From Alphaproteobacteria bacterium LSUCC0396 (GTDB lineage: Bacteria; Pseudomonadota; Alphaproteobacteria; Puniceispirillales; Puniceispirillaceae), in assembly GCA_041228345.1 (NCBI GenBank), contig CP166131.1, positions 1,178,001-1,242,000 on the forward strand: a stretch of 64,000 nucleotides of DNA, written 5' to 3'. Each line of letters starts with the position of its first letter. The first letter of the stretch is position 1. A model generated the notes under the pieces. The model saw only the letters and a list, made by a program, of their open reading frames with translations. It was not told the origin of the DNA and searched no databases. Shown one piece after another: positions 1-64,000 of the stretch. The translations under genes and the position numbers were made by a program.

Positions 1-95
1 CCGGGTCAACCTTGTCGGCGAATGGCGGACAGTTTTTTGTCTGATCAACGTCGTGGTTATCGCTAGTGATTGAATTACATAAAGGAGACTGAGCT

Positions 96-599
96 ATGTT
101 CCATCCTGATGATTACAAAAAAGCCCTTGATAAAATGGGTGCTACCACACCCGCAGATATAGCTGAAGCTATGAAGCCAGTTCTCGACTATCAGGCTAAA
201 TTGTCCAAAATCACCCTTGATGCGACAAAAAAGCATTTAGCCGTCGGACAAGCGATGGTTAACGAAACGATGGAGGCACTTGACCGTCTTGCTAAAACGG
301 CCCCCGCAGCAACCGACATGGCAGCTGCGTCAAGCGAATTTGCCGCTGAACAGACTAAAGCGATGCCGAAGCATATGTCAGCTTTTGTCGATATCGCCAA
401 GTCTGCGCAGGCTGAGACCATAGATGCGATGGTATCTCTGGGGCAAGAAGCCGTGGCTACAGGTAACGTTTCGGACAGCTCCAAAAAAGAGACTAAGTCT
501 AAAAGTATTATTACACCTGTTTCTACCCGAACCGATAATGATACTGCGGCGATGGCTAGTATCAAAAAGGATGTAATGGCCAAGGCTGCCAAGAAGTAG
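96..599 (+). CDS. Phasin family protein
   Basis: Small (167 aa) amphipathic helical protein, rich in Ala, Lys and Met and without Cys, as expected of phasins that coat polyhydroxyalkanoate granules in the cytoplasm. Helical heptad-like stretches cover about residues 15-125, followed by a Ser/Lys/Thr-rich tail ending in a Lys-Ala-rich patch. No signal peptide or membrane segment. The ATG at 96 follows AAAGGAG at 81-87. The next gene is PhaR, the PHA-responsive repressor that classically controls phasin genes, which strongly supports the call. A terminator-like hairpin separates the two genes. Confidence 0.85.
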   Translation: MFHPDDYKKALDKMGATTPADIAEAMKPVLDYQAKLSKITLDATKKHLAVGQAMVNETMEALDRLAKTAPAATDMAAASSEFAAEQTKAMPKHMSAFVDIAKSAQAETIDAMVSLGQEAVATGNVSDSSKKETKSKSIITPVSTRTDNDTAAMASIKKDVMAKAAKK

Positions 600-623
600 T
601 CTGGTCATTGCATGTAATTGTGT

Positions 624-655
624 AAAAAAGAGGTGGGATTTACACTTCTTTTTTG
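624..655 (+). terminator. Rho-independent terminator after phasin gene
   Basis: 12-bp stem (624-635 with 643-654, one G-T wobble) around a 7-nt loop. The 3' arm ends in six T residues. It lies 25 nt after the phasin stop and before the PhaR ribosome-binding site, so phasin and PhaR can be expressed at different levels. Confidence 0.75.
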
Positions 656-690
656 CTTGAATACCTACCTGCAGGATTTAGGAGATTTTG

Positions 691-1338
691 ATGAACGAAA
701 CTGACAAGCCAAGTCTGACGATTCATCGTTATTCGAGCCGTAAATTCTATACCAAAGATACCAAAGAATTTGTCACACTAGATGATATCAGTAGATTAAT
801 AAGGGCTGGACATTCGGTCACTATACTAGACAAGAAAACTGGAGAAGACATCACCAATCAATATTTGCTGACGATTATTTCTGAATTTGAAGGGCAAGGT
901 GAACAAGTCATTCCTAAGGATTTTCTGACTGAAATTATTAAATGCTATAGTGATACGGCGACTCAAGTATGGCCAAGAGCCATCGAGCAGATGATGCAGG
1001 CCTACCAGAAAAACCAGCAAGATATGACTAGAGCATTTGCAGCGGTATCGCTTGACCCAACAAATCCCGATAAAAATCTTGATGCGCTGAAAAACCTGCA
1101 ATTGATGCAATCAAAAATGGTGGCAGGAATGCTACAATCATGGCAGGACTTTGGCTCAGCGCCATCCAGTTCGCCGCCAGCCAACAAAAATTCAACACCG
1201 CATGATTCGAGTCCGAACGCACAAAGTGCCAGTCCAAGCACATCATCTTCAGCACCAGCAGACATTGATCTTGAGTCCATGAAGGAGCAGGTCACAGCAC
1301 TGCAAAAACAGTTGGCTGCGCTATCAAAGAAAATATGA
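691..1338 (+). CDS. phaR: PHA synthesis repressor PhaR
   Basis: 215-aa cytoplasmic regulator. Residues about 8-70 match the PHB/PHA accumulation regulator DNA-binding domain (IHRYSSRKFY then the LDDISRLIRAG and DITNQYLLTII blocks). A Met/Gln-rich helical part follows, then a Ser/Pro/Ala-rich low-complexity linker (about 155-195) and a C-terminal coiled-coil-like helix. Family knowledge: PhaR binds phasin and PHA-gene promoters and is titrated away by nascent PHA granules. The ATG at 691 has GGAG at 681-684; a TTG three bases upstream is less likely. Location next to a phasin gene fits autogenous control of granule coat proteins. Confidence 0.92.
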   Translation: MNETDKPSLTIHRYSSRKFYTKDTKEFVTLDDISRLIRAGHSVTILDKKTGEDITNQYLLTIISEFEGQGEQVIPKDFLTEIIKCYSDTATQVWPRAIEQMMQAYQKNQQDMTRAFAAVSLDPTNPDKNLDALKNLQLMQSKMVAGMLQSWQDFGSAPSSSPPANKNSTPHDSSPNAQSASPSTSSSAPADIDLESMKEQVTALQKQLAALSKKI

Positions 1339-1717
1339 TTTTCAGCTAACACATCAAAATGTGCGCACCTGTGCTGATACTTTTACGTCACAAAAACGAA
1401 CTTTCCCAAGCTGAACGCGAGGGATGCATACAGAGATTGTTGCGGGGCACGCCGCCACAGTTATTTACATTTTGATTTTACGGCATTTTAGGAATGAATT
1501 ACGTTTAACAACAATGTTTTCTGAAGGCTCCAAAATTCTAACTTAAGTACTCGCAACCTTTAAATATGTTATCCGAATAATCAATCTAACACAGTCTGTC
1601 TCTGAGAATAACTCACAACAACTGTCATCGGGCGGTAGTTATCAGGGATGTCTTAAAAGAGGCCCGTAACAACTTTAAAGCTTGAGCGTCAGTTTATTAG
1701 TTTGAGCATTCACAGTT
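1339..1717. other. Intergenic region, no gene seen
   Basis: About 380 bases between convergently read phaR (plus) and the Ldh-family gene (minus). I see no open frame with coding character, no tRNA-like fold and no clear terminator. Confidence 0.6.
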
Positions 1718-2752
1718 TCAAATAACCAAGCTATTTCGCAGTGCTACGATCTCATTCCATGTGTTTTCAGGCAAATCAATTATACCGCCAGCCTCGTGCC
1801 TTAAACGTCGCTCTCGATGCCCAGGGATTTCGACTTTCTCAAATCCTGGTGCCGGTTTACAGCTGATGATGTCATCAAAAATTACACTCGCTCGTTTGCG
1901 AAGACCATCAAGTGGTGTCATTGCACTTGTATTGATCATCAACAAAAGCCAGTTACCTTCTGTCTGAACTGGGCCAATTAGAGCCTCGGAGATCAATTCT
2001 GCAGCTAAGGCTAGTCCATAGCCTTTTTGTCCTGCCGCAGGCAAAATTGATCCACCATCAAAATAATCTGCAGGTGTCACTGAAGCCATACCATTTCGAT
2101 CAATAATACAATTTTCAGGGAGATAACCACCAGCATTTTGCGCAGCATAAATCCAGCCACCAGCAATCATTGACGTTGCAAAATCCAACACAAGTGGCCC
2201 GCGTTCATCGCCAGGAAAACCAATGCAATAGGGGTTAGTTGGTAACTTTGGTTCGCACCCGCCATATGGAGCCACCTGCCGCCAAACCTCTCTGTTGCCA
2301 CCACCGATTAGGATCGATAAAAAACCATCTTCGGCACAATGATCAGCAAAAGAACCATGCCTTCCAGTATGACCAACATTTATGATTGACGTAACACAGA
2401 TGTGTTTAGTGCGCGCAACCTTGGCGGCTGACTTGTAAGCAAGATCCATAGCGGGTATGCCATGCCCAGCCTGCCCATCAATGATAAGGAAAATTTCATC
2501 CTCACGGCTTACACATGGTCCAGACTCTGGCTTCATGTAGCCCGACCGAAATTGGTCAACATATTGCAAGATACGCATAGCGCCATGCGATTCAACACCG
2601 CAAAGATTGCTGTCGACAAGATGATCGGCGATAAGCTCTGCATGCTCGAGCTCGCAACCACAGTTGTTTAGAATTTCCGTTATTATTCCTCGGGCTTCGT
2701 CTACTTCAATCTTTACTCTGACTCCATCATAGATGATTTTTGAAATGCTCAT
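1718..2752 (-). CDS. Malate/L-lactate dehydrogenase family oxidoreductase (Ldh_2)
   Basis: 344 aa, the usual length for the NAD(P)-dependent malate/L-sulfolactate/ureidoglycolate dehydrogenase family that is unrelated to classical LDH. Visible family blocks: an N-terminal helical domain with SNLCGVESHGAMRI (about 48-61), the GHTGRHGSFADHC active-site His segment (about 127-139), GPLVLDFATS (about 185-194) and KGYGLALAAELISEAL (about 243-258). Members oxidise 2-hydroxyacids (malate, sulfolactate, ureidoglycolate, carbinolamines); the substrate here is unknown. It lies 63 bases downstream of the DmdA-type gene on the same strand and is probably the last gene of that operon. No strong Shine-Dalgarno precedes the ATG. 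Confidence 0.85.
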   Translation of the reverse strand: MSISKIIYDGVRVKIEVDEARGIITEILNNCGCELEHAELIADHLVDSNLCGVESHGAMRILQYVDQFRSGYMKPESGPCVSREDEIFLIIDGQAGHGIPAMDLAYKSAAKVARTKHICVTSIINVGHTGRHGSFADHCAEDGFLSILIGGGNREVWRQVAPYGGCEPKLPTNPYCIGFPGDERGPLVLDFATSMIAGGWIYAAQNAGGYLPENCIIDRNGMASVTPADYFDGGSILPAAGQKGYGLALAAELISEALIGPVQTEGNWLLLMINTSAMTPLDGLRKRASVIFDDIISCKPAPGFEKVEIPGHRERRLRHEAGGIIDLPENTWNEIVALRNSLVI

Positions 2753-2815
2753 ATTCTATCGCTTTCGGCCATGGGCTTTCTATCATCTAAGGAACAAGGT
2801 TGAATGCAGAGAAGA

Positions 2816-3931
2816 TTAAAAAGGTAATTTGGATACTATTGCATCGCGAACAATTCCATCGGGCGTGTGAACCAGAAGCGCAGTGCCGTAATCCCAGTGT
2901 GTTTTAAGGATCATCGACATACCAATATTGCAGCTCAAACGCGGCGAATATATTCCAGATGTGATCTGCCCAACCGGCACACCATCCAGATCGGTTACTG
3001 GAAATGGTTTGCCACATGGCGGTGCCTTGTCGCCACTAAAGCGAATTCCACGAATGGCTTGAACCGGCCCGACAGCGGCAATCTGGCGAAGCGCGGCACT
3101 GCCAATATAATTTATTTCGTCACCAAGGTAGCACAGGCGGTCAAAGCCACATTCCAGCGGATTATTGGCAAGGGTGAACTCATTCCCATAAGACATTAGC
3201 CCGCCTTCAATGCGCTCTATCAAATTTGGACAGCCGGGCTTAATATTATAGGGCTGGCCAGAGTTCCAGATCAGATCCCAAAGGTCAGGGCCCATATTGG
3301 CGCCAGCGAGGTAAATCTCAAAACCACCCTGTTTGCTGTAACCGGATCGCGCAATTAACTGGCTCGAACCAAGAATGTCAAAGAAAGCAAAACCAAAATA
3401 CGGTAATTCAAGTATTTTTTCACCCACTAAACTAGCCATTAAGGGGCGAGCCTTTGGCCCTTGAACAGCTAGCGGCGCAACATCAGCTTCGAAAATAAGC
3501 ACATCAAGGCCCGCGCCCACCGCCAAACCCTTTGCCCAAAGCAAAACATCCGAGTCGGCAATCGACAGCCAATAACGGTCTTCAGCCAGTTTTAGCAAAA
3601 CTGGATCATTAACCATCCCGGCATGCTCATCAATCAGTGGGACATAGAGCCCTTGCCCAACACGCGCTTGGCGAAGGTCGCGCGGCGTCATTAACTGGAC
3701 AAGGCGTGTCGCATCGGACCCTGAAATTTCAACCTGCCTTTGGCAGGCAACATCCCAGATTTGAACATCTTGGCAAAGATGCCAATAATCCTCTTCAACC
3801 GAAGCTTCATAAGCCTTTGGCAACAACATATGATTAACTACACTGAACCCGCGAACGCCGTGCTGTTCAACCTTATCAGTATAGGGAGTACGCCGTATAC
3901 GACGCGACATGTTTAGCCCTGATTCGCTCAT
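2816..3931 (-). CDS. dmdA: Dimethylsulfoniopropionate demethylase (DmdA-type, GcvT fold)
   Basis: About 371 aa aminomethyltransferase-fold protein. It carries blocks I recognise from roseobacter-type DmdA: SRRIRRTPY near the N terminus, VQIWDVACQRQVEI (about 56-69), MTPRDLR, LSIADSDVLLWAKG (about 122-135), ARSGYSKQGGFEIY (about 194-207), GCPNLIERIEGGLMSYGNE (about 233-251) and a MILKTHWDYGT block near the C terminus. DmdA transfers a methyl group from DMSP to tetrahydrofolate, giving methylmercaptopropionate. An ATG at 3931 (AGAGG upstream) or at 3910 (AGGG upstream) could start it; the longer form matches family N-termini. No dmdBCD genes lie nearby, so a paralogue acting on another methylated compound is possible. 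Confidence 0.72.
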   Translation of the reverse strand: MSESGLNMSRRIRRTPYTDKVEQHGVRGFSVVNHMLLPKAYEASVEEDYWHLCQDVQIWDVACQRQVEISGSDATRLVQLMTPRDLRQARVGQGLYVPLIDEHAGMVNDPVLLKLAEDRYWLSIADSDVLLWAKGLAVGAGLDVLIFEADVAPLAVQGPKARPLMASLVGEKILELPYFGFAFFDILGSSQLIARSGYSKQGGFEIYLAGANMGPDLWDLIWNSGQPYNIKPGCPNLIERIEGGLMSYGNEFTLANNPLECGFDRLCYLGDEINYIGSAALRQIAAVGPVQAIRGIRFSGDKAPPCGKPFPVTDLDGVPVGQITSGIYSPRLSCNIGMSMILKTHWDYGTALLVHTPDGIVRDAIVSKLPF

Positions 3932-3960
3932 CAATCACGCCTCTAGAAATTTTATAACAA

Positions 3961-4308
3961 TCAAGCCGACCACCAGCATGAATAGCTGTTAGGCGCCATA
4001 ATGACAGGGATATGATAACTGCTGTCTGGATCAGGAGTGTTAAAGCGCACCACAATTTCTTCAAGAATTTGCGCGCCTGACCTGGGTAAATGGGTCTGCC
4101 TAAAATAGGGGCCACTGGCAATCACCATTTCATACGCCTGCCCGCTGACAGCGTCAAATTTTTGCGAAAATCGTCCATGCGCATCACTTTCGGCCGTGAA
4201 TAGTGTTTTGCGCTCGCCATCATCACCAATAGATACCAGGCTGACCGGCACCGCGCCAGCATGGGTTCCATCCACTGCGTTCAAAAAGTGAGAAGACAAA
4301 ACCGCCAT
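3961..4308 (-). CDS. Transthyretin-like / 5-hydroxyisourate hydrolase family protein
   Basis: 115 aa, the size of HIUase subunits. Catalytic-type residues His7 (SSHFLN block), Arg46 (DAHGRF) and His99 (YHIPVIMAPNSYS) are in the expected places. The C-terminal signature Tyr-Arg-Gly-Ser of true 5-hydroxyisourate hydrolases is replaced by a Cys-Trp-Trp-Ser-Ala ending. Family role: hydrolysis of 5-hydroxyisourate in urate breakdown. No urate oxidase, OHCU decarboxylase or allantoinase gene is in this window, and the neighbours are hydroxyacid and methyl-transfer enzymes. A related hydrolase with a different substrate is therefore plausible. It sits 21 bases after the ThDP enzyme in the operon. 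Confidence 0.75.
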   Translation of the reverse strand: MAVLSSHFLNAVDGTHAGAVPVSLVSIGDDGERKTLFTAESDAHGRFSQKFDAVSGQAYEMVIASGPYFRQTHLPRSGAQILEEIVVRFNTPDPDSSYHIPVIMAPNSYSCWWSA

Positions 4309-4329
4309 AATTTGCCCCTTTGGTCACAG

Positions 4330-6072
4330 TTATTCGATCGACGCCTTGTCGCGTTTTGATGTTGTTGCCAAAACAATTGGGCTGATAACGCCCTTCACTT
4401 TGACATTCACACACGCCGTCTTGCCGCTTGCAATGGCACGTTGCACCGCCGGAATAATGTCCTCGCGCCTTGTGACCAATTCACCATGCCCGCCAAGCCC
4501 CTCGAACATCGCGTGAAACGGAATATCACGAAAATCGGTTGCATAATGCGTGCCGCTGGCAAATAGCCTTTCCTGTTGCTGCGAAATACAGTCGAGCCCG
4601 CCATTATTATCAATCACGACAACAATGGGTCGATTTTCTTGAAAGGCTGCCTCAATCGACAACCCCCCCGACAGAAAGGCGCCATCTCCACTGATCAGCA
4701 CAACATTGCGGCTGGGATCAACATTTTTTGCCGATACTGCAAATGATACGCCAACCCCCAAAAGGCTAAAGGTGCCCGGGTGCAAAATTCCGCCAAGTTT
4801 TTTACCCTGAAATCCGGCAATATTCACCGCAATTTCGGACCAGAAATGGGTGTTGCCACCATCGATCACCAGCCAGTCGCCGTCACTCATCGCGCCCTGC
4901 ACATCAAGTGCTAATTGCAAGGGATGAATCTGACCCTCAAATCCTGGCTGCGCAGTTTCACAATCAAGATCGGCAAGCATCTTATCGACCCATGCGGCAC
5001 GCCATTTACGGTTTAAATCATACCAATCTCGGGGAAGGCAGAAATCGGGACTCTTCTGATGCGCAGCTAGGGTTTCGAGAAACGCTGCTGGATCACATAA
5101 CAATGCAAAATCAGCTGCGCGGTTAAATTCTATTTCTTCATGCGATCCATTGACACATATCAGTTCAGCACTTGATGGAAATAATGGCGGATTGCCAAAA
5201 TTCATCTGATTATCAAGCCGGCCACCAACCATCAGCACCAGATCAGCGTCACGAAACGCATCTGCGGAAGGATGATATTGATGGATATCGGCAAGCCCCA
5301 TATAGGCTTCGCATTCTTCGCCAAGCAGTTTTTGATGATAGGGGATGTTAAACACTGGGATGCCAAGCAGACGGCCAGCTTCCTCAAGTTTTGCCTCGGC
5401 CTTGCTCCACCAAACACCATGTCCGCCAATCAGAACTGGCCTTTTGGCGGCATTGAGCTTTTGCAGCAGTTTCTGAAGGCGTGCTGGCTCTGGCCATGCG
5501 CGCACTGGCTGTTGCATGCTCAGATCAAATGGCCGCTCATCACGGCCAGCATCTTCGGCAAAATGGGAAAACATAATATCAACAGGAAGACTTAGGTGAA
5601 CCGCCCCAGGATAGCCGTTTGTGGCAATCTTGACGGCTCTGTCAACAAATTCATTAATGCGCTCGCCATCCGTTATGGTAGCGCTATATTTTGTCAGCGG
5701 AGCGGCGATGGCAACATCGTCAATTTCTTTGAATCCCCCCGCACCTTGACGTTTCAGGGTGCTGGATCCAGTGACAAAAATCACCGGCGAGCGTTCGCCC
5801 CAAGCCTCCATCATTGCTGGTACAGCATTCGCAAAACCCTCTGGCCCAACAAGACAAACTGCGGGTTTGCGCGTGATGCGCGTATGACCATCAGCAAAAT
5901 GTCCGGCCACCTGTTCATGCGGGCAGTTGATCACCTTCATCTGGCATTCCATAAAACCTTCAAGCGCAGGATTGCAAAAACCACCTGACAGGGTGAACAC
6001 ATGTTCAACGCCCTTTTCCTGCAAGGCGCGCGCGAGCAATGCTCCGCCTCGTATCTTTTTGGGTGACGTCAT
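4330..6072 (-). CDS. Thiamine-diphosphate-dependent enzyme (acetolactate synthase/2-oxoacid decarboxylase family)
   Basis: 580 aa with the three-domain ThDP-enzyme layout. An N-terminal Pyr domain carries the cofactor-activating Glu53 (PHEQVAGHFADG). A central nucleotide-fold domain covers about 195-340. The C-terminal PP domain has the ThDP/Mg motif GDG (462-464) and NN (489-490). The Glu excludes glyoxylate carboligase, which lacks it. The start overlaps the stop of the FMN hydroxyacid oxidase by 4 bases (ATGA). Oxidase followed by ThDP enzyme mirrors the mandelate-pathway logic (2-hydroxyacid to 2-oxoacid to aldehyde), so a 2-oxoacid decarboxylase or lyase is my best inference. True acetolactate synthase is unlikely because no ilvN lies beside it. 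Confidence 0.82.
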   Translation of the reverse strand: MTSPKKIRGGALLARALQEKGVEHVFTLSGGFCNPALEGFMECQMKVINCPHEQVAGHFADGHTRITRKPAVCLVGPEGFANAVPAMMEAWGERSPVIFVTGSSTLKRQGAGGFKEIDDVAIAAPLTKYSATITDGERINEFVDRAVKIATNGYPGAVHLSLPVDIMFSHFAEDAGRDERPFDLSMQQPVRAWPEPARLQKLLQKLNAAKRPVLIGGHGVWWSKAEAKLEEAGRLLGIPVFNIPYHQKLLGEECEAYMGLADIHQYHPSADAFRDADLVLMVGGRLDNQMNFGNPPLFPSSAELICVNGSHEEIEFNRAADFALLCDPAAFLETLAAHQKSPDFCLPRDWYDLNRKWRAAWVDKMLADLDCETAQPGFEGQIHPLQLALDVQGAMSDGDWLVIDGGNTHFWSEIAVNIAGFQGKKLGGILHPGTFSLLGVGVSFAVSAKNVDPSRNVVLISGDGAFLSGGLSIEAAFQENRPIVVVIDNNGGLDCISQQQERLFASGTHYATDFRDIPFHAMFEGLGGHGELVTRREDIIPAVQRAIASGKTACVNVKVKGVISPIVLATTSKRDKASIE

Positions 6073-7247
6073 TCGGCAGCCCTTTCCAGCATCGTTCGCA
6101 ACATTAATGTTTCATAATTTCCAGCTAAATTCGCAGCGCCCAGTTCGGCAATATTTCGGCAGCCAAGCAACCCCATTACCGCGCTTGCTTCGGCCTCAAT
6201 CAAATCCAGAATTTGCTCAAGGCCAGCCGCACCGCCTGCTCCAAGGCCATACATAACACTGCGACCAAGCATAACAAAATCTGACCCAGCAGCTAGCGCC
6301 TTAATTACATGTTCACCATTGCGGATACCACCATCAAAAATCAATGGAAAACCGCCACCAACCGCATTACGGATTTCGACAAGCGAGTCAATTGCCACTG
6401 GCGCGGCATTAAGCTGGCGGCCGCCATGATTTGACACATAAATAGCATCAGCCCCGATTGTCTTTATGCGTAACGCATCCTCAACCGACTGCACTCCTTT
6501 GACCACTAGCTTGCCCGGCCAGCGGTCGCGCAAAGCGGCAAGAAATTTCCAGTCGGCACCGGCGCGGCTGGCATTCCGCACAAAGGCTGTCTTCTGGCTT
6601 GATGTGGCATAGTTCATCGGCTGCGGCATTTGATGCCGGATCGCGTGAAGCGCGGTTTCAAGCGACCATCGGGGATGGCTGACAAAATCCCATATCTGTG
6701 ATGCACCCCAGCCCATTGGAAAAGAAAACCCGTTACGTTTGTCGCGTGTCCGCACTGATGGAATTGGCACATCAACAGTCAGGATCAGCACTTTATAATT
6801 GGCAGCAATGGCGCGGTCGATCAATTCATCGACAAACTCGTTTGATTGATCGGCATAAAGCTGAAACCACGCGTGACCCTCAGCCAGCTCGATTACCTGT
6901 TCAAGCGCCATCGACGATGCTGTCGATACACATAAAGGAATGTGCCGCTTTGCCGCTTCGCGAGCTAGGTTAAAATCAGCTCTTGGCCATGACAGCGCGC
7001 ACATACCCATTGGCGCAATCCCGAACGGAAGCCCTGTTTCCTGTCCAAGAATAGAAGTCGACATTGCACGTTCAGAAACATCAATCAGAACACGAGGCAT
7101 CAATCTGATATGATCAATCATCGCCGAATTGAGATCACGCAATGATTCATTCCCCGATGCGCCATCGATAAAATCAAACATCATGCGTGGCAGACGCCGT
7201 TTTGCGACTTGCCGTGCCTCAGCCACAGAAAATAGTTTTTTGCCCAA
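6069..7247 (-). CDS. FMN-dependent alpha-hydroxyacid oxidase/dehydrogenase (LldD/glycolate oxidase family)
   Basis: 392-aa TIM-barrel flavoprotein, soluble. Key blocks: LPRMMFDFIDGAS (about 19-31), PFGIAPMG (about 74-81), WFQLYADQS (about 127-135), LTVDVPIPSVRTRDKRNG (about 156-173), Lys250 before the active-site segment SNHGGRQLN with catalytic His274 and Arg277, and the phosphate-binding LIFDGGIRNG and LGRSVMYG blocks. Members oxidise lactate, glycolate or mandelate to the 2-oxoacid. The start is a TTG at 7247 with a GGGG-containing site upstream; it is needed for the conserved N-terminal helix. First gene of the operon and divergent from a LysR gene, so it probably supplies the ThDP enzyme's substrate. 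Confidence 0.88.
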   Translation of the reverse strand: MGKKLFSVAEARQVAKRRLPRMMFDFIDGASGNESLRDLNSAMIDHIRLMPRVLIDVSERAMSTSILGQETGLPFGIAPMGMCALSWPRADFNLAREAAKRHIPLCVSTASSMALEQVIELAEGHAWFQLYADQSNEFVDELIDRAIAANYKVLILTVDVPIPSVRTRDKRNGFSFPMGWGASQIWDFVSHPRWSLETALHAIRHQMPQPMNYATSSQKTAFVRNASRAGADWKFLAALRDRWPGKLVVKGVQSVEDALRIKTIGADAIYVSNHGGRQLNAAPVAIDSLVEIRNAVGGGFPLIFDGGIRNGEHVIKALAAGSDFVMLGRSVMYGLGAGGAAGLEQILDLIEAEASAVMGLLGCRNIAELGAANLAGNYETLMLRTMLERAAE

Positions 7248-7291
7248 TGTCTACCCCAGTCGACGCTATTCCCAAACGCTATCAGTTGGCT

Positions 7292-7314
7292 TAATTATTA
7301 GGCAAATATAATTA
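7292..7314. promoter_or_regulatory. Candidate LysR operator between divergent genes
   Basis: A perfect 7-bp inverted repeat, TAATTAT at 7292-7298 and ATAATTA at 7308-7314, separated by 9 bases. It contains the T-N11-A core typical of LysR-type sites. It lies in the 115-bp gap between the FMN oxidase operon and the LysR gene, where such a regulator would control both. Binding is inferred. Confidence 0.55.
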
Positions 7315-7362
7315 TTGGATGAATTGATAGAAAAAAGGTATGATTAAACAGAGGGGGATAAC

Positions 7363-8277
7363 ATGAATTTTCGTCAACTCAAGGCCTTTAACGCTGTAAT
7401 GCAAACTGGTTCGATTACTGGTGCAGCAAAGCAAATGCTGGTATCGCAACCAAGTGTAACGCGGCTCATTCGTGACCTTGAGTTAAATCTTGGTTTTACC
7501 CTCTTTGTTCGGCAGGGGCGCGGCATTATCGCGACTGTCGAAGCGCGGCGCTTTCATTTGGCGGTTGAGAGCACTTTCCTCAATATTGAGCGGCTTGATG
7601 ATCTGGCAGCCTCAATTCGTAAAAAGGCGGTTGGCAGGATTTCAATCGGTGTCATTCCAACATTTTCCACATCGCTTTTACCAAAGGTCCTTGGACAGAT
7701 GCGCCGGCAGGATGATGCAACCCACTCGATCATATACACGCATAATACACCAGCCATTGTCGACGCTATCAGGTTGCAACAATTTGACCTTGGCATAGTC
7801 TCTCGCTCGCCGCCTTACGTCGGTGTGGATATCCTTTACCAGACTATGGTGAATTATGTCACCCTAATCCCTGAGGATCATGTTCTGGCAAATTCAGACG
7901 GCCCAATTGACTTAAGGGACGTTGCCGGACATGTAGAATTCGTAACATTTGGCAGTGTCTACCCACTTGAAATGCAAGGCATGGACGCCAGCCTTGCCGA
8001 AAAATTCCAAAGTAATGCCCGCTATAGTGTCGCCAATGTTCTGGCTGGTGCTGCGCTGGTTCGAGAGGCTGGTGTTCCCGCTATTGTTGATCCGTTTTCG
8101 GCGCGCATGTCCGTTGCGTCAGGCGGTGTTGTGATCCGGCCAATTGTACAGAACATGAAATACCACATTGCCATCATAACCCGCGGTATAGATATGATGA
8201 CGCAAGAAACCAGACAATTAGCTGACACTATCATCACGGCTTTTAAAACAGATCCGATTATCGCATCTGTGCCTTAA
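7363..8277 (+). CDS. LysR family transcriptional regulator
   Basis: 304 aa. The N-terminal winged helix-turn-helix has the blocks MNFRQLKAFNAVM, GSITGAAKQMLVSQPSVTRL and LELNLGFTLFVRQGRG. A periplasmic-binding-type effector domain covers about 90-295 (GRISIGVIPTF, FDLGIVSR). The helix-turn-helix resembles opine-type (OccR/NocR) regulators. The ATG at 7363 follows GAGGGGG. It diverges from the hydroxyacid/DmdA operon, with a good LysR box between, so that operon is the likely target. Its stop overlaps the stop of the convergent MttB-like gene by 4 bases. Confidence 0.9.
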   Translation: MNFRQLKAFNAVMQTGSITGAAKQMLVSQPSVTRLIRDLELNLGFTLFVRQGRGIIATVEARRFHLAVESTFLNIERLDDLAASIRKKAVGRISIGVIPTFSTSLLPKVLGQMRRQDDATHSIIYTHNTPAIVDAIRLQQFDLGIVSRSPPYVGVDILYQTMVNYVTLIPEDHVLANSDGPIDLRDVAGHVEFVTFGSVYPLEMQGMDASLAEKFQSNARYSVANVLAGAALVREAGVPAIVDPFSARMSVASGGVVIRPIVQNMKYHIAIITRGIDMMTQETRQLADTIITAFKTDPIIASVP

Positions 8278-9827
8278 CCCTGATAATTTTGCGGCATCAA
8301 AATTGGAAGTGACTCGCGCAACAACATCTCACTTTCTGCGTCAATATAATTTGGGTGATGACAGCTAAGAATAGCGGTAACGCGCTGCTCTGCACGATCG
8401 CGAATATCAGAACTGCCAGCCCTCTCCCATCCCTCTATGGCGAGGCGGTCAGCAGTTTTAGGATAAAGAAAATCCGAGTGCATCCGTGCATAGGTGTCCG
8501 GTTCACCAAGAAAATGACCAACGCCAAGCGCTACCCGATCAATTGACTCCAAACCAATCGTTTCGGACGATACGGTAACAGTGCCGCTAGCACGTAGAAT
8601 GCTTCCCAGCATATCATCGTCGATAACCAGTGCAGCAAGCGATAAACCCATCAGACCAGCCTGCGCACCACAAGCTTGCGTGATTATGTTGGCCCCTGCT
8701 TGAACAGTCTGCAAGACATTCAAACATTTTTCATAGCTGCTTTGCGCATCAGGAATTTTACTGTCAGTAGCACCTGCGATCGTTGATGATGGAAGCCGGT
8801 AATAGCGCGCCATCTGAATTACGGCAGCGGTCAACAATGCCTGCTCACCGCTGCCCCCCGCCATACCGCCAGTCCGTAGGTCAGTAATCATCGGGCGCGG
8901 GCCAAAAACCGCAAGCGCATCCGGATCAATTAACCAGGCAATCACCATACCCGCAAGAGTTTCAGCAACCGTTTGTGTTACACAACCAGCAATTGTAACC
9001 GGACTAGAAGCGCCAAGCTGGCCAAAGCAATTGACCATCACCGGAATGCCGGAGCGCACTGCTTCAACCATCACGTCAAGCGCCATCGAATCAAACCTCA
9101 ACGGGGGTACAACATGGTTAACATTCAGCGACAGAAAGGGCTTAGTGCGAAATGCTGCCTCGGATCCGGCAATCTGATAACAAATGTTTGCGATATCCTT
9201 GACTGTCGCGGGTGATGATGCGCTGGTAAAAACATGCTTTGCCGTGCCAGCAAGACAGGCAAACGCAGTATTTACATCAAGATGACGCGCATCCGGCATA
9301 TCGCGCGCAACAACCGGCCGGCTTAAGAAATGGACATGATCAAGCTTGTCGACAAGCCGTGCTGCGTTATAAAGGTCCACAAGATTAGATTCACGATATC
9401 TGTTCAGCGCCGCATCAAAGATCATGGGGGAGGCGCCGCCAGTGCCAACATGAACCACCCCTGGGGATAAAGCCATGTCATTATCACCAGCGCGACCATA
9501 CAGCGTGATATCTCGCCGCAAACCGGCAAGCGCAGACATCACCAACTCTTCTGGAAATAATAACCGGCCACGCGAGTCAAGTGAACCGCCAGCGGCCAAT
9601 ACAAGGTCGACAGCAGTTGACGACGGGTCACAAAGACCGGTATTTGCGAGCACTGTCAGGGCAGCGTCATGGATCGCAGTCAAATCAATTTCTTGTAACG
9701 GACCATAGCCCCGCCCAAAGCCAACAATGCGCTTTCCGTCAAGACCTTCAGCAGAGATATTCCGAGTGTTTTGTTCACGCCTACCGCGCCCCATTCTTGA
9801 TCGATCCGACCCTTCACCCCGCCTCAT
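8274..9827 (-). CDS. Trimethylamine methyltransferase family protein (MttB-like, non-pyrrolysine)
   Basis: 517 aa, typical length of the MttB superfamily. The frame is continuous, with no in-frame amber codon, so it belongs to the non-pyrrolysine group whose characterised members demethylate quaternary amines such as glycine betaine or proline betaine with a corrinoid protein. Visible family blocks: HVGTGGASPMIFDAA (about 126-140), KPFLSLNVNHVVPPL, GIPVMVNCFGQLGASSPVT (about 254-272), GGMAGGSGEQALLTAA and QACGAQAGLMGLSLA. No corrinoid protein or MtbA-type gene lies in the window. Its ATG overlaps the S51 peptidase stop (ATGA), so the two are translationally coupled. Confidence 0.85.
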   Translation of the reverse strand: MRRGEGSDRSRMGRGRREQNTRNISAEGLDGKRIVGFGRGYGPLQEIDLTAIHDAALTVLANTGLCDPSSTAVDLVLAAGGSLDSRGRLLFPEELVMSALAGLRRDITLYGRAGDNDMALSPGVVHVGTGGASPMIFDAALNRYRESNLVDLYNAARLVDKLDHVHFLSRPVVARDMPDARHLDVNTAFACLAGTAKHVFTSASSPATVKDIANICYQIAGSEAAFRTKPFLSLNVNHVVPPLRFDSMALDVMVEAVRSGIPVMVNCFGQLGASSPVTIAGCVTQTVAETLAGMVIAWLIDPDALAVFGPRPMITDLRTGGMAGGSGEQALLTAAVIQMARYYRLPSSTIAGATDSKIPDAQSSYEKCLNVLQTVQAGANIITQACGAQAGLMGLSLAALVIDDDMLGSILRASGTVTVSSETIGLESIDRVALGVGHFLGEPDTYARMHSDFLYPKTADRLAIEGWERAGSSDIRDRAEQRVTAILSCHHPNYIDAESEMLLRESLPILMPQNYQG

Positions 9828-10579
9828 AAGCTTGTGTCTCCTTTTGATCCCACTCCAAGCCGTTGACCGCGCTTGAGCGGCTGATGGGCATTCATGTCAC
9901 CATCTGGTGCTATTAGATAAGCTGACCCGCTGCTACGGGCGCGGACAATCTCGGCAACCACACCATTGATAATATGCACGCCAACACCATCATCAATGGC
10001 GATCCCTGATTGTAATTGGCGACTGGCAATAGCCGCTTCAAAGGCCTGTTTTCGGGCTGGCTCACTGCTGAAATGCGGGCAGGCGCTTCCTGCAATAAGC
10101 CCAAGCCCCTCACGCTGTTCAAACTGGGGCTCAAAACAATCATCCTCGGTTTTCAATAGTAAATCGGAAAACCAGCAAATCGCCCCGGCGCTAACCCCGG
10201 ATGCTACAAGCCCCCGGCTTATCGCTGCCACCAATAAATCAGCAATGCCTGATTTGTGCCAATGTGACAGCATTGCTGTTGTTGTTCCCCCACCAACATA
10301 AAGAATATCCAAATCTTGTAAAAAATCCTGCGCCATCGTCGCATCTGCCGTTACCGGCAAATGCGTTGTTCGCGCACAGCTTGCAAATCGCGCATAAAAA
10401 GCGGTTAGGCGATCCGCCTGATCATTATTGGCGTGCCCGATATAACCAATTTTCAATTTGGTAGCAGGCCCAACCAATGCTAGCAGACGATCCTCAAGCA
10501 GCGAATCACGGCCACCCCCTTCTTGCGAATGGGTAAAGCCTCCACCGCCAACAGCAAATATCTGAACTAGCTCACGCAT
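9824..10579 (-). CDS. Peptidase S51 family protein (dipeptidase E / cyanophycinase-like)
   Basis: 251-aa cytoplasmic class-I-glutaminase-like fold hydrolase. The nucleophile elbow ASGVSAGAICW places Ser130. The preceding ILYVGGGTTTAML block (about 92-104) and IAIDDGVGVHI (near residue 195) are family features. S51 enzymes cleave N-terminal Asp dipeptides or related isopeptide bonds. The ATG at 10579 follows AGGGA. It is first in a two-gene unit with the MttB-like gene. The link of an S51 hydrolase with an MttB-like protein suggests hydrolysis of a conjugate before or after demethylation, which is inference only. Confidence 0.82.
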   Translation of the reverse strand: MRELVQIFAVGGGGFTHSQEGGGRDSLLEDRLLALVGPATKLKIGYIGHANNDQADRLTAFYARFASCARTTHLPVTADATMAQDFLQDLDILYVGGGTTTAMLSHWHKSGIADLLVAAISRGLVASGVSAGAICWFSDLLLKTEDDCFEPQFEQREGLGLIAGSACPHFSSEPARKQAFEAAIASRQLQSGIAIDDGVGVHIINGVVAEIVRARSSGSAYLIAPDGDMNAHQPLKRGQRLGVGSKGDTSL

Positions 10580-10676
10580 ATTATTCCCTATAATCTGGTT
10601 GTGATCCTTGTCATCCAGTAGCTTTAGTGTCGTGTCGCGCCTTTCGTTTTAGTTACGGTCTCACCTTGCAAGCACA

Positions 10677-10912
10677 ATTAGTCTGAGCAGTTTTGTCTCA
10701 ATAGGCAATTCGAATTAAAAAATAAAACCTATACGATATGCACATGTGTTCATTTGCAAATTATATTTGTTATCAATTTTCGATAATCCCATAGTTAAAT
10801 TGTAACAATTGGGTAAAACAAGAGTCTGTCGGTTCACTGATTTACTACATAGTAAAATGTAAACCACTGATTCATATCGATTATAAAGGCACTGCATCAA
10901 GAGGGGGAACAA
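10677..10912 (+). repeat. Duplicated leader, copy A (upstream of TRAP operon)
   Basis: About 236 bases immediately before dctP, clearly homologous over its length to 14276-14514. Conserved stretches include TTAGTCTGAGCAG, AATAAAACCTATACG, AAATTATATTTGTTATCAAT, TAATCCCATAGTT and AGAGTCTGTCGGT, then two related CACTGATT-type repeats and a purine-rich ribosome-binding site. It contains dyads TTATC-N7-GATAA (near 10770-10786) and TTTACTA-CA-TAGTAAA (near 10841-10856). No open frame. Interpreted as promoter plus operator/5' UTR shared by two transport operons. Confidence 0.8.
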
Positions 10913-11941
10913 ATGAGAAGACTTCTTTCGGCGACCTTGCGTAGCGTCACCAAACCGGTAGTATTGGGCGTTGCACTGACAATATCGCTCACTTCATTTC
11001 AGGTCTTTGCTGACCAGATTGTCGCGCGCATGTCTGGACATTGGAGCCCAACCCATCAAAGCTCGATCCATTCACAGATGTTTGCCGATGAGGTGACAAA
11101 AAGGTCCGGTGGGCGGCTAAAGATCGAATATTACCCGTCCAAACAGCTTTTCGGCATCAGAGAGGTTCTTGGCGCCATCACCTCTGGCGCTGTTGAACTT
11201 GGCGGCGTTGTCGGCGTTGTCAGCTTTCCTCCGATTAACAAGAATTTCAATGTTGCCTCCTACCCCGGTCTGTTTGCCTCCTATGAACAGCAGCGTGGAT
11301 TTTTCCTGAATTCAGACAAGGGCCAGGAAATCTGGGGGGATATCACCAAAAAAAGCAATTCGCAGCTAGTCATGTATAACCCTGTTGGTCCGGTGATGAC
11401 TTTCAGCAGTGCCCGTGAATTGACCAGCATTGACGTGATGAATGGGCTGAAAGCGCGCCGCCTTTTGAAAAGTGAGCTTCCGATGTGGAAGGCGCTTGGT
11501 GCCAACGCTGTTTCACTGCCAACTGGTGAGGTCTACACTGCGCTTCAGACCGGTATGATCGACACTATCAATAGCCCTCCAGGATCAATTGAAGCCTATA
11601 GCTGGTGGGAATTTCTGGCCTATGGGCAAAAGCCCTATCAGTATTTTGCCGATGCTTACATTATGGCCAACCGCGATTGGATGAGCAGCCTGCCTGATGA
11701 TTTGCGGGAGTTGGTTTTGACTGTTGGCGCTGAAGTTGGCCAGATTGCAACTGATAGTATTCTGGGCGCGGGTGAAGATACCTTGAAGAAATTTATCGAA
11801 CGTGGCGGCGTTGTTACCGAACTCAGCGGCGCCGAGAAAGCAAAATTCAATAAATTGATGCAGGATGAAGTGATGCCGGCAATGGCAGACATGTTCGATG
11901 AGGATACGCTGGTCAAGGCCCAGCAATATGTTGCTAACTAG
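10913..11941 (+). CDS. dctP: TRAP transporter substrate-binding protein (DctP family)
   Basis: 342 aa with a signal peptide (about 1-33: basic start, hydrophobic core, VFA cleavage context), so periplasmic. Mature DctP fold: ARMSGHWSPTHQSS start, then the family signature region GLKARRLLKSELPMWKALGAN (about 180-200), whose Arg usually salt-bridges the ligand carboxylate, followed by SLPTGEVYTALQTGMIDTI. It binds an organic anion and feeds the DctQM proteins encoded directly downstream. Preceded by leader copy A and a GAGGGGG site at 10901-10907. Ligand not predictable. Confidence 0.92.
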   Translation: MRRLLSATLRSVTKPVVLGVALTISLTSFQVFADQIVARMSGHWSPTHQSSIHSQMFADEVTKRSGGRLKIEYYPSKQLFGIREVLGAITSGAVELGGVVGVVSFPPINKNFNVASYPGLFASYEQQRGFFLNSDKGQEIWGDITKKSNSQLVMYNPVGPVMTFSSARELTSIDVMNGLKARRLLKSELPMWKALGANAVSLPTGEVYTALQTGMIDTINSPPGSIEAYSWWEFLAYGQKPYQYFADAYIMANRDWMSSLPDDLRELVLTVGAEVGQIATDSILGAGEDTLKKFIERGGVVTELSGAEKAKFNKLMQDEVMPAMADMFDEDTLVKAQQYVAN

Positions 11942-11977
11942 CTTTCATCCCGCACTCAAAGCAACGAGGCAGGCGCT

Positions 11978-12535
11978 GTGTTGAGCGCTGCGCTTGCATC
12001 TTTGTCCAAGTTGAATGAATGGCTTGAGAAAGCGATTTATCTGCTGGCGATTTTTATTGTCGCCAACATGGTGCTTGCGCTGTTCTTGAGCGCGCTCATA
12101 AGATACGTCTCCGGCACTGGCTATGATTGGTTCATCGAACTGCCACCAATTCTCACTAGCTGGCTTGTCTTCCCGCTTCTGGGGCCGTTGTTGAAATCCG
12201 GAGCCCATATAAAGGTGGATATCCTGAATAATCTTCTAGCCCCAAGGCAGTTATCGGTCCTCAGACTGATTATCGCGGTGATTGCCCTGCTGTCATCCAT
12301 CGTCTTTTTTGTCGCTGGGATTGAGGCCACAAGCCTATATTTCAGGCTGGGACAGGTCATGGAGCTGGAAATCGAAATCCCGGTCTGGTGGGTGTATCTG
12401 GCCTTTCCTTGCGGCTTTGGGTTAATGATCTTATTCGCACTAGAGCTAGTTCTGGCTGAACTCGTTGCGCTGGGTGCTTCAACACCCAATGATCCGGCCC
12501 AGACTAACCCGACGAACAGCCCTGAGAAGATTTAA
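11978..12535 (+). CDS. dctQ: TRAP transporter small permease (DctQ family)
   Basis: 185 aa inner-membrane protein with four hydrophobic helices (about 18-40, 52-72, 90-112, 130-152) and the family NMVLALFLSALIRYV and FPLLGPLLKSGAHIKVDIL segments. It starts at GTG 11978, preceded by a GAGGCAGG purine site. Its stop lies 3 bases before dctM. It forms the membrane complex with DctM; the C-terminal 20 residues are polar and Pro/Asn-rich. Confidence 0.88.
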   Translation: MLSAALASLSKLNEWLEKAIYLLAIFIVANMVLALFLSALIRYVSGTGYDWFIELPPILTSWLVFPLLGPLLKSGAHIKVDILNNLLAPRQLSVLRLIIAVIALLSSIVFFVAGIEATSLYFRLGQVMELEIEIPVWWVYLAFPCGFGLMILFALELVLAELVALGASTPNDPAQTNPTNSPEKI

Positions 12536-12538
12536 CCC

Positions 12539-13810
12539 ATGTACGCGCTTGCAATCTTCTCTTCAATCCTACTGTTGCTTATGTCGGTACCGATCTTTTT
12601 GGTATTCGGTATCGGCAGCTCGGCCGCCGCCATTCTCGGTCTTGGTCTGCCCTGGTCAACCTTGATTCAGGTCTCCTTTGGCGCGATGACAAAGCACATT
12701 CTAGTTGCCGTACCTTTGTTTATTTTCGCCGGAATGGTGATGCTCCGCGGCGGCGCTGCTAAACGCCTAGTTGATTTTGCGACAGCACTTGTCGGTCATT
12801 GGCCGGGCGGTCTTGGTATTGCCATGGTTATCGCTATGGGGTTTTTTGCCGCTTTCTGTGGCTCCATTCTGGCCGCCATCACAGCTGTCGGCACGATCAT
12901 GATGCCAAAGATGCTCGAACAGGGGTATCCCAGACCCTTTGTCATTGTTCTGGCAGCCTCAGCCGCGCTCCTCGAAGCTTTGATTCCACCCTCAAATGCC
13001 GCGATATTGTTCAGCGCCCTCACCAATGTTCCGGTCTCACAAACCTTTGCTGCTGGAGTAATCCCAGGGCTGATCCTTCTCGCCTTCATGGTCATTGTTG
13101 TCCTAATCAAATGCCGCAACATCCGCAACCCAGAGCCAGCTTCAGCGGCAGAACGCTGGCGTAGCTTTCTTGGCGCGCTGCCCGGATTATTTACCCCGAT
13201 CATCATTCTTGGCGGCATTTATGCTGGCCTACTCACCCCGTCTGAGTCAGCAGCAGTTGCTGGCGTTTGGGCGATCGTAATGGGGTTTGTGATATACCGA
13301 GAGCTAACCGTCGCATCGCTGTGCCTAGCGCTCAAAGAAACGGCGACAATCACAGCGATCATTTTTGCTATCATAGCGACCGCTACCTTCCTTAGCGTAA
13401 TCCTGACCTATAGCCAGATCCCACAACAGATCGTCAGTTATTTTACTGATATAGGCGTGACGTTTGCCCTGTTCTGGGTGGCACTGGCGATCATTTGCCT
13501 TTTGCTCGGAACCTTTGTCGAAATTGTTCCGGTTTTCTATCTCACTGTGCCGATCTTTGCTGCAATCACCCTGTCCTTTAACCAGAGCCTACTGCATCTA
13601 TATGTGGTGTTCGTTGCCTTTGCCGGGATCGGGATGATCACCCCACCAGTCTGTGTCGGCATTTACACAAGCGCCAGTGTCATTCAAGAAAACCCGGCGA
13701 AGGCCTTCCGCGAGGTACCACTTTTTGTTGGCGTTGGCATTCTTTATGGTATTTTGATGATTATGGTTCCCGAAGCCTCCACTTGGCTCCCGTCTTTAGT
13801 AACCAGATAA
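12539..13810 (+). CDS. dctM: TRAP transporter large permease (DctM family)
   Basis: 423 aa, about 11-12 hydrophobic helices. DctM/IT-superfamily features: VPLFIFAGMVMLRGGAAKRLVDFA (scaffold loop, about 57-80), FFAAFCGSILAAITAVGTIMMPKM (about 101-124), ALIPPSNAAILF, and the C-terminal GIGMITPPVCVGIYTSAS segment. It carries the sodium-coupled transport path. Three bases after dctQ and last gene of the operon. Confidence 0.92.
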   Translation: MYALAIFSSILLLLMSVPIFLVFGIGSSAAAILGLGLPWSTLIQVSFGAMTKHILVAVPLFIFAGMVMLRGGAAKRLVDFATALVGHWPGGLGIAMVIAMGFFAAFCGSILAAITAVGTIMMPKMLEQGYPRPFVIVLAASAALLEALIPPSNAAILFSALTNVPVSQTFAAGVIPGLILLAFMVIVVLIKCRNIRNPEPASAAERWRSFLGALPGLFTPIIILGGIYAGLLTPSESAAVAGVWAIVMGFVIYRELTVASLCLALKETATITAIIFAIIATATFLSVILTYSQIPQQIVSYFTDIGVTFALFWVALAIICLLLGTFVEIVPVFYLTVPIFAAITLSFNQSLLHLYVVFVAFAGIGMITPPVCVGIYTSASVIQENPAKAFREVPLFVGVGILYGILMIMVPEASTWLPSLVTR

Positions 13811-14275
13811 AGAACTGATCAGTCTCCCTAAACAGTTGGTTCGCCAGATAGAGTATAACCATGAAGCGTTAGCCGTTCATAAAATCTATGGACGGCTTCA
13901 TCATCATCACAACAGCGAACAACAGCCATCCCGTGGGCCACTCTTTTGAGTACCGCTATTTAACAAAGGTATGGCGTGCGGGGGGCAAGATGTTGCAGCC
14001 ATTGAATTTTCCCAGATGAAGAGGGTGTGGCCTATGTCTATCATATCAATATCAACACGAACTATAATAGCGACGCGGAGCAGCGCGTATGCAAATCAGC
14101 AATGGCGGCCTCGTCAAATATTTAAGTGGAGGCCTGCAACGGCTGGGTTGCCACCTACTGGCTTACAAAACGTGCCTGTTGACTTGCAAATAGTGTCACT
14201 TAAACTTTTGGACATGCTTGGATAACGTTGTTGTTTGGCGCCTAAAGGGGAAAACATAACGCTGTCCAGTGCAAC
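13811..14275. other. Long intergenic region with possible gene relic
   Basis: 465 bases with no intact gene. At 13872-13896 a 10-bp hairpin (one G-T wobble, 5-nt loop) could end the TRAP transcript, though no T-run follows. At about 14011-14106 one frame reads a clean protein-like stretch (PDEEGVAYVYHININTNYNS...), with a neighbouring frame reading a similarly clean upstream part (...VWRAGGKMLQPLNF). This suggests a frameshifted remnant of a gene I cannot identify. Confidence 0.4.
13872..13896 (+). terminator. Hairpin downstream of dctM
   Basis: Stem 13872-13881 with 13887-13896, ten pairs including one G-T wobble, loop AAATC. It lies about 60 bases after the dctM stop. It lacks a T-tract, so termination is uncertain; it may act as a 3'-end stabiliser. 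Confidence 0.4.
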
Positions 14276-14514
14276 ATTAGTCTGAGCAGTGTTGCCTCAA
14301 TAGGCAATCCAAATAAAAAAATAAAACCTATACGCTTTACAAATGTATTTATTCCCAAATTATATTTGTTATCAATTCTTGGTAATCCCATAGTTGGGGG
14401 TCATTAATTGAGTAAAGTGAGAGTCTGTCGGTCGACCGATTTTCTGCATAGTCAAATGCAAGTCACCGATTCATGTGGGTTATGAGGGGACTGCATAACG
14501 AGGAGGAATTAACA
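14276..14514 (+). repeat. Duplicated leader, copy B (upstream of peptide-type ABC operon)
   Basis: Second copy of the leader at 10677-10912, same orientation, colinear almost to the start codon and of clearly similar sequence. A perfect palindrome CGGTCGACCG lies near 14431-14440, where copy A has a decayed CGGTTCACTG. The dyad TTATC-N7-GGTAA replaces TTATC-N7-GATAA. It ends with the GAGGAGG ribosome-binding site at about 14500-14506. Because only the non-coding region is shared and the downstream genes are unrelated, a regulatory role (common operator or RNA leader) is inferred. Confidence 0.8.
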
Positions 14515-15993
14515 GTGAAAAAATACCTTATTGCAGCAACACTGATCGTTTTCGCTAGCGCCGGAGCGACTGCCGCGCCAAGTGGCACTTTCAAACAGGC
14601 CCATGAATACGGATTTGGTGACAAATCCAGCCTCGATCCGGCTTCACGCGGCCGTGTCATGCAGATTACAGAAAAGCTAATGAGTCGCCTCATTCGGCCA
14701 GACATGAAGGGATCACCAAGCCCAGACCTTGCGGTTTCATGGTCAGCAAATTCTCAAGCCACCGAATGGACATTAAAATTGCGTGACGGCGTTAAATTCC
14801 ACGATGGCAGCGCGTTCGACTCTGGCGACGTAATCTACACATTTAACCGTGTACTGAACCCAGAAAATAAATCGCCAGCACGATCCGCCATCAAGATGAT
14901 CGAAAAAATGGAAGCGCCGGACAAATCAACCGTTACCTTTAAGCTGTCAACACCATTTGCCGACCTACCACTTCAGCTGATGGATTATCGCCTGCGAATC
15001 ATCCCCGAGGGATCGGGCAACAGCATCGCATCATCAGGCATTGGCACTGGTCCATTCAAGCTGGTGAAATTTGATGCTGCTGGCACTACAAAACTCGAAG
15101 CCAATATGGATTATTGGGAAGGTGCCCCAGGCGTTTCGAAAATGGAAATCATCGGGATTGGTGACGGTCAAGCGCGCTTGCAAGCTTTGCTTGGCGGTCA
15201 GATCCACTTTGAGGACAAGGTGACCAACCAGCAAAAGCCCATGTTCGCCAACAACAGCAAATTCAAAATGATGGAAGTGCCAACTGGCAACTGGCGCGGT
15301 CTGGTTTTCCGCACTGATGTTGCGCCTTTTACCGATGTGCGGGTTCGCCAAGCAGTCCGCATGGCAGCTGACCGTGGTGAACTGGTCAAACTTATCATGG
15401 GCGGAGCGGCCACCGTTGCGTGCGATACGCCTGTGAAACCTGATGATCAATATCGCGCTGATATTAAATGTCCGCAGGACATTGCCGGTGCCAAAAAACT
15501 TCTCAGCGAAGCAGGCTTTGAAAATGGTATTGACGTGGATGTCTATGTGGCAACATTGGAACCAACATGGCCAATCCTAGCCGAAGCCTACCAACAACAA
15601 GCTGCAAAAGCGGGCATACGGGTAAACATTAAACAGGTGCCATCAGATGGGTATTGGAAAGACACATGGATGCAAAAGACGGTTTCTGCAACGCGTTGGA
15701 ATGAGCGCCCCGCTGACTCGGCATTACATGAAATCTACCTTTCAACAGCGAAATGGAACGAGTCCTATTATAGGGATGCTGATTTTGATGCCCTTTTGGC
15801 TGAAGCGCGGCGCGAGTTAAACTTTGACAAACGCAAGGCGCTTTATGTACAGGCACAAAAGCACCTTTACTCAACTGCTGGTACATTAATCCCCTATCAC
15901 GTTTCAAAACTCTATGTGATGGCTGCCAATGTTAACGGTATTGACGCAGTGGAAAATCATTCAATCCGCTGGCATAAGGTAACGGTCAAATAA
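14515..15993 (+). CDS. ABC transporter substrate-binding protein, family 5 (dipeptide/oligopeptide/opine type)
   Basis: 492 aa from GTG 14515, preceded by AGGAGG. This start gives a clean signal peptide (MKKYLIAATLIVFASAGATA), whereas an upstream ATG at 14473 lies inside the conserved leader. SBP_bac_5 features: DPASRGRVMQITEKLMSRL, PDLAVSWSANSQATEWTLKLRDGVKFHDG (about 60-90), a DVIYTFNRVLNP block, and FTDVRVRQAVRMAADRGEL (about 276-294). Periplasmic receptor for the permeases encoded downstream. Ligands of this family include dipeptides, opines, nickel complexes and glutathione; none can be chosen here. Confidence 0.9.
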   Translation: MKKYLIAATLIVFASAGATAAPSGTFKQAHEYGFGDKSSLDPASRGRVMQITEKLMSRLIRPDMKGSPSPDLAVSWSANSQATEWTLKLRDGVKFHDGSAFDSGDVIYTFNRVLNPENKSPARSAIKMIEKMEAPDKSTVTFKLSTPFADLPLQLMDYRLRIIPEGSGNSIASSGIGTGPFKLVKFDAAGTTKLEANMDYWEGAPGVSKMEIIGIGDGQARLQALLGGQIHFEDKVTNQQKPMFANNSKFKMMEVPTGNWRGLVFRTDVAPFTDVRVRQAVRMAADRGELVKLIMGGAATVACDTPVKPDDQYRADIKCPQDIAGAKKLLSEAGFENGIDVDVYVATLEPTWPILAEAYQQQAAKAGIRVNIKQVPSDGYWKDTWMQKTVSATRWNERPADSALHEIYLSTAKWNESYYRDADFDALLAEARRELNFDKRKALYVQAQKHLYSTAGTLIPYHVSKLYVMAANVNGIDAVENHSIRWHKVTVK

Positions 15994-16020
15994 GTAGGCC
16001 TATTCATCTAACCTAGATAC

Positions 16021-16065
16021 AAGCCAGCCAAATCATAAAGCATAAGCTGCGAGGCTGGCTTTTAT
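16021..16065 (+). terminator. Attenuator/terminator hairpin between SBP and permease genes
   Basis: Perfect 9-bp stem, AAGCCAGCC at 16021-16029 and GGCTGGCTT at 16053-16061, followed by TTTAT. It lies 27 bases after the receptor stop and 40 bases before the permease start. This position is typical for keeping receptor transcripts in excess over permeases. Confidence 0.6.
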
Positions 16066-16104
16066 CTATGCCGACCACATAACTGAATGAGCAAGGAGTA
16101 GATT

Positions 16105-17067
16105 GTGCTTTTCATGCTGATAAGAAGAGTATTACTTGGCGGCGTGACAGTGTGCATTGTGTCCTTAATCATTTTTTCTGGCGTAGAGATGCTGCCAGGA
16201 GACGCCTGTACGCAATTTCTAGGTGAATATCAGGCTGACGACGAGCTTCTAGCCCAATGCCGCAAGGATCTTGATCTAAACCGGCCAGCCATTGACCGCT
16301 TTGCTGAATGGACGCAAGGCGCTGTTAGCGGCGATCTTGGCCTAGCTGCCGATGGCAAAACTAAAATAAGCACAATTGTTGGGGACCGGCTGAAAAACTC
16401 TTTACTTCTGGCGTTCTGCGCCATGAGTTTAGGTATTCCGCTCGCTCTGCTGCTGGGTGTTATCAGTGGGCTGTGGCGTGACCGTCTGCCAGATATCATC
16501 GCGTCAACGCTGGCTATTTTTGCCATGACAATCCCTGAATTTGTTTCGGCAACCCTGCTCATTCTTGTGCTTAGCATCTGGCTTGGCTGGCTACCTGGCA
16601 TTGTCCTGACCTCAGCCGCAGCACCAGCAAGCGAATTCTTTCCTGAGATATTGCTTCCTGTGATCGTTTTATCCTTTGTGATGTGCGCTCATATAATGCG
16701 CATGGTTCGCTCATCGGTTATCGATGTAATGGCCAGCGACTATATTCAAATGGCAACTTTGAAAGGCGTCCCATATTGGCAAATGGTATTTCGGCACGCC
16801 CTTCCAAACGCATTATTGCCGGCGATTAATGTAGTGGCATTGACCATCGCTTGGCTGCTAGGTGGTGTCGTCGTGATTGAAGTTGTGTTCAACTACCCAG
16901 GCCTTGGACGGCTGATGATTGACTCAATTTCTGACCGGAACCTTCCGGTGGTGCAATCCATCGCGCTGATTGTTGCTAGTATCTATGTATGCGTCAATCT
17001 TGCAGCAGACCTGTTGACAATGATTGCCAATCCAAAACTCCGCACGATGTATATGAGGAAACAATGA
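16105..17067 (+). CDS. ABC transporter permease (DppB family)
   Basis: 320 aa with six hydrophobic segments (about 8-28, 98-122, 134-156, 178-200, 246-268, 286-308). The EAA-type cytoplasmic loop is DYIQMATLKGVPYWQMVFRH (about 212-231). Typical DppB N terminus (one TM helix then a periplasmic loop) and C terminus (VFNYPGLGRLMIDSI). The GTG at 16105 has AAGGAG at 16094-16099. Its stop overlaps the next permease start (ATGA). Confidence 0.9.
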   Translation: MLFMLIRRVLLGGVTVCIVSLIIFSGVEMLPGDACTQFLGEYQADDELLAQCRKDLDLNRPAIDRFAEWTQGAVSGDLGLAADGKTKISTIVGDRLKNSLLLAFCAMSLGIPLALLLGVISGLWRDRLPDIIASTLAIFAMTIPEFVSATLLILVLSIWLGWLPGIVLTSAAAPASEFFPEILLPVIVLSFVMCAHIMRMVRSSVIDVMASDYIQMATLKGVPYWQMVFRHALPNALLPAINVVALTIAWLLGGVVVIEVVFNYPGLGRLMIDSISDRNLPVVQSIALIVASIYVCVNLAADLLTMIANPKLRTMYMRKQ

Positions 17068-17948
17068 CCCTATCCTCTGCCAGCTACCAGCAAGAAAAAG
17101 GTCGATTCGTTCCGGTCATGAAGGATATTTTGGCAAGGCCTTCAGGGCGCATTGGCCTGACATTAGTATTTCTTCATATCCTGTTGGCACTGCTAAGCCC
17201 CTCAATAGCACCATATGACTACAAATTGCAGAACTCTGCACTCATGCTGAGCCCTCCATCTACTGAACATTGGCTTGGAGCTGATCATTTGGGGCGTGAT
17301 ATCCTTTCACGCACTCTAATGGGTGGCCGCGAGGCCTTGCTTGTTACGGGGATTGCAACACCGCTTGCTGTGATGTGGGGAGGATTTATCGGCATATTAT
17401 TCGGTTTGGTTGGCGGCCGTGTCGACGAAGTACTAATGCGTGTTGTCGATGCATTCTTATCGTTGCCATGGATTCTCAAAATGCTGGTCTTGATTGTAAC
17501 CTTTGGCACCGGCATTGGCGTGCTAATCCCAACCTTGACGTTTTTTTACGGTATACCAGTGATACGCGTTGCCCGCGCCGCGACTCATGACATCATTGCC
17601 CGTGATTTTGTTTGGGCAGCCAAGGCCCGTGGCCACAGCAGGATTAGCATAATCTGGCGTGAACTTTTGCCCAATGTCCTTGACACATTGATGGTTGAAG
17701 GCGCCATGCGCTGGTCATGGATGTTATTGGCTTTTTCATCGCTTTCCTTTCTTGGATTCGGCGTTTCACCGCCAACGCCTGACTGGGGGTTGATGATATC
17801 AGATGCGCGCGGCTTTATGTCTTTCGCCCCATGGGGCGTCATTGCGCCAGTCATTGGCCTGTCAACCCTAATCATTGGTATTAATTTGTCTGCAGATGCG
17901 CTGGCTAAAGCGCTTGGAATTGACCGCGCACAAAAGGCACCAATGTAA
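17064..17948 (+). CDS. ABC transporter permease (DppC family)
   Basis: 294 aa from ATG 17064, which overlaps the previous stop; longer in-frame starts would lie inside the upstream gene. Family marks: N-terminal TM helix, then the HWLGADHLGRDILSRTLMGGR block (about 69-89) and the EAA loop DFVWAAKARGHSRISIIWRE (about 184-203). The late SFLGFGVSPPTPDWGLMISD motif is also present. Inner-membrane partner of the DppB-type permease. Confidence 0.9.
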   Translation: MTLSSASYQQEKGRFVPVMKDILARPSGRIGLTLVFLHILLALLSPSIAPYDYKLQNSALMLSPPSTEHWLGADHLGRDILSRTLMGGREALLVTGIATPLAVMWGGFIGILFGLVGGRVDEVLMRVVDAFLSLPWILKMLVLIVTFGTGIGVLIPTLTFFYGIPVIRVARAATHDIIARDFVWAAKARGHSRISIIWRELLPNVLDTLMVEGAMRWSWMLLAFSSLSFLGFGVSPPTPDWGLMISDARGFMSFAPWGVIAPVIGLSTLIIGINLSADALAKALGIDRAQKAPM

Positions 17949-17949
17949 A

Positions 17950-19962
17950 ATGCCACAGCCAGCCTTCATTGAAATAAAGAATCTCTCAGTTGGGTATTCG
18001 AGCCGAAGTGGCAAATCTATTCTGGTGCTGCGTGATGTCAATCTTAGCATTACCAGAGGTGATAGCATTGGGCTTGTTGGGGAAAGCGGTTCTGGGAAAA
18101 GCACCTTGGCGCTCGCCGCAATGGGGTATTTCAAACGCGGGCTTCACGTGATTTCCGGACAAATTCATTTTGACGGGATCGACATGCTGAATATCAAGCG
18201 CAATGCTCTGCAACGCCTTCGTGGCGGGCGACTTGCACTAATTCCGCAAAACTCAGGCCAGTCCTTAACACCGAATTTGCGCATTGGTCAGCAAATCACT
18301 GAGGCCTTGCGCCTGCATAGTAATATTCCCGCAACCGACTTTCACGCTGGCGTGATTGATCTTTTGAGTCAGGTTCGCCTTCCGGATCCAGTTGGGCTTA
18401 CCGATCGCTATCCGCATGAATTATCCGGGGGCCAACAACAACGGGTGGCTATTGCAATGGCACTTGCCAGCAACCCCGAAGCGTTGCTTCTTGACGAGCC
18501 GACCACTGGCCTTGATGTCACCACGCAAGCCCATATCATGGAGTTGCTTCGTGATTTGGCAAAGGACAGAAATCTGGCGATGCTGTATGTCAGCCATGAT
18601 CTTGGCGCAATTGCACGCGTATGTAACAAAGTCATGGTGTTGTATGCTGGTGAAACCGTTTTGACAGGTAGTGCAAATCAGGTACTTTTGTCACCACGTC
18701 ACCCTTATGCACATGGTCTGCTGGCATCTATACCACGGCTAAATGAAGCCAGCCTGCCGCAGGCACTGGACGGACGGCCACCAATGCCAAGCGAAACCAT
18801 TACGGGTTGCGCTTTTGCCGATCGTTGCAAGTTGGCTGATCAAACCTGCCGGTCGTCACCGCCACCACTGGATCATCTTGAAAGTGGTGAAACCGTTCGC
18901 TGTTTTCATCATTATCAGATCGGCCAGCTCAATCGAAAGCCTCAAAAATCGGCAAAGTCAAATCCCATTGCCGCGTGCAAGAATAGCGCTCTTTCACTTT
19001 CCAATCTGTCGGTAAGTTACAGCCAGCCCGGACTTTTGTCAAAGCTGTTCCGATCGCAAGATATCCCGCCAAGCACCGTTGAAAGGATCACGATTGACAT
19101 AAAAAAGGGAGAAACATTGGGGCTGGTTGGAGAGAGCGGTAGTGGCAAATCAACCATCTTAAAAACCATTGCCGGAATGGTGCCAGCTCAATCAGGGAAC
19201 ATCATTTTGAATCAGACCGAACCATTGGACACGATGGTCGAAAAACGGCCTGCAGCCTATCTCCGTCAAGTGCAAATCATCTTCCAAAATCCTGATGATA
19301 GCCTTAATCCACGTCATACAGTTGCCCAGATTCTGGCGCAGCCACTTCGTCTTTATTATGGGCTTTCCGGCACGCCTCTTCGCGATCGTAGCATCGCCAT
19401 CCTCGAACAGGTTCGACTAGGGGAACATTACCTTGAACGCCTTCCAAGTCAGCTTTCGGGCGGAGAAAAGCAACGTGTTGCAATCGCCCGCGCTTTTGCT
19501 GCAGAACCAGAAATCATTCTTTGTGATGAAGTGACATCAGCACTTGATGTTTCAGTTCAGGCAGCAGTGCTTGATCTTCTTGATGCGTTAAAACGGCAAG
19601 ATGGAACAACCTATATTTTCGTGTCACATGATCTTGCCGTGGTGAAAGCTATTTCAGATCGGGTGGTCGTTTTATATCAAGGTCGCATTTGTGAAATTGG
19701 CCCAGTCGCCGCGGTTTATTCGGCGCCTTTCCACCCCTATACCGATGCCCTTATTGGTGCTGTATTGGAACCTGATCCCGACGTTGCGCCACGCCTGACT
19801 GCTGATGATGTGGTTGAATTATCACCACCGAAAACGGGTTGCCCATTCCAGCGGCGATGCCCACGAAAGCTTGGTAGCATCTGCGAGACCAACATACCCC
19901 CTGCACAGAAAGTTGCGCCAGGGCATATCATCCATTGCCATATTCCGCAGGGTGATCTTTAG
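17950..19962 (+). CDS. Dual ATP-binding ABC protein (DppD-DppF type fusion)
   Basis: 670 aa from ATG 17950. Two complete nucleotide-binding domains are fused. Domain 1 (about 5-270): Walker A GESGSGKST, signature LSGGQQQR, Walker B LLLDEPTT, and the Cys-rich oligopeptide-transporter C-terminal motif GCAFADRC. Domain 2 (about 350-660): Walker A GESGSGKST, signature LSGGEKQR, Walker B ILCDEVTS, and a second Cys motif GCPFQRRC. It energises the dipeptide-type permease pair just upstream and replaces the usual separate DppD and DppF. One base separates it from the DppC-type gene. Confidence 0.92.
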   Translation: MPQPAFIEIKNLSVGYSSRSGKSILVLRDVNLSITRGDSIGLVGESGSGKSTLALAAMGYFKRGLHVISGQIHFDGIDMLNIKRNALQRLRGGRLALIPQNSGQSLTPNLRIGQQITEALRLHSNIPATDFHAGVIDLLSQVRLPDPVGLTDRYPHELSGGQQQRVAIAMALASNPEALLLDEPTTGLDVTTQAHIMELLRDLAKDRNLAMLYVSHDLGAIARVCNKVMVLYAGETVLTGSANQVLLSPRHPYAHGLLASIPRLNEASLPQALDGRPPMPSETITGCAFADRCKLADQTCRSSPPPLDHLESGETVRCFHHYQIGQLNRKPQKSAKSNPIAACKNSALSLSNLSVSYSQPGLLSKLFRSQDIPPSTVERITIDIKKGETLGLVGESGSGKSTILKTIAGMVPAQSGNIILNQTEPLDTMVEKRPAAYLRQVQIIFQNPDDSLNPRHTVAQILAQPLRLYYGLSGTPLRDRSIAILEQVRLGEHYLERLPSQLSGGEKQRVAIARAFAAEPEIILCDEVTSALDVSVQAAVLDLLDALKRQDGTTYIFVSHDLAVVKAISDRVVVLYQGRICEIGPVAAVYSAPFHPYTDALIGAVLEPDPDVAPRLTADDVVELSPPKTGCPFQRRCPRKLGSICETNIPPAQKVAPGHIIHCHIPQGDL

Positions 19963-20424
19963 GGTAGTTATTAATTCTAACCTTTAAGATCGCCGCATGA
20001 TACGTGCTTTTAATTAATAGCAGAAGTTAGCGCGGCAATAATCTAGAATGCAAAAAAGCCGCCTCAACTGCGAGAAGGCTAGATATATGATATAAAAAAA
20101 TAATAATTTTTGGTTGCGGAAGCGCGCAACCACCGTTACTTGCACCTCGATTTTATAAGTCTGTAGGGTCTTGTTGATTGCAGGGGCGGGATTTACTCAA
20201 GGCCCTACAATTAGTTCATGGATCTGAAAGGATGCGGGGCCAGGGTGTGTTCAAAATCATACCATTAAAGTATGCCTATGAAATCAAGCTTTAACCAAAT
20301 TCACTTCCCAAAAAAGGTCGCAACATTTCAGCCGCGCTTATCACTCTGCCTTAACAAACCACCCAACACGAGCATTGCCATTGCTTACTGCACTGGTTAT
20401 CCCAAAACACTATGGCGTATCGCC
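19963..20424. other. Intergenic region with two stem-loops
   Basis: 462 bases between the convergent ABC operon and aldehyde dehydrogenase gene. No coding frame recognised. It holds a small perfect hairpin (GGTTGCG at 20112-20118 with CGCAACC at 20125-20131) and a larger stem-loop at 20162-20209. Neither has a clear T-run. Confidence 0.55.
20162..20209. repeat. Long stem-loop containing a tRNA-3'-end-like repeat
   Basis: A 12-bp stem (20162-20173 with 20198-20209, one wobble) with a 24-nt loop. The segment 20176-20204 recurs at 36291-36318 in the same orientation (24 of 29 aligned positions). It resembles the antisense of a tRNA T-arm/acceptor end (GGGGCGGGATTT). The rest of a tRNA is absent, so this is a repeat or attachment-site remnant and not a tRNA gene. 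Confidence 0.45.
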
Positions 20425-21861
20425 CTAATTATAGATTTCGCTTGAATATTTGGTTGCCAGAAATGCGTCTAGACCTTCAATGCCGCCTTCATAGCCATAG
20501 CCACTAAATTTCAATCCGCCAAAGGGCGTTTCAACCGAATGAACATGAAGCGAATTGACCGCCAGCATGCCAGTTTCAATTTCTAATTTTAAAATCCGTA
20601 CTGTCTTTGGGTTGTTGGTAAAGGCATAAGCGGCAAGGCCGAACGGCAGGCTGTTGGCACGCTCGATCACCTCATCAAGACTATGGAAACTTGTCATTGG
20701 CGCAATCGGACCAAACGGCTCTTCGGTCATAATGCGTGCAGTTTTGGGAACATTGCCAAGAAGCGTTGGCTGATAGAATGACCCCTGCCTTTGGATGCGG
20801 CCACCACCAACCAATAGCTCGGCACCCTTTTCCACAGCATCGCTCACAAACCCGTCCATAATGTCGATCCGGCGTTCAGAAACAAGCGGGCCCATGCTGG
20901 TGCCAGCATCAAGCCCATTGCCCGGATTGACCGCTTCAACATGTTTTTTGAACGCCGCCAGAAATTCATCATGCACCGCCGCATCAACAAAAAAGCGGGT
21001 TGGTGAAATACAGACCTGACCGGCATTGCGGAATTTCCCCATTGCGCATAGCTGCGCCGCGGCCTCAATATCGGCATCTTTAAACACCATCACCGGCGAG
21101 TGGCCGCCAAGCTCCATTGTACAGCGAATCATATTCTTGGCAGCAAGCTGCTGAAGATGAATGCCAACAGGCACACTGCCGGTAAAGCTAAGTTTGCGCG
21201 GGATTGTCGATTCAAGAAGATACTTGGAGACATCTGACGGCACACCAAAGACAATATTCAACACACCCGCCGGCAAGCCGGCATCGACCAAAGCCGCCCC
21301 AATCGCAATCGCGGTGGCTGGCGTTTCTTCGCTTGGTTTGATCGTGATCGAACAGCCCGCGGCCAAGGCACCGGCAACTTTGCGCATCACATTTGTTGCC
21401 GGAAAATTCCAGGCAACAAATGCCAAGGCTGGCCCAACCGGCACTTTGCGCGCCTCATGCTGCATGCCCGGAAAGCGTGATGGAATAATCCGCCCATAGA
21501 TGCGTTTACCTTCTTCGCCATACCAGCGCAAAAGATCAATCGCGACTTGCATTTCAATTTTTGCCTCGGCAAGCGGCTTGCCCATTTCGCGGGTTAGATT
21601 GGCGCTATTGGCCTCAAACCGGTCTTCGAGAAGACGCGCTGCCTTTTCCAGAATGGCCTGCCGGCTAAGCGGTGTCATTGCCCGCCAATGGTTGAAACCA
21701 TCGCGGCTGCTCTCGAGGGCACGATCAAGATCGGCTGGGCTGGCATGCGGTACCTGACCAATTTCGGTGCCGTCAGCCGGACAAATTACCGGCTCGCTTT
21801 TGCCCGTACTGCCAAAAACCCAGTCACCAGCAATGAGCATTTTCAATTCTGGGTATGACAT
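20425..21861 (-). CDS. NAD(P)-dependent aldehyde dehydrogenase (succinate-semialdehyde dehydrogenase-like)
   Basis: 478 aa, standard ALDH length. Catalytic Cys284 lies in FRNAGQVCISPTRF and general base Glu250 in MELGGHSP. NAD-binding blocks: WNFPATNVMRKVAGALAAGC (about 151-170), KPSEETP and FTGSVPVG (about 226-233). The C-terminal NSLHVHSVETPFGGLKFSGYG block resembles GabD-type enzymes. A GGAGA site precedes the ATG. On the minus strand 57 bases downstream of the GMC oxidoreductase, so the pair likely oxidises an alcohol to aldehyde and then to acid. Confidence 0.88.
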   Translation of the reverse strand: MSYPELKMLIAGDWVFGSTGKSEPVICPADGTEIGQVPHASPADLDRALESSRDGFNHWRAMTPLSRQAILEKAARLLEDRFEANSANLTREMGKPLAEAKIEMQVAIDLLRWYGEEGKRIYGRIIPSRFPGMQHEARKVPVGPALAFVAWNFPATNVMRKVAGALAAGCSITIKPSEETPATAIAIGAALVDAGLPAGVLNIVFGVPSDVSKYLLESTIPRKLSFTGSVPVGIHLQQLAAKNMIRCTMELGGHSPVMVFKDADIEAAAQLCAMGKFRNAGQVCISPTRFFVDAAVHDEFLAAFKKHVEAVNPGNGLDAGTSMGPLVSERRIDIMDGFVSDAVEKGAELLVGGGRIQRQGSFYQPTLLGNVPKTARIMTEEPFGPIAPMTSFHSLDEVIERANSLPFGLAAYAFTNNPKTVRILKLEIETGMLAVNSLHVHSVETPFGGLKFSGYGYEGGIEGLDAFLATKYSSEIYN

Positions 21862-21918
21862 CGGTTCGTCTCCATTTCGCCCATAATTATAAATAGTAAC
21901 GTTAATTTGAGATTTTTT

Positions 21919-23529
21919 TCACGATCCTTGCAGAATCATATCAGCAGCCTTTTCGGCAATCATGTAAGTGGGCGCATTGGTATTTGCTGAGGTAATTAAT
22001 GGCATTATTGACGCATCAACTACGCGCAATCTTTCAACACCACGAACTTTTAACTGTGGTGTTACCACCGCATCCTTATCGACGCCCATGCGGCAAGTGC
22101 CAACACAATGATAGACTGTGCCACCACCAGCTCTGATCGAAGCAAGTATTTCTTCATCTGTCTGAACATGACTCCCTGGCACCATTTCCTGGTGCCACAA
22201 GGATCGAAACTGGGGTTGTTTGTATATCTTACGCAGCATTTTAATACCGGCAACCATTGTTTTTTGATCAAGCTCTGCAGATAGATAATTTGGCTGTATT
22301 ATTGGGTCTGCCGCCGGATTTGGCGAGGCAATATCAATGCGCCCCCGCGATTCTGGATGGCATTGCCACACCGCCGCGGTAAAGCCAGAATAGCGATGCA
22401 AAGGCTCGCCAGGCTTATCGACCGACAGTGGCATCACATTGAACTGAATATCAGGGGCGGCAGTTGGCGCATGTTCGGTTCGCGCTGCACCGCCAACCTG
22501 ACCGGCACCAACCGTTAATGGCCCGCTGCCTTTGACCAGCCAGTCAAATCCCATTTTCAAAAGTGACAAAGGATTACGCACCTGATTATTCAGCGAGATC
22601 GGATCGTTCATCCGCACAATTGTTCGCATCTGATAATGATCCTGCAAATTTCCACCAACTTCAGCGCGATCGACCAGAACGGGTATATCTAATTTTGATA
22701 ACAGCTTGGCCGGGCCAATGCCGGATAATTGCAAAATCTGCGGCGATTGAATGGCACCAGCACAAAGAATAACTTCGGCAGCGGCATTTATATCGGCGCT
22801 TCCCAGAGCATTTTTTACCCGCACCGCCGTTGCCACGCCATCGGTGATGATAATCTTTTCAACCATCGTTTCGGTTAGCACCGTTAGATTTGGCCGTGAT
22901 AAAGCTGGTTTGAGAAACGCCGTCGCCGCGCTGGAACGCCAGCGCTTGCCAATCGAAAGATGATATGCGCCAACACCATAGGTCGACGCCCCGTTGAAAT
23001 CGTCATTTTCAGGCAGACCAAGATGCCGAGCCGAGGCGATCCACGCGGCACAATGAGGATGATAGTTGCGTAATTGTGAGACCTGCACATCACCGTATTG
23101 GCCATGATATTGTGACGGCACTCCGGAAAATGTTTCTAACTTGCGAAAATAAGGAAGCACATCATCATAAGACCAACCTTGATTACCCAAAGCGCGCCAG
23201 CTATCAAAATTTTCTTTTTGCCCACGAATGAAAATCAATCCGTTGATACTGCTCGAACCACCGATCACCCGACCCCGCGGCCAGATAATCGACCGTCCCG
23301 CCGTACCGCCGCTGGGGTCGGTCGCAAAATGTCGGGCAACCAATGGGTTATTGATTGACCTAAAATAGCCGACGGGCAGTTTAATCCAAAAATCCCGATC
23401 CCAGCTACCCGCCTCGATGAGCAAAACCTGATGGTCAGGCCTGGATGATAACCGGTTCGCCAAAAGACACCCCGCAGACCCTGCGCCAATAATGACATGG
23501 GTAAATGTGTGACCAGCAAGATTTATCAT
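21919..23529 (-). CDS. GMC family FAD-dependent alcohol oxidoreductase
   Basis: 536 aa. The N-terminal ADP-binding motif is VIIGAGSAGCLLANRL (about 13-28). GMC signature 1 is WPRGRVIGGSSSINGLIFIRG (about 83-103), and signature 2 includes GAIQSPQILQLSGIGP (about 257-272). The C-terminal active-site region has VYHCVGTCRMG and ITSANTNAPTYMIAEKAAD. Family members include choline dehydrogenase and long-chain alcohol dehydrogenases; similarity to BetA is general only. Divergent from a GntR gene, with a dyad in the 58-90 bp gap. No good Shine-Dalgarno precedes the ATG. Confidence 0.88.
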   Translation of the reverse strand: MINLAGHTFTHVIIGAGSAGCLLANRLSSRPDHQVLLIEAGSWDRDFWIKLPVGYFRSINNPLVARHFATDPSGGTAGRSIIWPRGRVIGGSSSINGLIFIRGQKENFDSWRALGNQGWSYDDVLPYFRKLETFSGVPSQYHGQYGDVQVSQLRNYHPHCAAWIASARHLGLPENDDFNGASTYGVGAYHLSIGKRWRSSAATAFLKPALSRPNLTVLTETMVEKIIITDGVATAVRVKNALGSADINAAAEVILCAGAIQSPQILQLSGIGPAKLLSKLDIPVLVDRAEVGGNLQDHYQMRTIVRMNDPISLNNQVRNPLSLLKMGFDWLVKGSGPLTVGAGQVGGAARTEHAPTAAPDIQFNVMPLSVDKPGEPLHRYSGFTAAVWQCHPESRGRIDIASPNPAADPIIQPNYLSAELDQKTMVAGIKMLRKIYKQPQFRSLWHQEMVPGSHVQTDEEILASIRAGGGTVYHCVGTCRMGVDKDAVVTPQLKVRGVERLRVVDASIMPLITSANTNAPTYMIAEKAADMILQGS

Positions 23530-23536
23530 AATTGTC

Positions 23537-23570
23537 TAAACATTCTATTTTTAGTATGTTAGTATGTTTA
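23537..23570. promoter_or_regulatory. Candidate GntR operator in the GMC/GntR divergent gap
   Basis: Inverted repeat TAAACAT (23537-23543) and ATGTTTA (23564-23570). Inside it lies a perfect tandem repeat of TTAGTATG at 23551-23566. This is the only regulatory-looking structure in the gap, and it could let the adjacent UTRA-type GntR protein control both directions. Confidence 0.45.
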
Positions 23571-23619
23571 ACAAAGCCACTGTGATTTGGCAAGCGCTTT
23601 TACCCAATGGACAAATGGC

Positions 23620-24381
23620 ATGACAAAACTGCACAAACAGATATCGGGTCAGTCAGCAACACGGATCAGCCCGGCCCGACCACTGCCTCTATATTATCAG
23701 CTCTATGAAACCTTGCGTTCGCAAATTCAGGACGGCGTTTGGAACAATGGAGATTTCTTTCCGCCGATTCCCGTTTTAGCAGATCAATTCGATGTGGCTA
23801 CTGTGACCGTTCGTCAAGCTCTTGGTTTGTTGCAAAAAGATGGGCTAGTGCAGTCCCGACAGGGACGCGGCACCGTTATCACATCATCGGCATTGCGGTT
23901 ACAACCATTGCAGCTTGAATCAACCGTTACGGAAATTCTTGATCTTTATGCCGAAGATAGTCCAGACGTTGAATCGATTGATGAGGGGCTGGCCATGCCC
24001 CCGTTAAAGGCCAGTGATTTTCACCTCCTGCCGTCTTATTTCTTTATCAAGCGGGTACATATTCGTCATGGTGGGCGTTATTGCCTGATCACTTTTTTTC
24101 TGGCCGAACCACTATTTCGCGATCATGAAGACCGGTTTCGCAATCATCTGGTTCTACCGGTTCTGTTCTCGCTTGGTGATCTTGGCATTGCCCGCACTTG
24201 GCAGTCATTGCGTCTGGAAAAGGCGGATCACTCAACTGCAACAATTCTCAAAGTGTCCGCCGGTGATCCGATTGCGCGGGTCAAAAGATATATCACCAAC
24301 CAGCGGGATGAATTGATCTATTTCGCCGATGTCCGGTATCGGGGAGATGCCATTCAATATAATATTGAGCTTAAGATATGA
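23620..24381 (+). CDS. GntR family transcriptional regulator with UTRA domain (HutC type)
   Basis: 253 aa from ATG 23620; an in-frame TTG at 23587 would add 11 residues. Winged helix at about 20-85: PLPLYYQLYETLRSQI, IPVLADQFDVATVTVRQALGLL and GLVQSRQGRGTVI. The UTRA effector fold (about 100-250) includes YCLITFFLAEPLF and the late RVKRYITNQRDELIYF block. UTRA domains sense small metabolites, often sugar acids or amino-acid derivatives. Its last four bases overlap the start of the enolase-superfamily gene. Confidence 0.88.
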   Translation: MTKLHKQISGQSATRISPARPLPLYYQLYETLRSQIQDGVWNNGDFFPPIPVLADQFDVATVTVRQALGLLQKDGLVQSRQGRGTVITSSALRLQPLQLESTVTEILDLYAEDSPDVESIDEGLAMPPLKASDFHLLPSYFFIKRVHIRHGGRYCLITFFLAEPLFRDHEDRFRNHLVLPVLFSLGDLGIARTWQSLRLEKADHSTATILKVSAGDPIARVKRYITNQRDELIYFADVRYRGDAIQYNIELKI

Positions 24382-25493
24382 TTAAAATTACCAAGCTAGA
24401 GGTGATGGTCTATCGCTTTCCGCTGGCCACACCGGTACAAACCTCCTTTGGCCTGATGCAGGATCGGCCGATGGTTTTGGTGAAATTGACCAGTGATGAA
24501 GGCATCACAGGTTGGGGCGAAATCTGGTGTAATTTTCCGAATGTCGGGGCCGAGCACCGTGCCCATTTAGTCACAAGTGTCTTTGCCCCACTTGTTCTAT
24601 CAAAAGACCATGCGACAGCCGAAGCCGCCTTTGACTTTCTAACCGAATCCACCTGGGTTCTTGGCCTGCAAACCGGTGAATTTGGCCCTTTGGCGCAATG
24701 TATTGCCGGCATCGAAATTGCCCTATCCGATATTTACGCCAAGCAAAAAGATATGCCCTTATGGAAATTATATGGCGGTGAGACCAGCAAAGTTCCGGTT
24801 TATGCCAGCGGCATTAACCCGACAAACCCAGCCGATATCGCCAGCAAAGCGATTGATCTTGGCTATCGTGGGCTGAAGCTCAAGATCGGTTTTGGCGAAC
24901 GCACGGATTGCGAAAACCTTGCAACGCTTAGCCATCTCGCTGGTGACAAAGTCGATCTGATGGTCGATGCCAATCAGGCATGGAACCTGAACCAAGCCCT
25001 TACCATGCTGGACGCCTTAGCCAAATTTGACCTGAAATGGCTGGAAGAACCAATTGCCGCCGATCGCCCCCAAGATGAGTGGCGCCATTTACAGAAGGCC
25101 GCGTCAATGCCATTGGCCGCTGGTGAAAATATTCAAGGTGATAAAGAATTCAACATCGTCATTAACCAAGACGTTTTGGCGGTGATCCAGCCAGACCTTG
25201 CAAAATGGGGCGGCCTTAGCAAAACCGTTCCGATTGCTCGAAACATCATCAGCGCTGGCAAACGTTACTGCCCGCATTATCTGGGCGGCGGCATCGGACT
25301 TGTTGCCTCAGCCCATGCGCTGGCCGCGGTTGGCGGGGACGGCATATTGGAAGTCGACATCAATCCAAATCCATTACGCACTGAGTTGGTTGGCGACATG
25401 CTGAGCATAACGCCGGGTATCGCAAGCCTTGGCTCTTTGCCAGGTTTGGGCTTTGAACCAGATCTTGCGCCGTTGAAAAAATATCAGGTGTGA
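24378..25493 (+). CDS. Mandelate racemase/muconate lactonizing enzyme family protein (enolase superfamily)
   Basis: 371-aa barrel enzyme. Visible catalytic set of the mandelate-racemase subgroup: Lys167 and Lys169 (LKLKIGF), metal ligands Asp197 (MVDANQAW), Glu223 (WLEEPI) and Glu250 (AAGENI), and the Asp273/His300 dyad (QPDLAKWGG and CPHYLGGGIG). Such enzymes abstract a proton alpha to a carboxylate, usually to dehydrate sugar acids or racemise substrates. ATGA overlap with the GntR gene indicates co-translation. With the divergent GMC and ALDH genes this suggests a sugar-acid or hydroxyacid route. Confidence 0.9.
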   Translation: MIKITKLEVMVYRFPLATPVQTSFGLMQDRPMVLVKLTSDEGITGWGEIWCNFPNVGAEHRAHLVTSVFAPLVLSKDHATAEAAFDFLTESTWVLGLQTGEFGPLAQCIAGIEIALSDIYAKQKDMPLWKLYGGETSKVPVYASGINPTNPADIASKAIDLGYRGLKLKIGFGERTDCENLATLSHLAGDKVDLMVDANQAWNLNQALTMLDALAKFDLKWLEEPIAADRPQDEWRHLQKAASMPLAAGENIQGDKEFNIVINQDVLAVIQPDLAKWGGLSKTVPIARNIISAGKRYCPHYLGGGIGLVASAHALAAVGGDGILEVDINPNPLRTELVGDMLSITPGIASLGSLPGLGFEPDLAPLKKYQV

Positions 25494-25591
25494 TAAAAAG
25501 GCTTCATCGATAGGAAATTCAAAGCGCAATCGTTAATCTACCCAACGGGACTGGCACACGATCCAAGCCAGATAATAGACATGACGAAGTA

Positions 25592-27193
25592 TTACTTCTG
25601 AAAGTCAATTTCGCCACGCATCATGCGGTCGATCATTGTCGATGAAACTTCAGGCAAGTCTGGTGGTATCGTCGAGGCGCGCGGCAACCTAAGCCGTGAC
25701 TTTGTCGCATCGACGCCATCACGGCGAACATAGCGCTCGGCATCCCCTTGAAAGGCCACATAATCCCAATCCGGCTTCTTACCCGGCACCTTGGCGATAA
25801 AGCTCCGGCGACGCTGGCTTGCGACAATTTCGTTTATCAGCATGTCCGGGTCATAGCCGTCCATGCCAATCTTTTTAAGCGCGGCAACTATTGGCGCATT
25901 GGACGCATCTTCGGCAAGATTAACGCGCTCATCGGGGTCGGCCTCCAGATCAAACAAAAGGTCGGGCTGCCCATGGGTAAAAATATATTTATACGCGCCT
26001 TTTTTGACCATACGGCACGGCACGCACGGCCCAATCGCAAGATAATCAGCGATCACGCAATCTGCCGCTGCGCTGGCATCACCCAACAGAAGCGGCATAA
26101 GACTATGCCCAGCCAGATCGGATATAGCCGGGCGAAGCGACGCCATATCCTGTCCGCCAAAATCGATAAATGTCGGCAGTAAATCAATAAGCGAGCTGTT
26201 CGCATCAATTCGGATATTCTTTGCGGCGCGCCGATCCAATATGACTAGCGGTACACGCGCTGACCATTCCCAGAAACATTGCTTGAACCACATTCCGCGC
26301 TCGCCCATCATCTCGCCGTGATCCGATGTGAAAATGACAATTGTGTTGTCACCCAAGCCGGTTTCGTCCAATTGATCCAAAATCTGCCCAAGCTTTTCAT
26401 CAAGGTAGGAAATCATCGCATAATATGCATGGCGTGCATTCAGCAGATGATCCTCGGTTATGCTATGGCGGTGCCGACCATGTGCGAAGAACAAAGCCTT
26501 GGAAAAATAATCAAGCGCGGCAAAAGGAATTTCGGGCACGGCTGGCAAATCAATATCCTTGTGATCATAGAGGTCCCAGTAACGCTGCGCCACGTTAAAA
26601 GGCGTATGCGGACTGGTGAACGAAACCACCCCAAAAAAAGGCTTCTTTTCGTCTGACCTGGCAAGGTCATAGATTTTGCGAGACGCCTGAAACGCCACAT
26701 CATCATCATAATCTTCCTGCATGGTTCGGATACAGGGACCAGCCTCAACAACCCCATTAAGCGCCGTGCCTGATGGCACAAAGGCCGGGCCAGCTGACCA
26801 ATCTGCGATCCATTGAAAGTCGGCCGGATAAACATCAGTCGTCAAGCGTTCTTCAAATCCATGAAGCTGATCCGGCCCGATAAAATGCATCTTCCCGCAC
26901 AAAAACGTCTGATAGCCTTGCGCACGCATGAAATGCGCCATTGTTGGCAATGATGATGCGATTTCATTGGCATTATCATAAACTCGGATATCCGGGCTCA
27001 ATCGTCCAGTCAGCATTGATGCGCGGCTGGGAACACATAAGGGATTGTTCGAATAATTATTGGTAAACACGGCGCCTTGCGCGGCAAGCCGTTCAAGATT
27101 AGGTGTCTTGCAGACCTTATTGCCATAGATTGACAGGGCTTGCGCTGCCAGTTGATCGGCCATCACTAGCAGGATATTTGGCTGGTGACTCAT
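25592..27193 (-). CDS. Sulfatase, choline-sulfatase-like
   Basis: 533 aa, no signal peptide, so cytoplasmic. Formylglycine Cys53 sits in PLCVPSRASMLTGR. Metal/substrate blocks: NILLVMADQ (about 6-14) and FTSDHGEMMGERGMW (about 304-318). The segment CGKMHFIGPDQLHGFEERL plus TTDVYPADF closely matches the BetC choline-sulfatase lineage. The C-terminal region follows the same lineage. It starts within the stop of the upstream sulfatase gene (ATGA) and ends the minus-strand operon. The real ester substrate may differ from choline sulfate, as three divergent paralogues exist here. Confidence 0.88.
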   Translation of the reverse strand: MSHQPNILLVMADQLAAQALSIYGNKVCKTPNLERLAAQGAVFTNNYSNNPLCVPSRASMLTGRLSPDIRVYDNANEIASSLPTMAHFMRAQGYQTFLCGKMHFIGPDQLHGFEERLTTDVYPADFQWIADWSAGPAFVPSGTALNGVVEAGPCIRTMQEDYDDDVAFQASRKIYDLARSDEKKPFFGVVSFTSPHTPFNVAQRYWDLYDHKDIDLPAVPEIPFAALDYFSKALFFAHGRHRHSITEDHLLNARHAYYAMISYLDEKLGQILDQLDETGLGDNTIVIFTSDHGEMMGERGMWFKQCFWEWSARVPLVILDRRAAKNIRIDANSSLIDLLPTFIDFGGQDMASLRPAISDLAGHSLMPLLLGDASAAADCVIADYLAIGPCVPCRMVKKGAYKYIFTHGQPDLLFDLEADPDERVNLAEDASNAPIVAALKKIGMDGYDPDMLINEIVASQRRRSFIAKVPGKKPDWDYVAFQGDAERYVRRDGVDATKSRLRLPRASTIPPDLPEVSSTMIDRMMRGEIDFQK

Positions 27194-28707
27194 TTGACCC
27201 CCTCGTCTGGACGCGCAAAACCAAAGCGGCTATAGGCTTCGGCAGGCGCGTCAAGTTTCACCATATGATCGATAATTAGCTGGCACATTTGCGCCACCTT
27301 TTCTGGATCATCAAGCGGCGTTGTTTGTCCAGGATCGGTTTGCAAATCAAAGAGCTGCGACTGCTGATCGGCAAATGGCATGCCTTGCACCTCGACCGGC
27401 ACGCCGCCGTCATCAGTTTTGGGTGGCAGCTTTAGAAGCGGCACACCTTTGGTAAAGGAAAATGACGAATGCAATGTTGCATCAAGCAATTCTCGGATCG
27501 AAAAGCGCGTTGTCATTCTGGTTGGCATCAATGTGTATTCAAACAGATGTTCAGCCGCATCCACCACAGGATAGTGAAAATAGCTATAACGCCCGTCACA
27601 AACATTCACCGCAGCACCAAAATAACCAAAGACCAAACTGTCACGGCACTCATCATCTTTGGCCAAAAGTGGCAGCAAAGATTTTCCGGTAACATCATCA
27701 GGGATCGCCAGCCCTGCCATATCGAGGATGGTTGGCATGATATCCGCAGTTTGAGTTAATGATTTGCGCCGTGTACCGCCAGCATCGGCAAAATCAGGAT
27801 GATAGATAAGCAACGGGATATGCGCAATTTCGTCATATACCGGCATCCGGTTTTTTGCCCACCAGTCATGCTCGCCAAGCAAAAACCCGTGATCAGTAGT
27901 CAGAATCAACGCCGTATCAGACCAAAGATCATGCGCGTCAAACACATCTAATAAGCGCCCAAAATATTCATCCGTCATGGTAACAAGCGCCGAATAATTG
28001 GCGCGAAGTTCGGCAATTTCTTCTGGCGTTTCAGTGACCCTATCATAGATCGGCCAATCCAGAATTGGCCCCTCATAGCTTGTTGGATAAAGCTCGCGAA
28101 ATCTTGGTGGCGCGTGAAAAGGCTCGTGTGGGTCGAAACATTCGAGCTGCAATAACCAATTATTAGCCTGATGATTCTTTCGTAGAAATTCATCCGCCAT
28201 TTTAAATAATTGTGGCGCGCAGTAATCTTCTTCATTTGTCATTGACTGCCGGTTGATCATATAGTTTGTACGGTGATGTTGAACCGGATGATACGCCGAT
28301 TTGAGAGTGGTTAAATCAGGCTCTACCTCGGCTTTCCAACGGTCAATTGCCTGCCCCCTCACCAGCTCCCAAGATGAAAAACGCTGATGATATGTCGCGC
28401 CGCCATCGGCAAAATAATGATGATGATCAGTGATCAAATGACTATAGACACCGTTTACTTTCAGCAATTCGGGAAAGGAGTCATCAAACGGTTCCAGCGG
28501 CCCCCAACTGCGATGCAAAAAATGATTGCGTCCGGTATGAAGATCACGGCGAGCAGGCATACAAGGAAGGCTGCCGACATAATGATTGTCAAAGGTAATC
28601 GCGCGCTGTTGAAAGCGGCTGAAATTTGGCGTTTGAACAGTCCGTGAGCCATATGGCTGCATGGCATTTCGATTAAGTGAGTCTAAAAGCACAAAAACAG
28701 TTTTCAT
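27190..28707 (-). CDS. Sulfatase (arylsulfatase superfamily)
   Basis: 505 aa from ATG 28707 (MKTVFVLLDS, matching sulfatase N-termini). A TTG at 28734 would lie in the terminator stem and is rejected. Formylglycine Cys49 lies in LPCMPARRDLHTGR. Metal-site blocks: TDHGFLLGEHDWWAKN (about 281-296) and ADIMPTILDMAG. It is clearly a different subfamily from the BetC-like neighbours (LECFDPHEPFHAPPRF). No signal peptide, so it acts on an imported sulfate ester. Downstream of a strong hairpin and coupled to the next sulfatase. Confidence 0.87.
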   Translation of the reverse strand: MKTVFVLLDSLNRNAMQPYGSRTVQTPNFSRFQQRAITFDNHYVGSLPCMPARRDLHTGRNHFLHRSWGPLEPFDDSFPELLKVNGVYSHLITDHHHYFADGGATYHQRFSSWELVRGQAIDRWKAEVEPDLTTLKSAYHPVQHHRTNYMINRQSMTNEEDYCAPQLFKMADEFLRKNHQANNWLLQLECFDPHEPFHAPPRFRELYPTSYEGPILDWPIYDRVTETPEEIAELRANYSALVTMTDEYFGRLLDVFDAHDLWSDTALILTTDHGFLLGEHDWWAKNRMPVYDEIAHIPLLIYHPDFADAGGTRRKSLTQTADIMPTILDMAGLAIPDDVTGKSLLPLLAKDDECRDSLVFGYFGAAVNVCDGRYSYFHYPVVDAAEHLFEYTLMPTRMTTRFSIRELLDATLHSSFSFTKGVPLLKLPPKTDDGGVPVEVQGMPFADQQSQLFDLQTDPGQTTPLDDPEKVAQMCQLIIDHMVKLDAPAEAYSRFGFARPDEGVK

Positions 28708-28730
28708 AAGGCTACACGCTTTCTGAACGG

Positions 28731-28771
28731 GCAAAAAATCTGACTGGCCTTATAACTGGCCAGCCAGATTT
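28731..28771 (-). terminator. Strong intrinsic terminator/attenuator between TAXI receptor and sulfatases
   Basis: Read on the minus strand: a 13-bp stem with one mismatch (28736-28749 with 28758-28771), 8-nt loop, then six T residues. It lies right after the receptor stop and before the two sulfatase genes, so these are either expressed by read-through or from a separate start. It also argues against the TTG start for the sulfatase. Confidence 0.8.
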
Positions 28772-28780
28772 CATGTTGGT

Positions 28781-29779
28781 CTATTGACTTGTCCGCTTCA
28801 CAAACTCTTCGATACCCGGCAAATTAATTTCACGGTAATACCGAAGCGCACCCGGATGCAGCGGCGCACCGAAGCCGTTCAACACCGTATTCTTATTAAC
28901 CCGTCCAAAGGCCGGATGAACGGTTTTCAGATGGGCAAGGTTTTCCATAATCGCCTTAGTCATCTTATAAACGATATCTTCTGATACTTTGGCATGGATC
29001 ACCAATGCATTGCCCAAACCATAGCTTGGTGTTGCCGCGTCAATCCCCTTATAGGTACCGGCTGGAATTGAAATGCGGAAATAGGGTGGATATTTTTTCT
29101 GAATATCGGCAAAGAACGCATCTGAAATAGGCAGTAACTTTACTTTTTTATTGGCACCCAGCTTGATCACCGGAGGCAGTGGAAAGCTTCCGTTCCACAG
29201 TGCTGCGTCAAGGTTTCCATCCGCAAGCATATTCACCATATTGCCAAGCTTTACCCGAAAATCCTTAAAATCTGTGCCAGGCGTCAGTCCAAGCTGTTCC
29301 ATCATAGCATCAGCGTCAAGCATCGATACACCGCCTGGCTGACCCATGCCAACACGTTTGCCTTTCAGATCAGCAAGCGAATTCACCGGCCCACCTTCAA
29401 GCGTAATGACATGCATGGCGACTGGCGCGATTGATAGCCAGCTCAAAATCTGCCCTGGCTTACCACCGGCATAATCGCCTTTTGCGACATAGGCACCATA
29501 TGATGACAAGGTCGTTGCCATCGCCACTTCCAGATCACCGCTATTCAGCAATTTAACGTTCGCCACATAACCCTTGGTTTCCTCAGCGGTCACATTGACC
29601 TCGGGAACGTTGCGATTAATAACATCCGCAATACCGGCTGACCATGTATAGGCGGTACATCCAACCGGACATGAGCCAATGGATATTTGTGTTTTCGCAT
29701 TCGCAAAAGACGCTGTCCCCAAACTGCCAAGGACTATAGAAAAGGCTGTTAGCCCGATAGATTTTAGATATTTATTCAT
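28781..29779 (-). CDS. TRAP transporter solute receptor, TAXI family
   Basis: 332 aa with signal peptide (about 1-28, cleavage near ANA). TAXI-family fold: ISIGSCPVGCTAYTWSAGIADVINR start, ETKGYVANVKLLNSGDLEVAMA (about 68-89), SLADLKGKRVGMGQPGG (about 133-149) and LADGNLDAALWNGSF. Periplasmic receptor partnering the fused 4TM/12TM permease encoded just upstream. GGGAG precedes the ATG. In an operon with sulfatases and a ROK regulator, so a sulfated organic acid is a sensible candidate ligand (inference). Confidence 0.9.
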   Translation of the reverse strand: MNKYLKSIGLTAFSIVLGSLGTASFANAKTQISIGSCPVGCTAYTWSAGIADVINRNVPEVNVTAEETKGYVANVKLLNSGDLEVAMATTLSSYGAYVAKGDYAGGKPGQILSWLSIAPVAMHVITLEGGPVNSLADLKGKRVGMGQPGGVSMLDADAMMEQLGLTPGTDFKDFRVKLGNMVNMLADGNLDAALWNGSFPLPPVIKLGANKKVKLLPISDAFFADIQKKYPPYFRISIPAGTYKGIDAATPSYGLGNALVIHAKVSEDIVYKMTKAIMENLAHLKTVHPAFGRVNKNTVLNGFGAPLHPGALRYYREINLPGIEEFVKRTSQ

Positions 29780-29841
29780 GTTTTGCTCCCTAAGTTAAAT
29801 AAGGCAAATTAATTGAATATTGTAATCTCAAGCGGTGCTGG

Positions 29842-29850
29842 CCCCCCCCC
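29842..29850. repeat. Nine-cytosine homopolymer tract
   Basis: A run of nine C in the 146-bp gap between the TRAP permease and TAXI receptor genes. It could be slippage-prone, but it lies outside any coding frame. Confidence 0.7.
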
Positions 29851-29925
29851 ACGCACCAATTCCCACCTTAAAAATCACAACTCCAGTTAGACTTGGACTG
29901 CCCCATTAATCCAGACCTTGCTAAC

Positions 29926-31812
29926 TCACTCCTCTATCTTGGGGCGCGATAAAAATACAAACAGGCATAACGCCGCCAGTAAGGCAGCGCCAATCATCGA
30001 AATTTTCAGATGTGGCATCATCATCAAAAGACCGCCGATAAAGAATCCCGCTCGGCTTAGCGCGTTCAGGCGTGAAAAGGCCCAGCCTTGAATTGCAAAG
30101 GCCAAACAGACACATGCAATCACTGCTTTTACAACGAAAATACCAATCGTTACTGCACTGCCAATGCCAATCAGCGCTGGGTTCAGTACAAAGAAGAATG
30201 GCATGATGAAAGCGCAAATCCCGAATTGGGCCGAACGTAACGCAATTTTGAATGGATTTGCCCCGGCAAGCCCTGCTGCCGCATAGGCGGCCATCGCAAC
30301 CGGCGGGGTGATTGACGACAACATGGCACCATAAAACACAAATAAATGTGCCGCCAGCAAGTCAACACCAAGGCTGACGAGCGCAGGTGCAACCAGCGTC
30401 GCCACCAAGATATAGGCGGCGGCGGTCGGCAAACCCATGCCAAGGATCAGCGATGCGACCATGGTCAAAAACAGCGCCAGAAACAAATTATCCCCCGACA
30501 CTGCGATAATGAGTGAACTGAATTTCAGGCCAAGACCGGTCAGCGTTATAACGCCAATTATAATGCCCGCGGTTGCACAGGCCACCGCGACAGGCAAGGC
30601 AGAGCTGATGCCAGCGACAAAACTATCAAAAATTTTGGCAAGCGTTAAACGCGTCGCTTTGCGGGCAAAGCTGGCAAGGATGGTGACAATGATTGCCCAG
30701 AACGAAGCATACATAACCGAATAACCGTCAATCAGCATGTAAGCAAAGACCGGCAATGACAGCAGCATATGCCCGCCATAAAGAATCGTTGGTATGAATT
30801 TGGGCAATTCCTCCGCCTTCAATACACTGATGCCCGATTTCACCGCCTCAAGATGCACGACCGCGAACAGCACGACATAAAACAGCACGGCTGGCAAAAT
30901 AGCCGCACTGGCAATGTCCAGATAGGGGCGTTCAATAATATCCGCCATGATAAAGGCAGCCGCGCCCATAACCGGCGGCATTAACTGCCCACCGGTCGAC
31001 GCCACAGCTTCGATAGCCCCAGCGACTTCGGGCTTATATCCGTTACGTTTCATCAAGGGAATTGAAATTGTTCCAGTTGTTAGAACATTCGCCACAGCGG
31101 TACCTGAAATCATGCCCATCAGACTGCTGCCTACAACAGCAGCCTTTGCTGGGCCACCACGCGATTTGCCAGTGGCGCTGGTTGCGATATCCATCAGCAC
31201 GTTACCCGCGCCTGAACGCTCAAGCATCGCGCCAAAAATAACTATCATAATGACAAAGGTCGCGCTGACGCCAAGCGGCGTTCCGAAAATACCGCCACCA
31301 CCTAAATAAAGATGCCCAACGACACGCTCAAGTGAATAGCCACGATGAAAAAACAAACCGGGAAGCATTGGCCCAATAAAGGCATAAAACAGAAACACCA
31401 AAGCCAGTATCACGATTGGCCAACCGATAGATCGCCGTGTCGCCTCTAGCAAGGTGATAACACATAAGATGCCAAGCCATAATTCTAAATCGGTCAATTC
31501 GCCCCATCGCGATGCAACAGCGTCAAAAAACACCACGTGATAGATCAACACACCAAACCCGACAAACATCAGCGCGCTGTCTACAACCAGTTTTTTCCAA
31601 TCCGATTTTCGCCAATCAACCATGCTGGCGCTAAAGATCAGCAACACAACCAGCGCCAGATGGAACCCGCGTTGCAGCATGTCCGAAAACACACCGAAAA
31701 AGGCTGAATAAATGCTGAATAACGCCAGGATAATTGCCACCACATTGCGGATTGAACCAACCAAATTGGGCGCACCCAAACGAAAACCCTCAAGAACCGA
31801 ACCTACAGTCAT
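29926..31812 (-). CDS. TRAP transporter fused permease (4TM/12TM, TAXI-associated)
   Basis: 628 aa, about 16-18 hydrophobic helices: DctQ-like part to about residue 120, then a DctM-like part. Family blocks: ATSATGKSRGGPAKAAVVGS (about 210-229) and GMISGTAVANVLTTGTISIP. Also present are GGQLMPPVMGAAAFIMADI, GMGLPTAAAYILVATLVAP and SSITPPVAMAAYAAAGLAG. It partners the TAXI receptor. Two bases separate its start from the ROK stop, so ROK and transporter are co-transcribed. Confidence 0.92.
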   Translation of the reverse strand: MTVGSVLEGFRLGAPNLVGSIRNVVAIILALFSIYSAFFGVFSDMLQRGFHLALVVLLIFSASMVDWRKSDWKKLVVDSALMFVGFGVLIYHVVFFDAVASRWGELTDLELWLGILCVITLLEATRRSIGWPIVILALVFLFYAFIGPMLPGLFFHRGYSLERVVGHLYLGGGGIFGTPLGVSATFVIMIVIFGAMLERSGAGNVLMDIATSATGKSRGGPAKAAVVGSSLMGMISGTAVANVLTTGTISIPLMKRNGYKPEVAGAIEAVASTGGQLMPPVMGAAAFIMADIIERPYLDIASAAILPAVLFYVVLFAVVHLEAVKSGISVLKAEELPKFIPTILYGGHMLLSLPVFAYMLIDGYSVMYASFWAIIVTILASFARKATRLTLAKIFDSFVAGISSALPVAVACATAGIIIGVITLTGLGLKFSSLIIAVSGDNLFLALFLTMVASLILGMGLPTAAAYILVATLVAPALVSLGVDLLAAHLFVFYGAMLSSITPPVAMAAYAAAGLAGANPFKIALRSAQFGICAFIMPFFFVLNPALIGIGSAVTIGIFVVKAVIACVCLAFAIQGWAFSRLNALSRAGFFIGGLLMMMPHLKISMIGAALLAALCLFVFLSRPKIEE

Positions 31813-31814
31813 TT

Positions 31815-33059
31815 TCAGCGCCTCGCTGCTATTGAGTGATTAAGTGATTCATCCATTAATGCATCGACATTCAAACTTGCTGAGAACACCAGATTGGACA
31901 TTGCCAACCCAACAGATGCAGCTGCGGGCGATAGCACATTTGTATCCTCGCTACAGACAACTTTCCCCTGGTAACCAACCTCGATAAGCTGGCTTCGAAA
32001 CGCCTCTACATAAATTCGATTTCGGCCTAGTGGCCCGGTTAGAACGCAAAATTCTGTGTCTAAGACTTGCAGCACATTGACCAAATGCGTGCCGAGCAAC
32101 GCACCCGCATTACGCACCAAATCAGCCGTTTGTGAATCTTCGTCATTACAGTCATTGATTATGTCGCGCAGTAACTTGTCATGCGAACGAAATTGCTTGA
32201 TGTTCTCATAGCCAGAATCCCCCATGCCCAGCTTGTGGATAATAGACCATCCAGACGCCACAGTATTCAAACATCCGCGTTTGCCGCATGAACACAAAAC
32301 ACCATCGCGCTCGGCAAGAAGATGACCAAGGTCGCCAGCCAAATGCCGATTGCCAGTCAAAAGCTGGCCATCACTGATAATCGCACCACCGATACCCAAC
32401 GCCGCCCGCACAAGAACCAAATTTTTTGCGCCAATAAAACTGCCTATACGGGTTTCGGCAATGGCAATACAGCGCGTAACATTTTCGATCACCAAAGGAC
32501 ACTTAAAGCGAAGCTGAAACTCCTCACGCAAATCAAATTTAGGCCAACCAAGATAGGGTGCGCTTTGCAAGGATTGTGATGTTTTGTTCAAAAATCCGGC
32601 AATCGCGAATCCAACGCCAAGCAACCGCGATCGCTTAACCTTATGCAGCTTGCAAAGCTTCGCAGCATAATATGCGACTTCATCTAGTGTGTTAAATGGG
32701 TCAGCTGGCAATTTCGGGTAGAAAGAAACCTCATCAATCACCGTGCCCAATAGATTGGAAAGGGTGACGCTGGCATGGGTTGCCAGCACAGTGACACCAA
32801 GAACATAGCCGCCATGTTTATTAATCCACAAGCCAACACGCTTGCGGCCACGATTGACGGAAATAACCGACGACGGACCCTCTTCAACAAGGCGCGAGCG
32901 AATCAGCTCATTCACAATATTAGTAATGGCAGCATTGGTAATGCCAATCAAACCCGCGATTTCAGTTCGATCAATACCCGGGCTTTCATGGATCAAGGTT
33001 AACACCTTACCACGGTTGATTTGCCGGACGCCCTCAAAGCTCGGGGGGGGTATATACAT
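31815..33059 (-). CDS. ROK family transcriptional regulator (XylR/NagC type)
   Basis: 414 aa. N-terminal winged helix at about 15-70 (LTLIHESPGIDRTEIAGLI, NAAITNIVNELIRS). A ROK sugar-kinase-like domain follows, with the zinc/ROK motif CSCGKRGCLNTVASG (about 255-270) preceded by GDLGHLLAERDG. Regulators of this type usually sense sugars or sugar derivatives. The codons after the ATG contain a run of eight G/C (Pro-Pro-Pro). First gene of the minus-strand ROK-TRAP-sulfatase operon and divergent from another sulfatase gene. Confidence 0.88.
   Translation of the reverse strand: MYIPPPSFEGVRQINRGKVLTLIHESPGIDRTEIAGLIGITNAAITNIVNELIRSRLVEEGPSSVISVNRGRKRVGLWINKHGGYVLGVTVLATHASVTLSNLLGTVIDEVSFYPKLPADPFNTLDEVAYYAAKLCKLHKVKRSRLLGVGFAIAGFLNKTSQSLQSAPYLGWPKFDLREEFQLRFKCPLVIENVTRCIAIAETRIGSFIGAKNLVLVRAALGIGGAIISDGQLLTGNRHLAGDLGHLLAERDGVLCSCGKRGCLNTVASGWSIIHKLGMGDSGYENIKQFRSHDKLLRDIINDCNDEDSQTADLVRNAGALLGTHLVNVLQVLDTEFCVLTGPLGRNRIYVEAFRSQLIEVGYQGKVVCSEDTNVLSPAAASVGLAMSNLVFSASLNVDALMDESLNHSIAARR
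33043..33050. repeat. Homopolymer tract at the 5' end of the ROK gene
   Basis: Eight G on the plus strand (C in the mRNA sense) within codons 4-6 of the ROK regulator. A one-base slip would frameshift the protein near its start. Confidence 0.7.
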
Positions 33060-33099
33060 TCAGAACTCAATTACTCTTTATTTAATTTACATATCGTGA

Positions 33100-33112
33100 T
33101 TAAATTATTTAA
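33100..33112. promoter_or_regulatory. AT-rich palindrome, candidate ROK operator
   Basis: TTAAATTATTTAA is a perfect 13-bp palindrome about its central base. It lies in the 82-bp gap between the ROK gene and the divergent sulfatase gene. AT-rich palindromes are usual for NagC/XylR-type regulators. Function inferred from position. Confidence 0.45.
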
Positions 33113-33141
33113 CTTAAAAAAAAATAAGTCAAGGACTGACA

Positions 33142-34641
33142 ATGAGCCCAAAAATAGACCATCAAAAGCCTAATATTGTTCTAATTATGACTGACCAGCA
33201 GCGCGCTGACACAATTGCCGAGCTTGGGCATCCTTGGATGCAAACACCAAATCTGGACAGGCTAGTCAAACAGGGCACGTCCTTTACCAATTGTTTTGTG
33301 ACCTCGCCGGTCTGTGTTTCATCACGGGCCAGTGTTTTCCTTGGTGCTTATCCGCATACCACCAATGTCTATACAAATTTTGAAACATGGCAGCCGAACT
33401 GGGTTAGCTGGCTTGCACAGGCAGGCTATCACTGTGTCAATATTGGCAAGATGCACATCAACCCCTACGATGCCAAAGGCGGTTTTCACCAACGGTTTTT
33501 TGTTGAAAACAAGGATCGGCCGCTATTTCTGGAAGACCATGAACGCGCGCTTTACGACGAATGGGATAAGGCGTTGAAGGCGCATGGGCTGGAAAAACCA
33601 TCCCGTTATACGCGGGTAAGAGACGATCGCGATGCTTTTTTGCAGAATCTTGGCTGTTTTACCTGGGAAACTGATGATGATATGCATCCAGATAATTTTG
33701 TTGGCGACACGGCGATCTGGTGGCTCGAAGATCGCAAGGCTGACAGCCCGTTCTTTTTGCAAATCGGCTTTCCTGGCCCACACCCACCATATGACCCGAC
33801 AGATGATTTTCTGGCGCTATATAAGGATACCAAGTTTCCCCATCGCGCCGCATCTCAGCAGGAGGTAGCCGAGCAGCCAAAGATGCACCAGCAGCTTCGT
33901 CAGAGTATGGTTGATTTCAACATAGACAGTGTTGCGTGGCGTGAAAATCTGACGGATGAGGATATCCAGCGGCTACACCGATATTATTCGGCGAACGTAT
34001 CGATGATTGATCAGAAGGTCGGGCAGATCATGGACAGTCTCGACAAGCAGGGATATTTAGATAACACCATCATTATTTTCTGCTCTGACCATGCCGATGC
34101 TTTAGGCGAACATGGGCATATTCAGAAATGGACAATGTATGATTGCGTGACCCGGGTACCGCTGGTTTTTTGGGCCCCTAACTGGATTAAACAGCAGCAG
34201 CAATGCGGCGATCTCGTTCAGCTAATGGATATCGCGCCAACAATCTTAAATTTCGCTGGTATTAAAACGCCTGAAAATTGGGAAGCGCTTGCCCTAAATA
34301 AAATCCTAACTGATGGTGTTTGGGACGACACAGATCCAGAAACAACATTGCGCCAATATGTCTATGCAGAGCTTGGTCGTGATCACATACAATCTGGAGC
34401 AGAGTATGTTATTATGAGACGAGACAAACACTGGAAATATGTGATTTATCCAGGTTCTGAGGAGGGTGAGTTATATAACTTAACTGAAGACCCTCAGGAA
34501 TTAAAAAACTTGTGGAATGAACCAGATCTTCGCGAGCGGCGTAAAGACGCAGCAATTGAAATATTGTCATGGTCCAGCTTGGGAAATTTCCGTGGACACC
34601 GCCCTCCACCAAAAAAACCTCAAGCGCCTATGAAAATATAG
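33142..34641 (+). CDS. Sulfatase with variant active-site motif
   Basis: 499 aa, cytoplasmic (no signal peptide). Alkaline-phosphatase-fold blocks: NIVLIMTDQQRADTIAELGH (about 11-30), SPVCVSSRASVFLGAYPH with candidate formylglycine Cys58, GFPGPHPPYDPT (about 208-219) and CSDHADALGEHGHIQKWTMYD. The usual C-x-P/A-x-R is C-V-S-S-R here. An AAGGA site precedes the ATG. Divergent from the ROK regulator and 22 bases upstream of another sulfatase gene, forming a two-gene plus-strand unit. A phosphonate/phosphate ester hydrolase role is a weaker alternative. Confidence 0.85.
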   Translation: MSPKIDHQKPNIVLIMTDQQRADTIAELGHPWMQTPNLDRLVKQGTSFTNCFVTSPVCVSSRASVFLGAYPHTTNVYTNFETWQPNWVSWLAQAGYHCVNIGKMHINPYDAKGGFHQRFFVENKDRPLFLEDHERALYDEWDKALKAHGLEKPSRYTRVRDDRDAFLQNLGCFTWETDDDMHPDNFVGDTAIWWLEDRKADSPFFLQIGFPGPHPPYDPTDDFLALYKDTKFPHRAASQQEVAEQPKMHQQLRQSMVDFNIDSVAWRENLTDEDIQRLHRYYSANVSMIDQKVGQIMDSLDKQGYLDNTIIIFCSDHADALGEHGHIQKWTMYDCVTRVPLVFWAPNWIKQQQQCGDLVQLMDIAPTILNFAGIKTPENWEALALNKILTDGVWDDTDPETTLRQYVYAELGRDHIQSGAEYVIMRRDKHWKYVIYPGSEEGELYNLTEDPQELKNLWNEPDLRERRKDAAIEILSWSSLGNFRGHRPPPKKPQAPMKI

Positions 34642-34663
34642 CATCAAGTAGGGACTAAAAAAG

Positions 34664-36223
34664 ATGGTTAAAAAGCCCAATATTCTTGTTGTGCAGGCGG
34701 ATCAACTTACAGCGTTATGTCTGAACGCTTATGGCAAGCCTTTAGCAAAGACGCCCAACATAGACAAAATAGCCGCACACGGCACTGTTTTCCTAAACAC
34801 CTATTGTAATAGCCCTGTTTGTGGACCCTCTCGGGCAGGTATGATGACAGGGCGAATTCCATCAGAGGTTGGTGTTTATGACAACGCTGGAGAATTTCTC
34901 TCATCCGAACCGACATTTGCGCATTATTTAAGAGCGCTTGGTTATCAAACAACTCTATGCGGCAAGATGCACTTTGTTGGCCCCGATCAACTTCATGGTT
35001 TTGAGCGGCGCCTAACGACGGATATTTATCCATCAGATTACGGCTGGACAGCTGATTGGTCACAAATAGAAGAGGAGTATTCTCCATCAAGGATGAGCCT
35101 TCACAGTGTCGTGGAGGCGGGTATCTGCGAGCGCAGCCTTCAAATTGATTACGATGAACATGTTTTTAATGCGGCTCGTCAGGAAATTTTTGATCTCGCC
35201 AGGTCACCTGATGATCGGCCTTTTATGCTGCATGTATCTTTTACTCACCCTCATAATCCCTTCGTTACCACACAGGAATTCTGGGATCTTTATGATCATA
35301 ATAAAATTCCCCTGCCAGAAGTTTCTTATATTCCATATGAACAACGAGACCCTTGGGCCCAACGATATTATATGACCATTAGGCAAGACGAGTTTAATAT
35401 AACCAATGATCAGTTGCTAAATGCTCGCCATGCGTATTTTGCCATGACTAGCTATTTTGATCATCTTATAGGAGGTTTGGTCTCTGCCCTCAAATCGACC
35501 GGCCAATATGACAACACCTACATTTTTGTCATTTCAGATCATGGTGATATGATAGGCGAGCGCGGCATGTGGTATAAATTCAATCCATTTGAAGGATCTG
35601 TTCGCGTGCCTATGATCGCGGCGGGGCCGAAATTCAAAGCCGGACATGTGGAAACAGCATTAACAACATTAGCTGATTTGTTGCCCACTTTTGCTGATAT
35701 CGCATCTGGTTCGTCATTTAAAAATTATGCAAGCCCTGTCGATGGGCGTAGCCTTTTCGCACTGCCCACACCCGGTTCAGGTCATAATACAGTCTATTTT
35801 GAGTATTGCGGTGAAGGCGTTCACGCCCCAGCCCTCATGTGTCGTCATAACGCTATCAAATATATACGGTGTGGAGATGACCCAGAAATGATGTTTGATT
35901 TAGCCAGCGACCCAAATGAACAAAACAACTTAGCTATCGACCCCAAATTTGCCAGCACTTTATCAGAGATAAGGTCATTGGTCGCTGAACGTTGGGATGA
36001 ACAAAATTTGGCAGCTCGCGTAGAGACTTCGCAGCGTAACAGACTTTTTGTCCAAGAAGCTATGAAAGAGGGCCTTTTCCCATCATGGGATTATACGCCG
36101 CCATTTGACGCATCTCGAGCCTATGTTCGTGGCGCAATAGACCCAAATACCACGGCAACAAAGGCTCGAAAAAGGTTTCCTTTTGTGCCAACAACACCGC
36201 CTGAAAAGCCAAGGCTTAGTTAA
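34664..36223 (+). CDS. Sulfatase, choline-sulfatase-like
   Basis: 519 aa. Formylglycine Cys53 in SPVCGPSRAGMMTGR. BetC-lineage segment CGKMHFVGPDQLHGFERRL followed by TTDIYPSDYGW; metal block ISDHGDMIGERGMWYKFN (about 289-306). No signal peptide. Codon usage is noticeably more AT-rich than in the other sulfatase genes, suggesting a separate origin. A small hairpin overlaps its stop codon. Confidence 0.87.
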   Translation: MVKKPNILVVQADQLTALCLNAYGKPLAKTPNIDKIAAHGTVFLNTYCNSPVCGPSRAGMMTGRIPSEVGVYDNAGEFLSSEPTFAHYLRALGYQTTLCGKMHFVGPDQLHGFERRLTTDIYPSDYGWTADWSQIEEEYSPSRMSLHSVVEAGICERSLQIDYDEHVFNAARQEIFDLARSPDDRPFMLHVSFTHPHNPFVTTQEFWDLYDHNKIPLPEVSYIPYEQRDPWAQRYYMTIRQDEFNITNDQLLNARHAYFAMTSYFDHLIGGLVSALKSTGQYDNTYIFVISDHGDMIGERGMWYKFNPFEGSVRVPMIAAGPKFKAGHVETALTTLADLLPTFADIASGSSFKNYASPVDGRSLFALPTPGSGHNTVYFEYCGEGVHAPALMCRHNAIKYIRCGDDPEMMFDLASDPNEQNNLAIDPKFASTLSEIRSLVAERWDEQNLAARVETSQRNRLFVQEAMKEGLFPSWDYTPPFDASRAYVRGAIDPNTTATKARKRFPFVPTTPPEKPRLS

Positions 36224-36569
36224 GCTTGGGGAAAACGTAAAGCGTAAAAACGAAGACCTCCAAGCCGAAATCAAAGGGGCAAATAAAGATGGTTGCGGGG
36301 GCAGGATTTGCTCAGGCCGATACAGTGACCACACAAATATAGATTGATGTTTTTGAAGACTTTGAAGGACAAGCCCAGGTGTCCACATGACCCGTGTCCA
36401 TGCGACAGATATTATCACACTAGAATCTCCAATATTGGGCTGGTAAGAATGCTACCCTGATGGCTGTCAAAGATGGACTGTTCGCTAGGATGTGGTTTGA
36501 TCAAATCAAAAAATACATGCTTAACACGGCGAAAAAAGCAAACCTAAGCTGGCTTTTGAGCTTTACGGA
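36224..36569. other. Intergenic region with repeat remnant
   Basis: 346 bases between the convergent sulfatase and dioxygenase genes. No gene recognised. Just after the sulfatase stop one plus frame reads a short charged coiled-coil-like piece (GENVKRKNEDLQAEIKG), possibly a transposase OrfA-type relic. The repeat at 36291-36318 follows. Confidence 0.45.
36291..36318 (+). repeat. Second copy of tRNA-3'-end-like repeat
   Basis: 28 bases beginning GGTTGCGGGGGCAGGATTT, matching 20176-20204 with four transitions and one gap, in the same direction. In antisense it reads like the end of a tRNA T-arm and acceptor (AAATCCTGCCCCCGCAACCA), but the T-loop consensus and the rest of the tRNA are missing. 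Confidence 0.45.
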
Positions 36570-37418
36570 CTAGAAGCGCGTATCAGCGATGGTTGTGCGA
36601 TGGAGGAGCCTGTCATAACCGTCATAGCCGCCCGTTGCCGCATGCAGCAGCGAACGGTTATCCCAGATGACGAGCATGTCGGCGGACCATTTGTGGGAAT
36701 AGAGGATTTGCTTAGCGCTTTGGTATTCATAAAACATATCTAGCAGCTCCTGACTTTCCTGCCGGTCAAAACCAACAAAGCCCTGGATATATGCGGCCGA
36801 TGAAAACAATGCCTTTTGCCCCGTCTCGTGATGCGTTCTCACAAATGGATGCTCTGTTTGCCTTCTTGCTGAATCATTAGTGATGATCTTCATCGACCGT
36901 CCTTTGGCCTGATCGGAGGCGCCAAATTTGCCATCAGGCGCATAGCCTTTTTCAGCTGAATGGATTGCAACCAGAGAATCCGCCTTATCGCGCAGGTTGT
37001 CCGGTAAATTTTCATAGGCAGCCACCTGGTCAGCGAACACAGTGTTACCGCCCATAGGTGGTATCGTGATACCAAAAAGGCATGTCCCCGCAGGTGGCAC
37101 ATCCAGAAAACTCCAGTCAGAATGCAGGTTCTCTGCAAAAATGGGTGTCGTTTCATCCGCGTTCCGCTGAATGGCAGCAATGTTTTGATGGCCATCAATA
37201 TGTCCAAGAAAGGGATCCTCCCCAAACTCCCCAAAATATAGAGAAAACCGTTCCAGATCGTAGTCGTTCATCTGCTGTTCGGGAAAGACAAGCACTTTAT
37301 GCTTAAGCCAAAGACTGCGCAGCTCTGCTACAAGATCAGACGATAGTTCTCTGGTCAAATCAACGCCGGTAACAAAAGCGCCAAACGATGCTTCGGTGTT
37401 TTTAACATGCAGTCCCAT
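36570..37418 (-). CDS. TauD/TfdA family Fe(II)/2-oxoglutarate dioxygenase
   Basis: 282 aa, typical TauD length. Iron ligands: H-x-D in ENLHSDWSFLD (about 116-126) and the distal His in RLLHRTTIAD near the C terminus, with the 2-oxoglutarate-binding Arg after it. VTGVDLTRELS opens the family fold. Members release sulfite from taurine or cleave alkyl sulfates (AtsK). Lying between sulfatases, an alkylsulfate- or sulfonate-cleaving role is a reasonable inference. AGGGAG precedes the ATG. Upstream on the same strand, 98 bases away, is a BetC-like sulfatase gene. Confidence 0.88.
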   Translation of the reverse strand: MGLHVKNTEASFGAFVTGVDLTRELSSDLVAELRSLWLKHKVLVFPEQQMNDYDLERFSLYFGEFGEDPFLGHIDGHQNIAAIQRNADETTPIFAENLHSDWSFLDVPPAGTCLFGITIPPMGGNTVFADQVAAYENLPDNLRDKADSLVAIHSAEKGYAPDGKFGASDQAKGRSMKIITNDSARRQTEHPFVRTHHETGQKALFSSAAYIQGFVGFDRQESQELLDMFYEYQSAKQILYSHKWSADMLVIWDNRSLLHAATGGYDGYDRLLHRTTIADTRF

Positions 37419-37516
37419 ACTATACTCCCTGTAAAAAGTTTGGGATATTCCAATTCCTCAAAACGCGTTTAACGGGCCCAATTATAATCTGATCAGCAGC
37501 TGTTAAAAATCAGACA

Positions 37517-39139
37517 CTATTGCTCGAATCGGGGCGGCGGGATGATCGAAGCGTCAAGTTCGGCAGTCTGAGTCGGTGTAGCAGGGGCTTTTGGTGGAAG
37601 CTGATAGCGTGCCTTGGTAGCGTGGGCTCCCTTCTTCAGACCACCTCCACGGACAAATCGATCGGCATCTCCGGGTTGCACGACGAAGGCCCAGTTGGGA
37701 TCGCTTTCCGATTCCTCGGAGAGACCACGCAGGAAAATACGCTCCCTTTGGCTTTGCCTGATCCGTGCATCATAGTCCCTGGGATCATAATTCTTTAATG
37801 CAATAGCCTGCAGCTGCGCCAGCGTCTTGGCATGTGCTGGATCCTTGGCCAGACTCTTCAGCTCATCCGGATCCTCCTCCAGGTTGAACAGCAGTGGCTC
37901 ATAGCCATGAGTTAGGATAAGCTTATATGGCCCTTTTTTCACCATACGAACTGGCCCCGGAGTGCCACCTGCGGAAAAGTCTGAAACAACAGCAGCATCA
38001 CCGCCACCGAAAACACGGCTACCAGACTGGTCACCGGTAATCACCTGCTTTAACGACCGGCCAGCGAGTTTTACTGGCATATTCTCAACCTTGCCACCAG
38101 CTAATTCAATTAGGGTCGGCACGATATCGATGATCGACGTGTTGTTCGCGTCGCGTCCCTGGGTGATGCCAGTGCCGGAGAAGATCATTGGAATCCGAAC
38201 CGAATGTTCAAACATCGACATTTTGTACCACATGCCACGTTCACCCAACGTTTCTCCATGATCTGATACAAAGACCACGACGGTGTTGTCATCCAGTTCG
38301 GTTTCCACAAGCGTGTCAATCAGCCGGCCTATCAGGGCATCGGTGTAAGAGATCATCGCGTAATATGCGTGTCGCGCGTTCCGGATATCTTCCTCGCTTA
38401 TAGGATAGGTGTTGTACTGATGTGAAAAATACAAATATTGGCTACCTGCATCCTTTTTCATGAGCGGGATTTCCTCAATCTTTGGCAGGTCAATCTCATC
38501 ATGATCATACATATCCCAATATTTTTGATGAATTGTAAATGGAGGATGTGGGTGCGTGAAAGAGGACACTACAAAGAAGGGCTTGTCACTTTTACCCTTG
38601 CGCGCCAAGTCGTAGAACTTCTGAACAGACTTGTTTGCCACGTCGTCATCATAATCCATCTGCATCGAGCGTATACATGGTCCAGCTTCAAGAACTGGCC
38701 TGACTGTCGCACCTGCAGGACTGGGCTCAGTAACGTCGGCGCTCCAATTTGCCGTCCATGAAAAATTTGCGGGATAAATGTCAGTTGTCAAACGCTCTTC
38801 AAAACCATGAAGCTGATCAGGTCCAATAAAGTGCATCTTGCCGATGAGAGATGTCTGGTAGCCAAGGGACCGAAGAAAATGCGCAATCGTTGGAACCGAG
38901 GCGGGCAATTCAGCGCCATTGTCATAGGCGTTGATATCGGGGCAGAGCCTGCCTGTCATAAACGATGCTCTGGCCGGAGCACATAGAGGAGAACTCGTGT
39001 AAGCATTGTCAAACACCGTACCACTTGCAGCGAGCCTAGAGATATTAGGCGTCTTCACGACGCGATGGCCATAATCAGGCATGAACTGCGGTGCGAGTTC
39101 ATCGACCATAATCACAAGAATGTTCGGCTGCTTGTCCAT
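37517..39139 (-). CDS. Sulfatase, choline-sulfatase-like
   Basis: 540 aa. Formylglycine Cys53 in SPLCAPARASFMTGR; IGKMHFIGPDQLHGFEERL followed by TTDIYPANF marks the BetC lineage; metal block VSDHGETLGERGMWYKMS (about 299-316). Closest in layout to the sulfatase at 25592-27193. GAGGA precedes the ATG. No signal peptide. Likely transcribed with the TauD-like gene. Divergent from the acyl-CoA cluster, with a palindromic operator between. Confidence 0.88.
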   Translation of the reverse strand: MDKQPNILVIMVDELAPQFMPDYGHRVVKTPNISRLAASGTVFDNAYTSSPLCAPARASFMTGRLCPDINAYDNGAELPASVPTIAHFLRSLGYQTSLIGKMHFIGPDQLHGFEERLTTDIYPANFSWTANWSADVTEPSPAGATVRPVLEAGPCIRSMQMDYDDDVANKSVQKFYDLARKGKSDKPFFVVSSFTHPHPPFTIHQKYWDMYDHDEIDLPKIEEIPLMKKDAGSQYLYFSHQYNTYPISEEDIRNARHAYYAMISYTDALIGRLIDTLVETELDDNTVVVFVSDHGETLGERGMWYKMSMFEHSVRIPMIFSGTGITQGRDANNTSIIDIVPTLIELAGGKVENMPVKLAGRSLKQVITGDQSGSRVFGGGDAAVVSDFSAGGTPGPVRMVKKGPYKLILTHGYEPLLFNLEEDPDELKSLAKDPAHAKTLAQLQAIALKNYDPRDYDARIRQSQRERIFLRGLSEESESDPNWAFVVQPGDADRFVRGGGLKKGAHATKARYQLPPKAPATPTQTAELDASIIPPPRFEQ

Positions 39140-39229
39140 GTTATCCTCGTTATTGGCCTCATAAGAACCAAACCTTATTTCATTTTTTATTTGTTTGTAC
39201 AGTGGTTAGTAATATGGCAGACTATTATT

Positions 39230-39249
39230 GTAAACAGTTAACAGTTTAC
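39230..39249. promoter_or_regulatory. Palindromic operator, copy 1
   Basis: GTAAACAGTTAACAGTTTAC: inverted repeat GTAAAC-N8-GTTTAC centred on GTTAAC. It recurs with 16 of 20 identical bases at 49837-49856. It lies 20 bases before the GTG of the first NPD gene and 90 bases from the divergent sulfatase. Probably bound by a local regulator; the FCD-type GntR at 54214 is the best candidate. Confidence 0.65.
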
Positions 39250-39268
39250 CTAATATGGAGATAATGGC

Positions 39269-40207
39269 GTGAAACCTCAGCCGCTTAAAAACCTCAGACT
39301 GCCAGTTATCGTCGCACCAATGTTCCTGAATTCATCGCCGGACCTAGTGGTGTCAGCAGCCAAGGCTGGTATTCTCGCAACCTTTCCTTCGCTCAACCCA
39401 CGGGCGCCCGAAGAGCTAACAGATTGGCTGGACGAAATCGAATCCCGCTGCAATGAAGAGAATCAATCTCGTCATCGATACGGCGTCAATCTAATCGTTC
39501 ATAAGACAAACGAGAAACTCGAAACCCACAAGAAAACAGTAGTAGATAAAAGGGTTCCGGTAGTCGTCACATCCCTTGGGGCCGCGAATGACGTTATCAG
39601 CGACATCCAATCCTACGGTGGGATCGTGTTGCATGACGTGATCAACCGCCGCCACGCTGAAAAAGCTATCGAAGCCGGTGTCGATGGTCTGGTTTTAGTA
39701 TCTGCAGGGGCTGGAGGGCATGGCGGAACGCTAAATCCGCTGTCCTTCATTGCAGAAATTCGCGAAATTTTCGATGGGATCATCGTTTTGGCGGGTGGGA
39801 TCAGTTGTGGGCGCGGTGTTGCCGCGGCGCGCGCAGCAGGGGCCGACTTCGCTTATATGGGAACGCGATTCATTGCGACGAACGAGGCAACCGCTGAAGC
39901 AGAGTACAAGCAGATGCTGATCGATAGTCGCGCAGCGGACGTCATCTACACCAACAGCGTTTCAGGTGTGAACGGCAATTTTCTGCGCCAGAGCATTGAG
40001 GCAAACAACATCGATCTAACCATAGCGCCGGATTACAAACCAGGCGCAATGCGCCAAAAAGACAAAAAATCCGCGGCGTGGAAGCGGGTCTGGAGCGGCG
40101 GCCATGGCGTTGGAACAATCCACAATGTCGTGTCGGTTGCGGATCTGGTGGATCAGTTGGAACATGAATTCGACGAGGCAATCGCAGACCTCTTAGTTAA
40201 AAAATAA
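39269..40207 (+). CDS. Nitronate monooxygenase / 2-nitropropane dioxygenase (NPD) family flavoprotein
   Basis: 312 aa FMN TIM-barrel. Blocks: [19 protein letters not shown] (about 9-27), [10 protein letters not shown] (about 71-80), [13 protein letters not shown] and the FMN-phosphate [15 protein letters not shown] segment (about 151-165), then [32 protein letters not shown] at 39269 with GGAG at 39257-39260; a nearby ATG is out of frame. Placed at the head of an acyl-CoA operon. NPD-family proteins such as IpdC act on acyl-CoA intermediates of steroid-ring breakdown, so a CoA-thioester substrate is as plausible as a nitronate. Confidence 0.85.
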
Positions 40208-40217
40208 GGTGTGTGGA

Positions 40218-41426
40218 ATGAGCAAGTCCCAGAGCGTTGTTATTATTTCTGCGGCACGAACACCAATTGGGCGTTCATTTTCTGGCACTTTCAACAACAC
40301 AGCTGGACCGACGCTTGCTGCGCTTAGCATTAGCGAGGCGGTAAAACGATCTGGTGTGGCGCTAGAAGACGTGGAGGATGTGGTTCTGGGCTGCGGCAAC
40401 CCGATCAACACTTGTGGTCGTACGCTGGGGCGTACTGCTGCTTTGCGGGCCGGATTACCGGACTCGGTTCCCGGGCTGACAGTCAGCCGGGCCTGCGCGT
40501 CGGGGCTTCAAGCCATCGCGACCGGAGCCCATATGATTGCTCATGAAGGCGCAAGAGTGTTGGTTTGTGGCGGCATTGAAACAATAAGCCTGAATGCGAG
40601 TGCACGGGACAATCCAGATAGTTATGATCCCTGGCTGTACGAGAACCGGCCCGATCTGTATTCAACAATGTTGCAGACCGCCGAAAACGTTGCTGCACGG
40701 TATGGTATCGATCGTGAGGCCATGGATGCCTACGCGCTGCAGAGCGAAATCCGTGTAAAAGCGGCAAAAACCGCGGGTCATTTTGACAAGGAAATCGTGC
40801 CGGTAACTGTGTCCAAGCTGGTCAAGAACGAGAGCGGTGGCGAAGATCCGATTACGGTCACCATACACCAAGATGAATGTAACCGCCCGCAGACAACCGC
40901 CAAAGGATTGGCTGGGCTCGTGCCAGTGCTAGGTCCAGATACCCGGATAACCGCCGGCAATTCTTGCAATCTTGCTGATGGCTCAGCAGCACTTGTGTTG
41001 ATGAGCAGTGCTGCCGCTCAGCAGCATGGTCTGCGACCTTTAGCGGCGTTTCGGGGCTATGCGGTCGCAGGTTGCGCACCCGACGAAATGGGTATCGGCC
41101 CAATTTTCGCGGTTCCCAAACTGCTGGAACGGCATGGACTCTCTGTGAGTGATATTGATTTATGGGAACTGAACGAGGCCTTTGCCAGTCAGGTTCTTTA
41201 TTGTCGCGACAGGTTGGAGATCGACAATGAAAAGCTGAATGTGAACGGCGGCTCAATTGCGCTTGGTCATCCGTTTGGCATGACCGGAGCCCGCCTGGTT
41301 TCACATCTCCTCTATGAAGGCCAACGACGCGGTGCCCGATTGGGCGTGGTCACTATGTGCATTGGTGGAGGCATGGGCGCGGCCGGGCTGTTTGAGATAT
41401 TCGCAGGAGTCGAGTCTGTACAATGA
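40218..41426 (+). CDS. Thiolase (acetyl-CoA acyltransferase)
   Basis: 402 aa from ATG 40218 (AAGG at 40206-40209; a GTG at 40209 is possible). Catalytic Cys93 in [11 protein letters not shown]; His in [20 protein letters not shown]; second Cys in [27 protein letters not shown] block. It cleaves 3-oxoacyl-CoA with CoA at the end of a beta-oxidation round. Ten bases after the NPD gene; its stop overlaps the synthetase start (ATGA). Confidence 0.92.
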
Positions 41427-43546
41427 GCAATCGAGATAATCACATAACCGGCGTTACCGAGATGTTTGGGGCCCGAAACATAGCAGTCATTGGTGCTTCG
41501 GATGATATCAGCAAAATTGCAGGGCGACCCTACCATTTCCTGAAAACCCGAGGTTTCAACGGCAATTTATACGCTGTGAACCCGCGCCGGGAGACCGTTC
41601 AGGGCGATATCTCCTACCCCAGCCTTGCCGCGGTCGGGCAGCCGATCGACCTGGCTATTGTAGCAGTGCCGGCGTCATTTGTGCTGCAGGCCGTCACCGA
41701 TTGTGTTGCTCAAGGTGTGCGGTCCGCGGTGATATTTGCTGGCGGAATGGCGGAAGCCGGTGCCAAGGGGCGTGAGGTTGAGGATGAAATCCGTCGCACC
41801 GCCAAAGCTGGGGGCCTGCGTCTTCTGGGCCCTAACTGCATGGGCCTGATGAATTTGCGTGACAACCTTTACGCGAGTTTCAGCAACACGATTCCAGATA
41901 TTCCACCTTTGCAGGAGGACGGTGGGCTTGCGGTCGTATCGCAGAGCGGGGCCCTGGGAAATTTCATGCTAACCCGGGCGATAGACGCCGGAATCCAGGT
42001 GGAGAAGTGGATTGCAACCGGCAACGAATCCGATGTCGAATTTGCCGAAGCCATCGAAGCTGTGGCTACCGACCCGCGCGTGCGCGGCATCCTGGCCTAT
42101 TTGGAGGGCGCACGCAACGGTGAACGGTTGATATCCGCATTTAAAACCGCCCGTGACAACAAGGTCCCAGTCGCGCTGATAAAGGTCGGGGCGACCGAAG
42201 AGGGTGCCAAAGCGGTCAAGTCCCATACTGATGCCATTGTTGGTGATGACGGGCTCTATGATGCACTGTTCCGGCGATACGGGGTGCAGCGCGTGCACAC
42301 CATCGACGATCTGCTGGAGCTTGGCCGGATCTTCTCCAGCGGTGTGCGCGCCAGCGGCGACAGGCTGTTGCTGACCTCGATTTCGGGCGGTGTTGGGATT
42401 ATCATGGCTGAGGCAGCGGTCAAAGCCGGACTCACCCTGCCGAGTCTCAGCGATGAGGCAAAGGCGAGTTTGAAGGAAAAGCTGCCATTCATGTCGGCTA
42501 ACAATCCCCTTGACGTCACTGGTCAGGCCTCTCAGGATTTTCAGTTGTTGACTGATGCCATCGAAATTGGCGCCGCTGACGTCAAAGCAGACGTTGTCAT
42601 CAATTTCCTTGGCCGCATGGCTCGGAACGAAACAGTGATCGATGGCTATCTTTCCACACTTGACGAACTTATGACCCGATTTCCCGAATCACGGTTTCTG
42701 ACCGTGGGCATGTTTGGCAAAGATGCCAAAACTCAGTTCCGCAATCGGGGCTATCTTGCGTTCACCGATCCGACCCGCGCAGTTGAGAGTGCTCAGACAT
42801 TAGTGAAACTGCACCGATCATTCTCCGCGCCTCGACCCGCTCCGATTGATTTGGAGAAGTTTCGTAGTCCGCGCCCCGAGGCAACACCAGATGAGCAGGA
42901 ATGCTATGCTTTGCTCAACAAGATCGGCATTTCTGTGCCGAAGCACCTGGCAGTCAAAGACCAGAACAAGGCTGAAACAGCACTTGGAGTGTTGAAAGCG
43001 CCGTTGGTGATGAAGGTACTTTCTCGAGATATCGCCCACAAATCTGAGGTTGGCGGTGTCCGTCTGGGGCTGGAGAGTGCCAAAGAAACGGGATCAGCAA
43101 TGCAGTCCATGCTGGCTGATGTATCTGGCGCAATGCCAGAGGCAGATATCCGCGGAGTTTTGTTGATGGAAACTGAGCGCGACTTCACCGAAGTCGTGAT
43201 CGGTGCCAAGGTCGATCCGCAGCTTGGCACATCGATCATGGTCGGGCTGGGGGGCATATTTGTTGAGATTCTTGCGGATGTGTCCGTTAGCACTGCGCCG
43301 GTAACGGCCTCAGAGGTCCACGAGATGCTGAAGGAACTGCGGGGCTATCCGTTGCTTTTGGGTGCGCGGGGACAACCCCCTCGCGACATCAACGCAGTCG
43401 CCGAGGCAGCAGCCCGTTTGTCCTGCTTTGCCGCTGCAAACATTGACTGGCTTGCATCGATCGAAATCAACCCATTTGCTGTCGGTGTCCAGGGCCATGG
43501 CGGCAAGGCGCTGGACTGCTTCATTTGCATGAAGGAGGGTAAGTAG
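41423..43546 (+). CDS. ADP-forming acyl-CoA synthetase (fused alpha/beta, NDP-forming)
   Basis: 707 aa. The CoA-binding Rossmann domain (about 13-140: [21 protein letters not shown]) is followed by succinyl-CoA-ligase-like domains, with the phosphohistidine candidate His268 in [14 protein letters not shown]. The C-terminal ATP-grasp domain (about 490-700) has [22 protein letters not shown] and SIEINPFAV. It converts an acid plus ATP and CoA to acyl-CoA, ADP and Pi, reversibly. It may activate the imported acid of this cluster or recover ATP from a terminal acyl-CoA. Translationally coupled to the thiolase. Confidence 0.9.
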
Positions 43547-44629
43547 ATGGTTAAAAGATACCAGGATTTCTGCGCAGAATTCGGCATTGATGTGCCGATA
43601 TTCGGCTTCAGCCATTCGGTTGAAACCGTTGCGGCAATCACCAATGCCGGTGGATTTGGAGTCTATGGCGCGACGCGGCGGTTTGATCATGAAATCACTT
43701 CCGAACTTGCGCAGATACGCGATATGACGGGCGACAGGCCTTACGGTGTCGATCTGGTGATCCCGGCGCGCATCCCAGCCGAAAACAACCGCGCCGCAAT
43801 GGAAAAAGACGTGCCACAAGAGCATCGTGACTTCATCAACGGTATGATCAGCAAATATGATGTACCGGAACCCTCAGGCCCGGGAAAACGCACCCGGTTC
43901 ATCCGATCGCAGGAAATTATCAGCGCTCAGGTCGCGGCTGTCGAAAACTCCGACGTAAGCATTGTGGCGCTTGGCATCGGGTCGCCACCTGATGTGGTGG
44001 CGCGGATGAAAGGTGCAGGCAAGGTGACCGCCGCCCTGATTGGTCAAGAGCGTCATGCCGAAAAGGCACTAGCAGCTGGGGCCGACCTTCTCATTGCTCA
44101 GGGCTACGACGCTGGCGGCCATACTGGCGTGGTCGGCACCTTCAGTCTGGTTCCCCGCATTGTCGACATGGCGGGCGACATCCCAGTTCTTGCGGCCGGC
44201 GGGGTCGCGACTGGTCGCCATATCGCCGCGTCGATGGCGATGGGCGCAGTTGGAGTCTGGCTCGGCACCGCGTTTCTGCTGACCGAAGAAAATGCTCCGC
44301 ATATGTCAGAAAACCAGGCTCAAAGTCTGATTGATGCCGGCGCGATAGATACAGTGGTGACCCGTGCGGAAAGCGGCAAACCATTTCGCCAGACCCGATC
44401 GGCCTGGTCGGACGAATGGGCCGCGCCCAGTGCACCCAGACCACTGGATCACCCTTTACATGATGTGCTGGTCGGCGATGTTCTTGGAGCCATTCAGGAA
44501 CATAACAACAAACCGCTTGCCCATTCCGGTGCCGGTCAAGGAGTTGGCTGGTTTGACCGGATCAGACCGACCGCCGATGTGATCAGCCAGCTTTGGGACG
44601 AAGCCAAAACGGTTATGGCGCAACTTTAA
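43547..44629 (+). CDS. NPD family flavoprotein, second copy
   Basis: 360 aa, larger and quite different from the NPD protein at 39269. Blocks: FGIDVPIFGFSHSVETVAAI (about 11-30), GVDLVIPARIPAENN (about 65-79), VVALGIG-like strand, LIAQGYDAGGHTGVVGTF (about 178-195), and IPVLAAGGVATGRHIAASMAMGA plus VWLGTAFLLTEE. Starts immediately after the synthetase stop with GGAGG upstream. Two distinct NPD proteins in one CoA-thioester operon suggest successive flavin-dependent oxidations. Confidence 0.85.
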   Translation: MVKRYQDFCAEFGIDVPIFGFSHSVETVAAITNAGGFGVYGATRRFDHEITSELAQIRDMTGDRPYGVDLVIPARIPAENNRAAMEKDVPQEHRDFINGMISKYDVPEPSGPGKRTRFIRSQEIISAQVAAVENSDVSIVALGIGSPPDVVARMKGAGKVTAALIGQERHAEKALAAGADLLIAQGYDAGGHTGVVGTFSLVPRIVDMAGDIPVLAAGGVATGRHIAASMAMGAVGVWLGTAFLLTEENAPHMSENQAQSLIDAGAIDTVVTRAESGKPFRQTRSAWSDEWAAPSAPRPLDHPLHDVLVGDVLGAIQEHNNKPLAHSGAGQGVGWFDRIRPTADVISQLWDEAKTVMAQL

Positions 44630-44648
44630 CACTATGAAGGGCCAAGAG

Positions 44649-45839
44649 ATGACCGAATTTACCAAAGAGGCCGAGGCATGGTTTCGCAAGGAAATTGCCG
44701 ATTTTGTGGATCGGTCGCTGGACGAAGAAGGGCGTCGACAGGTTGAGCTTGGAAAATCCCTCAGCCGGAACGAATTTGTTGAATGGCAACGCAAGCTTGT
44801 AGCAATGGGTTGGGGGGCGCCGCATTGGCCCAAAGAATGGGGTGGTACAGACTGGTCACTGCGCCAAAGGTTTGTGTTTGACGAGGAAATGGCTTTGCAG
44901 GGTGCGCCGCACATGGTCGGTTTCAACACCCGTATGCTTGGGCCAATCCTGCTTACCTACGGGACCGATGCCCAAAAAGAACGGTTCCTGCCGCGGGCTT
45001 TAACATTCAAGGATTGGTGGTGTCAGGGTTATTCCGAGCCTTCATCGGGGTCGGACCTTGCATCGCTGCAAACCCGTGCGGTACGGGAGGGAAACTCATA
45101 TGTGGTCAATGGCTCGAAAATCTGGACGACTTATGGGCACTACGCCAACTGGATGTTCTGTTTGGTGCGTACCGACCCCAATGTCAAGAAACAGGAAGGA
45201 ATATCCTTTCTACTGATCGACATGAACTCACCGGGGCTGTTGGTTCAGCCAGTCAAGCACTTTTATGGTCAGCATGTCTTTAATCAGATATTTTTTGATG
45301 ACGTGCGTGTGCCCGCTGAAAACCTTGTCGGAAAGGAGAACGAAGGCTGGACCATTGCGAAAGCGCTGCTGGAGCATGAACGTCTCGCAACCTCGCGCCA
45401 CTCTGAAGCCCGGCGCAAGCTGGGTCGCCTGATCCGGATGGCGAAGCAGACCCGCTATGATGACAAGACCATGCTCGAAGACAGTTATTTTCGCCAGCGT
45501 ATTGCGCAATTGGCGATCAATGTTCGCGCTGTTGAATACTCAACAATGCGGGCACTGGAAAAATATATAGACGATGGCGAGGTCGGTTTTTTCGCCTCTT
45601 CACTGAAATTGTGCGGGGTTGCGGTGAACCAGTCGATTGACGAGGCGATCCTGGACCTCCTTGGGCCTGGTTCATTGCCAGCCGACAGCGCCTACAACGG
45701 CGACATACCTGTCACTGGTCTGGTTGCGGATGCACAATTCGCCACTGAGGCCCGTTATTACATGCGTGGTCCGGCAATTGCCGGCGGTTCCAACGAAGTG
45801 CAGCGCGCAATCATTTCCAAGCAAGTCCTGAAATTGTGA
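44649..45839 (+). CDS. Acyl-CoA dehydrogenase (large-subunit-like)
   Basis: 396 aa from ATG 44649 (AAGG upstream); an ATG at 44634 lacks a ribosome site. Blocks: MGWGAPHWPKEWGG, WWCQGYSEPSSGSDLASLQT (FAD/substrate, about 122-141), VNGSKIWTTYGHYANWMFCLVRT and the C-terminal GPAIAGGSNEVQRAIISKQV. The C-terminal block lacks the classical YEGT catalytic Glu. That architecture and the neighbouring second dehydrogenase gene resemble the heterotetrameric FadE pairs of actinobacterial steroid pathways. Introduces a C=C bond into an acyl-CoA. Confidence 0.9.
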   Translation: MTEFTKEAEAWFRKEIADFVDRSLDEEGRRQVELGKSLSRNEFVEWQRKLVAMGWGAPHWPKEWGGTDWSLRQRFVFDEEMALQGAPHMVGFNTRMLGPILLTYGTDAQKERFLPRALTFKDWWCQGYSEPSSGSDLASLQTRAVREGNSYVVNGSKIWTTYGHYANWMFCLVRTDPNVKKQEGISFLLIDMNSPGLLVQPVKHFYGQHVFNQIFFDDVRVPAENLVGKENEGWTIAKALLEHERLATSRHSEARRKLGRLIRMAKQTRYDDKTMLEDSYFRQRIAQLAINVRAVEYSTMRALEKYIDDGEVGFFASSLKLCGVAVNQSIDEAILDLLGPGSLPADSAYNGDIPVTGLVADAQFATEARYYMRGPAIAGGSNEVQRAIISKQVLKL

Positions 45840-45848
45840 GGTCCACTC

Positions 45849-46973
45849 ATGCTTTTTGCTGCAACTGAAGAACAAAGACTAATCGAAGATTCTCTTGAAC
45901 GGATTATGAGCGATCAGTGGGATCGTTGCCAATCCGGAAAGATCACTTCAACCGAATTGGTGGAGCTTCCAGTCTGGAAATCACTCAAAGAGCTTGGCCT
46001 GATCTCTGCATGGCTGCCAGAGGATGCCGGGGGTGCTGGTAGTGGTGTGCGCGCTCTTCTGGTACTGGCCCGCGTGATTGGCCGTCACCTATTGCCCGCA
46101 CCCTATCTGAGCAGCGCTGTTCTGTGTAGCGCGATCCTTTCGCGCCTGCCCGATGCTGAAATCCGCGAACTCCTCGAGAAAGTGGCCGCGGGCGACGCAC
46201 GGTTGGCACTGGCCATCTATGAAGCCGGCCAACGCTATGACTTTCACGAACCGAAGACCGTGGCGCAGCACAATGATGGTGGCATTACCCTGTCCGGGTG
46301 CAAGACGTGGGTGCTGGAGGCTGCGCAGGCCGACATGCTGATCGTCTCGGCCAAGGGCCCTTACGGCACCAGTTTGTATCTGGTGCCAACCGACACCTCC
46401 GGCGTCACGCTTCAAGAATACGCAGCGGTAGATGGAACGCCAATGGCCAGCGTAGTTCTGGATAATGTCGCGATTTCATCTGAAGGGCAGATCGCCGACG
46501 CAACTCAATCCGACGCAGTTCTCGATTATGGGATAACGATGGTGGCGTTTGCAATATCCTCCGAGGTTCTGGGAGCTTGCGAGGCTGTGCACGAACAAAC
46601 CCTGGACTACATGCGTATTCGAGAACAATTTGGTCGCCCGATCGCCAAATTTCAGGCGCTGCAATTTCGTATGGCAGATCTTCATGTCGAGATTGAGATG
46701 CTGCGCTCGCTTGTTCTTGGCGCGATGAATAGGCTAGAGGAGGGTAAAGGGTCTCAGGCTGGTGCCGATGTTGCCGCCGCTGCTGCGATGGCTGCGCGGG
46801 TCGGGGATCTTGTCGGGCGCGAAGCGATCCAGATGCACGGGGCAATAGGCATGACGGAGAGCCTCGGCATCGGTCGCTACCTCATGCGTATCAACACGAT
46901 CTGCCGACTGTTTGGCGATCAACCCCACTTCCAGTCCCGTTATCTGGAGCTGACCGAAGGAGTGCTAAAATGA
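45849..46973 (+). CDS. Acyl-CoA dehydrogenase (small-subunit-like)
   Basis: 374 aa. TEEQRLIEDSLERIM start, LGLISAWLPEDAGGAGSGVRAL (about 49-70), a shortened central beta domain and the C-terminal YMRIREQFGRPIAKFQALQFRMADLHVEIEM region broken by divergence. C-terminal helix has AIQMHGAIGMTESLGIGRYL. No clear catalytic Glu, so it probably pairs with the preceding dehydrogenase as a heteromer. GAGG overlaps the previous stop. Its own stop overlaps the hydratase start. Confidence 0.88.
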   Translation: MLFAATEEQRLIEDSLERIMSDQWDRCQSGKITSTELVELPVWKSLKELGLISAWLPEDAGGAGSGVRALLVLARVIGRHLLPAPYLSSAVLCSAILSRLPDAEIRELLEKVAAGDARLALAIYEAGQRYDFHEPKTVAQHNDGGITLSGCKTWVLEAAQADMLIVSAKGPYGTSLYLVPTDTSGVTLQEYAAVDGTPMASVVLDNVAISSEGQIADATQSDAVLDYGITMVAFAISSEVLGACEAVHEQTLDYMRIREQFGRPIAKFQALQFRMADLHVEIEMLRSLVLGAMNRLEEGKGSQAGADVAAAAAMAARVGDLVGREAIQMHGAIGMTESLGIGRYLMRINTICRLFGDQPHFQSRYLELTEGVLK

Positions 46974-47761
46974 CAGGTGTAGTGGAAGAACCAGTTCGAC
47001 TGACGCGGGACGGCGCAGTTGCCATTACCACGATAGACGCATTGCACATGCGCAATGCGCTAGGAGCACCAGGAGTGCGCGAAGGGCTGAATACCGCTAT
47101 TTCTAGCTTTGAAGCAGACCCGGGTCTGCGGGTGATGATACTCTATGGTGCCGGTGGCGTGTTTTCTGCCGGCGGCAACCTGAACGCCCTTAGAGAGCTA
47201 CGCGACATTGATCAGATCCGAGCACGCCTGGTGACTGGCAGCAAGACAACGGGTTCTATCCTGACTTCGAGAAAGATTTACCTGGCGGCAGTCGAAGGGC
47301 CGGCATTCGGGGCTGGTATGGGCCTGGCCTTGTCCTGCGATCTAGTCATTGCATCGCAAACTGCCCGGTTTTGTGCCGCCCAGATCAAGGTTGGGGCATC
47401 GCCTGATGGATCCTTATTCTGGTCTTTGCCACGCCGGACCGGAAACGCTGTGGCCAAACGCATATTGCTGAGCGGAGACGAAATTTTAATGCCCGAAGCG
47501 CTTGAACTTGGGATCGCCGATTATGACGCTCCATCCAGCGAAGCACTTGAGAGGGCCCTTGTGGTTGCCCGCAAGTTGGCGCGGGGAGCGCCTCTGGCCC
47601 AGAGCACGGTCAAAGCTTTTTTTGCCGACAACATGGCAGGGCGCGACAGCATCCTCGACTGGGAACGGGAGTCTGCAGCGCAGAATTTTGTAACCAAGGA
47701 TTTCCTAGAAGGCGCAAATGCGTTCCTGGAAAAACGCAAACCTCAATTTAAGGGAAAGTAA
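46970..47761 (+). CDS. Enoyl-CoA hydratase/isomerase family protein
   Basis: 263-aa crotonase fold. Oxyanion-hole segments GVFSAGGNLNAL (about 63-74) and VEGPAFGAGMGLALSCDLVI (about 107-126). The positions of the two catalytic Glu residues of true hydratases are not acidic (GAGMGLAL; AAQIKVGASPDGSLFW, with one Asp), so the reaction may be isomerisation, ring cleavage or another crotonase reaction. ATGA overlap upstream and TAATG overlap downstream with the FadJ-like gene place it firmly in the operon. Confidence 0.87.
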   Translation: MTGVVEEPVRLTRDGAVAITTIDALHMRNALGAPGVREGLNTAISSFEADPGLRVMILYGAGGVFSAGGNLNALRELRDIDQIRARLVTGSKTTGSILTSRKIYLAAVEGPAFGAGMGLALSCDLVIASQTARFCAAQIKVGASPDGSLFWSLPRRTGNAVAKRILLSGDEILMPEALELGIADYDAPSSEALERALVVARKLARGAPLAQSTVKAFFADNMAGRDSILDWERESAAQNFVTKDFLEGANAFLEKRKPQFKGK

Positions 47762-49833
47762 TGTCTGGTCGCGTGCATATAACCAATGAAAAAGGCCTCA
47801 GGATCCTCTGGCTTGATCATCCTCCAGTCAACGCACTCTCCAGCGATCTGCGCTTGGGACTTCTTACAGCGATCACTGACGCTGCGAGCGATGACAGCGT
47901 AAAGGCGTTGGCCCTGATCGGGAAATCGGACAAGTTTTGTGCTGGGGCTGATATCAAGGCGTTTGGTGGTGGCCCACAACACCCACGCATTCCCGAACTC
48001 GCCGAAGCATTGGAAGGAATGGGCAAGCCCTCGGTCGCGCTCATTGATGGCTTCGCATTAGGCGGTGGATTAGAACTAGCGCTTGGCTGCACTGCAAGAA
48101 TCGCAACACACCGAGCACGCATCGGGCTACCAGAAATCGAGATTGGCATCTTCCCCTCGGGCGGTGGGTTGCAACGCCTCCCGCGCCTGATCGAGTTTAA
48201 CGCCGCCTTGGACCTTATCATCTCAGGCCGAAAAATCGGAGCAGCTGAGGCTGCGGAATTGGGAATTGTAGACCTTTGTGTAAAACCGGAAAACCTAATT
48301 ACGACCGTTCATAAGGTTTTGGCCCGTGATGACATCACGTGCAGGCTTCCGGTAACCAGCACGTCAATTGCCGATACACCTTCCAACCGCGACGCTCTGG
48401 AAAATGCGCGCAAACGGTTTACCCGTAGCGGCCGAATTCTATCGTCGCAGCAGACCATCCTTGACCGCTTGGAGCAAAGCCTCGGTCAACCTTACGCGGT
48501 TGAAATCAAAGTGGATGCAGAGGTGTCCAGAGCGTTACTTCAATCTCCACAAAGCAAGGCCCTGCGTCATTTGTTTTCGGCTGAACGAAAGGCGGGACGA
48601 TCGGCTGAAGATCTTCCTGCCGTTGATGTGCCACGCACAGTCGGAATTGCAGGCGGCGGAACTATGGGGGGCGGGATCGCTCTTGCAACCGCCCAAGCCG
48701 GGATCAGAGTGGCGCTGTTTGACCCAGACGAAGGCGCCAGGCAGCGATTGAAAAAAAGGATCTCTGCCTTCCGGGATGGTCAGTTGGCGAAAGGTCGCAT
48801 AAGCGCAACCGAGGGCGACGCCTTTGTCAACCGGATTGCCATTGTGGATACTCTGGAGGGTCTGTGCGATGCTGAGCTGGTGATCGAAGCCGTTATCGAA
48901 GATCTGAGCGTAAAACAGGCTCTGTTTACCAGGCTGCAAGACATATGTGCGTTAGAATGCGTGTTTGCGTCAAATACCTCTTACCTGGATCTTGACGCGA
49001 TGGCCGCTACCTTGTCCCGCCCGGAACGCCTAATTGGGCTGCATTTCTTCAGTCCGGCTGAGGTCATGCCGTTGCTGGAGATCGTGAAAGGTGGGCTATC
49101 GTCAGACTGGGCATTCGCGACAGGGGCTGCGTATTCGCGCAAACTTGGCAAACGTGGCGTGCTCATGTCCGCATGTCCCGGCTTTGCCGCAAACCGCAGC
49201 CGATTTCCGATGATGAACGAGGCGCGCCTGCTGCTGGAAGACGGCGCCAGCCCGGTGCAGGTTGACCGTGTTTTTCGTACATTCGGGTTTCCGATGGGGC
49301 CGTTTGAAACCAACGATCTCACTGGTCTTGATATTTTGGTTAAAGGGCATGCGTTCATTCCAGCTGAGCTTCGACCGGGCCGGCAGTCCGAGTTGCCGTT
49401 TGCGATGGTTGATGCCGGTCGGATAGGGCAAAAGGCCAACAAGGGATGGTACCGGTATGAAGAGGGTAACCGCAAGCCCATCGCAGACCCGGATCTGGAA
49501 CAGCTTTTGAATGCGTTTCGTGAAGAGAAACGCATAATTCCCCGGAAATTCTCAGATGAAGAAGTCTTGCAGCGCTGTCTTTATGCCGCCGTCAATGAGG
49601 CTGGGCGCGTTGTGCTGGAGGGTGTCGTCACCCGTCCCGGAGATATGGATGTGATTTGGGTCAATGGCTTTGGTTTCCCAAGGGAAAAAGGTGGTATCCT
49701 GCATTGGTCTTACGGCATTGGCTTTGCGGAGATCGCAGAAATAATTGACCGCGACTTCAGGCCAGAAGATCCTGCCCGCTGGCCAGTCTGCGACTTCTCT
49801 TCTTTAGGGGAAATCATAGGGATTGTAAAATAA
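47761..49833 (+). CDS. Bifunctional enoyl-CoA hydratase / 3-hydroxyacyl-CoA dehydrogenase (FadJ/FadB-like)
   Basis: 690 aa. N-terminal crotonase domain (about 1-190) with both Glu positions present (GLELALG and LPEIEIGIFPSGGG). The Rossmann domain starts near 292 (TVGIAGGGTMGGGIALATAQ). Dehydrogenase catalytic block GLHFFSPAEVMPLLEIV; C-terminal domains to 690. Carries out hydration of 2-enoyl-CoA and NAD-dependent oxidation to 3-oxoacyl-CoA for the thiolase of the same operon. Starts at the ATG overlapping the preceding stop. Confidence 0.92.
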   Translation: MSGRVHITNEKGLRILWLDHPPVNALSSDLRLGLLTAITDAASDDSVKALALIGKSDKFCAGADIKAFGGGPQHPRIPELAEALEGMGKPSVALIDGFALGGGLELALGCTARIATHRARIGLPEIEIGIFPSGGGLQRLPRLIEFNAALDLIISGRKIGAAEAAELGIVDLCVKPENLITTVHKVLARDDITCRLPVTSTSIADTPSNRDALENARKRFTRSGRILSSQQTILDRLEQSLGQPYAVEIKVDAEVSRALLQSPQSKALRHLFSAERKAGRSAEDLPAVDVPRTVGIAGGGTMGGGIALATAQAGIRVALFDPDEGARQRLKKRISAFRDGQLAKGRISATEGDAFVNRIAIVDTLEGLCDAELVIEAVIEDLSVKQALFTRLQDICALECVFASNTSYLDLDAMAATLSRPERLIGLHFFSPAEVMPLLEIVKGGLSSDWAFATGAAYSRKLGKRGVLMSACPGFAANRSRFPMMNEARLLLEDGASPVQVDRVFRTFGFPMGPFETNDLTGLDILVKGHAFIPAELRPGRQSELPFAMVDAGRIGQKANKGWYRYEEGNRKPIADPDLEQLLNAFREEKRIIPRKFSDEEVLQRCLYAAVNEAGRVVLEGVVTRPGDMDVIWVNGFGFPREKGGILHWSYGIGFAEIAEIIDRDFRPEDPARWPVCDFSSLGEIIGIVK

Positions 49834-49836
49834 ACT

Positions 49837-49856
49837 GTAAATTGTTAACGGTTTAT
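49837..49856. promoter_or_regulatory. Palindromic operator, copy 2
   Basis: GTAAATTGTTAACGGTTTAT, matching copy 1 at 39230-39249 in 16 of 20 positions including both half-sites and the GTTAAC centre. It lies 52 bases before the TAXI receptor start, in the short gap after the FadJ-like gene. Suggests an internal promoter for the transporter half, under the same regulator as the enzyme half. Confidence 0.65.
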
Positions 49857-49907
49857 GACTGGAAATTAGTGATAACTGTCAAATCAAAAACTGAGGAGGA
49901 ACATAAA

Positions 49908-50951
49908 ATGAAATTTACTAATCTTCTTAAGAGGCTTGGAATTGTCCTGGGCCTTGGCATTGGCACTACCTTATCACTGGGAAGTATTGCCAGTGCGGAT
50001 ACTTTCAGATCAGAAACGAATGTGGCCGGCTCCGGCGCTTATCTTGGCATGGTTGGGTTTGCAAGTGTCGTATCTAAATACGCTGGCCATAACCTGGAAG
50101 TCAAAGCGGATATTCCTGTTTCAAAATCTATGGTGGCTCTGGGTCGGGCCAAGGCTGACATAACGAATGTCGTGCTACCATTGGTGGGCGCGATGAAGAA
50201 TGGTAAAGGCCCATACAAAAAATTGTCGAATTCTGCCGAAGTTGCTGAAGGTATTCGGATGATCCTAACCCACCCCTCCGGCACTTATCACATCGTCACA
50301 TTCGACGGTAACGGCATTGAGTCCATGCAGGATATAAAAGGCAAAAAAGTTTATACCGGCCCCAAAAACGCGGCAATGTACCAGACTGGGCTAACGCTTA
50401 TCAACGGTGAAACAGGATATAAACCAGGTGTCGATTTCGAGGTGCTTGATCTTGACATGAAGGGTGGAGAACAGGCGTTTCTGGATGGTCACGTTGATGT
50501 CTGGATCCGGCCAGCACCCCTAGGTGGCGCGTTGATTGAACAAGTAGGGGTTAGCCGAGGCGTCCGGTTCCTCGGGCTGACAGAAAAAGGTATGAAATCA
50601 GAAGGCGTATTAAATTTCACGAACGGGCCCGGTCGCACGGCCGATTTGATCCCAGTTGGAACATACACTGGTCAAGCCAACAAAGAACCGGTCAAAACCG
50701 TCGGCTTCTGGCTTGGGATAGGCGCCAACAAGAACGTGGATGCGGATGCAGTTTATGAAATGACCAAGGCGGTCTGGAACAATCTGGACGAGTACAAATC
50801 CGTCGCGAAAGCGTTTTTTGCTCCGATGACACAGAAAGGTCTTATTGATCATATGACCGCTCCTCTGCATCTGGGCGCCTACAGGTTCTACAAAGAGATG
50901 GGGCTAGATATCCCCGAGCGTCTTATTCCTCCCGAAGCCGCCACTAATTAA
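49908..50951 (+). CDS. TRAP transporter solute receptor, TAXI family
   Basis: 347 aa from ATG 49908, preceded by GAGGAGGA. This start exposes a signal peptide (MKFTNLLKRL then a Gly/Leu-rich core, cleavage near ASA at about 30). TAXI-type blocks: SGAYLGMVGFASVVSKYAG, LGRAKADITNVVLPLVGAM (about 84-102), IKGKKVYTGPKNAAMYQTG (about 145-163) and GHVDVWIRPAPLGG. Followed 37 bases later by its fused permease. Presumably imports the carboxylic acid that the acyl-CoA enzymes around it degrade. Confidence 0.88.
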   Translation: MKFTNLLKRLGIVLGLGIGTTLSLGSIASADTFRSETNVAGSGAYLGMVGFASVVSKYAGHNLEVKADIPVSKSMVALGRAKADITNVVLPLVGAMKNGKGPYKKLSNSAEVAEGIRMILTHPSGTYHIVTFDGNGIESMQDIKGKKVYTGPKNAAMYQTGLTLINGETGYKPGVDFEVLDLDMKGGEQAFLDGHVDVWIRPAPLGGALIEQVGVSRGVRFLGLTEKGMKSEGVLNFTNGPGRTADLIPVGTYTGQANKEPVKTVGFWLGIGANKNVDADAVYEMTKAVWNNLDEYKSVAKAFFAPMTQKGLIDHMTAPLHLGAYRFYKEMGLDIPERLIPPEAATN

Positions 50952-50988
50952 GCCGCGATAAGTTTGACGTCTTGGGGAGAATCTAGCG

Positions 50989-52917
50989 GTGACTGAGCAA
51001 AACGAATCAGAGAACAAAAACAACTGGTTAAACCAAACCATTGGGCTTCTCGGGGCGGCGGTCGCCGTTGCAGTGTCGTTGTCAGCCATCTACACTGCGG
51101 GTTTCGGCGCTTTGCCGCCCGATATTCATAGGACGGCCGCGGTTCTGATCTGCGCATTCGTGCTGGTCGCATCAAAGTATGGCTTGGCCCACATTCTAAA
51201 ACCCCAAAGCCACGGGGGATTGTGGGCCTGCTGGATGACAGATGCTGTTATGATTGGCGCACTGGGGTTAGCCAGTTTCTGGTTCCACCGGGTCTTCCCG
51301 TTGATAGAAAACGAGTTCTATTCACCTCAGACGTTGGACATCCTCATAGGGTTTGCTGGTATCACTGCATTGCTGGAGGTTGGACGACGCGTGTGGGGAT
51401 TGCCTTTGCTGATCGTGACCCTGGTGTTCATGTGCTACCTTCTGTTTGGCCACCTTTTGCCAACTTCTATTGGGCATTTTCAATTTTCGGGACAGCAGAT
51501 CGTGGAAACGCTCTGGTTCGGATACGCTGGCATTTTCAGCACTATCATGGGAATTGTTTTAAACCTTGTCTTTGTCTTCGTGATCTTTGGCGTGCTGCTG
51601 GAGGCAACTGGAGCTGGGGATTCTCTTTTGAAAATCGCGCTTGCCGCCACCGGCAGGACCCGGGGCGGACCAGCGCATGGCGCCATTGTCGCAAGCGGCT
51701 TTTTCGGTATGATGTCCGGCAGCACTGTTGCCAATGTTGTCGGCACTGGCACATTTACCATCCCGATGATGAAAAAGCGCGGATTCAAGCCGGAATTCGC
51801 CGGTGGGATCGAAGCGACCGCCTCGTCAGGCGGCCAAATCGTGCCACCAATCATGGGGGCCGCAGCATTCGTGATGGCGGATCTGGTGGGGGTTCCCTAC
51901 CTGATGATCGCGACAGCTGCGTTAGTACCGGCATTCCTATACTATTTCAATCTGTTCATGAGCGTGACTATCGAAGCACGAAAACAGGGCATCGAACCGC
52001 TTCCAAAAAGTGAACTGCCAACACTCACGAGGGTGGACTTTTACAAATCGTTCTCGTTCCTGCTGCCAATCTTTGCGGTCGTGTTGGTACTGCTCAGCGG
52101 TCGATCCCCCTCTTTTGCCGGGTTTTCCGCGGTTATAACTGTGCTGGTCACCGGATTGTTCAATCCAGAATTGCGGCGAGACCCAATGCGCCTAGTGCGA
52201 GGGTTGGTCAATGGCGGTATCAATGCAGCAAGCGTTCTGATCGCCATTGCAATGATCGGCATAATTATTGCGACCATGAACAGCACTGGAGCCGGGCTTA
52301 AATTCGCAAGCTACATCGAGTACCTGGGACAGGGGAAATTGTTTTTATCGCTGTTACTGGCCATGGTCGGTGCGCTTTTGCTGGGCATGGGCATGCCGAC
52401 ACTGCCGGCCTATTTGGTGATCATCCTGGTTCTGGGGCCAGCCATCGAACGCATGGGACTCTCAGCGCTGACGATCCATATGTTCGTGTTCTATTATGGC
52501 GTCGCCTCATCTATTACCCCACCTGTTGCGCTGGCGGCCTATGCTGCAGCGCCGATCGCAAAATCCGATCCGCTTCGGACGGGCATCATGGCGGTCCGAC
52601 TAGGGGCTGCAAAATTCATAGTTCCCTTTATCTTTGCCTATAACCCGACAATACTCATGATTGAGGTCTTCGACCCACTCGAGTTCGCGGTAGTCATGCT
52701 GCGGACGCTGCTTGCGTTTTGGTTGTTTGCAACCGTGATGGCGGGCTTCCACCGGGCTCTACTGACGCGAGGTGAGGTAGCCGTCAGGACCGGTATCGCA
52801 ATACTGCTATTGCTCAGCTACGCTTGGGCTCAGGTTGGGGGTTTGTTGTTGGCCGCAGTGGTCTTGGGCTTGCATTATTATCGGACGCAAAACCAAAAAG
52901 AGGGCAGTAAGGAATGA
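50989..52917 (+). CDS. TRAP transporter fused permease (4TM/12TM)
   Basis: 642 aa from GTG 50989 (GGGGAGA upstream), about 16-18 TM helices. Family blocks: AATGRTRGGPAHGAIVASGF, GMMSGSTVANVVGTGTFTIP, GGQIVPPIMGAAAFVMADL and GMGMPTLPAYLVIILVLGPA. Later SSITPPVALAAYAAAPIAKS is present. Same architecture as the permease at 29926-31812 but clearly diverged. Its stop overlaps the next dehydrogenase start (ATGA), coupling transport to catabolism. Confidence 0.92.
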   Translation: MTEQNESENKNNWLNQTIGLLGAAVAVAVSLSAIYTAGFGALPPDIHRTAAVLICAFVLVASKYGLAHILKPQSHGGLWACWMTDAVMIGALGLASFWFHRVFPLIENEFYSPQTLDILIGFAGITALLEVGRRVWGLPLLIVTLVFMCYLLFGHLLPTSIGHFQFSGQQIVETLWFGYAGIFSTIMGIVLNLVFVFVIFGVLLEATGAGDSLLKIALAATGRTRGGPAHGAIVASGFFGMMSGSTVANVVGTGTFTIPMMKKRGFKPEFAGGIEATASSGGQIVPPIMGAAAFVMADLVGVPYLMIATAALVPAFLYYFNLFMSVTIEARKQGIEPLPKSELPTLTRVDFYKSFSFLLPIFAVVLVLLSGRSPSFAGFSAVITVLVTGLFNPELRRDPMRLVRGLVNGGINAASVLIAIAMIGIIIATMNSTGAGLKFASYIEYLGQGKLFLSLLLAMVGALLLGMGMPTLPAYLVIILVLGPAIERMGLSALTIHMFVFYYGVASSITPPVALAAYAAAPIAKSDPLRTGIMAVRLGAAKFIVPFIFAYNPTILMIEVFDPLEFAVVMLRTLLAFWLFATVMAGFHRALLTRGEVAVRTGIAILLLLSYAWAQVGGLLLAAVVLGLHYYRTQNQKEGSKE

Positions 52918-54164
52918 CGACAACTCCAACGGTAGCAGACCGGCTTGTTGCTTTCATGGCGGATGAAATTTTCCCTCGCCATTTGGAAATGCAGGCCTTT
53001 ATCGAGAACAACAAACCCGGCACACGGCCTAAATTCCTGGCGACACTTCAGGAAAAAGCGAGGCAACAGGGTCTCTGGAACTTGGGGCTGCCAGAACTGC
53101 CTGACAACGCCCCAGGTACGCGTCTGACCAATACGGAATTCGCCCCTATAGCGGAAACCCTCGGCCAGATCCACTGGGCGGCAGAGGTGTTCAACTGCCA
53201 GGCCCCGGATCTGCCGAATATGGAAATGCTGGTGAAAGTTGGAACAGCGGCGCAGAAGGAACGCTGGCTGTATCCAATGCTCGACGGCAAGATCAAATCT
53301 GGCTTCGCAATGACTGAGCCGAATGTTGCCTCATCGGACGCTTTGAACATCGCATGTAAGATCACAGAGGACGGTGACGATTTCGTGCTCAATGGACACA
53401 AATGGTTTGCTGGTAATGTTGGGCTGGATTGTTGGCAATTTATTATTGTCATCGGAAATAGCGATCCGCAGGCCGAACCCCATGCCCGACATTCTGCAAT
53501 TATTGTCCCAGTCGCATCCAACGGCTTGGAGGTGGTCCGGCATGTGCCTGTTCTGGGCTTCCAACATCGGGCCAAACCCCATGGGGAGATCCGGCTGAAC
53601 AATGTCAGAGTCCCCAGGGAAAACCTGCTGGGGGAACGTGGGAGAGGTTTTGCCGCAGCCCAAGTCCGGCTGGCCACCGCACGAATCCACCATTGCATGC
53701 GGTCGATTGGTGGTGCAGAACTGATGATTTCATTAATGGTTGAGCGCGCCAGAGCACGAAAAGCTTTTGGCAAGAAACTGTCAGAGCACGACAAGATAAG
53801 GGAGTTTATCGCGCTTTCCCGTGTGGAGGTCGATCAGGCCCGCCTTTTGACGCTGGCCGCAGCAGAGGCACTAGATGCTAAAGGTAGTAAGGGCGCACGT
53901 CGTGAGATATCAATGATCAAACTGGCGGTGGCCTCTGCCTGCTACAATGTGGCTGACCGCGCAGTTCAGGTCTTTGGGGCTATGGGATTGACAAACGACT
54001 CGCCTGTAGCTGACTATTTCGCGCAGATGCGTGCCCTGAGGATTTACGATGGCCCAGACGAGGTTCATGTCCATTCAATTGCGCGACATGAATTCAAACG
54101 CCAGCAAGAGCGCGAGGGCGCACCCCTTCTCAGATTGCTGTGCCGGGACCTTTCACTTCAATAA
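52914..54164 (+). CDS. Acyl-CoA dehydrogenase (ACAD10/11-like)
   Basis: 416 aa. Blocks: WNLGLPELPDNAPG, GFAMTEPNVASSDALNI (about 123-139), VLNGHKWFAGNVG (about 155-167), HYM-type region replaced by RIHHCMRSIGGAELM, RARKAFGKKLSEHD, QVFGAMGLTNDSPVADYFAQ and the late RIYDGPDEVHVHSIARHE block. That ending is typical of the ACAD10/11 group, which uses short or branched or hydroxylated acyl-CoAs. Last gene before the GntR regulator and coupled to the TRAP permease. Confidence 0.9.
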   Translation: MTTTPTVADRLVAFMADEIFPRHLEMQAFIENNKPGTRPKFLATLQEKARQQGLWNLGLPELPDNAPGTRLTNTEFAPIAETLGQIHWAAEVFNCQAPDLPNMEMLVKVGTAAQKERWLYPMLDGKIKSGFAMTEPNVASSDALNIACKITEDGDDFVLNGHKWFAGNVGLDCWQFIIVIGNSDPQAEPHARHSAIIVPVASNGLEVVRHVPVLGFQHRAKPHGEIRLNNVRVPRENLLGERGRGFAAAQVRLATARIHHCMRSIGGAELMISLMVERARARKAFGKKLSEHDKIREFIALSRVEVDQARLLTLAAAEALDAKGSKGARREISMIKLAVASACYNVADRAVQVFGAMGLTNDSPVADYFAQMRALRIYDGPDEVHVHSIARHEFKRQQEREGAPLLRLLCRDLSLQ

Positions 54165-54213
54165 TATAGGAAATGGGTATATTTTCAGACAAGACCCTTA
54201 AAAAACGCATCAG

Positions 54214-54972
54214 ATGACACCTTCAGTTCTACAAGAAAAAAGTATTCTTTCGATTGGTTCCTCTACTACAACTGATCCGGCATTTCTGTCGATCTCAGAA
54301 CAGATTGCAGTCCAATTGGCTAAGGACATATTATCAGGCAAACTGGCTGAAAACGACAAGCTTTCTGAACAAAAGCTTGCAGAGCGCTTTGGCACCAGTC
54401 GAGGGCCTATCCGAGACGGGATAAAAATTTTGGAGCAGAATGGTTTTGTAAGGTCCAAGCCCCGTCTCAGTGCACGGGTCAACTCAATCACGCGCCATGA
54501 GATCCAGCAGCTGTTTGATGTCCGCGCTCAAATTTTGGGATTGCTTGCTCGTTATGCGGCGCGAAATGCGACGCCAGATGATCTTATGGCACTGCGTAAA
54601 AATGTCGAGCACCTGCAGCAGATGAGGCTTGAAACATCTGGTGACGTTGGTGCCTTCTTCGTTCAATCCCACATGTGCTGGTCGTTGCTGCATAAAACCG
54701 CCAAGGCCCGCAGGATTTCCGCTATCGGATCTTATGTTATGGGATCAGCGATCTGGCAGTTGGCCTTTCGAGACAGCCTTCTGCAAAAGACCGACGACTA
54801 CCCGGATGATAAGTTCCTTCATAATTGGTGTGAGTTGCTGACCGCAATCGAAAACGGCGATGAAGACAAGGCTGAAGAAAGCGCGCGTGCACTAGTTGGT
54901 GTCACATGGGGCATGATCAAAGACTCGCTGACCTACCGGGTGGTTTTTACGAATTCTGGTCCGGCACCCTAA
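54214..54972 (+). CDS. GntR family transcriptional regulator (FCD/FadR subfamily)
   Basis: 252 aa. N-terminal winged helix at about 25-90 (ISEQIAVQLAKDILSGKL, LSEQKLAERFGTSRGPIRDGI, LEQNGFVRSKPRLSARV). An all-helical FCD effector domain follows (ITRHEIQQLFDVRAQILGLLARYAA and later segments). FCD domains commonly bind carboxylates. Lies 49 bases after the dehydrogenase and inside the acyl-CoA cluster, so it is the best candidate for the repeated palindrome at 39230 and 49837. The first ~20 residues look disordered, and the true start may be further in. Confidence 0.87.
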   Translation: MTPSVLQEKSILSIGSSTTTDPAFLSISEQIAVQLAKDILSGKLAENDKLSEQKLAERFGTSRGPIRDGIKILEQNGFVRSKPRLSARVNSITRHEIQQLFDVRAQILGLLARYAARNATPDDLMALRKNVEHLQQMRLETSGDVGAFFVQSHMCWSLLHKTAKARRISAIGSYVMGSAIWQLAFRDSLLQKTDDYPDDKFLHNWCELLTAIENGDEDKAEESARALVGVTWGMIKDSLTYRVVFTNSGPAP

Positions 54973-55352
54973 CCAGATTGACTAGAAAGCCCGCTTGTCC
55001 ACGCACAGTTCGACGTTCGTTTGATTTTGCGCAACTACCAAATGCAGTAAATGGTGATCAACGAAAAAAAATCTGGCTGGGTTAAAGTTGAGATGAGTAT
55101 TCACATCGGCACCGATGCACTTTCGGAGGCGGGTTCAAAGCATCCATGTGCTGATATTCCGAGTCGACACTTCCTCAGGCGTGCTGTCGGCCGGGGTCAC
55201 CATCTGAGCCCTCTTTGTAATGTCCAGTATCGTCGCGATGGCAGTTTTTGACTTTGGGATCCTGTTGCCAAACTTTGCGCGAAACCGGCGGTTGGAAATT
55301 TAATAAACCTAAAAATGAAGCGATGGGCATAAGGTTGCCGGAGGAGAAAAAA
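54973..55352. other. Intergenic region, no recognised gene
   Basis: 380 bases between the GntR and the last acyl-CoA dehydrogenase. Short frames exist on both strands but show no family motif. The end carries the GGAGGAG site of the next gene at about 55340-55346. Probably holds that gene's promoter. Confidence 0.5.
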
Positions 55353-56528
55353 ATGATCGAACAAGACACTCAATTCAATCAATATCTGTCTGAACTGCGT
55401 CAGTGGGTCCGAGAGGTCGCAATTCCCGCCGAAGAACAGGTTGAAGCTGAAAATTGCGTGCCAGAGAAGATCGTTGAAGACATGCGGGCGCGGGGATATT
55501 TCGGCTGGAGCATTCCCGTCGAATTCGGCGGCGCCGGTTTTACGATGGAGCAACTGGCGCTGGCTGGGATAGAAATTGCGCAATGCTCGACTGCGTTCCG
55601 CGCCCGCTCGGGGACTAACACAGGTATCGGCTCGGAAGGGCTGGTTCAGGACGGGACCGACGCGCAGAAGAAAAAATATCTGCCAAAACTGGCCAGCGGT
55701 GCTCTAACTGGCTGTTTTGCGCTGAGCGAGCCTGACGCCGGTTCAGATGCGACAGCAGTTGCAACGACCGCACATCGTGATGGGGACCATTATGTTCTGA
55801 ACGGAACCAAGGTGTTTATCACCAATGCACCAATAGCGGATTTGTTCACTGTCATTGCCAGGACTGATCCCAGCCAACCCGGCTCGCGCGGTCTAAGCGC
55901 TTTTCTGGTTGAACGCGGCTCAGTTGGCCTGATGGCTGGTGAGCCCTATCAAAAAATGGGACAGGCTGGGTCCCCGGTATCCGAAGTTTACATGAGCGAC
56001 TGCCGCGTGCCGGCTGAAAACCTGATTGGAGGGGTAGAAGGTCAGGGGTTTGCTACGATGATGAAAACGCTGAACAAGCAACGCATCAATCTTGCGTCAC
56101 TGTGCACTGGCTCGGCTATCCGGATGTTAGATGAGGCAGTTGCCCACAGCCTTTCGCGACATCAGTTTGGTAAACCAATTGGGGATTTCCAGCTTGTGCA
56201 AGCGATGATCGCAGATTGTCAGACGGAAATCCACGCCGCGCGGGCGCTTATCCTCGAAACCGCGCGAAAACGCGACGCAGGCGCTGATGTCACAATGCAG
56301 GCTTCGATTTGCAAATATTTTGCGTCCGAGGCCTGCGGGCGCGTTGCCGATAGGGCTGTGCAGATATTCGGTGGCTCTGGCTATGTTGCGGGTTATAGTT
56401 GTATCGAAAGACTTTATCGGGATGCACGCTTGTTCCGCCTCTACGAGGGTACCAGCCAGATGCACCAAATAACCATCGCAAAACGCACATTACGCGCAGC
56501 GACTGAAGCAAACGCTAAATCAAAGTGA
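55353..56528 (+). CDS. Acyl-CoA dehydrogenase (classical short/medium-chain type)
   Basis: 391 aa from ATG 55353, with a strong GGAGGAG. Classical ACAD: GYFGWSIPVEFGGAGFTMEQ, CFALSEPDAGSDATAV (signature 1, about 125-140), YVLNGTKVFITNAPIADLF, RHQFGKPIGDFQLVQAMIAD, QIFGGSGYVAGYSCIERLYRD cut here for length, and the LYEGTSQMHQ block with the catalytic Glu. Unlike the pair at 44649/45849 it should work alone. Own promoter region upstream suggests separate expression. Confidence 0.92.
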   Translation: MIEQDTQFNQYLSELRQWVREVAIPAEEQVEAENCVPEKIVEDMRARGYFGWSIPVEFGGAGFTMEQLALAGIEIAQCSTAFRARSGTNTGIGSEGLVQDGTDAQKKKYLPKLASGALTGCFALSEPDAGSDATAVATTAHRDGDHYVLNGTKVFITNAPIADLFTVIARTDPSQPGSRGLSAFLVERGSVGLMAGEPYQKMGQAGSPVSEVYMSDCRVPAENLIGGVEGQGFATMMKTLNKQRINLASLCTGSAIRMLDEAVAHSLSRHQFGKPIGDFQLVQAMIADCQTEIHAARALILETARKRDAGADVTMQASICKYFASEACGRVADRAVQIFGGSGYVAGYSCIERLYRDARLFRLYEGTSQMHQITIAKRTLRAATEANAKSK

Positions 56529-56858
56529 ATGTTATTTGCAGTGATTCAGGTGTGGTTGAACTATGCTGGGAAAACATAGCCTCTCAACCGCTAACGCATA
56601 TGATACTGAACCACTAGAAGATGCTTTGGAAGGCGCTTGCAGTGGCAATATCAAAATCACTCAACGCCTTGAACTAAGGCGGCTAACAACATCTCTCTGG
56701 TATGATACGGAGATGAATAAACAGGGTACAATTCAGCAAAATCACAATGAGCCACTCAAAGCATTAACAAACATCAAAGCCAATCTTCAGCGCCGTAAAA
56801 AGACTTCAGATATAATGACTAGCTCGAGGTTGATGGAAGTGCCCGAACCTGCCCGTAC
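56529..56858. other. Unassigned segment at the edge of the acyl-CoA cluster
   Basis: About 330 bases between the last acyl-CoA dehydrogenase and the point where nitroreductase homology begins on the minus strand. A 104-codon plus-strand frame (56563-56877) has no recognisable motif and is probably not a gene. The segment looks like foreign or decayed DNA. Confidence 0.45.
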
Positions 56859-57173
56859 GATCCCAAGAACGCGGTAAATATCCTCGCTAATTGCAAAGCG
56901 CCGCGCATCAAATTCGGTTTTAAGCGGTTTTGGATAGACCAAATATTCAGGCGTCGACAGTGGCTGATTTTGGTCAATAGCCTCACGGGTATTGGCCTTC
57001 AGGCTAGCCAGCGCGTCCCCCTTCAATACAAATAGCTGCCACGGCTGCAAATTACCATTTGACGGTGCGCGGGACGCCTGTTGAATAATGCTCCGCAACA
57101 ATTGAATATCAACTGGTCGGTCCAGGAAAGAGCGGCAGGATTTGCGGTGCTGTAAGGCGTGTTCGACCGTCAT
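56787..57173 (-). pseudogene. Truncated nitroreductase-family gene
   Basis: From ATG 57173 the frame encodes the N-terminal half of a nitroreductase: MTVEHALQHRKSCRSFLDRP, then IIQQASRAPSNGNLQPWQLF (FMN-binding Arg/Ser/Asn blocks) and EYLVYPKPLKTEF, up to SEDIYRVLGI. Family similarity stops at about 56858, and the last 23 codons are unrelated. Normal members are about 220 residues; about 105 remain. The C-terminal FMN and dimer segments are missing, so this is most likely a broken gene cut by recombination. Confidence 0.75.
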
Positions 57174-57413
57174 TTTTAACCCCACTCTTCCTTTCTGTTT
57201 GGCCTTATCATCAAACAACCGCGCTGCTTGTCAACATGCCATATTATGATCATCTTGGTGTCAATCAATCGTCCCAAGCGCGGTAGCAATATTATGCAGA
57301 AAACTGACGGCTAAAATTGTTTGCTTGCAACAAGTTTAAAATTAGATACCATTTTGAAGCTTAATTTAATTAAAACAAATTTTGATTTTAGAGAAAGCAA
57401 CGGGGGAGTGACT

Positions 57414-58301
57414 TTGAGACTTACAACAAAGCTCAAAAATCGGCTTCAGCAGCCCAGCTTAATTATGGCGCCCGGTGTTGTAGATGCAATGAATGCGCGA
57501 TTAGTTGCGGAAGCTGGTTTTGAAGCTATTTACATGACAGGGGCCGGCACAACCGCTGCCAGGCTTGGCATGCCCGACGTTGGGCTCTTGAGTGTTGTTG
57601 AAATGGCTGACAATGCTGGTCGAATTGCAGATGCGTCAGGGTTGCCTCTTATTTCAGATGCTGATACCGGCTATGGCAGTCCCGTAAATGTATTTAGAAC
57701 AGTATCTTTGTTTGAAAAAGCCGGCGTTGCCGGTATTCACATTGAAGACCAAAATTGGCCCAAGCGGTGCGGACACCTTGCTGGCAAAACACTCATCCCC
57801 GCAAATGAAATGGCTGCAAAAATCAATGCTGCTTGCGACGCGAGAAAAGATAGCGATTTCACTATCATCGCGAGAACTGATGCATTGGCTTTACATGGAT
57901 TAAATGCTGCATTGGACCGTGCAAAGCTTTACGAGGAGGCGGGTGCTGACGTGATATTTGTTGAGTCCCCTCAAACAGAAGAGGAAATATCCACAATTCC
58001 AAAAAGTTTATCGGCCCCCACACTTTTTAATATGGCATCTAGCGGAAAAACCCCCTTTCTATCACGAGATGAAATACAGAATTACGGCTATAAACTTGCA
58101 ATTTATCCGAACTTTGCAATGCTTGCCGCAATTCCAGCCGTTAGAAATTATCTATCACAGCTGCGTGAAACGGGCACTGTTTCGCACATGGTAGAAAACA
58201 TGGCCTCTTTCCAAGACTTATTTAACCTGCTCGGAATGGAGGATGTCAAAGCCATGGAGGAGCGATATTCAGTTGATGATAAAGCGCGAGTTGGGTTTTA
58301 G
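57414..58301 (+). CDS. Isocitrate lyase/PEP mutase superfamily C-C lyase (methylisocitrate/dimethylmalate lyase type)
   Basis: 295 aa from TTG 57414 (GGGGGAG at 57402-57408); GTG 57408 is an alternative. TIM-barrel with MAPGVVDAMNARLVAEAGF start, Mg-binding SDADTGYG (Asp82, Asp84), and the lyase loop HIEDQNWPKRCGHLAGK with catalytic Cys119 in KRCGH (117-121). FTIIARTDA follows. KRCGH marks true lyases (methylisocitrate, 2,3-dimethylmalate) rather than PEP mutases. Expected reaction: retro-aldol cleavage of a 2-hydroxy-dicarboxylate or tricarboxylate to pyruvate, oxaloacetate or succinate plus a second acid. First gene of an operon with TctCBA and LeuC/LeuD-type subunits. Confidence 0.85.
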   Translation: MRLTTKLKNRLQQPSLIMAPGVVDAMNARLVAEAGFEAIYMTGAGTTAARLGMPDVGLLSVVEMADNAGRIADASGLPLISDADTGYGSPVNVFRTVSLFEKAGVAGIHIEDQNWPKRCGHLAGKTLIPANEMAAKINAACDARKDSDFTIIARTDALALHGLNAALDRAKLYEEAGADVIFVESPQTEEEISTIPKSLSAPTLFNMASSGKTPFLSRDEIQNYGYKLAIYPNFAMLAAIPAVRNYLSQLRETGTVSHMVENMASFQDLFNLLGMEDVKAMEERYSVDDKARVGF

Positions 58302-58358
58302 GTTACGGTCTTATTTCCACCCAACCAAAAGCTCAAAGTCTAAAAATAGGAGGATAAA

Positions 58359-59354
58359 GTGAATAAATTGAAGCTCTTTGCTGTAAGCCTACTAAGTTTT
58401 TTACTGGCATGGGGGCCTGCTATTGCTGACAGCTGGCCGTCCAAAAATGACAAAATAACGATTGTTGTTCCATTTAAGGCCGGAGGAAGCACGGATAGGC
58501 TCGGCCGCAGCATCGCTCAACACCTATCCAAACACATGAATGACGCAGCAGTAACGGTTGTTAACAAACCAGGAGCCTCAGGTGCTGTTGGCGCCGCTTG
58601 GTTTTTGCAGCAACCAGCTGACGGCTCAACATTCCTTGTAACGCATGCTGTTCCATACCTAGCAAACAACGTTATGCTCTCGAACCTTTCATTAGAGTGG
58701 TCAGACTTTAATTTTATAAACGTCCAATGGCCGCAAACCTCACTTCTTTTCGTGAACAAAAATGAGCCTTACAAAACTGCGAAAGAACTATTTGAAACCA
58801 TTCGCAACGAACCTGGAAAAATTTCAGCCTCCATTCTTCAAGGAAGTGGAGCGCACCTGCAGTTGCTGTTAATTCTAGACGCTCTTAACATTCCTCGCTC
58901 CAACATCCGTTGGGTCACATATGAAGGTGGTGGGCCTCAGCGCTCTGCAGTAGCGGGCGGCAATGTCACATTCACACTCACGGCAGCTCGAGGATCAAAG
59001 GGAATCGCTGATAAAATTACCCCTTTAGCAATTAATTCTTCAGAGGGTCATAGCGCATTCCCTGGAGTGCCACACCTTAACACCGTGTTAAAAACTGAAT
59101 ACGGTGTAACTGTTCCGCCTGTAGCCAATACATATGCCACTTTTATCACCAGTGCTAAATTCGCTAAAGAATTTCCCAATCGGTACAAAACTGTCGTGAA
59201 TGCGTATCAACAAATGGTTCAATCGGCAGAATACAAAGAGGCAGTTAAAAAAGGTTCTTTAGGAGCAGTATGGACAGGTCCGGAGCGTTCAAAGGAAATA
59301 CTGGACGAGGGGTTTGCAACCATGTCGAAATACAAAGACACATTCGACAAATAA
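58359..59354 (+). CDS. tctC: Tripartite tricarboxylate transporter receptor (TctC/Bug family)
   Basis: 331 aa, GTG at 58359 with AGGAGG. Signal peptide about 1-23 (cleavage near AIA). Bug-fold marks: ITIVVPFKAGGSTDRLGRSIAQHLSK (about 33-58), VVNKPGASGAVGAAWF (about 67-82) and the YEGGGPQRSAVAGGNVTFTL block. Periplasmic receptor for a carboxylate, feeding the TctBA proteins downstream. Spaced 57 bases after the lyase gene. Confidence 0.9.
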   Translation: MNKLKLFAVSLLSFLLAWGPAIADSWPSKNDKITIVVPFKAGGSTDRLGRSIAQHLSKHMNDAAVTVVNKPGASGAVGAAWFLQQPADGSTFLVTHAVPYLANNVMLSNLSLEWSDFNFINVQWPQTSLLFVNKNEPYKTAKELFETIRNEPGKISASILQGSGAHLQLLLILDALNIPRSNIRWVTYEGGGPQRSAVAGGNVTFTLTAARGSKGIADKITPLAINSSEGHSAFPGVPHLNTVLKTEYGVTVPPVANTYATFITSAKFAKEFPNRYKTVVNAYQQMVQSAEYKEAVKKGSLGAVWTGPERSKEILDEGFATMSKYKDTFDK

Positions 59355-59362
59355 GCAGAGAC

Positions 59363-59387
59363 AAGGCTCAGCATCATGCTGAGCCTT
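59363..59387 (+). terminator. Hairpin between tctC and tctB
   Basis: Perfect 11-bp stem AAGGCTCAGCA (59363-59373) and TGCTGAGCCTT (59377-59387) with a 3-nt loop. No T-run follows, so it is likely an mRNA-stabilising or attenuating element that keeps receptor transcript above permease transcript. Confidence 0.6.
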
Positions 59388-59400
59388 ATGCCTTCAACTT

Positions 59401-59880
59401 GTGGACCAGAGGATGATTAAGAATTATCTGAAAAGGGTTGACACTGGTCACGCTTTGTTCGTGTCTTGTTTGATGGGATTCCATATATGGTTTTTGCTCG
59501 ACGTAGTGTTTACCGCCTCCCGTATCGAGCACATCATGTTTGTCCTGCCACTTGTTGCAGCCGCGTGTGGTATTGGGATTTATATTTTAATCACAATAAA
59601 TCGTGAAAAAGCGTCTACTGATCGGCGCGAAAATCATAAAAAAATTGATAGTCGCGTCCCTTTGATCATGATTGCATTATGCACCTACCTCTTGGGAATG
59701 GTGACTGTAGGGTTTGATCTTTCGACGTTTCTATTTCTGTCATGTTCTCTGTGGCTGATGGGGGAGCGAAGGGCATGGGTCATCTTTTCATACTCATTTG
59801 TACTAACTATCTTTTGCGTTTTTGGTTTGCGTGAAATGGTCTCACTACCCGTTCCAACCTTCTTTTTTTCGGACTTTTGA
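59401..59880 (+). CDS. tctB: Tripartite tricarboxylate transporter small permease (TctB family)
   Basis: 159 aa (GTG 59401; an ATG at 59413 is possible). Four hydrophobic helices (about 18-38, 43-66, 85-106 and 115-140), usual for TctB. Low sequence conservation is normal for this family; the assignment rests on length, topology and position between tctC and tctA. Three bases before tctA. Confidence 0.82.
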   Translation: MDQRMIKNYLKRVDTGHALFVSCLMGFHIWFLLDVVFTASRIEHIMFVLPLVAAACGIGIYILITINREKASTDRRENHKKIDSRVPLIMIALCTYLLGMVTVGFDLSTFLFLSCSLWLMGERRAWVIFSYSFVLTIFCVFGLREMVSLPVPTFFFSDF

Positions 59881-59883
59881 TAA

Positions 59884-61383
59884 ATGATCGATGGACCCGC
59901 ATTTCACGAGGCTATTGCTTTATTGTCTGACGGCACAGACGCTTGGGCAGTTGTCCCACCAGGGATATTAATTGGGCTGATATTTGGGACGATACCAGGT
60001 CTATCAATATCAATTGGAATGGCAATATTTTTGCCTCTCACTCTACACATGGATTTTTTGCCGGCAATTTTGTTTTTAACAGCAATATTTACCGGCGGTG
60101 GATTTGGATGTGCAATTCCAGCCATCCTTATGAACATTCCAGGAACATCTGCATCAGTTGCAACTACCTTTGATGGATACCCAATGGCACGACGCGGGGA
60201 ACATAATCACGCTCTTGGAATTGCTTTGGTTGCTTCGGTCGTTGGAGCCGGCTTAAGCTATCTGACATTGCTATTATTTATAGGGCCTATAGCTAACCTT
60301 GTGTTAAAACTTGGACCCTCCGAAATGTTCCTTGTTTCATTATGGGGCATGTCTTTGATTGCCGTTCTACAGGAAGGCTTTTTCAGCAGAGGTCTGCTTG
60401 CTGGTGTGTTTGGGCTAACATTAGGCCTGATTGGAGTTAGCGACCTTGGAGTTTTTAGGGGGACTTTTGGAAGCGCTTATCTTTTTGATGGCATTCCAGC
60501 TATTCCAGCGCTAATTGGCATGTTTGCAGCCTCCGAGCTTTTCAATCTTATCAGAGATGACTATTTGATCGTTGATGAAGAAAAAAGAAGAATGAATCTG
60601 ATTGAGATTCTATCTGGAATGAAACGAGCATTGAGCTATCCACTCGTAATTATACGAGGTGGTGCTATTGGAACCATAATCGGAGCCATACCGGGGGTTG
60701 GCTCGTCCGTCGCTAACTTAGTATCATATGCATCAACAAAGCGGCAATACGACAAAGACAAGACCTTTGGCAAGGGTGATGACCGGGGCGTGATAGCATC
60801 TGAGTCCGCAAATAGTAGTTCTGAGGGTGGCTCCATGGCGACACTTTTAGCTCTAGGCATCCCCGGAGGGGGAGGCACAGCGATAATGCTCGCTGCTTTT
60901 TCTGCGCATGATGTTACAGGAGGGCCCCGGTTTTTATCGCAGAATACAGATATTGTTTACGCCATTATACTTGGCAATCTTGCCCAAGTGGGCCTCTTGG
61001 CGTTGATGGGCTTGGCTTTTATTTTCCTTGCTAGTTCTATTGTAAAAGTTCCCTTGCGCTTTCTTATACCAACAGTTTTAGTGATGGCATTGCTTGGATC
61101 ATATGCTCACACAGGAAACATGACAGGGCCAGTGACTGTTGCCACTTTTGCAATTATTGGCTGGGTCATGAGGCGCTATAATTATCCAGTGGCCGCCACC
61201 GTAATTGGCATTCTGCTAGCAACCATGGTAGAAGGCGAGCTTTTACGGAGCTATCAACTTACAAGTGGAAGACTCTTTTCTTATATTTTTGACCGGCCGA
61301 TAACACTATTGTTGTTAGCACTTTTTATAACATCCCTATGTTTCCCATTGATTCAAAAAAATCTAATGGCAAGAAAGAGATAG
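59884..61383 (+). CDS. tctA: Tripartite tricarboxylate transporter large permease (TctA family)
   Basis: 499 aa, about 12 TM helices. TctA marks: GLIFGTIPGLSISIGMAIFLPLT (about 26-48), FTGGGFGCAIPAILMNIPGTSASVATTFDGYPMARRGE in the N-terminal half, then GAIGTIIGAIPGVGSSVANLV and SEGGSMATLLALGIPGGGGTAIML. Both Gly-rich repeats of the family are intact. Membrane channel of the TTT system; co-translated with tctB. Confidence 0.93.
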   Translation: MIDGPAFHEAIALLSDGTDAWAVVPPGILIGLIFGTIPGLSISIGMAIFLPLTLHMDFLPAILFLTAIFTGGGFGCAIPAILMNIPGTSASVATTFDGYPMARRGEHNHALGIALVASVVGAGLSYLTLLLFIGPIANLVLKLGPSEMFLVSLWGMSLIAVLQEGFFSRGLLAGVFGLTLGLIGVSDLGVFRGTFGSAYLFDGIPAIPALIGMFAASELFNLIRDDYLIVDEEKRRMNLIEILSGMKRALSYPLVIIRGGAIGTIIGAIPGVGSSVANLVSYASTKRQYDKDKTFGKGDDRGVIASESANSSSEGGSMATLLALGIPGGGGTAIMLAAFSAHDVTGGPRFLSQNTDIVYAIILGNLAQVGLLALMGLAFIFLASSIVKVPLRFLIPTVLVMALLGSYAHTGNMTGPVTVATFAIIGWVMRRYNYPVAATVIGILLATMVEGELLRSYQLTSGRLFSYIFDRPITLLLLALFITSLCFPLIQKNLMARKR

Positions 61384-61405
61384 TCAATTTAGGAAGGGCA
61401 ATAAT

Positions 61406-62803
61406 TTGGCTGAGCAAACCATTGTAGATAAAATTTGGCAATCGCATGAAATCTTTTTAGACCCCGGGAGTGGCGAGTCACTCCTATATGTCGACAATCT
61501 TTTTCTGACTGACTCATCATCATTTCACGCTTTTGATTTGATTGAGAAGGAAAAACTACCTGTTCGAAACCCTAAACAGATATTTGGCGTTCCTGATCAC
61601 TTCGCATCGAGCAAAAGCAAAAAACTTTCAGATATTGCTGACCCTGATCGAGTGGCCCGCATCAATGATTTGGCATCAAATTGTGAAAGATGGGGGATAC
61701 ATCATTTTGGGCTCGACGACCCTCGAATGGGCATCACACATGTCGTCGGCCCTGAGCAAGGAATAACTCAGCCTGGAAAGATTGTGCTTTGCGGTGATAG
61801 CCATACATCTACTCATGGAGGCCTGGGAGCACTTGCGTTTGGAATTGGAGGGCAATCTGGTCACGTTCTTGCCACACAATGCCTTTGGCAAAAAAAACTC
61901 AAACAAATTCGTGTAACTGTGTCAGGAAAACGGCAAAACATGGTCACCGCAAAGGACCTTGCGTTAAAAATTGTATCAACACTAGGCGCCGGTGGAGCAT
62001 TTGGCCACACAGTGGAGTATGCGGGGGAGGCTATCAGAGCGCTTTCCATTGAAGAGCGGTTGACTGTCTGTAACATGACCATTGAGTCAGGTGGAAGAGC
62101 CGGGATCATTGCCCCTGACCAAATAACATTTGATTATTTATTTGGAAAAGATTTTGCTCCAAGCGGTAGAGATTGGGATAAGGCTGTAGCCTTCTGGAAA
62201 GCCTTAAAGTCAGACCCTGACGCCAAGTTTGACAGAGAGGTCTTTATAGACGCCGGAAGCATTGAGCCCATGGTGAGTTGGGGCAACACAGCTGAGGAAA
62301 CCCTGCCAATAACTGCACATATACCTGATCCATTTAGCATCGAAGATCCTGATCGACGCGAAAGCTTGTCAAATGCGCTTGAATACATGGGATTAACTCC
62401 AGGCACAAAAATGACAGATATAAAGATAGATCAGGTCTTCATAGGATCATGCACAAATGGGCGCATTGAAGACCTCAGAGCTGCAGCCAACGTGTTAAAA
62501 AATCACACCATAAAGGTACCAGCACTTATCACTCCTGGGTCCAACCTCGTGCGTAAAGCTGCTGAGGCAGAGGGCTTAGATCAGATCTTTATAAAAGCAG
62601 GCTGCACTTGGGGAGAGGCTGGGTGTTCCATGTGTGTTGGCATGAACGGAGATATCGTCGCGCCACAAAAACGTTGCGCATCAACCTCTAACAGGAATTT
62701 TGTGGGCCGCCAGGGCTCAGGCAGTAGAACTCACCTTATGAGCCCAGCAATGGCTGCTGCGGCAGCCATAAATGGCCGATTAACCGATGTAAGAGAACTT
62801 TAA
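61406..62803 (+). CDS. leuC: 3-isopropylmalate dehydratase large-subunit-type aconitase family protein (LeuC-like)
   Basis: 465 aa, TTG at 61406 with GGAAGGG. The 4Fe-4S ligands are Cys349 (GSCTNGR), Cys407 and Cys410 (GCSMC). CGDSHTSTHGGLGALAFGIG (about 129-148) and FVGRQGSGSRTHLMSPAMAA match LeuC closely. Lyase and TTT transporter context, and absence of leuA/leuB, argue for a catabolic hydratase (citraconate, dimethylmaleate or similar) rather than leucine synthesis. The segment just before the paired Cys (AGCTWGEA) differs from standard LeuC. Partner small subunit follows after 18 bases. Confidence 0.87.
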   Translation: MAEQTIVDKIWQSHEIFLDPGSGESLLYVDNLFLTDSSSFHAFDLIEKEKLPVRNPKQIFGVPDHFASSKSKKLSDIADPDRVARINDLASNCERWGIHHFGLDDPRMGITHVVGPEQGITQPGKIVLCGDSHTSTHGGLGALAFGIGGQSGHVLATQCLWQKKLKQIRVTVSGKRQNMVTAKDLALKIVSTLGAGGAFGHTVEYAGEAIRALSIEERLTVCNMTIESGGRAGIIAPDQITFDYLFGKDFAPSGRDWDKAVAFWKALKSDPDAKFDREVFIDAGSIEPMVSWGNTAEETLPITAHIPDPFSIEDPDRRESLSNALEYMGLTPGTKMTDIKIDQVFIGSCTNGRIEDLRAAANVLKNHTIKVPALITPGSNLVRKAAEAEGLDQIFIKAGCTWGEAGCSMCVGMNGDIVAPQKRCASTSNRNFVGRQGSGSRTHLMSPAMAAAAAINGRLTDVREL

Positions 62804-62821
62804 AGACAGGAGCAGCTTTTC

Positions 62822-63433
62822 ATGGAACCTTTTGTATTTCACAGAGGTCTAGCGGCCCCAATTGATGCCATTAATCTGGACACTGACCAGATTTTACCAG
62901 CTAGATTTTTACGAAAGCGTAGAAGCGACCCTGAATATAACACATTTTTATTCCATGATCTTCGATTTGACCCAGTGGGAAATGAAAACCAAAACTTTAA
63001 GTTAAATCAAGAAGCTTTTAGGGGCGCCACAATAATTGTGGGTAACTCTAATTTTGGAGGCGGATCATCCCGTGAGGCGGCTGTCTTTGCGCTGGAGGCT
63101 TACGGTATACGCAGTGTAATAGCTCCAAATTTTGGTGACATTTTTTATAACAATTGTCTCAAAAATGGCTTGCTGCCAATAGTTTTAACAAAAGCGCAAA
63201 CAGATCAACTCAGAAAAACGTTACATCAAAACCCTGGTTCCAGAATAGACATCGACTTGAACGAACAGAGAGTTTCCACTGACAATGGAATTACCTACGC
63301 TTTTGAGATCAACGATACAGCTAAAAACAACCTAATGTTAGGTTTGGGTCAAATTGGTTTAACAATGATGCACGCAAAGCGAATTAGTGAGTTCGAAGCG
63401 CGTTACAATGCACAATTATACAGCGAATGTTAG
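62822..63433 (+). CDS. leuD: 3-isopropylmalate dehydratase small-subunit-type protein (LeuD-like)
   Basis: 203 aa, typical LeuD length. LDTDQILPARFLR (about 19-31), the swivel-domain substrate loop NSNFGGGSSREAAVFALEAYG (about 75-95) and VIAPNFGDIFYNNCLKNGLLPI. The usual GCGSSREHA is GGGSSREAA here. Completes the [4Fe-4S] hydro-lyase with the LeuC-like protein. CAGGAG precedes the ATG. Likely adds water to a methylated or branched unsaturated dicarboxylate, making the hydroxy substrate for the lyase (inference). Confidence 0.87.
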   Translation: MEPFVFHRGLAAPIDAINLDTDQILPARFLRKRRSDPEYNTFLFHDLRFDPVGNENQNFKLNQEAFRGATIIVGNSNFGGGSSREAAVFALEAYGIRSVIAPNFGDIFYNNCLKNGLLPIVLTKAQTDQLRKTLHQNPGSRIDIDLNEQRVSTDNGITYAFEINDTAKNNLMLGLGQIGLTMMHAKRISEFEARYNAQLYSEC

Positions 63434-63536
63434 CAGCAAACACCAAAGCAAATTTGGAAACCTCAAACGCCATTTGCAAATAAGTATACAGTAACTTTGT
63501 TTCACGCTGGTAACGTTGGTCCAATGGAGGAAGATG

Positions 63537-64000
63537 ATGGACGCGCCAAAGTTTATAGACATCCCTGCAGCTTGGTATGGCGATGAAATGATGGCCAATA
63601 AAGATTTATGGATTTATAGTTTAACAGAAATCGATATTGCTGAACTAGAGCATGCTGCCGATAGCTTCAACAATCTAGGTTTGCCTCTTGGGAAAATCTC
63701 AAAAGAAAATTTTCCTCTGCCAAAGTTTGCTGATTTTCTTCAAAAAACTCAAAATGAGTTGAGAAAAGGAATAGGTTTTAAACTTATACGTGGCTTACCA
63801 GTTTCAAGATATGAACCAAAAACATATTCAACAATTTTCTGCGGCATTGGCAGCCATCTTGGTTCAGCTAGATCACAAAATGCTGCGGGCCATCTTCTGG
63901 GGCATGTTCGTGATATTGGCTCTGACGTGAACAACCCAAATTCACGCATTTACCAAACCACTGCGCGGCAGAGCTTTCATACTGATAGTTGTGACGTTGT
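63537..64000 (+). CDS. TauD/TfdA-like dioxygenase, N-terminal part (runs off window)
   Basis: Open frame from ATG 63537 (GGAGG at 63526-63530) to the window end, 154 complete codons. Visible: GIGFKLIRGLPVSRY, then GSHLGSARSQNAAGHLLGHV and YQTTARQSFHTDSCDVV, where FHTDS carries the H-x-D iron ligands. This is the Fe(II)/2-oxoglutarate dioxygenase (TauD/TfdA) superfamily, a subgroup distinct from the TauD-like protein at 36570. The C-terminal His and Arg lie outside the window. Spacing of 103 bases from the LeuD-like gene allows membership of the same operon; it could generate the substrate by hydroxylation. Confidence 0.8.
   Translation, partial: MDAPKFIDIPAAWYGDEMMANKDLWIYSLTEIDIAELEHAADSFNNLGLPLGKISKENFPLPKFADFLQKTQNELRKGIGFKLIRGLPVSRYEPKTYSTIFCGIGSHLGSARSQNAAGHLLGHVRDIGSDVNNPNSRIYQTTARQSFHTDSCDV

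Follow-up and report, generated by a model that had tools for sequence, protein, structure and literature searches.

The leader of about 240 bp that occurs twice in the window (the whole stretch of 64,000 nucleotides analysed here) is very probably a promoter region under the control of a LysR-type regulator encoded 2.4 kb upstream (7363-8277), together with its 5' UTR. Among the genomes compared, the site and lysR are either both there or both missing. The duplicated leader is best read as a promoter with predicted LysR-type operator sites rather than as a structured RNA, and its duplication clearly illustrates a type of event already known, with no new kind of element involved. The genes, sites and leaders of the locus are listed below, with the basis of each assignment in brackets.

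1718-7247, minus strand: divergent five-gene cluster of FMN_dh, TPP enzyme, HIUase-like, DmdA-like and Ldh_2 genes, probably one operon
7276-7305, minus strand: predicted promoter of the FMN-dehydrogenase cluster, with -35 TTGCCT (7305-7300), 18 bp and -10 TAGCGT (7281-7276) (inferred from sequence)
7303-7341, minus strand: third similar, two-part site, in the gap between lysR and the FMN-dehydrogenase gene and pointing to the latter (pattern match)
7363-8277, plus strand: gene of the LysR-family regulator (PF00126 and PF03466), proposed to act at all three sites (co-occurrence)
8274-10579, minus strand: mttB-like gene and S51 peptidase gene, transcribed away from leader copy a (domain matches)
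10677-10912, plus strand: leader copy a, promoter module and 5' UTR, upstream of the TRAP operon (79% ungapped identity to copy b)
10903-13808, plus strand: TRAP block from the Shine-Dalgarno sequence to the dctM stop, common to L054 (homology at 87% identity, which stops at both limits)
10913-13810, plus strand: TRAP operon dctP-dctQ-dctM (domain matches)
14276-14514, plus strand: leader copy b, promoter module and 5' UTR, upstream of the ABC operon; with respect to sbp5 this is the ancestral position (comparison with relatives; 79% ungapped identity to copy a)
14516-19962, plus strand: ABC operon of SBP_bac_5, two permeases and a fused double ATPase (domain matches; GTG start read from sequence)

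As the preliminary description had stated, the two leader copies (10677-10912 and 14276-14514) align end to end; they are 79.4% identical over 233 bases without gaps, and all three long exact blocks quoted there are found in both. The left limit of the similarity is abrupt, while the right limit is the Shine-Dalgarno sequence and start codon (ATG at 10913; GTG at 14516), the start at 14473 in the list of open reading frames being an in-frame ATG upstream of this GTG. The receptors encoded downstream, DctP (PF03480) and SBP_bac_5 (PF00496), are indeed non-homologous members of unrelated families, and the suggestion that a pure regulatory module was copied, placing two uptake systems under apparently one signal, is supported. 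A genome-wide search found no third leader copy, the 7 other matches covering only 14-22 bases at E values of 0.5 or more. Neither of the outcomes named beforehand as refuting the idea was observed, since conserved copies are present in related genomes, and copy b is not drifting neutrally: between G000 and G011 its operator part is 89.8% identical, compared with 75.3% for the adjoining spacer and 71.0% at the third positions of dctM. The longest open stretch of the 465-base spacer (13811-14275) is about 91 codons, and most of this spacer is absent from G014.

Across seven genera conservation is limited to the promoter half of the leader, which combines a T-N11-A box near -65 with AT-rich sequence covering the -35 region and a sigma70-like promoter. 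Conservation of the upstream ~98 bp is ungapped in 22 sites of family f1, and the spacing is kept in 4 held-out sites of family f4. The predicted elements are as follows.

10701-10715, plus strand: box 1 of copy a, ATAGGCAATTCGAAT (T-N11-A), centred at about -95 (ungapped conservation; putative role)
14300-14314, plus strand: box 1 of copy b, ATAGGCAATCCAAAT (conservation; putative role)
10731-10745, plus strand: box 2 of copy a, ATACGATATGCACAT, a LysR-type box centred at about -65 (consensus from PMC6628147; putative binding)
14330-14344, plus strand: box 2 of copy b, ATACGCTTTACAAAT (conservation; putative binding)
10752-10766, plus strand: box 3 of copy a, a T-N11-A stretch ending at -35 that includes the conserved AAATTATAT (AT-rich; putative role)
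14351-14365, plus strand: box 3 of copy b (AT-rich; putative role)
10767-10772, plus strand: -35 hexamer TTGTTA of copy a (sequence; invariant in 22 aligned sites)
10790-10795, plus strand: -10 hexamer CATAGT of copy a, after a 17-bp spacer (sequence; CATANT in 22 aligned sites)
14366-14371, plus strand: -35 hexamer TTGTTA of copy b (sequence; 22 aligned sites)
14389-14394, plus strand: -10 hexamer CATAGT of copy b (sequence; 22 aligned sites)

Box 2, whose position relative to the transcription start (about -65) is deduced from the -10 hexamer, has the T-N11-A spacing in all 26 sites and the exact ATAC-N7-GTAT dyad in 8 of them, which come from five other genera and none from the window's genus. 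In other lineages its right arm reads GTAT, also in G002 and G003, which belong to the window's genus, but in the window's own eight-genome clade it reads ACAT or AAAT, and this main dyad is weaker there than elsewhere and has decayed. The earlier claim that dyads are kept at equal positions therefore holds for the T-N11-A spacing, found in both copies, but not for this arm. When 14 representatives selected from the 26 sites were scored for 4+4 dyad symmetry, box 2 ranked at the top of 84 positions (2.93 of 4; mean 1.26, sd 0.61), with other positions coming close (2.79 at position 57) and box 1 in sixth place (2.21). Box 3 has the T-N11-A spacing in 26 of 26 sites and the full AT-N11-AT in 25 (G030 deviates), a spacing that AT-rich composition alone makes easy.

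The link to lysR was followed with a site model, R1, trained on sites of family f1 only (strong sites, E <= 1e-12), and with a 39-bp pattern, AT-N11-AT-N13-AATTWTATTTG, designed after the sites were seen. Strong R1 sites are present in 20 of the 21 lysR genomes of the order, where the genomes are related and 16 of the 20 had supplied training sites, and in 0 of the 115 others (one weak match, 8e-5, in G068); as R1 was applied in many genomes to the best 30-67 first-look candidates per genome, weak sites elsewhere may have been missed. In the held-out test, 4 family f4 genomes yield a single strong R1 site apiece, in every case directly upstream of the sbp5 ortholog. The exception among the lysR genomes, G012, has lysR and the lysR-gap site, while its strong R1 site is not found; its ABC promoter may be unassembled, because its sbp5 is likewise not found. 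Conversely, G010 and G032 keep sbp5, S51, FMN_dh, the TPP enzyme and the DmdA-like gene and have neither a lysR ortholog (E <= 1e-50) nor a site. Since lysR and the sites are passed on as a single locus, the genomes do not count as independent tests; only these two losses separate them.

The 39-bp pattern has exactly three matches in the 2.59 Mb home genome, namely the two leaders and the lysR gap. Among 61 family genomes it has 39 matches, 36 at this locus and three outside it (in G003, G033 and G060), compared with 1 for the reversed pattern; it is matched in 17 of 17 lysR genomes versus 2 of 44 others. With a slightly relaxed pattern the core in the lysR gap is detected in every genome (21 of 21); the strict pattern detects it in all those of family f1 (17 of 17), and R1, which scores it weakly (E 0.01-1), in 14 of 21. 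No further regulon members were found in the home genome by the short pattern, and among the 150 of 672 candidates scored there by R1 nothing apart from the leaders and the lysR-gap site fell below E 0.36. Weak leader matches in G031, G032, G035 and G041 have surroundings that differ from the locus and were treated as chance.

Comparison with relatives shows that the leader originally belonged to the ABC operon, the ancestral position of the site being between this operon and the S51 gene. A bare TRAP operon later came to lie there, preceded by a second site copy that extends up to the Shine-Dalgarno sequence. G001, with a single leader and no TRAP operon, is sister to the seven TRAP genomes (tree support 99/99). 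The leader is present at 5 of 80 dctP loci; at L054, a SAR116 locus without the leader, homology covers 10903-13808 only and begins inside the Shine-Dalgarno sequence, and the upstream sequence of the L054-L059 TRAP loci differs from the leader. The TRAP coding block thus has a different upstream sequence in relatives and is joined here at the captured promoter. Copying may have proceeded by illegitimate joining at the shared GGAGGAAT or by integration of a leader-TRAP segment. Of the two origins offered earlier, selection or recent copying, very recent copying does not fit, as the leader-TRAP-leader arrangement is common to seven sampled genomes (both copies seen in six). The identity between copies a and b is 95.3% in G014, 93.6% in G015 and 79.4% in G000; gene conversion between them is not claimed, the tree being compatible with one a/b split (p-AU 0.299; grouping on one side of a branch in 56% of bootstrap trees). 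The assembly of G015 appears to break within copy b.

The preliminary description had left the choice between a DNA operator array, which fits, and a structured RNA leader. A riboswitch or similar element on both mRNAs that sets translation or termination, with the 5' UTR as the conserved unit, would concern two predicted segments.

10802-10912, plus strand: predicted 5' UTR of copy a, with Shine-Dalgarno sequence (start inferred from the -10 hexamer)
14401-14515, plus strand: predicted 5' UTR of copy b (start predicted likewise)

We regard such an RNA leader as quite improbable. The ~110-nt UTR is common to eight close genomes only, and the UTRs of G002 and G003 of the same genus and of other genera have no evident similarity to it, though their promoter part is plain; it is also less conserved than the operator part (70.7% versus 85.7% identity between the two G000 copies). 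No Rfam family matched the leaders at gathering scores, and nine UTRs fold no better than shuffled sequence (z +0.78 to -1.26). In favour of an RNA, 5 of 22 predicted pairs are changed on both sides (shuffles 1.4 +- 1.0, with 1 of 500 reaching 5), two separate double changes occur in helix 1 (one in G001, one in G011b), and the covariation score was reached by no shuffle in an alignment in which 94.2% of cells pair. This alignment holds 14 closely related sequences from eight close genomes and itself supplied the structure, and slid control alignments gave up to 4 double-change pairs; the tool itself warns that related sequences may outscore all shuffles even without structure. Folding of the alignment gives a weak consensus structure (-9.93 kcal/mol, with a covariation term of -0.57). 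The RNA leader was therefore rejected as the main reading on Rfam, single folds, alignment fold and pair counts, with modest covariation in eight genomes remaining.

It is likewise improbable, if somewhat less so, that a different factor binds the leader as a strong promoter or one under global regulation, with nothing but common descent of a single locus behind the link to lysR. The parts are inherited as a block and the AT-rich core could suit different DNA-binding proteins, but the two genomes without lysR that retain the peptidase and transporter have no site, the lysR gap holds a similar one, the pattern is confined in the home genome to these three places, and box 2 of five other genera equals the published LysR-type consensus (PMC6628147). 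A mobile or selfish repeat, or a functionless leftover of duplication, is most improbable. The TRAP block is flanked by two direct copies, and the apparent break in G015 falls inside one of them; yet there are only two genomic copies, the operator part of copy b is more conserved than its surroundings, and in relatives with a single copy, from other genera and also from another family, the module stands at the ABC promoter.

At LysR-type promoters such as those of BenM and CatM, an anchor site lies near -65 and a second site towards -35, and the regulator gene lies close by and is autoregulated from the divergent gap. For the LysR-controlled promoter favoured here, we propose that the LysR protein would bind box 2 as anchor together with the -35-proximal stretch and, according to its effector, would activate (or repress) transcription, in which case one signal may govern three units, the ABC and TRAP operons and the divergent FMN_dh...DmdA-like cluster. 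The cluster includes a DMSP-demethylase-like (DmdA-like) gene, and we suggest, tentatively and as a doubtful extension, that one LysR controls a SAR116 DMSP-demethylation regulon comprising this cluster and two unrelated importers of DMSP or related methylated compounds, the second recruited by duplicating the whole regulated promoter.

The locus thus appears to be a natural case of regulon growth in which a whole, apparently regulated promoter was copied before a gene block, with the states before (G001 and other genera) and after copying both preserved. It also links an uncharacterised LysR of the abundant marine clade SAR116 to a DMSP-demethylase-like gene and two transporters, by which questions of substrate and signal become testable. 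Among the listed matches from the open-licence PMC literature, titles and abstract openings report neither the leader, nor this LysR, nor a LysR/dmdA regulon in SAR116, and a term search of the main text of two SAR116 papers returned no words starting with LysR or TRAP (PMC12262181; PMC8547437).

Known systems resemble the locus in part. The benA and catB promoters have a T-N11-A / ATAC-N7-GTAT consensus with one matching and two slightly different sites (PMC6628147); the leader likewise has a T-N11-A box with this dyad plus further, slightly different sites, but its main dyad is decayed in the window's clade, an extra box lies 30 bp further upstream, and regulator, effector and targets are putative. 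LysR genes are described in DMSP catabolism clusters, namely AcuZ in Halomonas and the lysR of SAR92 ddd clusters, and LysR-type motifs in DMSP gene promoters (PMC13104084; PMC10746254). As in those clusters, the LysR gene here adjoins transport and DMSP genes, whereas the demethylase-like gene (DmdA) stands in place of DddD, the transporters belong to other families, and the regulators are likened by gene context. Finally, as in promoter capture by duplication or illegitimate joining (PMC11111574), a coding block that is preceded by different sequence in relatives has here acquired a copy of a nearby promoter, with the junction at the Shine-Dalgarno sequence; unlike that case, the present one is natural, old (seven genomes) and involves a complete, apparently regulated promoter, with the generating step deduced from its end states.

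The two leaders, at 10677-10912 (copy a) and 14276-14514 (copy b), align without gaps at 79% identity, and the exact blocks quoted in the preliminary description occur in both; the end-to-end match before two different uptake systems that it reported also stands, with dctPQM, the TRAP operon, downstream of copy a and an Opp-like ABC operon headed by the SBP_bac_5 receptor gene sbp5 downstream of copy b. A genome-wide similarity search found two copies only in the 2.59-Mb home genome (G000) and no further ones, the seven remaining matches being of 14-22 bases with E values of 0.5 or more. The 465-base spacer from dctM to copy b (13811-14275), whose longest open stretch is about 91 codons, is mostly missing from G014 and partly kept in G015.

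Each copy comprises a promoter module (the operator part) and a predicted 5' UTR. Among 22 sites from 16 genomes, 98 columns align without gaps, and the layout is constant: box 2 comes 30 bp on from box 1 and TTGTTA 36 bp on from box 2, with CATANT after a further 17 bp, where both boxes are T-N11-A elements. The UTR of about 110 bases is evidently similar in eight close genomes only (G000, G001, G006, G008, G009, G011, G014 and G015), with no evident similarity in two further members of the genus, G002 and G003, or in other genera. Between G000 and G011, identity is 87.8% (copy a) and 89.8% (copy b) for the operator part, 78.4 and 80.3%, respectively, for the UTR, 75.3% for the spacer adjoining copy b and 71.0% for dctM third positions. 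By these values, both copies are under constraint, chiefly in the promoter part; neutral drift of the second copy, the outcome against which the preliminary description had set its proposal, is not what the 89.8% of the copy b operator against the 75.3% of the spacer indicates. A structured RNA was rejected as the main reading of the leaders, given that no Rfam family matched the leaders, that nine UTRs from four genera showed no unusual fold stability and that UTR similarity is confined to the eight close genomes. In these eight, double changes were found in five of 22 predicted pairs versus 1.4 in shuffles (five being reached by 1/500), and slid controls gave up to four; a small UTR hairpin may be kept there, which leaves leader conservation in other genomes unexplained.

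The module accompanies a LysR-type gene:
7363-8277, plus strand, lysR, ending 2.4 kb upstream of copy a
With ortholog thresholds of E <= 1e-50 for lysR and E <= 1e-80 for sbp5, each gene was found in 17 of 61 family genomes. The site lies upstream of sbp5 in 15/15 genomes with both genes and in 0/2 with sbp5 but without lysR (G010, 99% complete, and G032, 98% complete), which retain S51, FMN_dh, TPP enzyme and DmdA-like genes in the vicinity. An order-wide set of 136 genomes contained lysR (E <= 1e-70) in 21, and R1, the sequence model of the module built on sites of the home family f1, gave a strong site (E <= 1e-12) in 20 of these versus none of the 115 others. R1 training sites came from 16 of these 20 genomes; the remaining four, of family f4, were not used for R1 and carry the site just upstream of the sbp5 ortholog, and these are the fair test. 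G012, alone among the lysR genomes in giving no strong site, has a completeness of 72%, and its sbp5 was likewise not found. A weak R1 match (E 8e-5) lies at G068:C22:8246-8324, in a family f3 genome that is 59% complete and has no lysR ortholog.

In 12 of the 17 lysR genomes of family f1 and two of the four of f4, R1, which was not trained on such sites, also gave weak matches (E 0.01-1) between lysR and the FMN-dehydrogenase gene that diverges from it. When these intergenic gaps were read, all 21 contained an ATA...AT box followed, at the distance seen in the leaders, by a WATTWTATTTG core, and the stricter pattern derived from this reading, AT-N11-AT-N13-AATTWTATTTG, has three matches in the home genome:
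7303-7341, minus strand, lysR/FMN-dehydrogenase gap
10731-10769, plus strand, leader copy a
14330-14368, plus strand, leader copy b
In the 61 genomes it gave 39 matches, 36 at the locus (17 lysR gaps and 19 leaders) and three elsewhere (G003, G033 and G060), missing the leaders of G030, G053 and G054; the reversed pattern gave one. Its presence in 17/17 lysR genomes versus 2/44 others yields a Fisher p of 3e-13, which overstates the evidence, since these are related genomes in which the locus is passed on as a unit and the sites were already known when the pattern was drawn up; the informative part is its rarity elsewhere.

The search of related genomes for further copies, proposed in the preliminary description, returned leader matches at E <= 0.01 in 10 of 16 genomes of the genus, G002 and G003 giving short matches only. 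Seven genomes have the TRAP version of the locus: both copies are seen in G000, G006, G009, G011 and G014, as well as in G015, where copy b is apparently divided between two contigs, while the G008 contig, with copy a, stops short of the expected copy b position. In G001, G002, G003, G025, G028, G029 and G054, and in G030 and G053 added by ortholog searches, the order is S51 (minus), leader and sbp5 (plus), with no TRAP genes in between. The lysR tree places G001 as sister to the seven TRAP genomes (support 99/99; the chosen outgroup forms no clean clade), so the leader was at first that of the ABC operon. The G001 sbp5 (L145/L146; L241:7136-8903) consists of two overlapping frames, from a frameshift or an assembly error. 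In G014 (95%; L051) and G015 (94%; L012/L044), copies a and b resemble each other much more closely than the 79% of G000, which looks like homogenisation within that lineage; the tree is not decisive on this point.

Of 80 dctP loci from named genomes, the best 80 of 171 relatives, five (L049-L053) have the leader upstream, and it was not found in the other 75, of which L100 offers just 22 bases in front of the dctP match. For L054, the nearest leader-less locus among them (dctP 91.5% identical), homology with the window begins at 10903, within the Shine-Dalgarno sequence, and ends at 13808, by the dctM stop, and L054-L059 have a different upstream sequence with a TTGACA element. Since GGAGGAAT at the joint is common to the leader and the TRAP upstream sequence, we infer that joining at the Shine-Dalgarno sequence is plausible. 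Directly 3' of the intact dctM, L054:11685-11825 encodes 47 residues 64% similar to DctM, perhaps a decayed second copy. DctP relatives 68-78% identical occur in L062-L128, in many records titled Pelagibacteraceae or Rhodobacteraceae, and the leader matched at none of the 67.

In our best reading, the LysR protein would anchor at box 2 (about -65) and extend to the -35-proximal stretch, thereby controlling transcription of the ABC operon, the captured TRAP operon, where present, and the divergent FMN_dh cluster; box 1 (about -95) may also serve the S51-mttB genes, which diverge from it. Within the mttB-like gene, whose frame is uninterrupted, Rfam PYLIS_3 (pyrrolysine insertion element) matches 8661-8769 (minus strand) at 39 bits versus a gathering score of 38, probably a coding similarity. 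The lysR-divergent cluster contains:
2816-3934, minus strand, DmdA-like gene, recognised by the NCBIfam model for DMSP demethylase
It scores 559 bits (cut-off 410), genes at the G001, G010, G032 and G124 loci also pass this model, and the best solved relative of its product is 3tfh (371 bits), which we take to be Pelagibacter DmdA. This gene suggests that the signal may be a methylated sulfonium or betaine.

Box 2 reads AT-N11-AT in 26/26 sites; its right arm is decayed in the eight-genome clade of the window. Among the literature matches listed, which for the larger searches were the minority, none reported this regulon and its enlargement through a copied promoter. LysR-type promoters and promoter capture, the parts from which it is built, are of known kinds. 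In eight of the 26 sites, from five genera (G025, G028, G029, G030, G124, G128, G129 and G130), box 2 is exactly ATAC-N7-GTAT, the consensus given for LysR-type regulators (PMC6628147).
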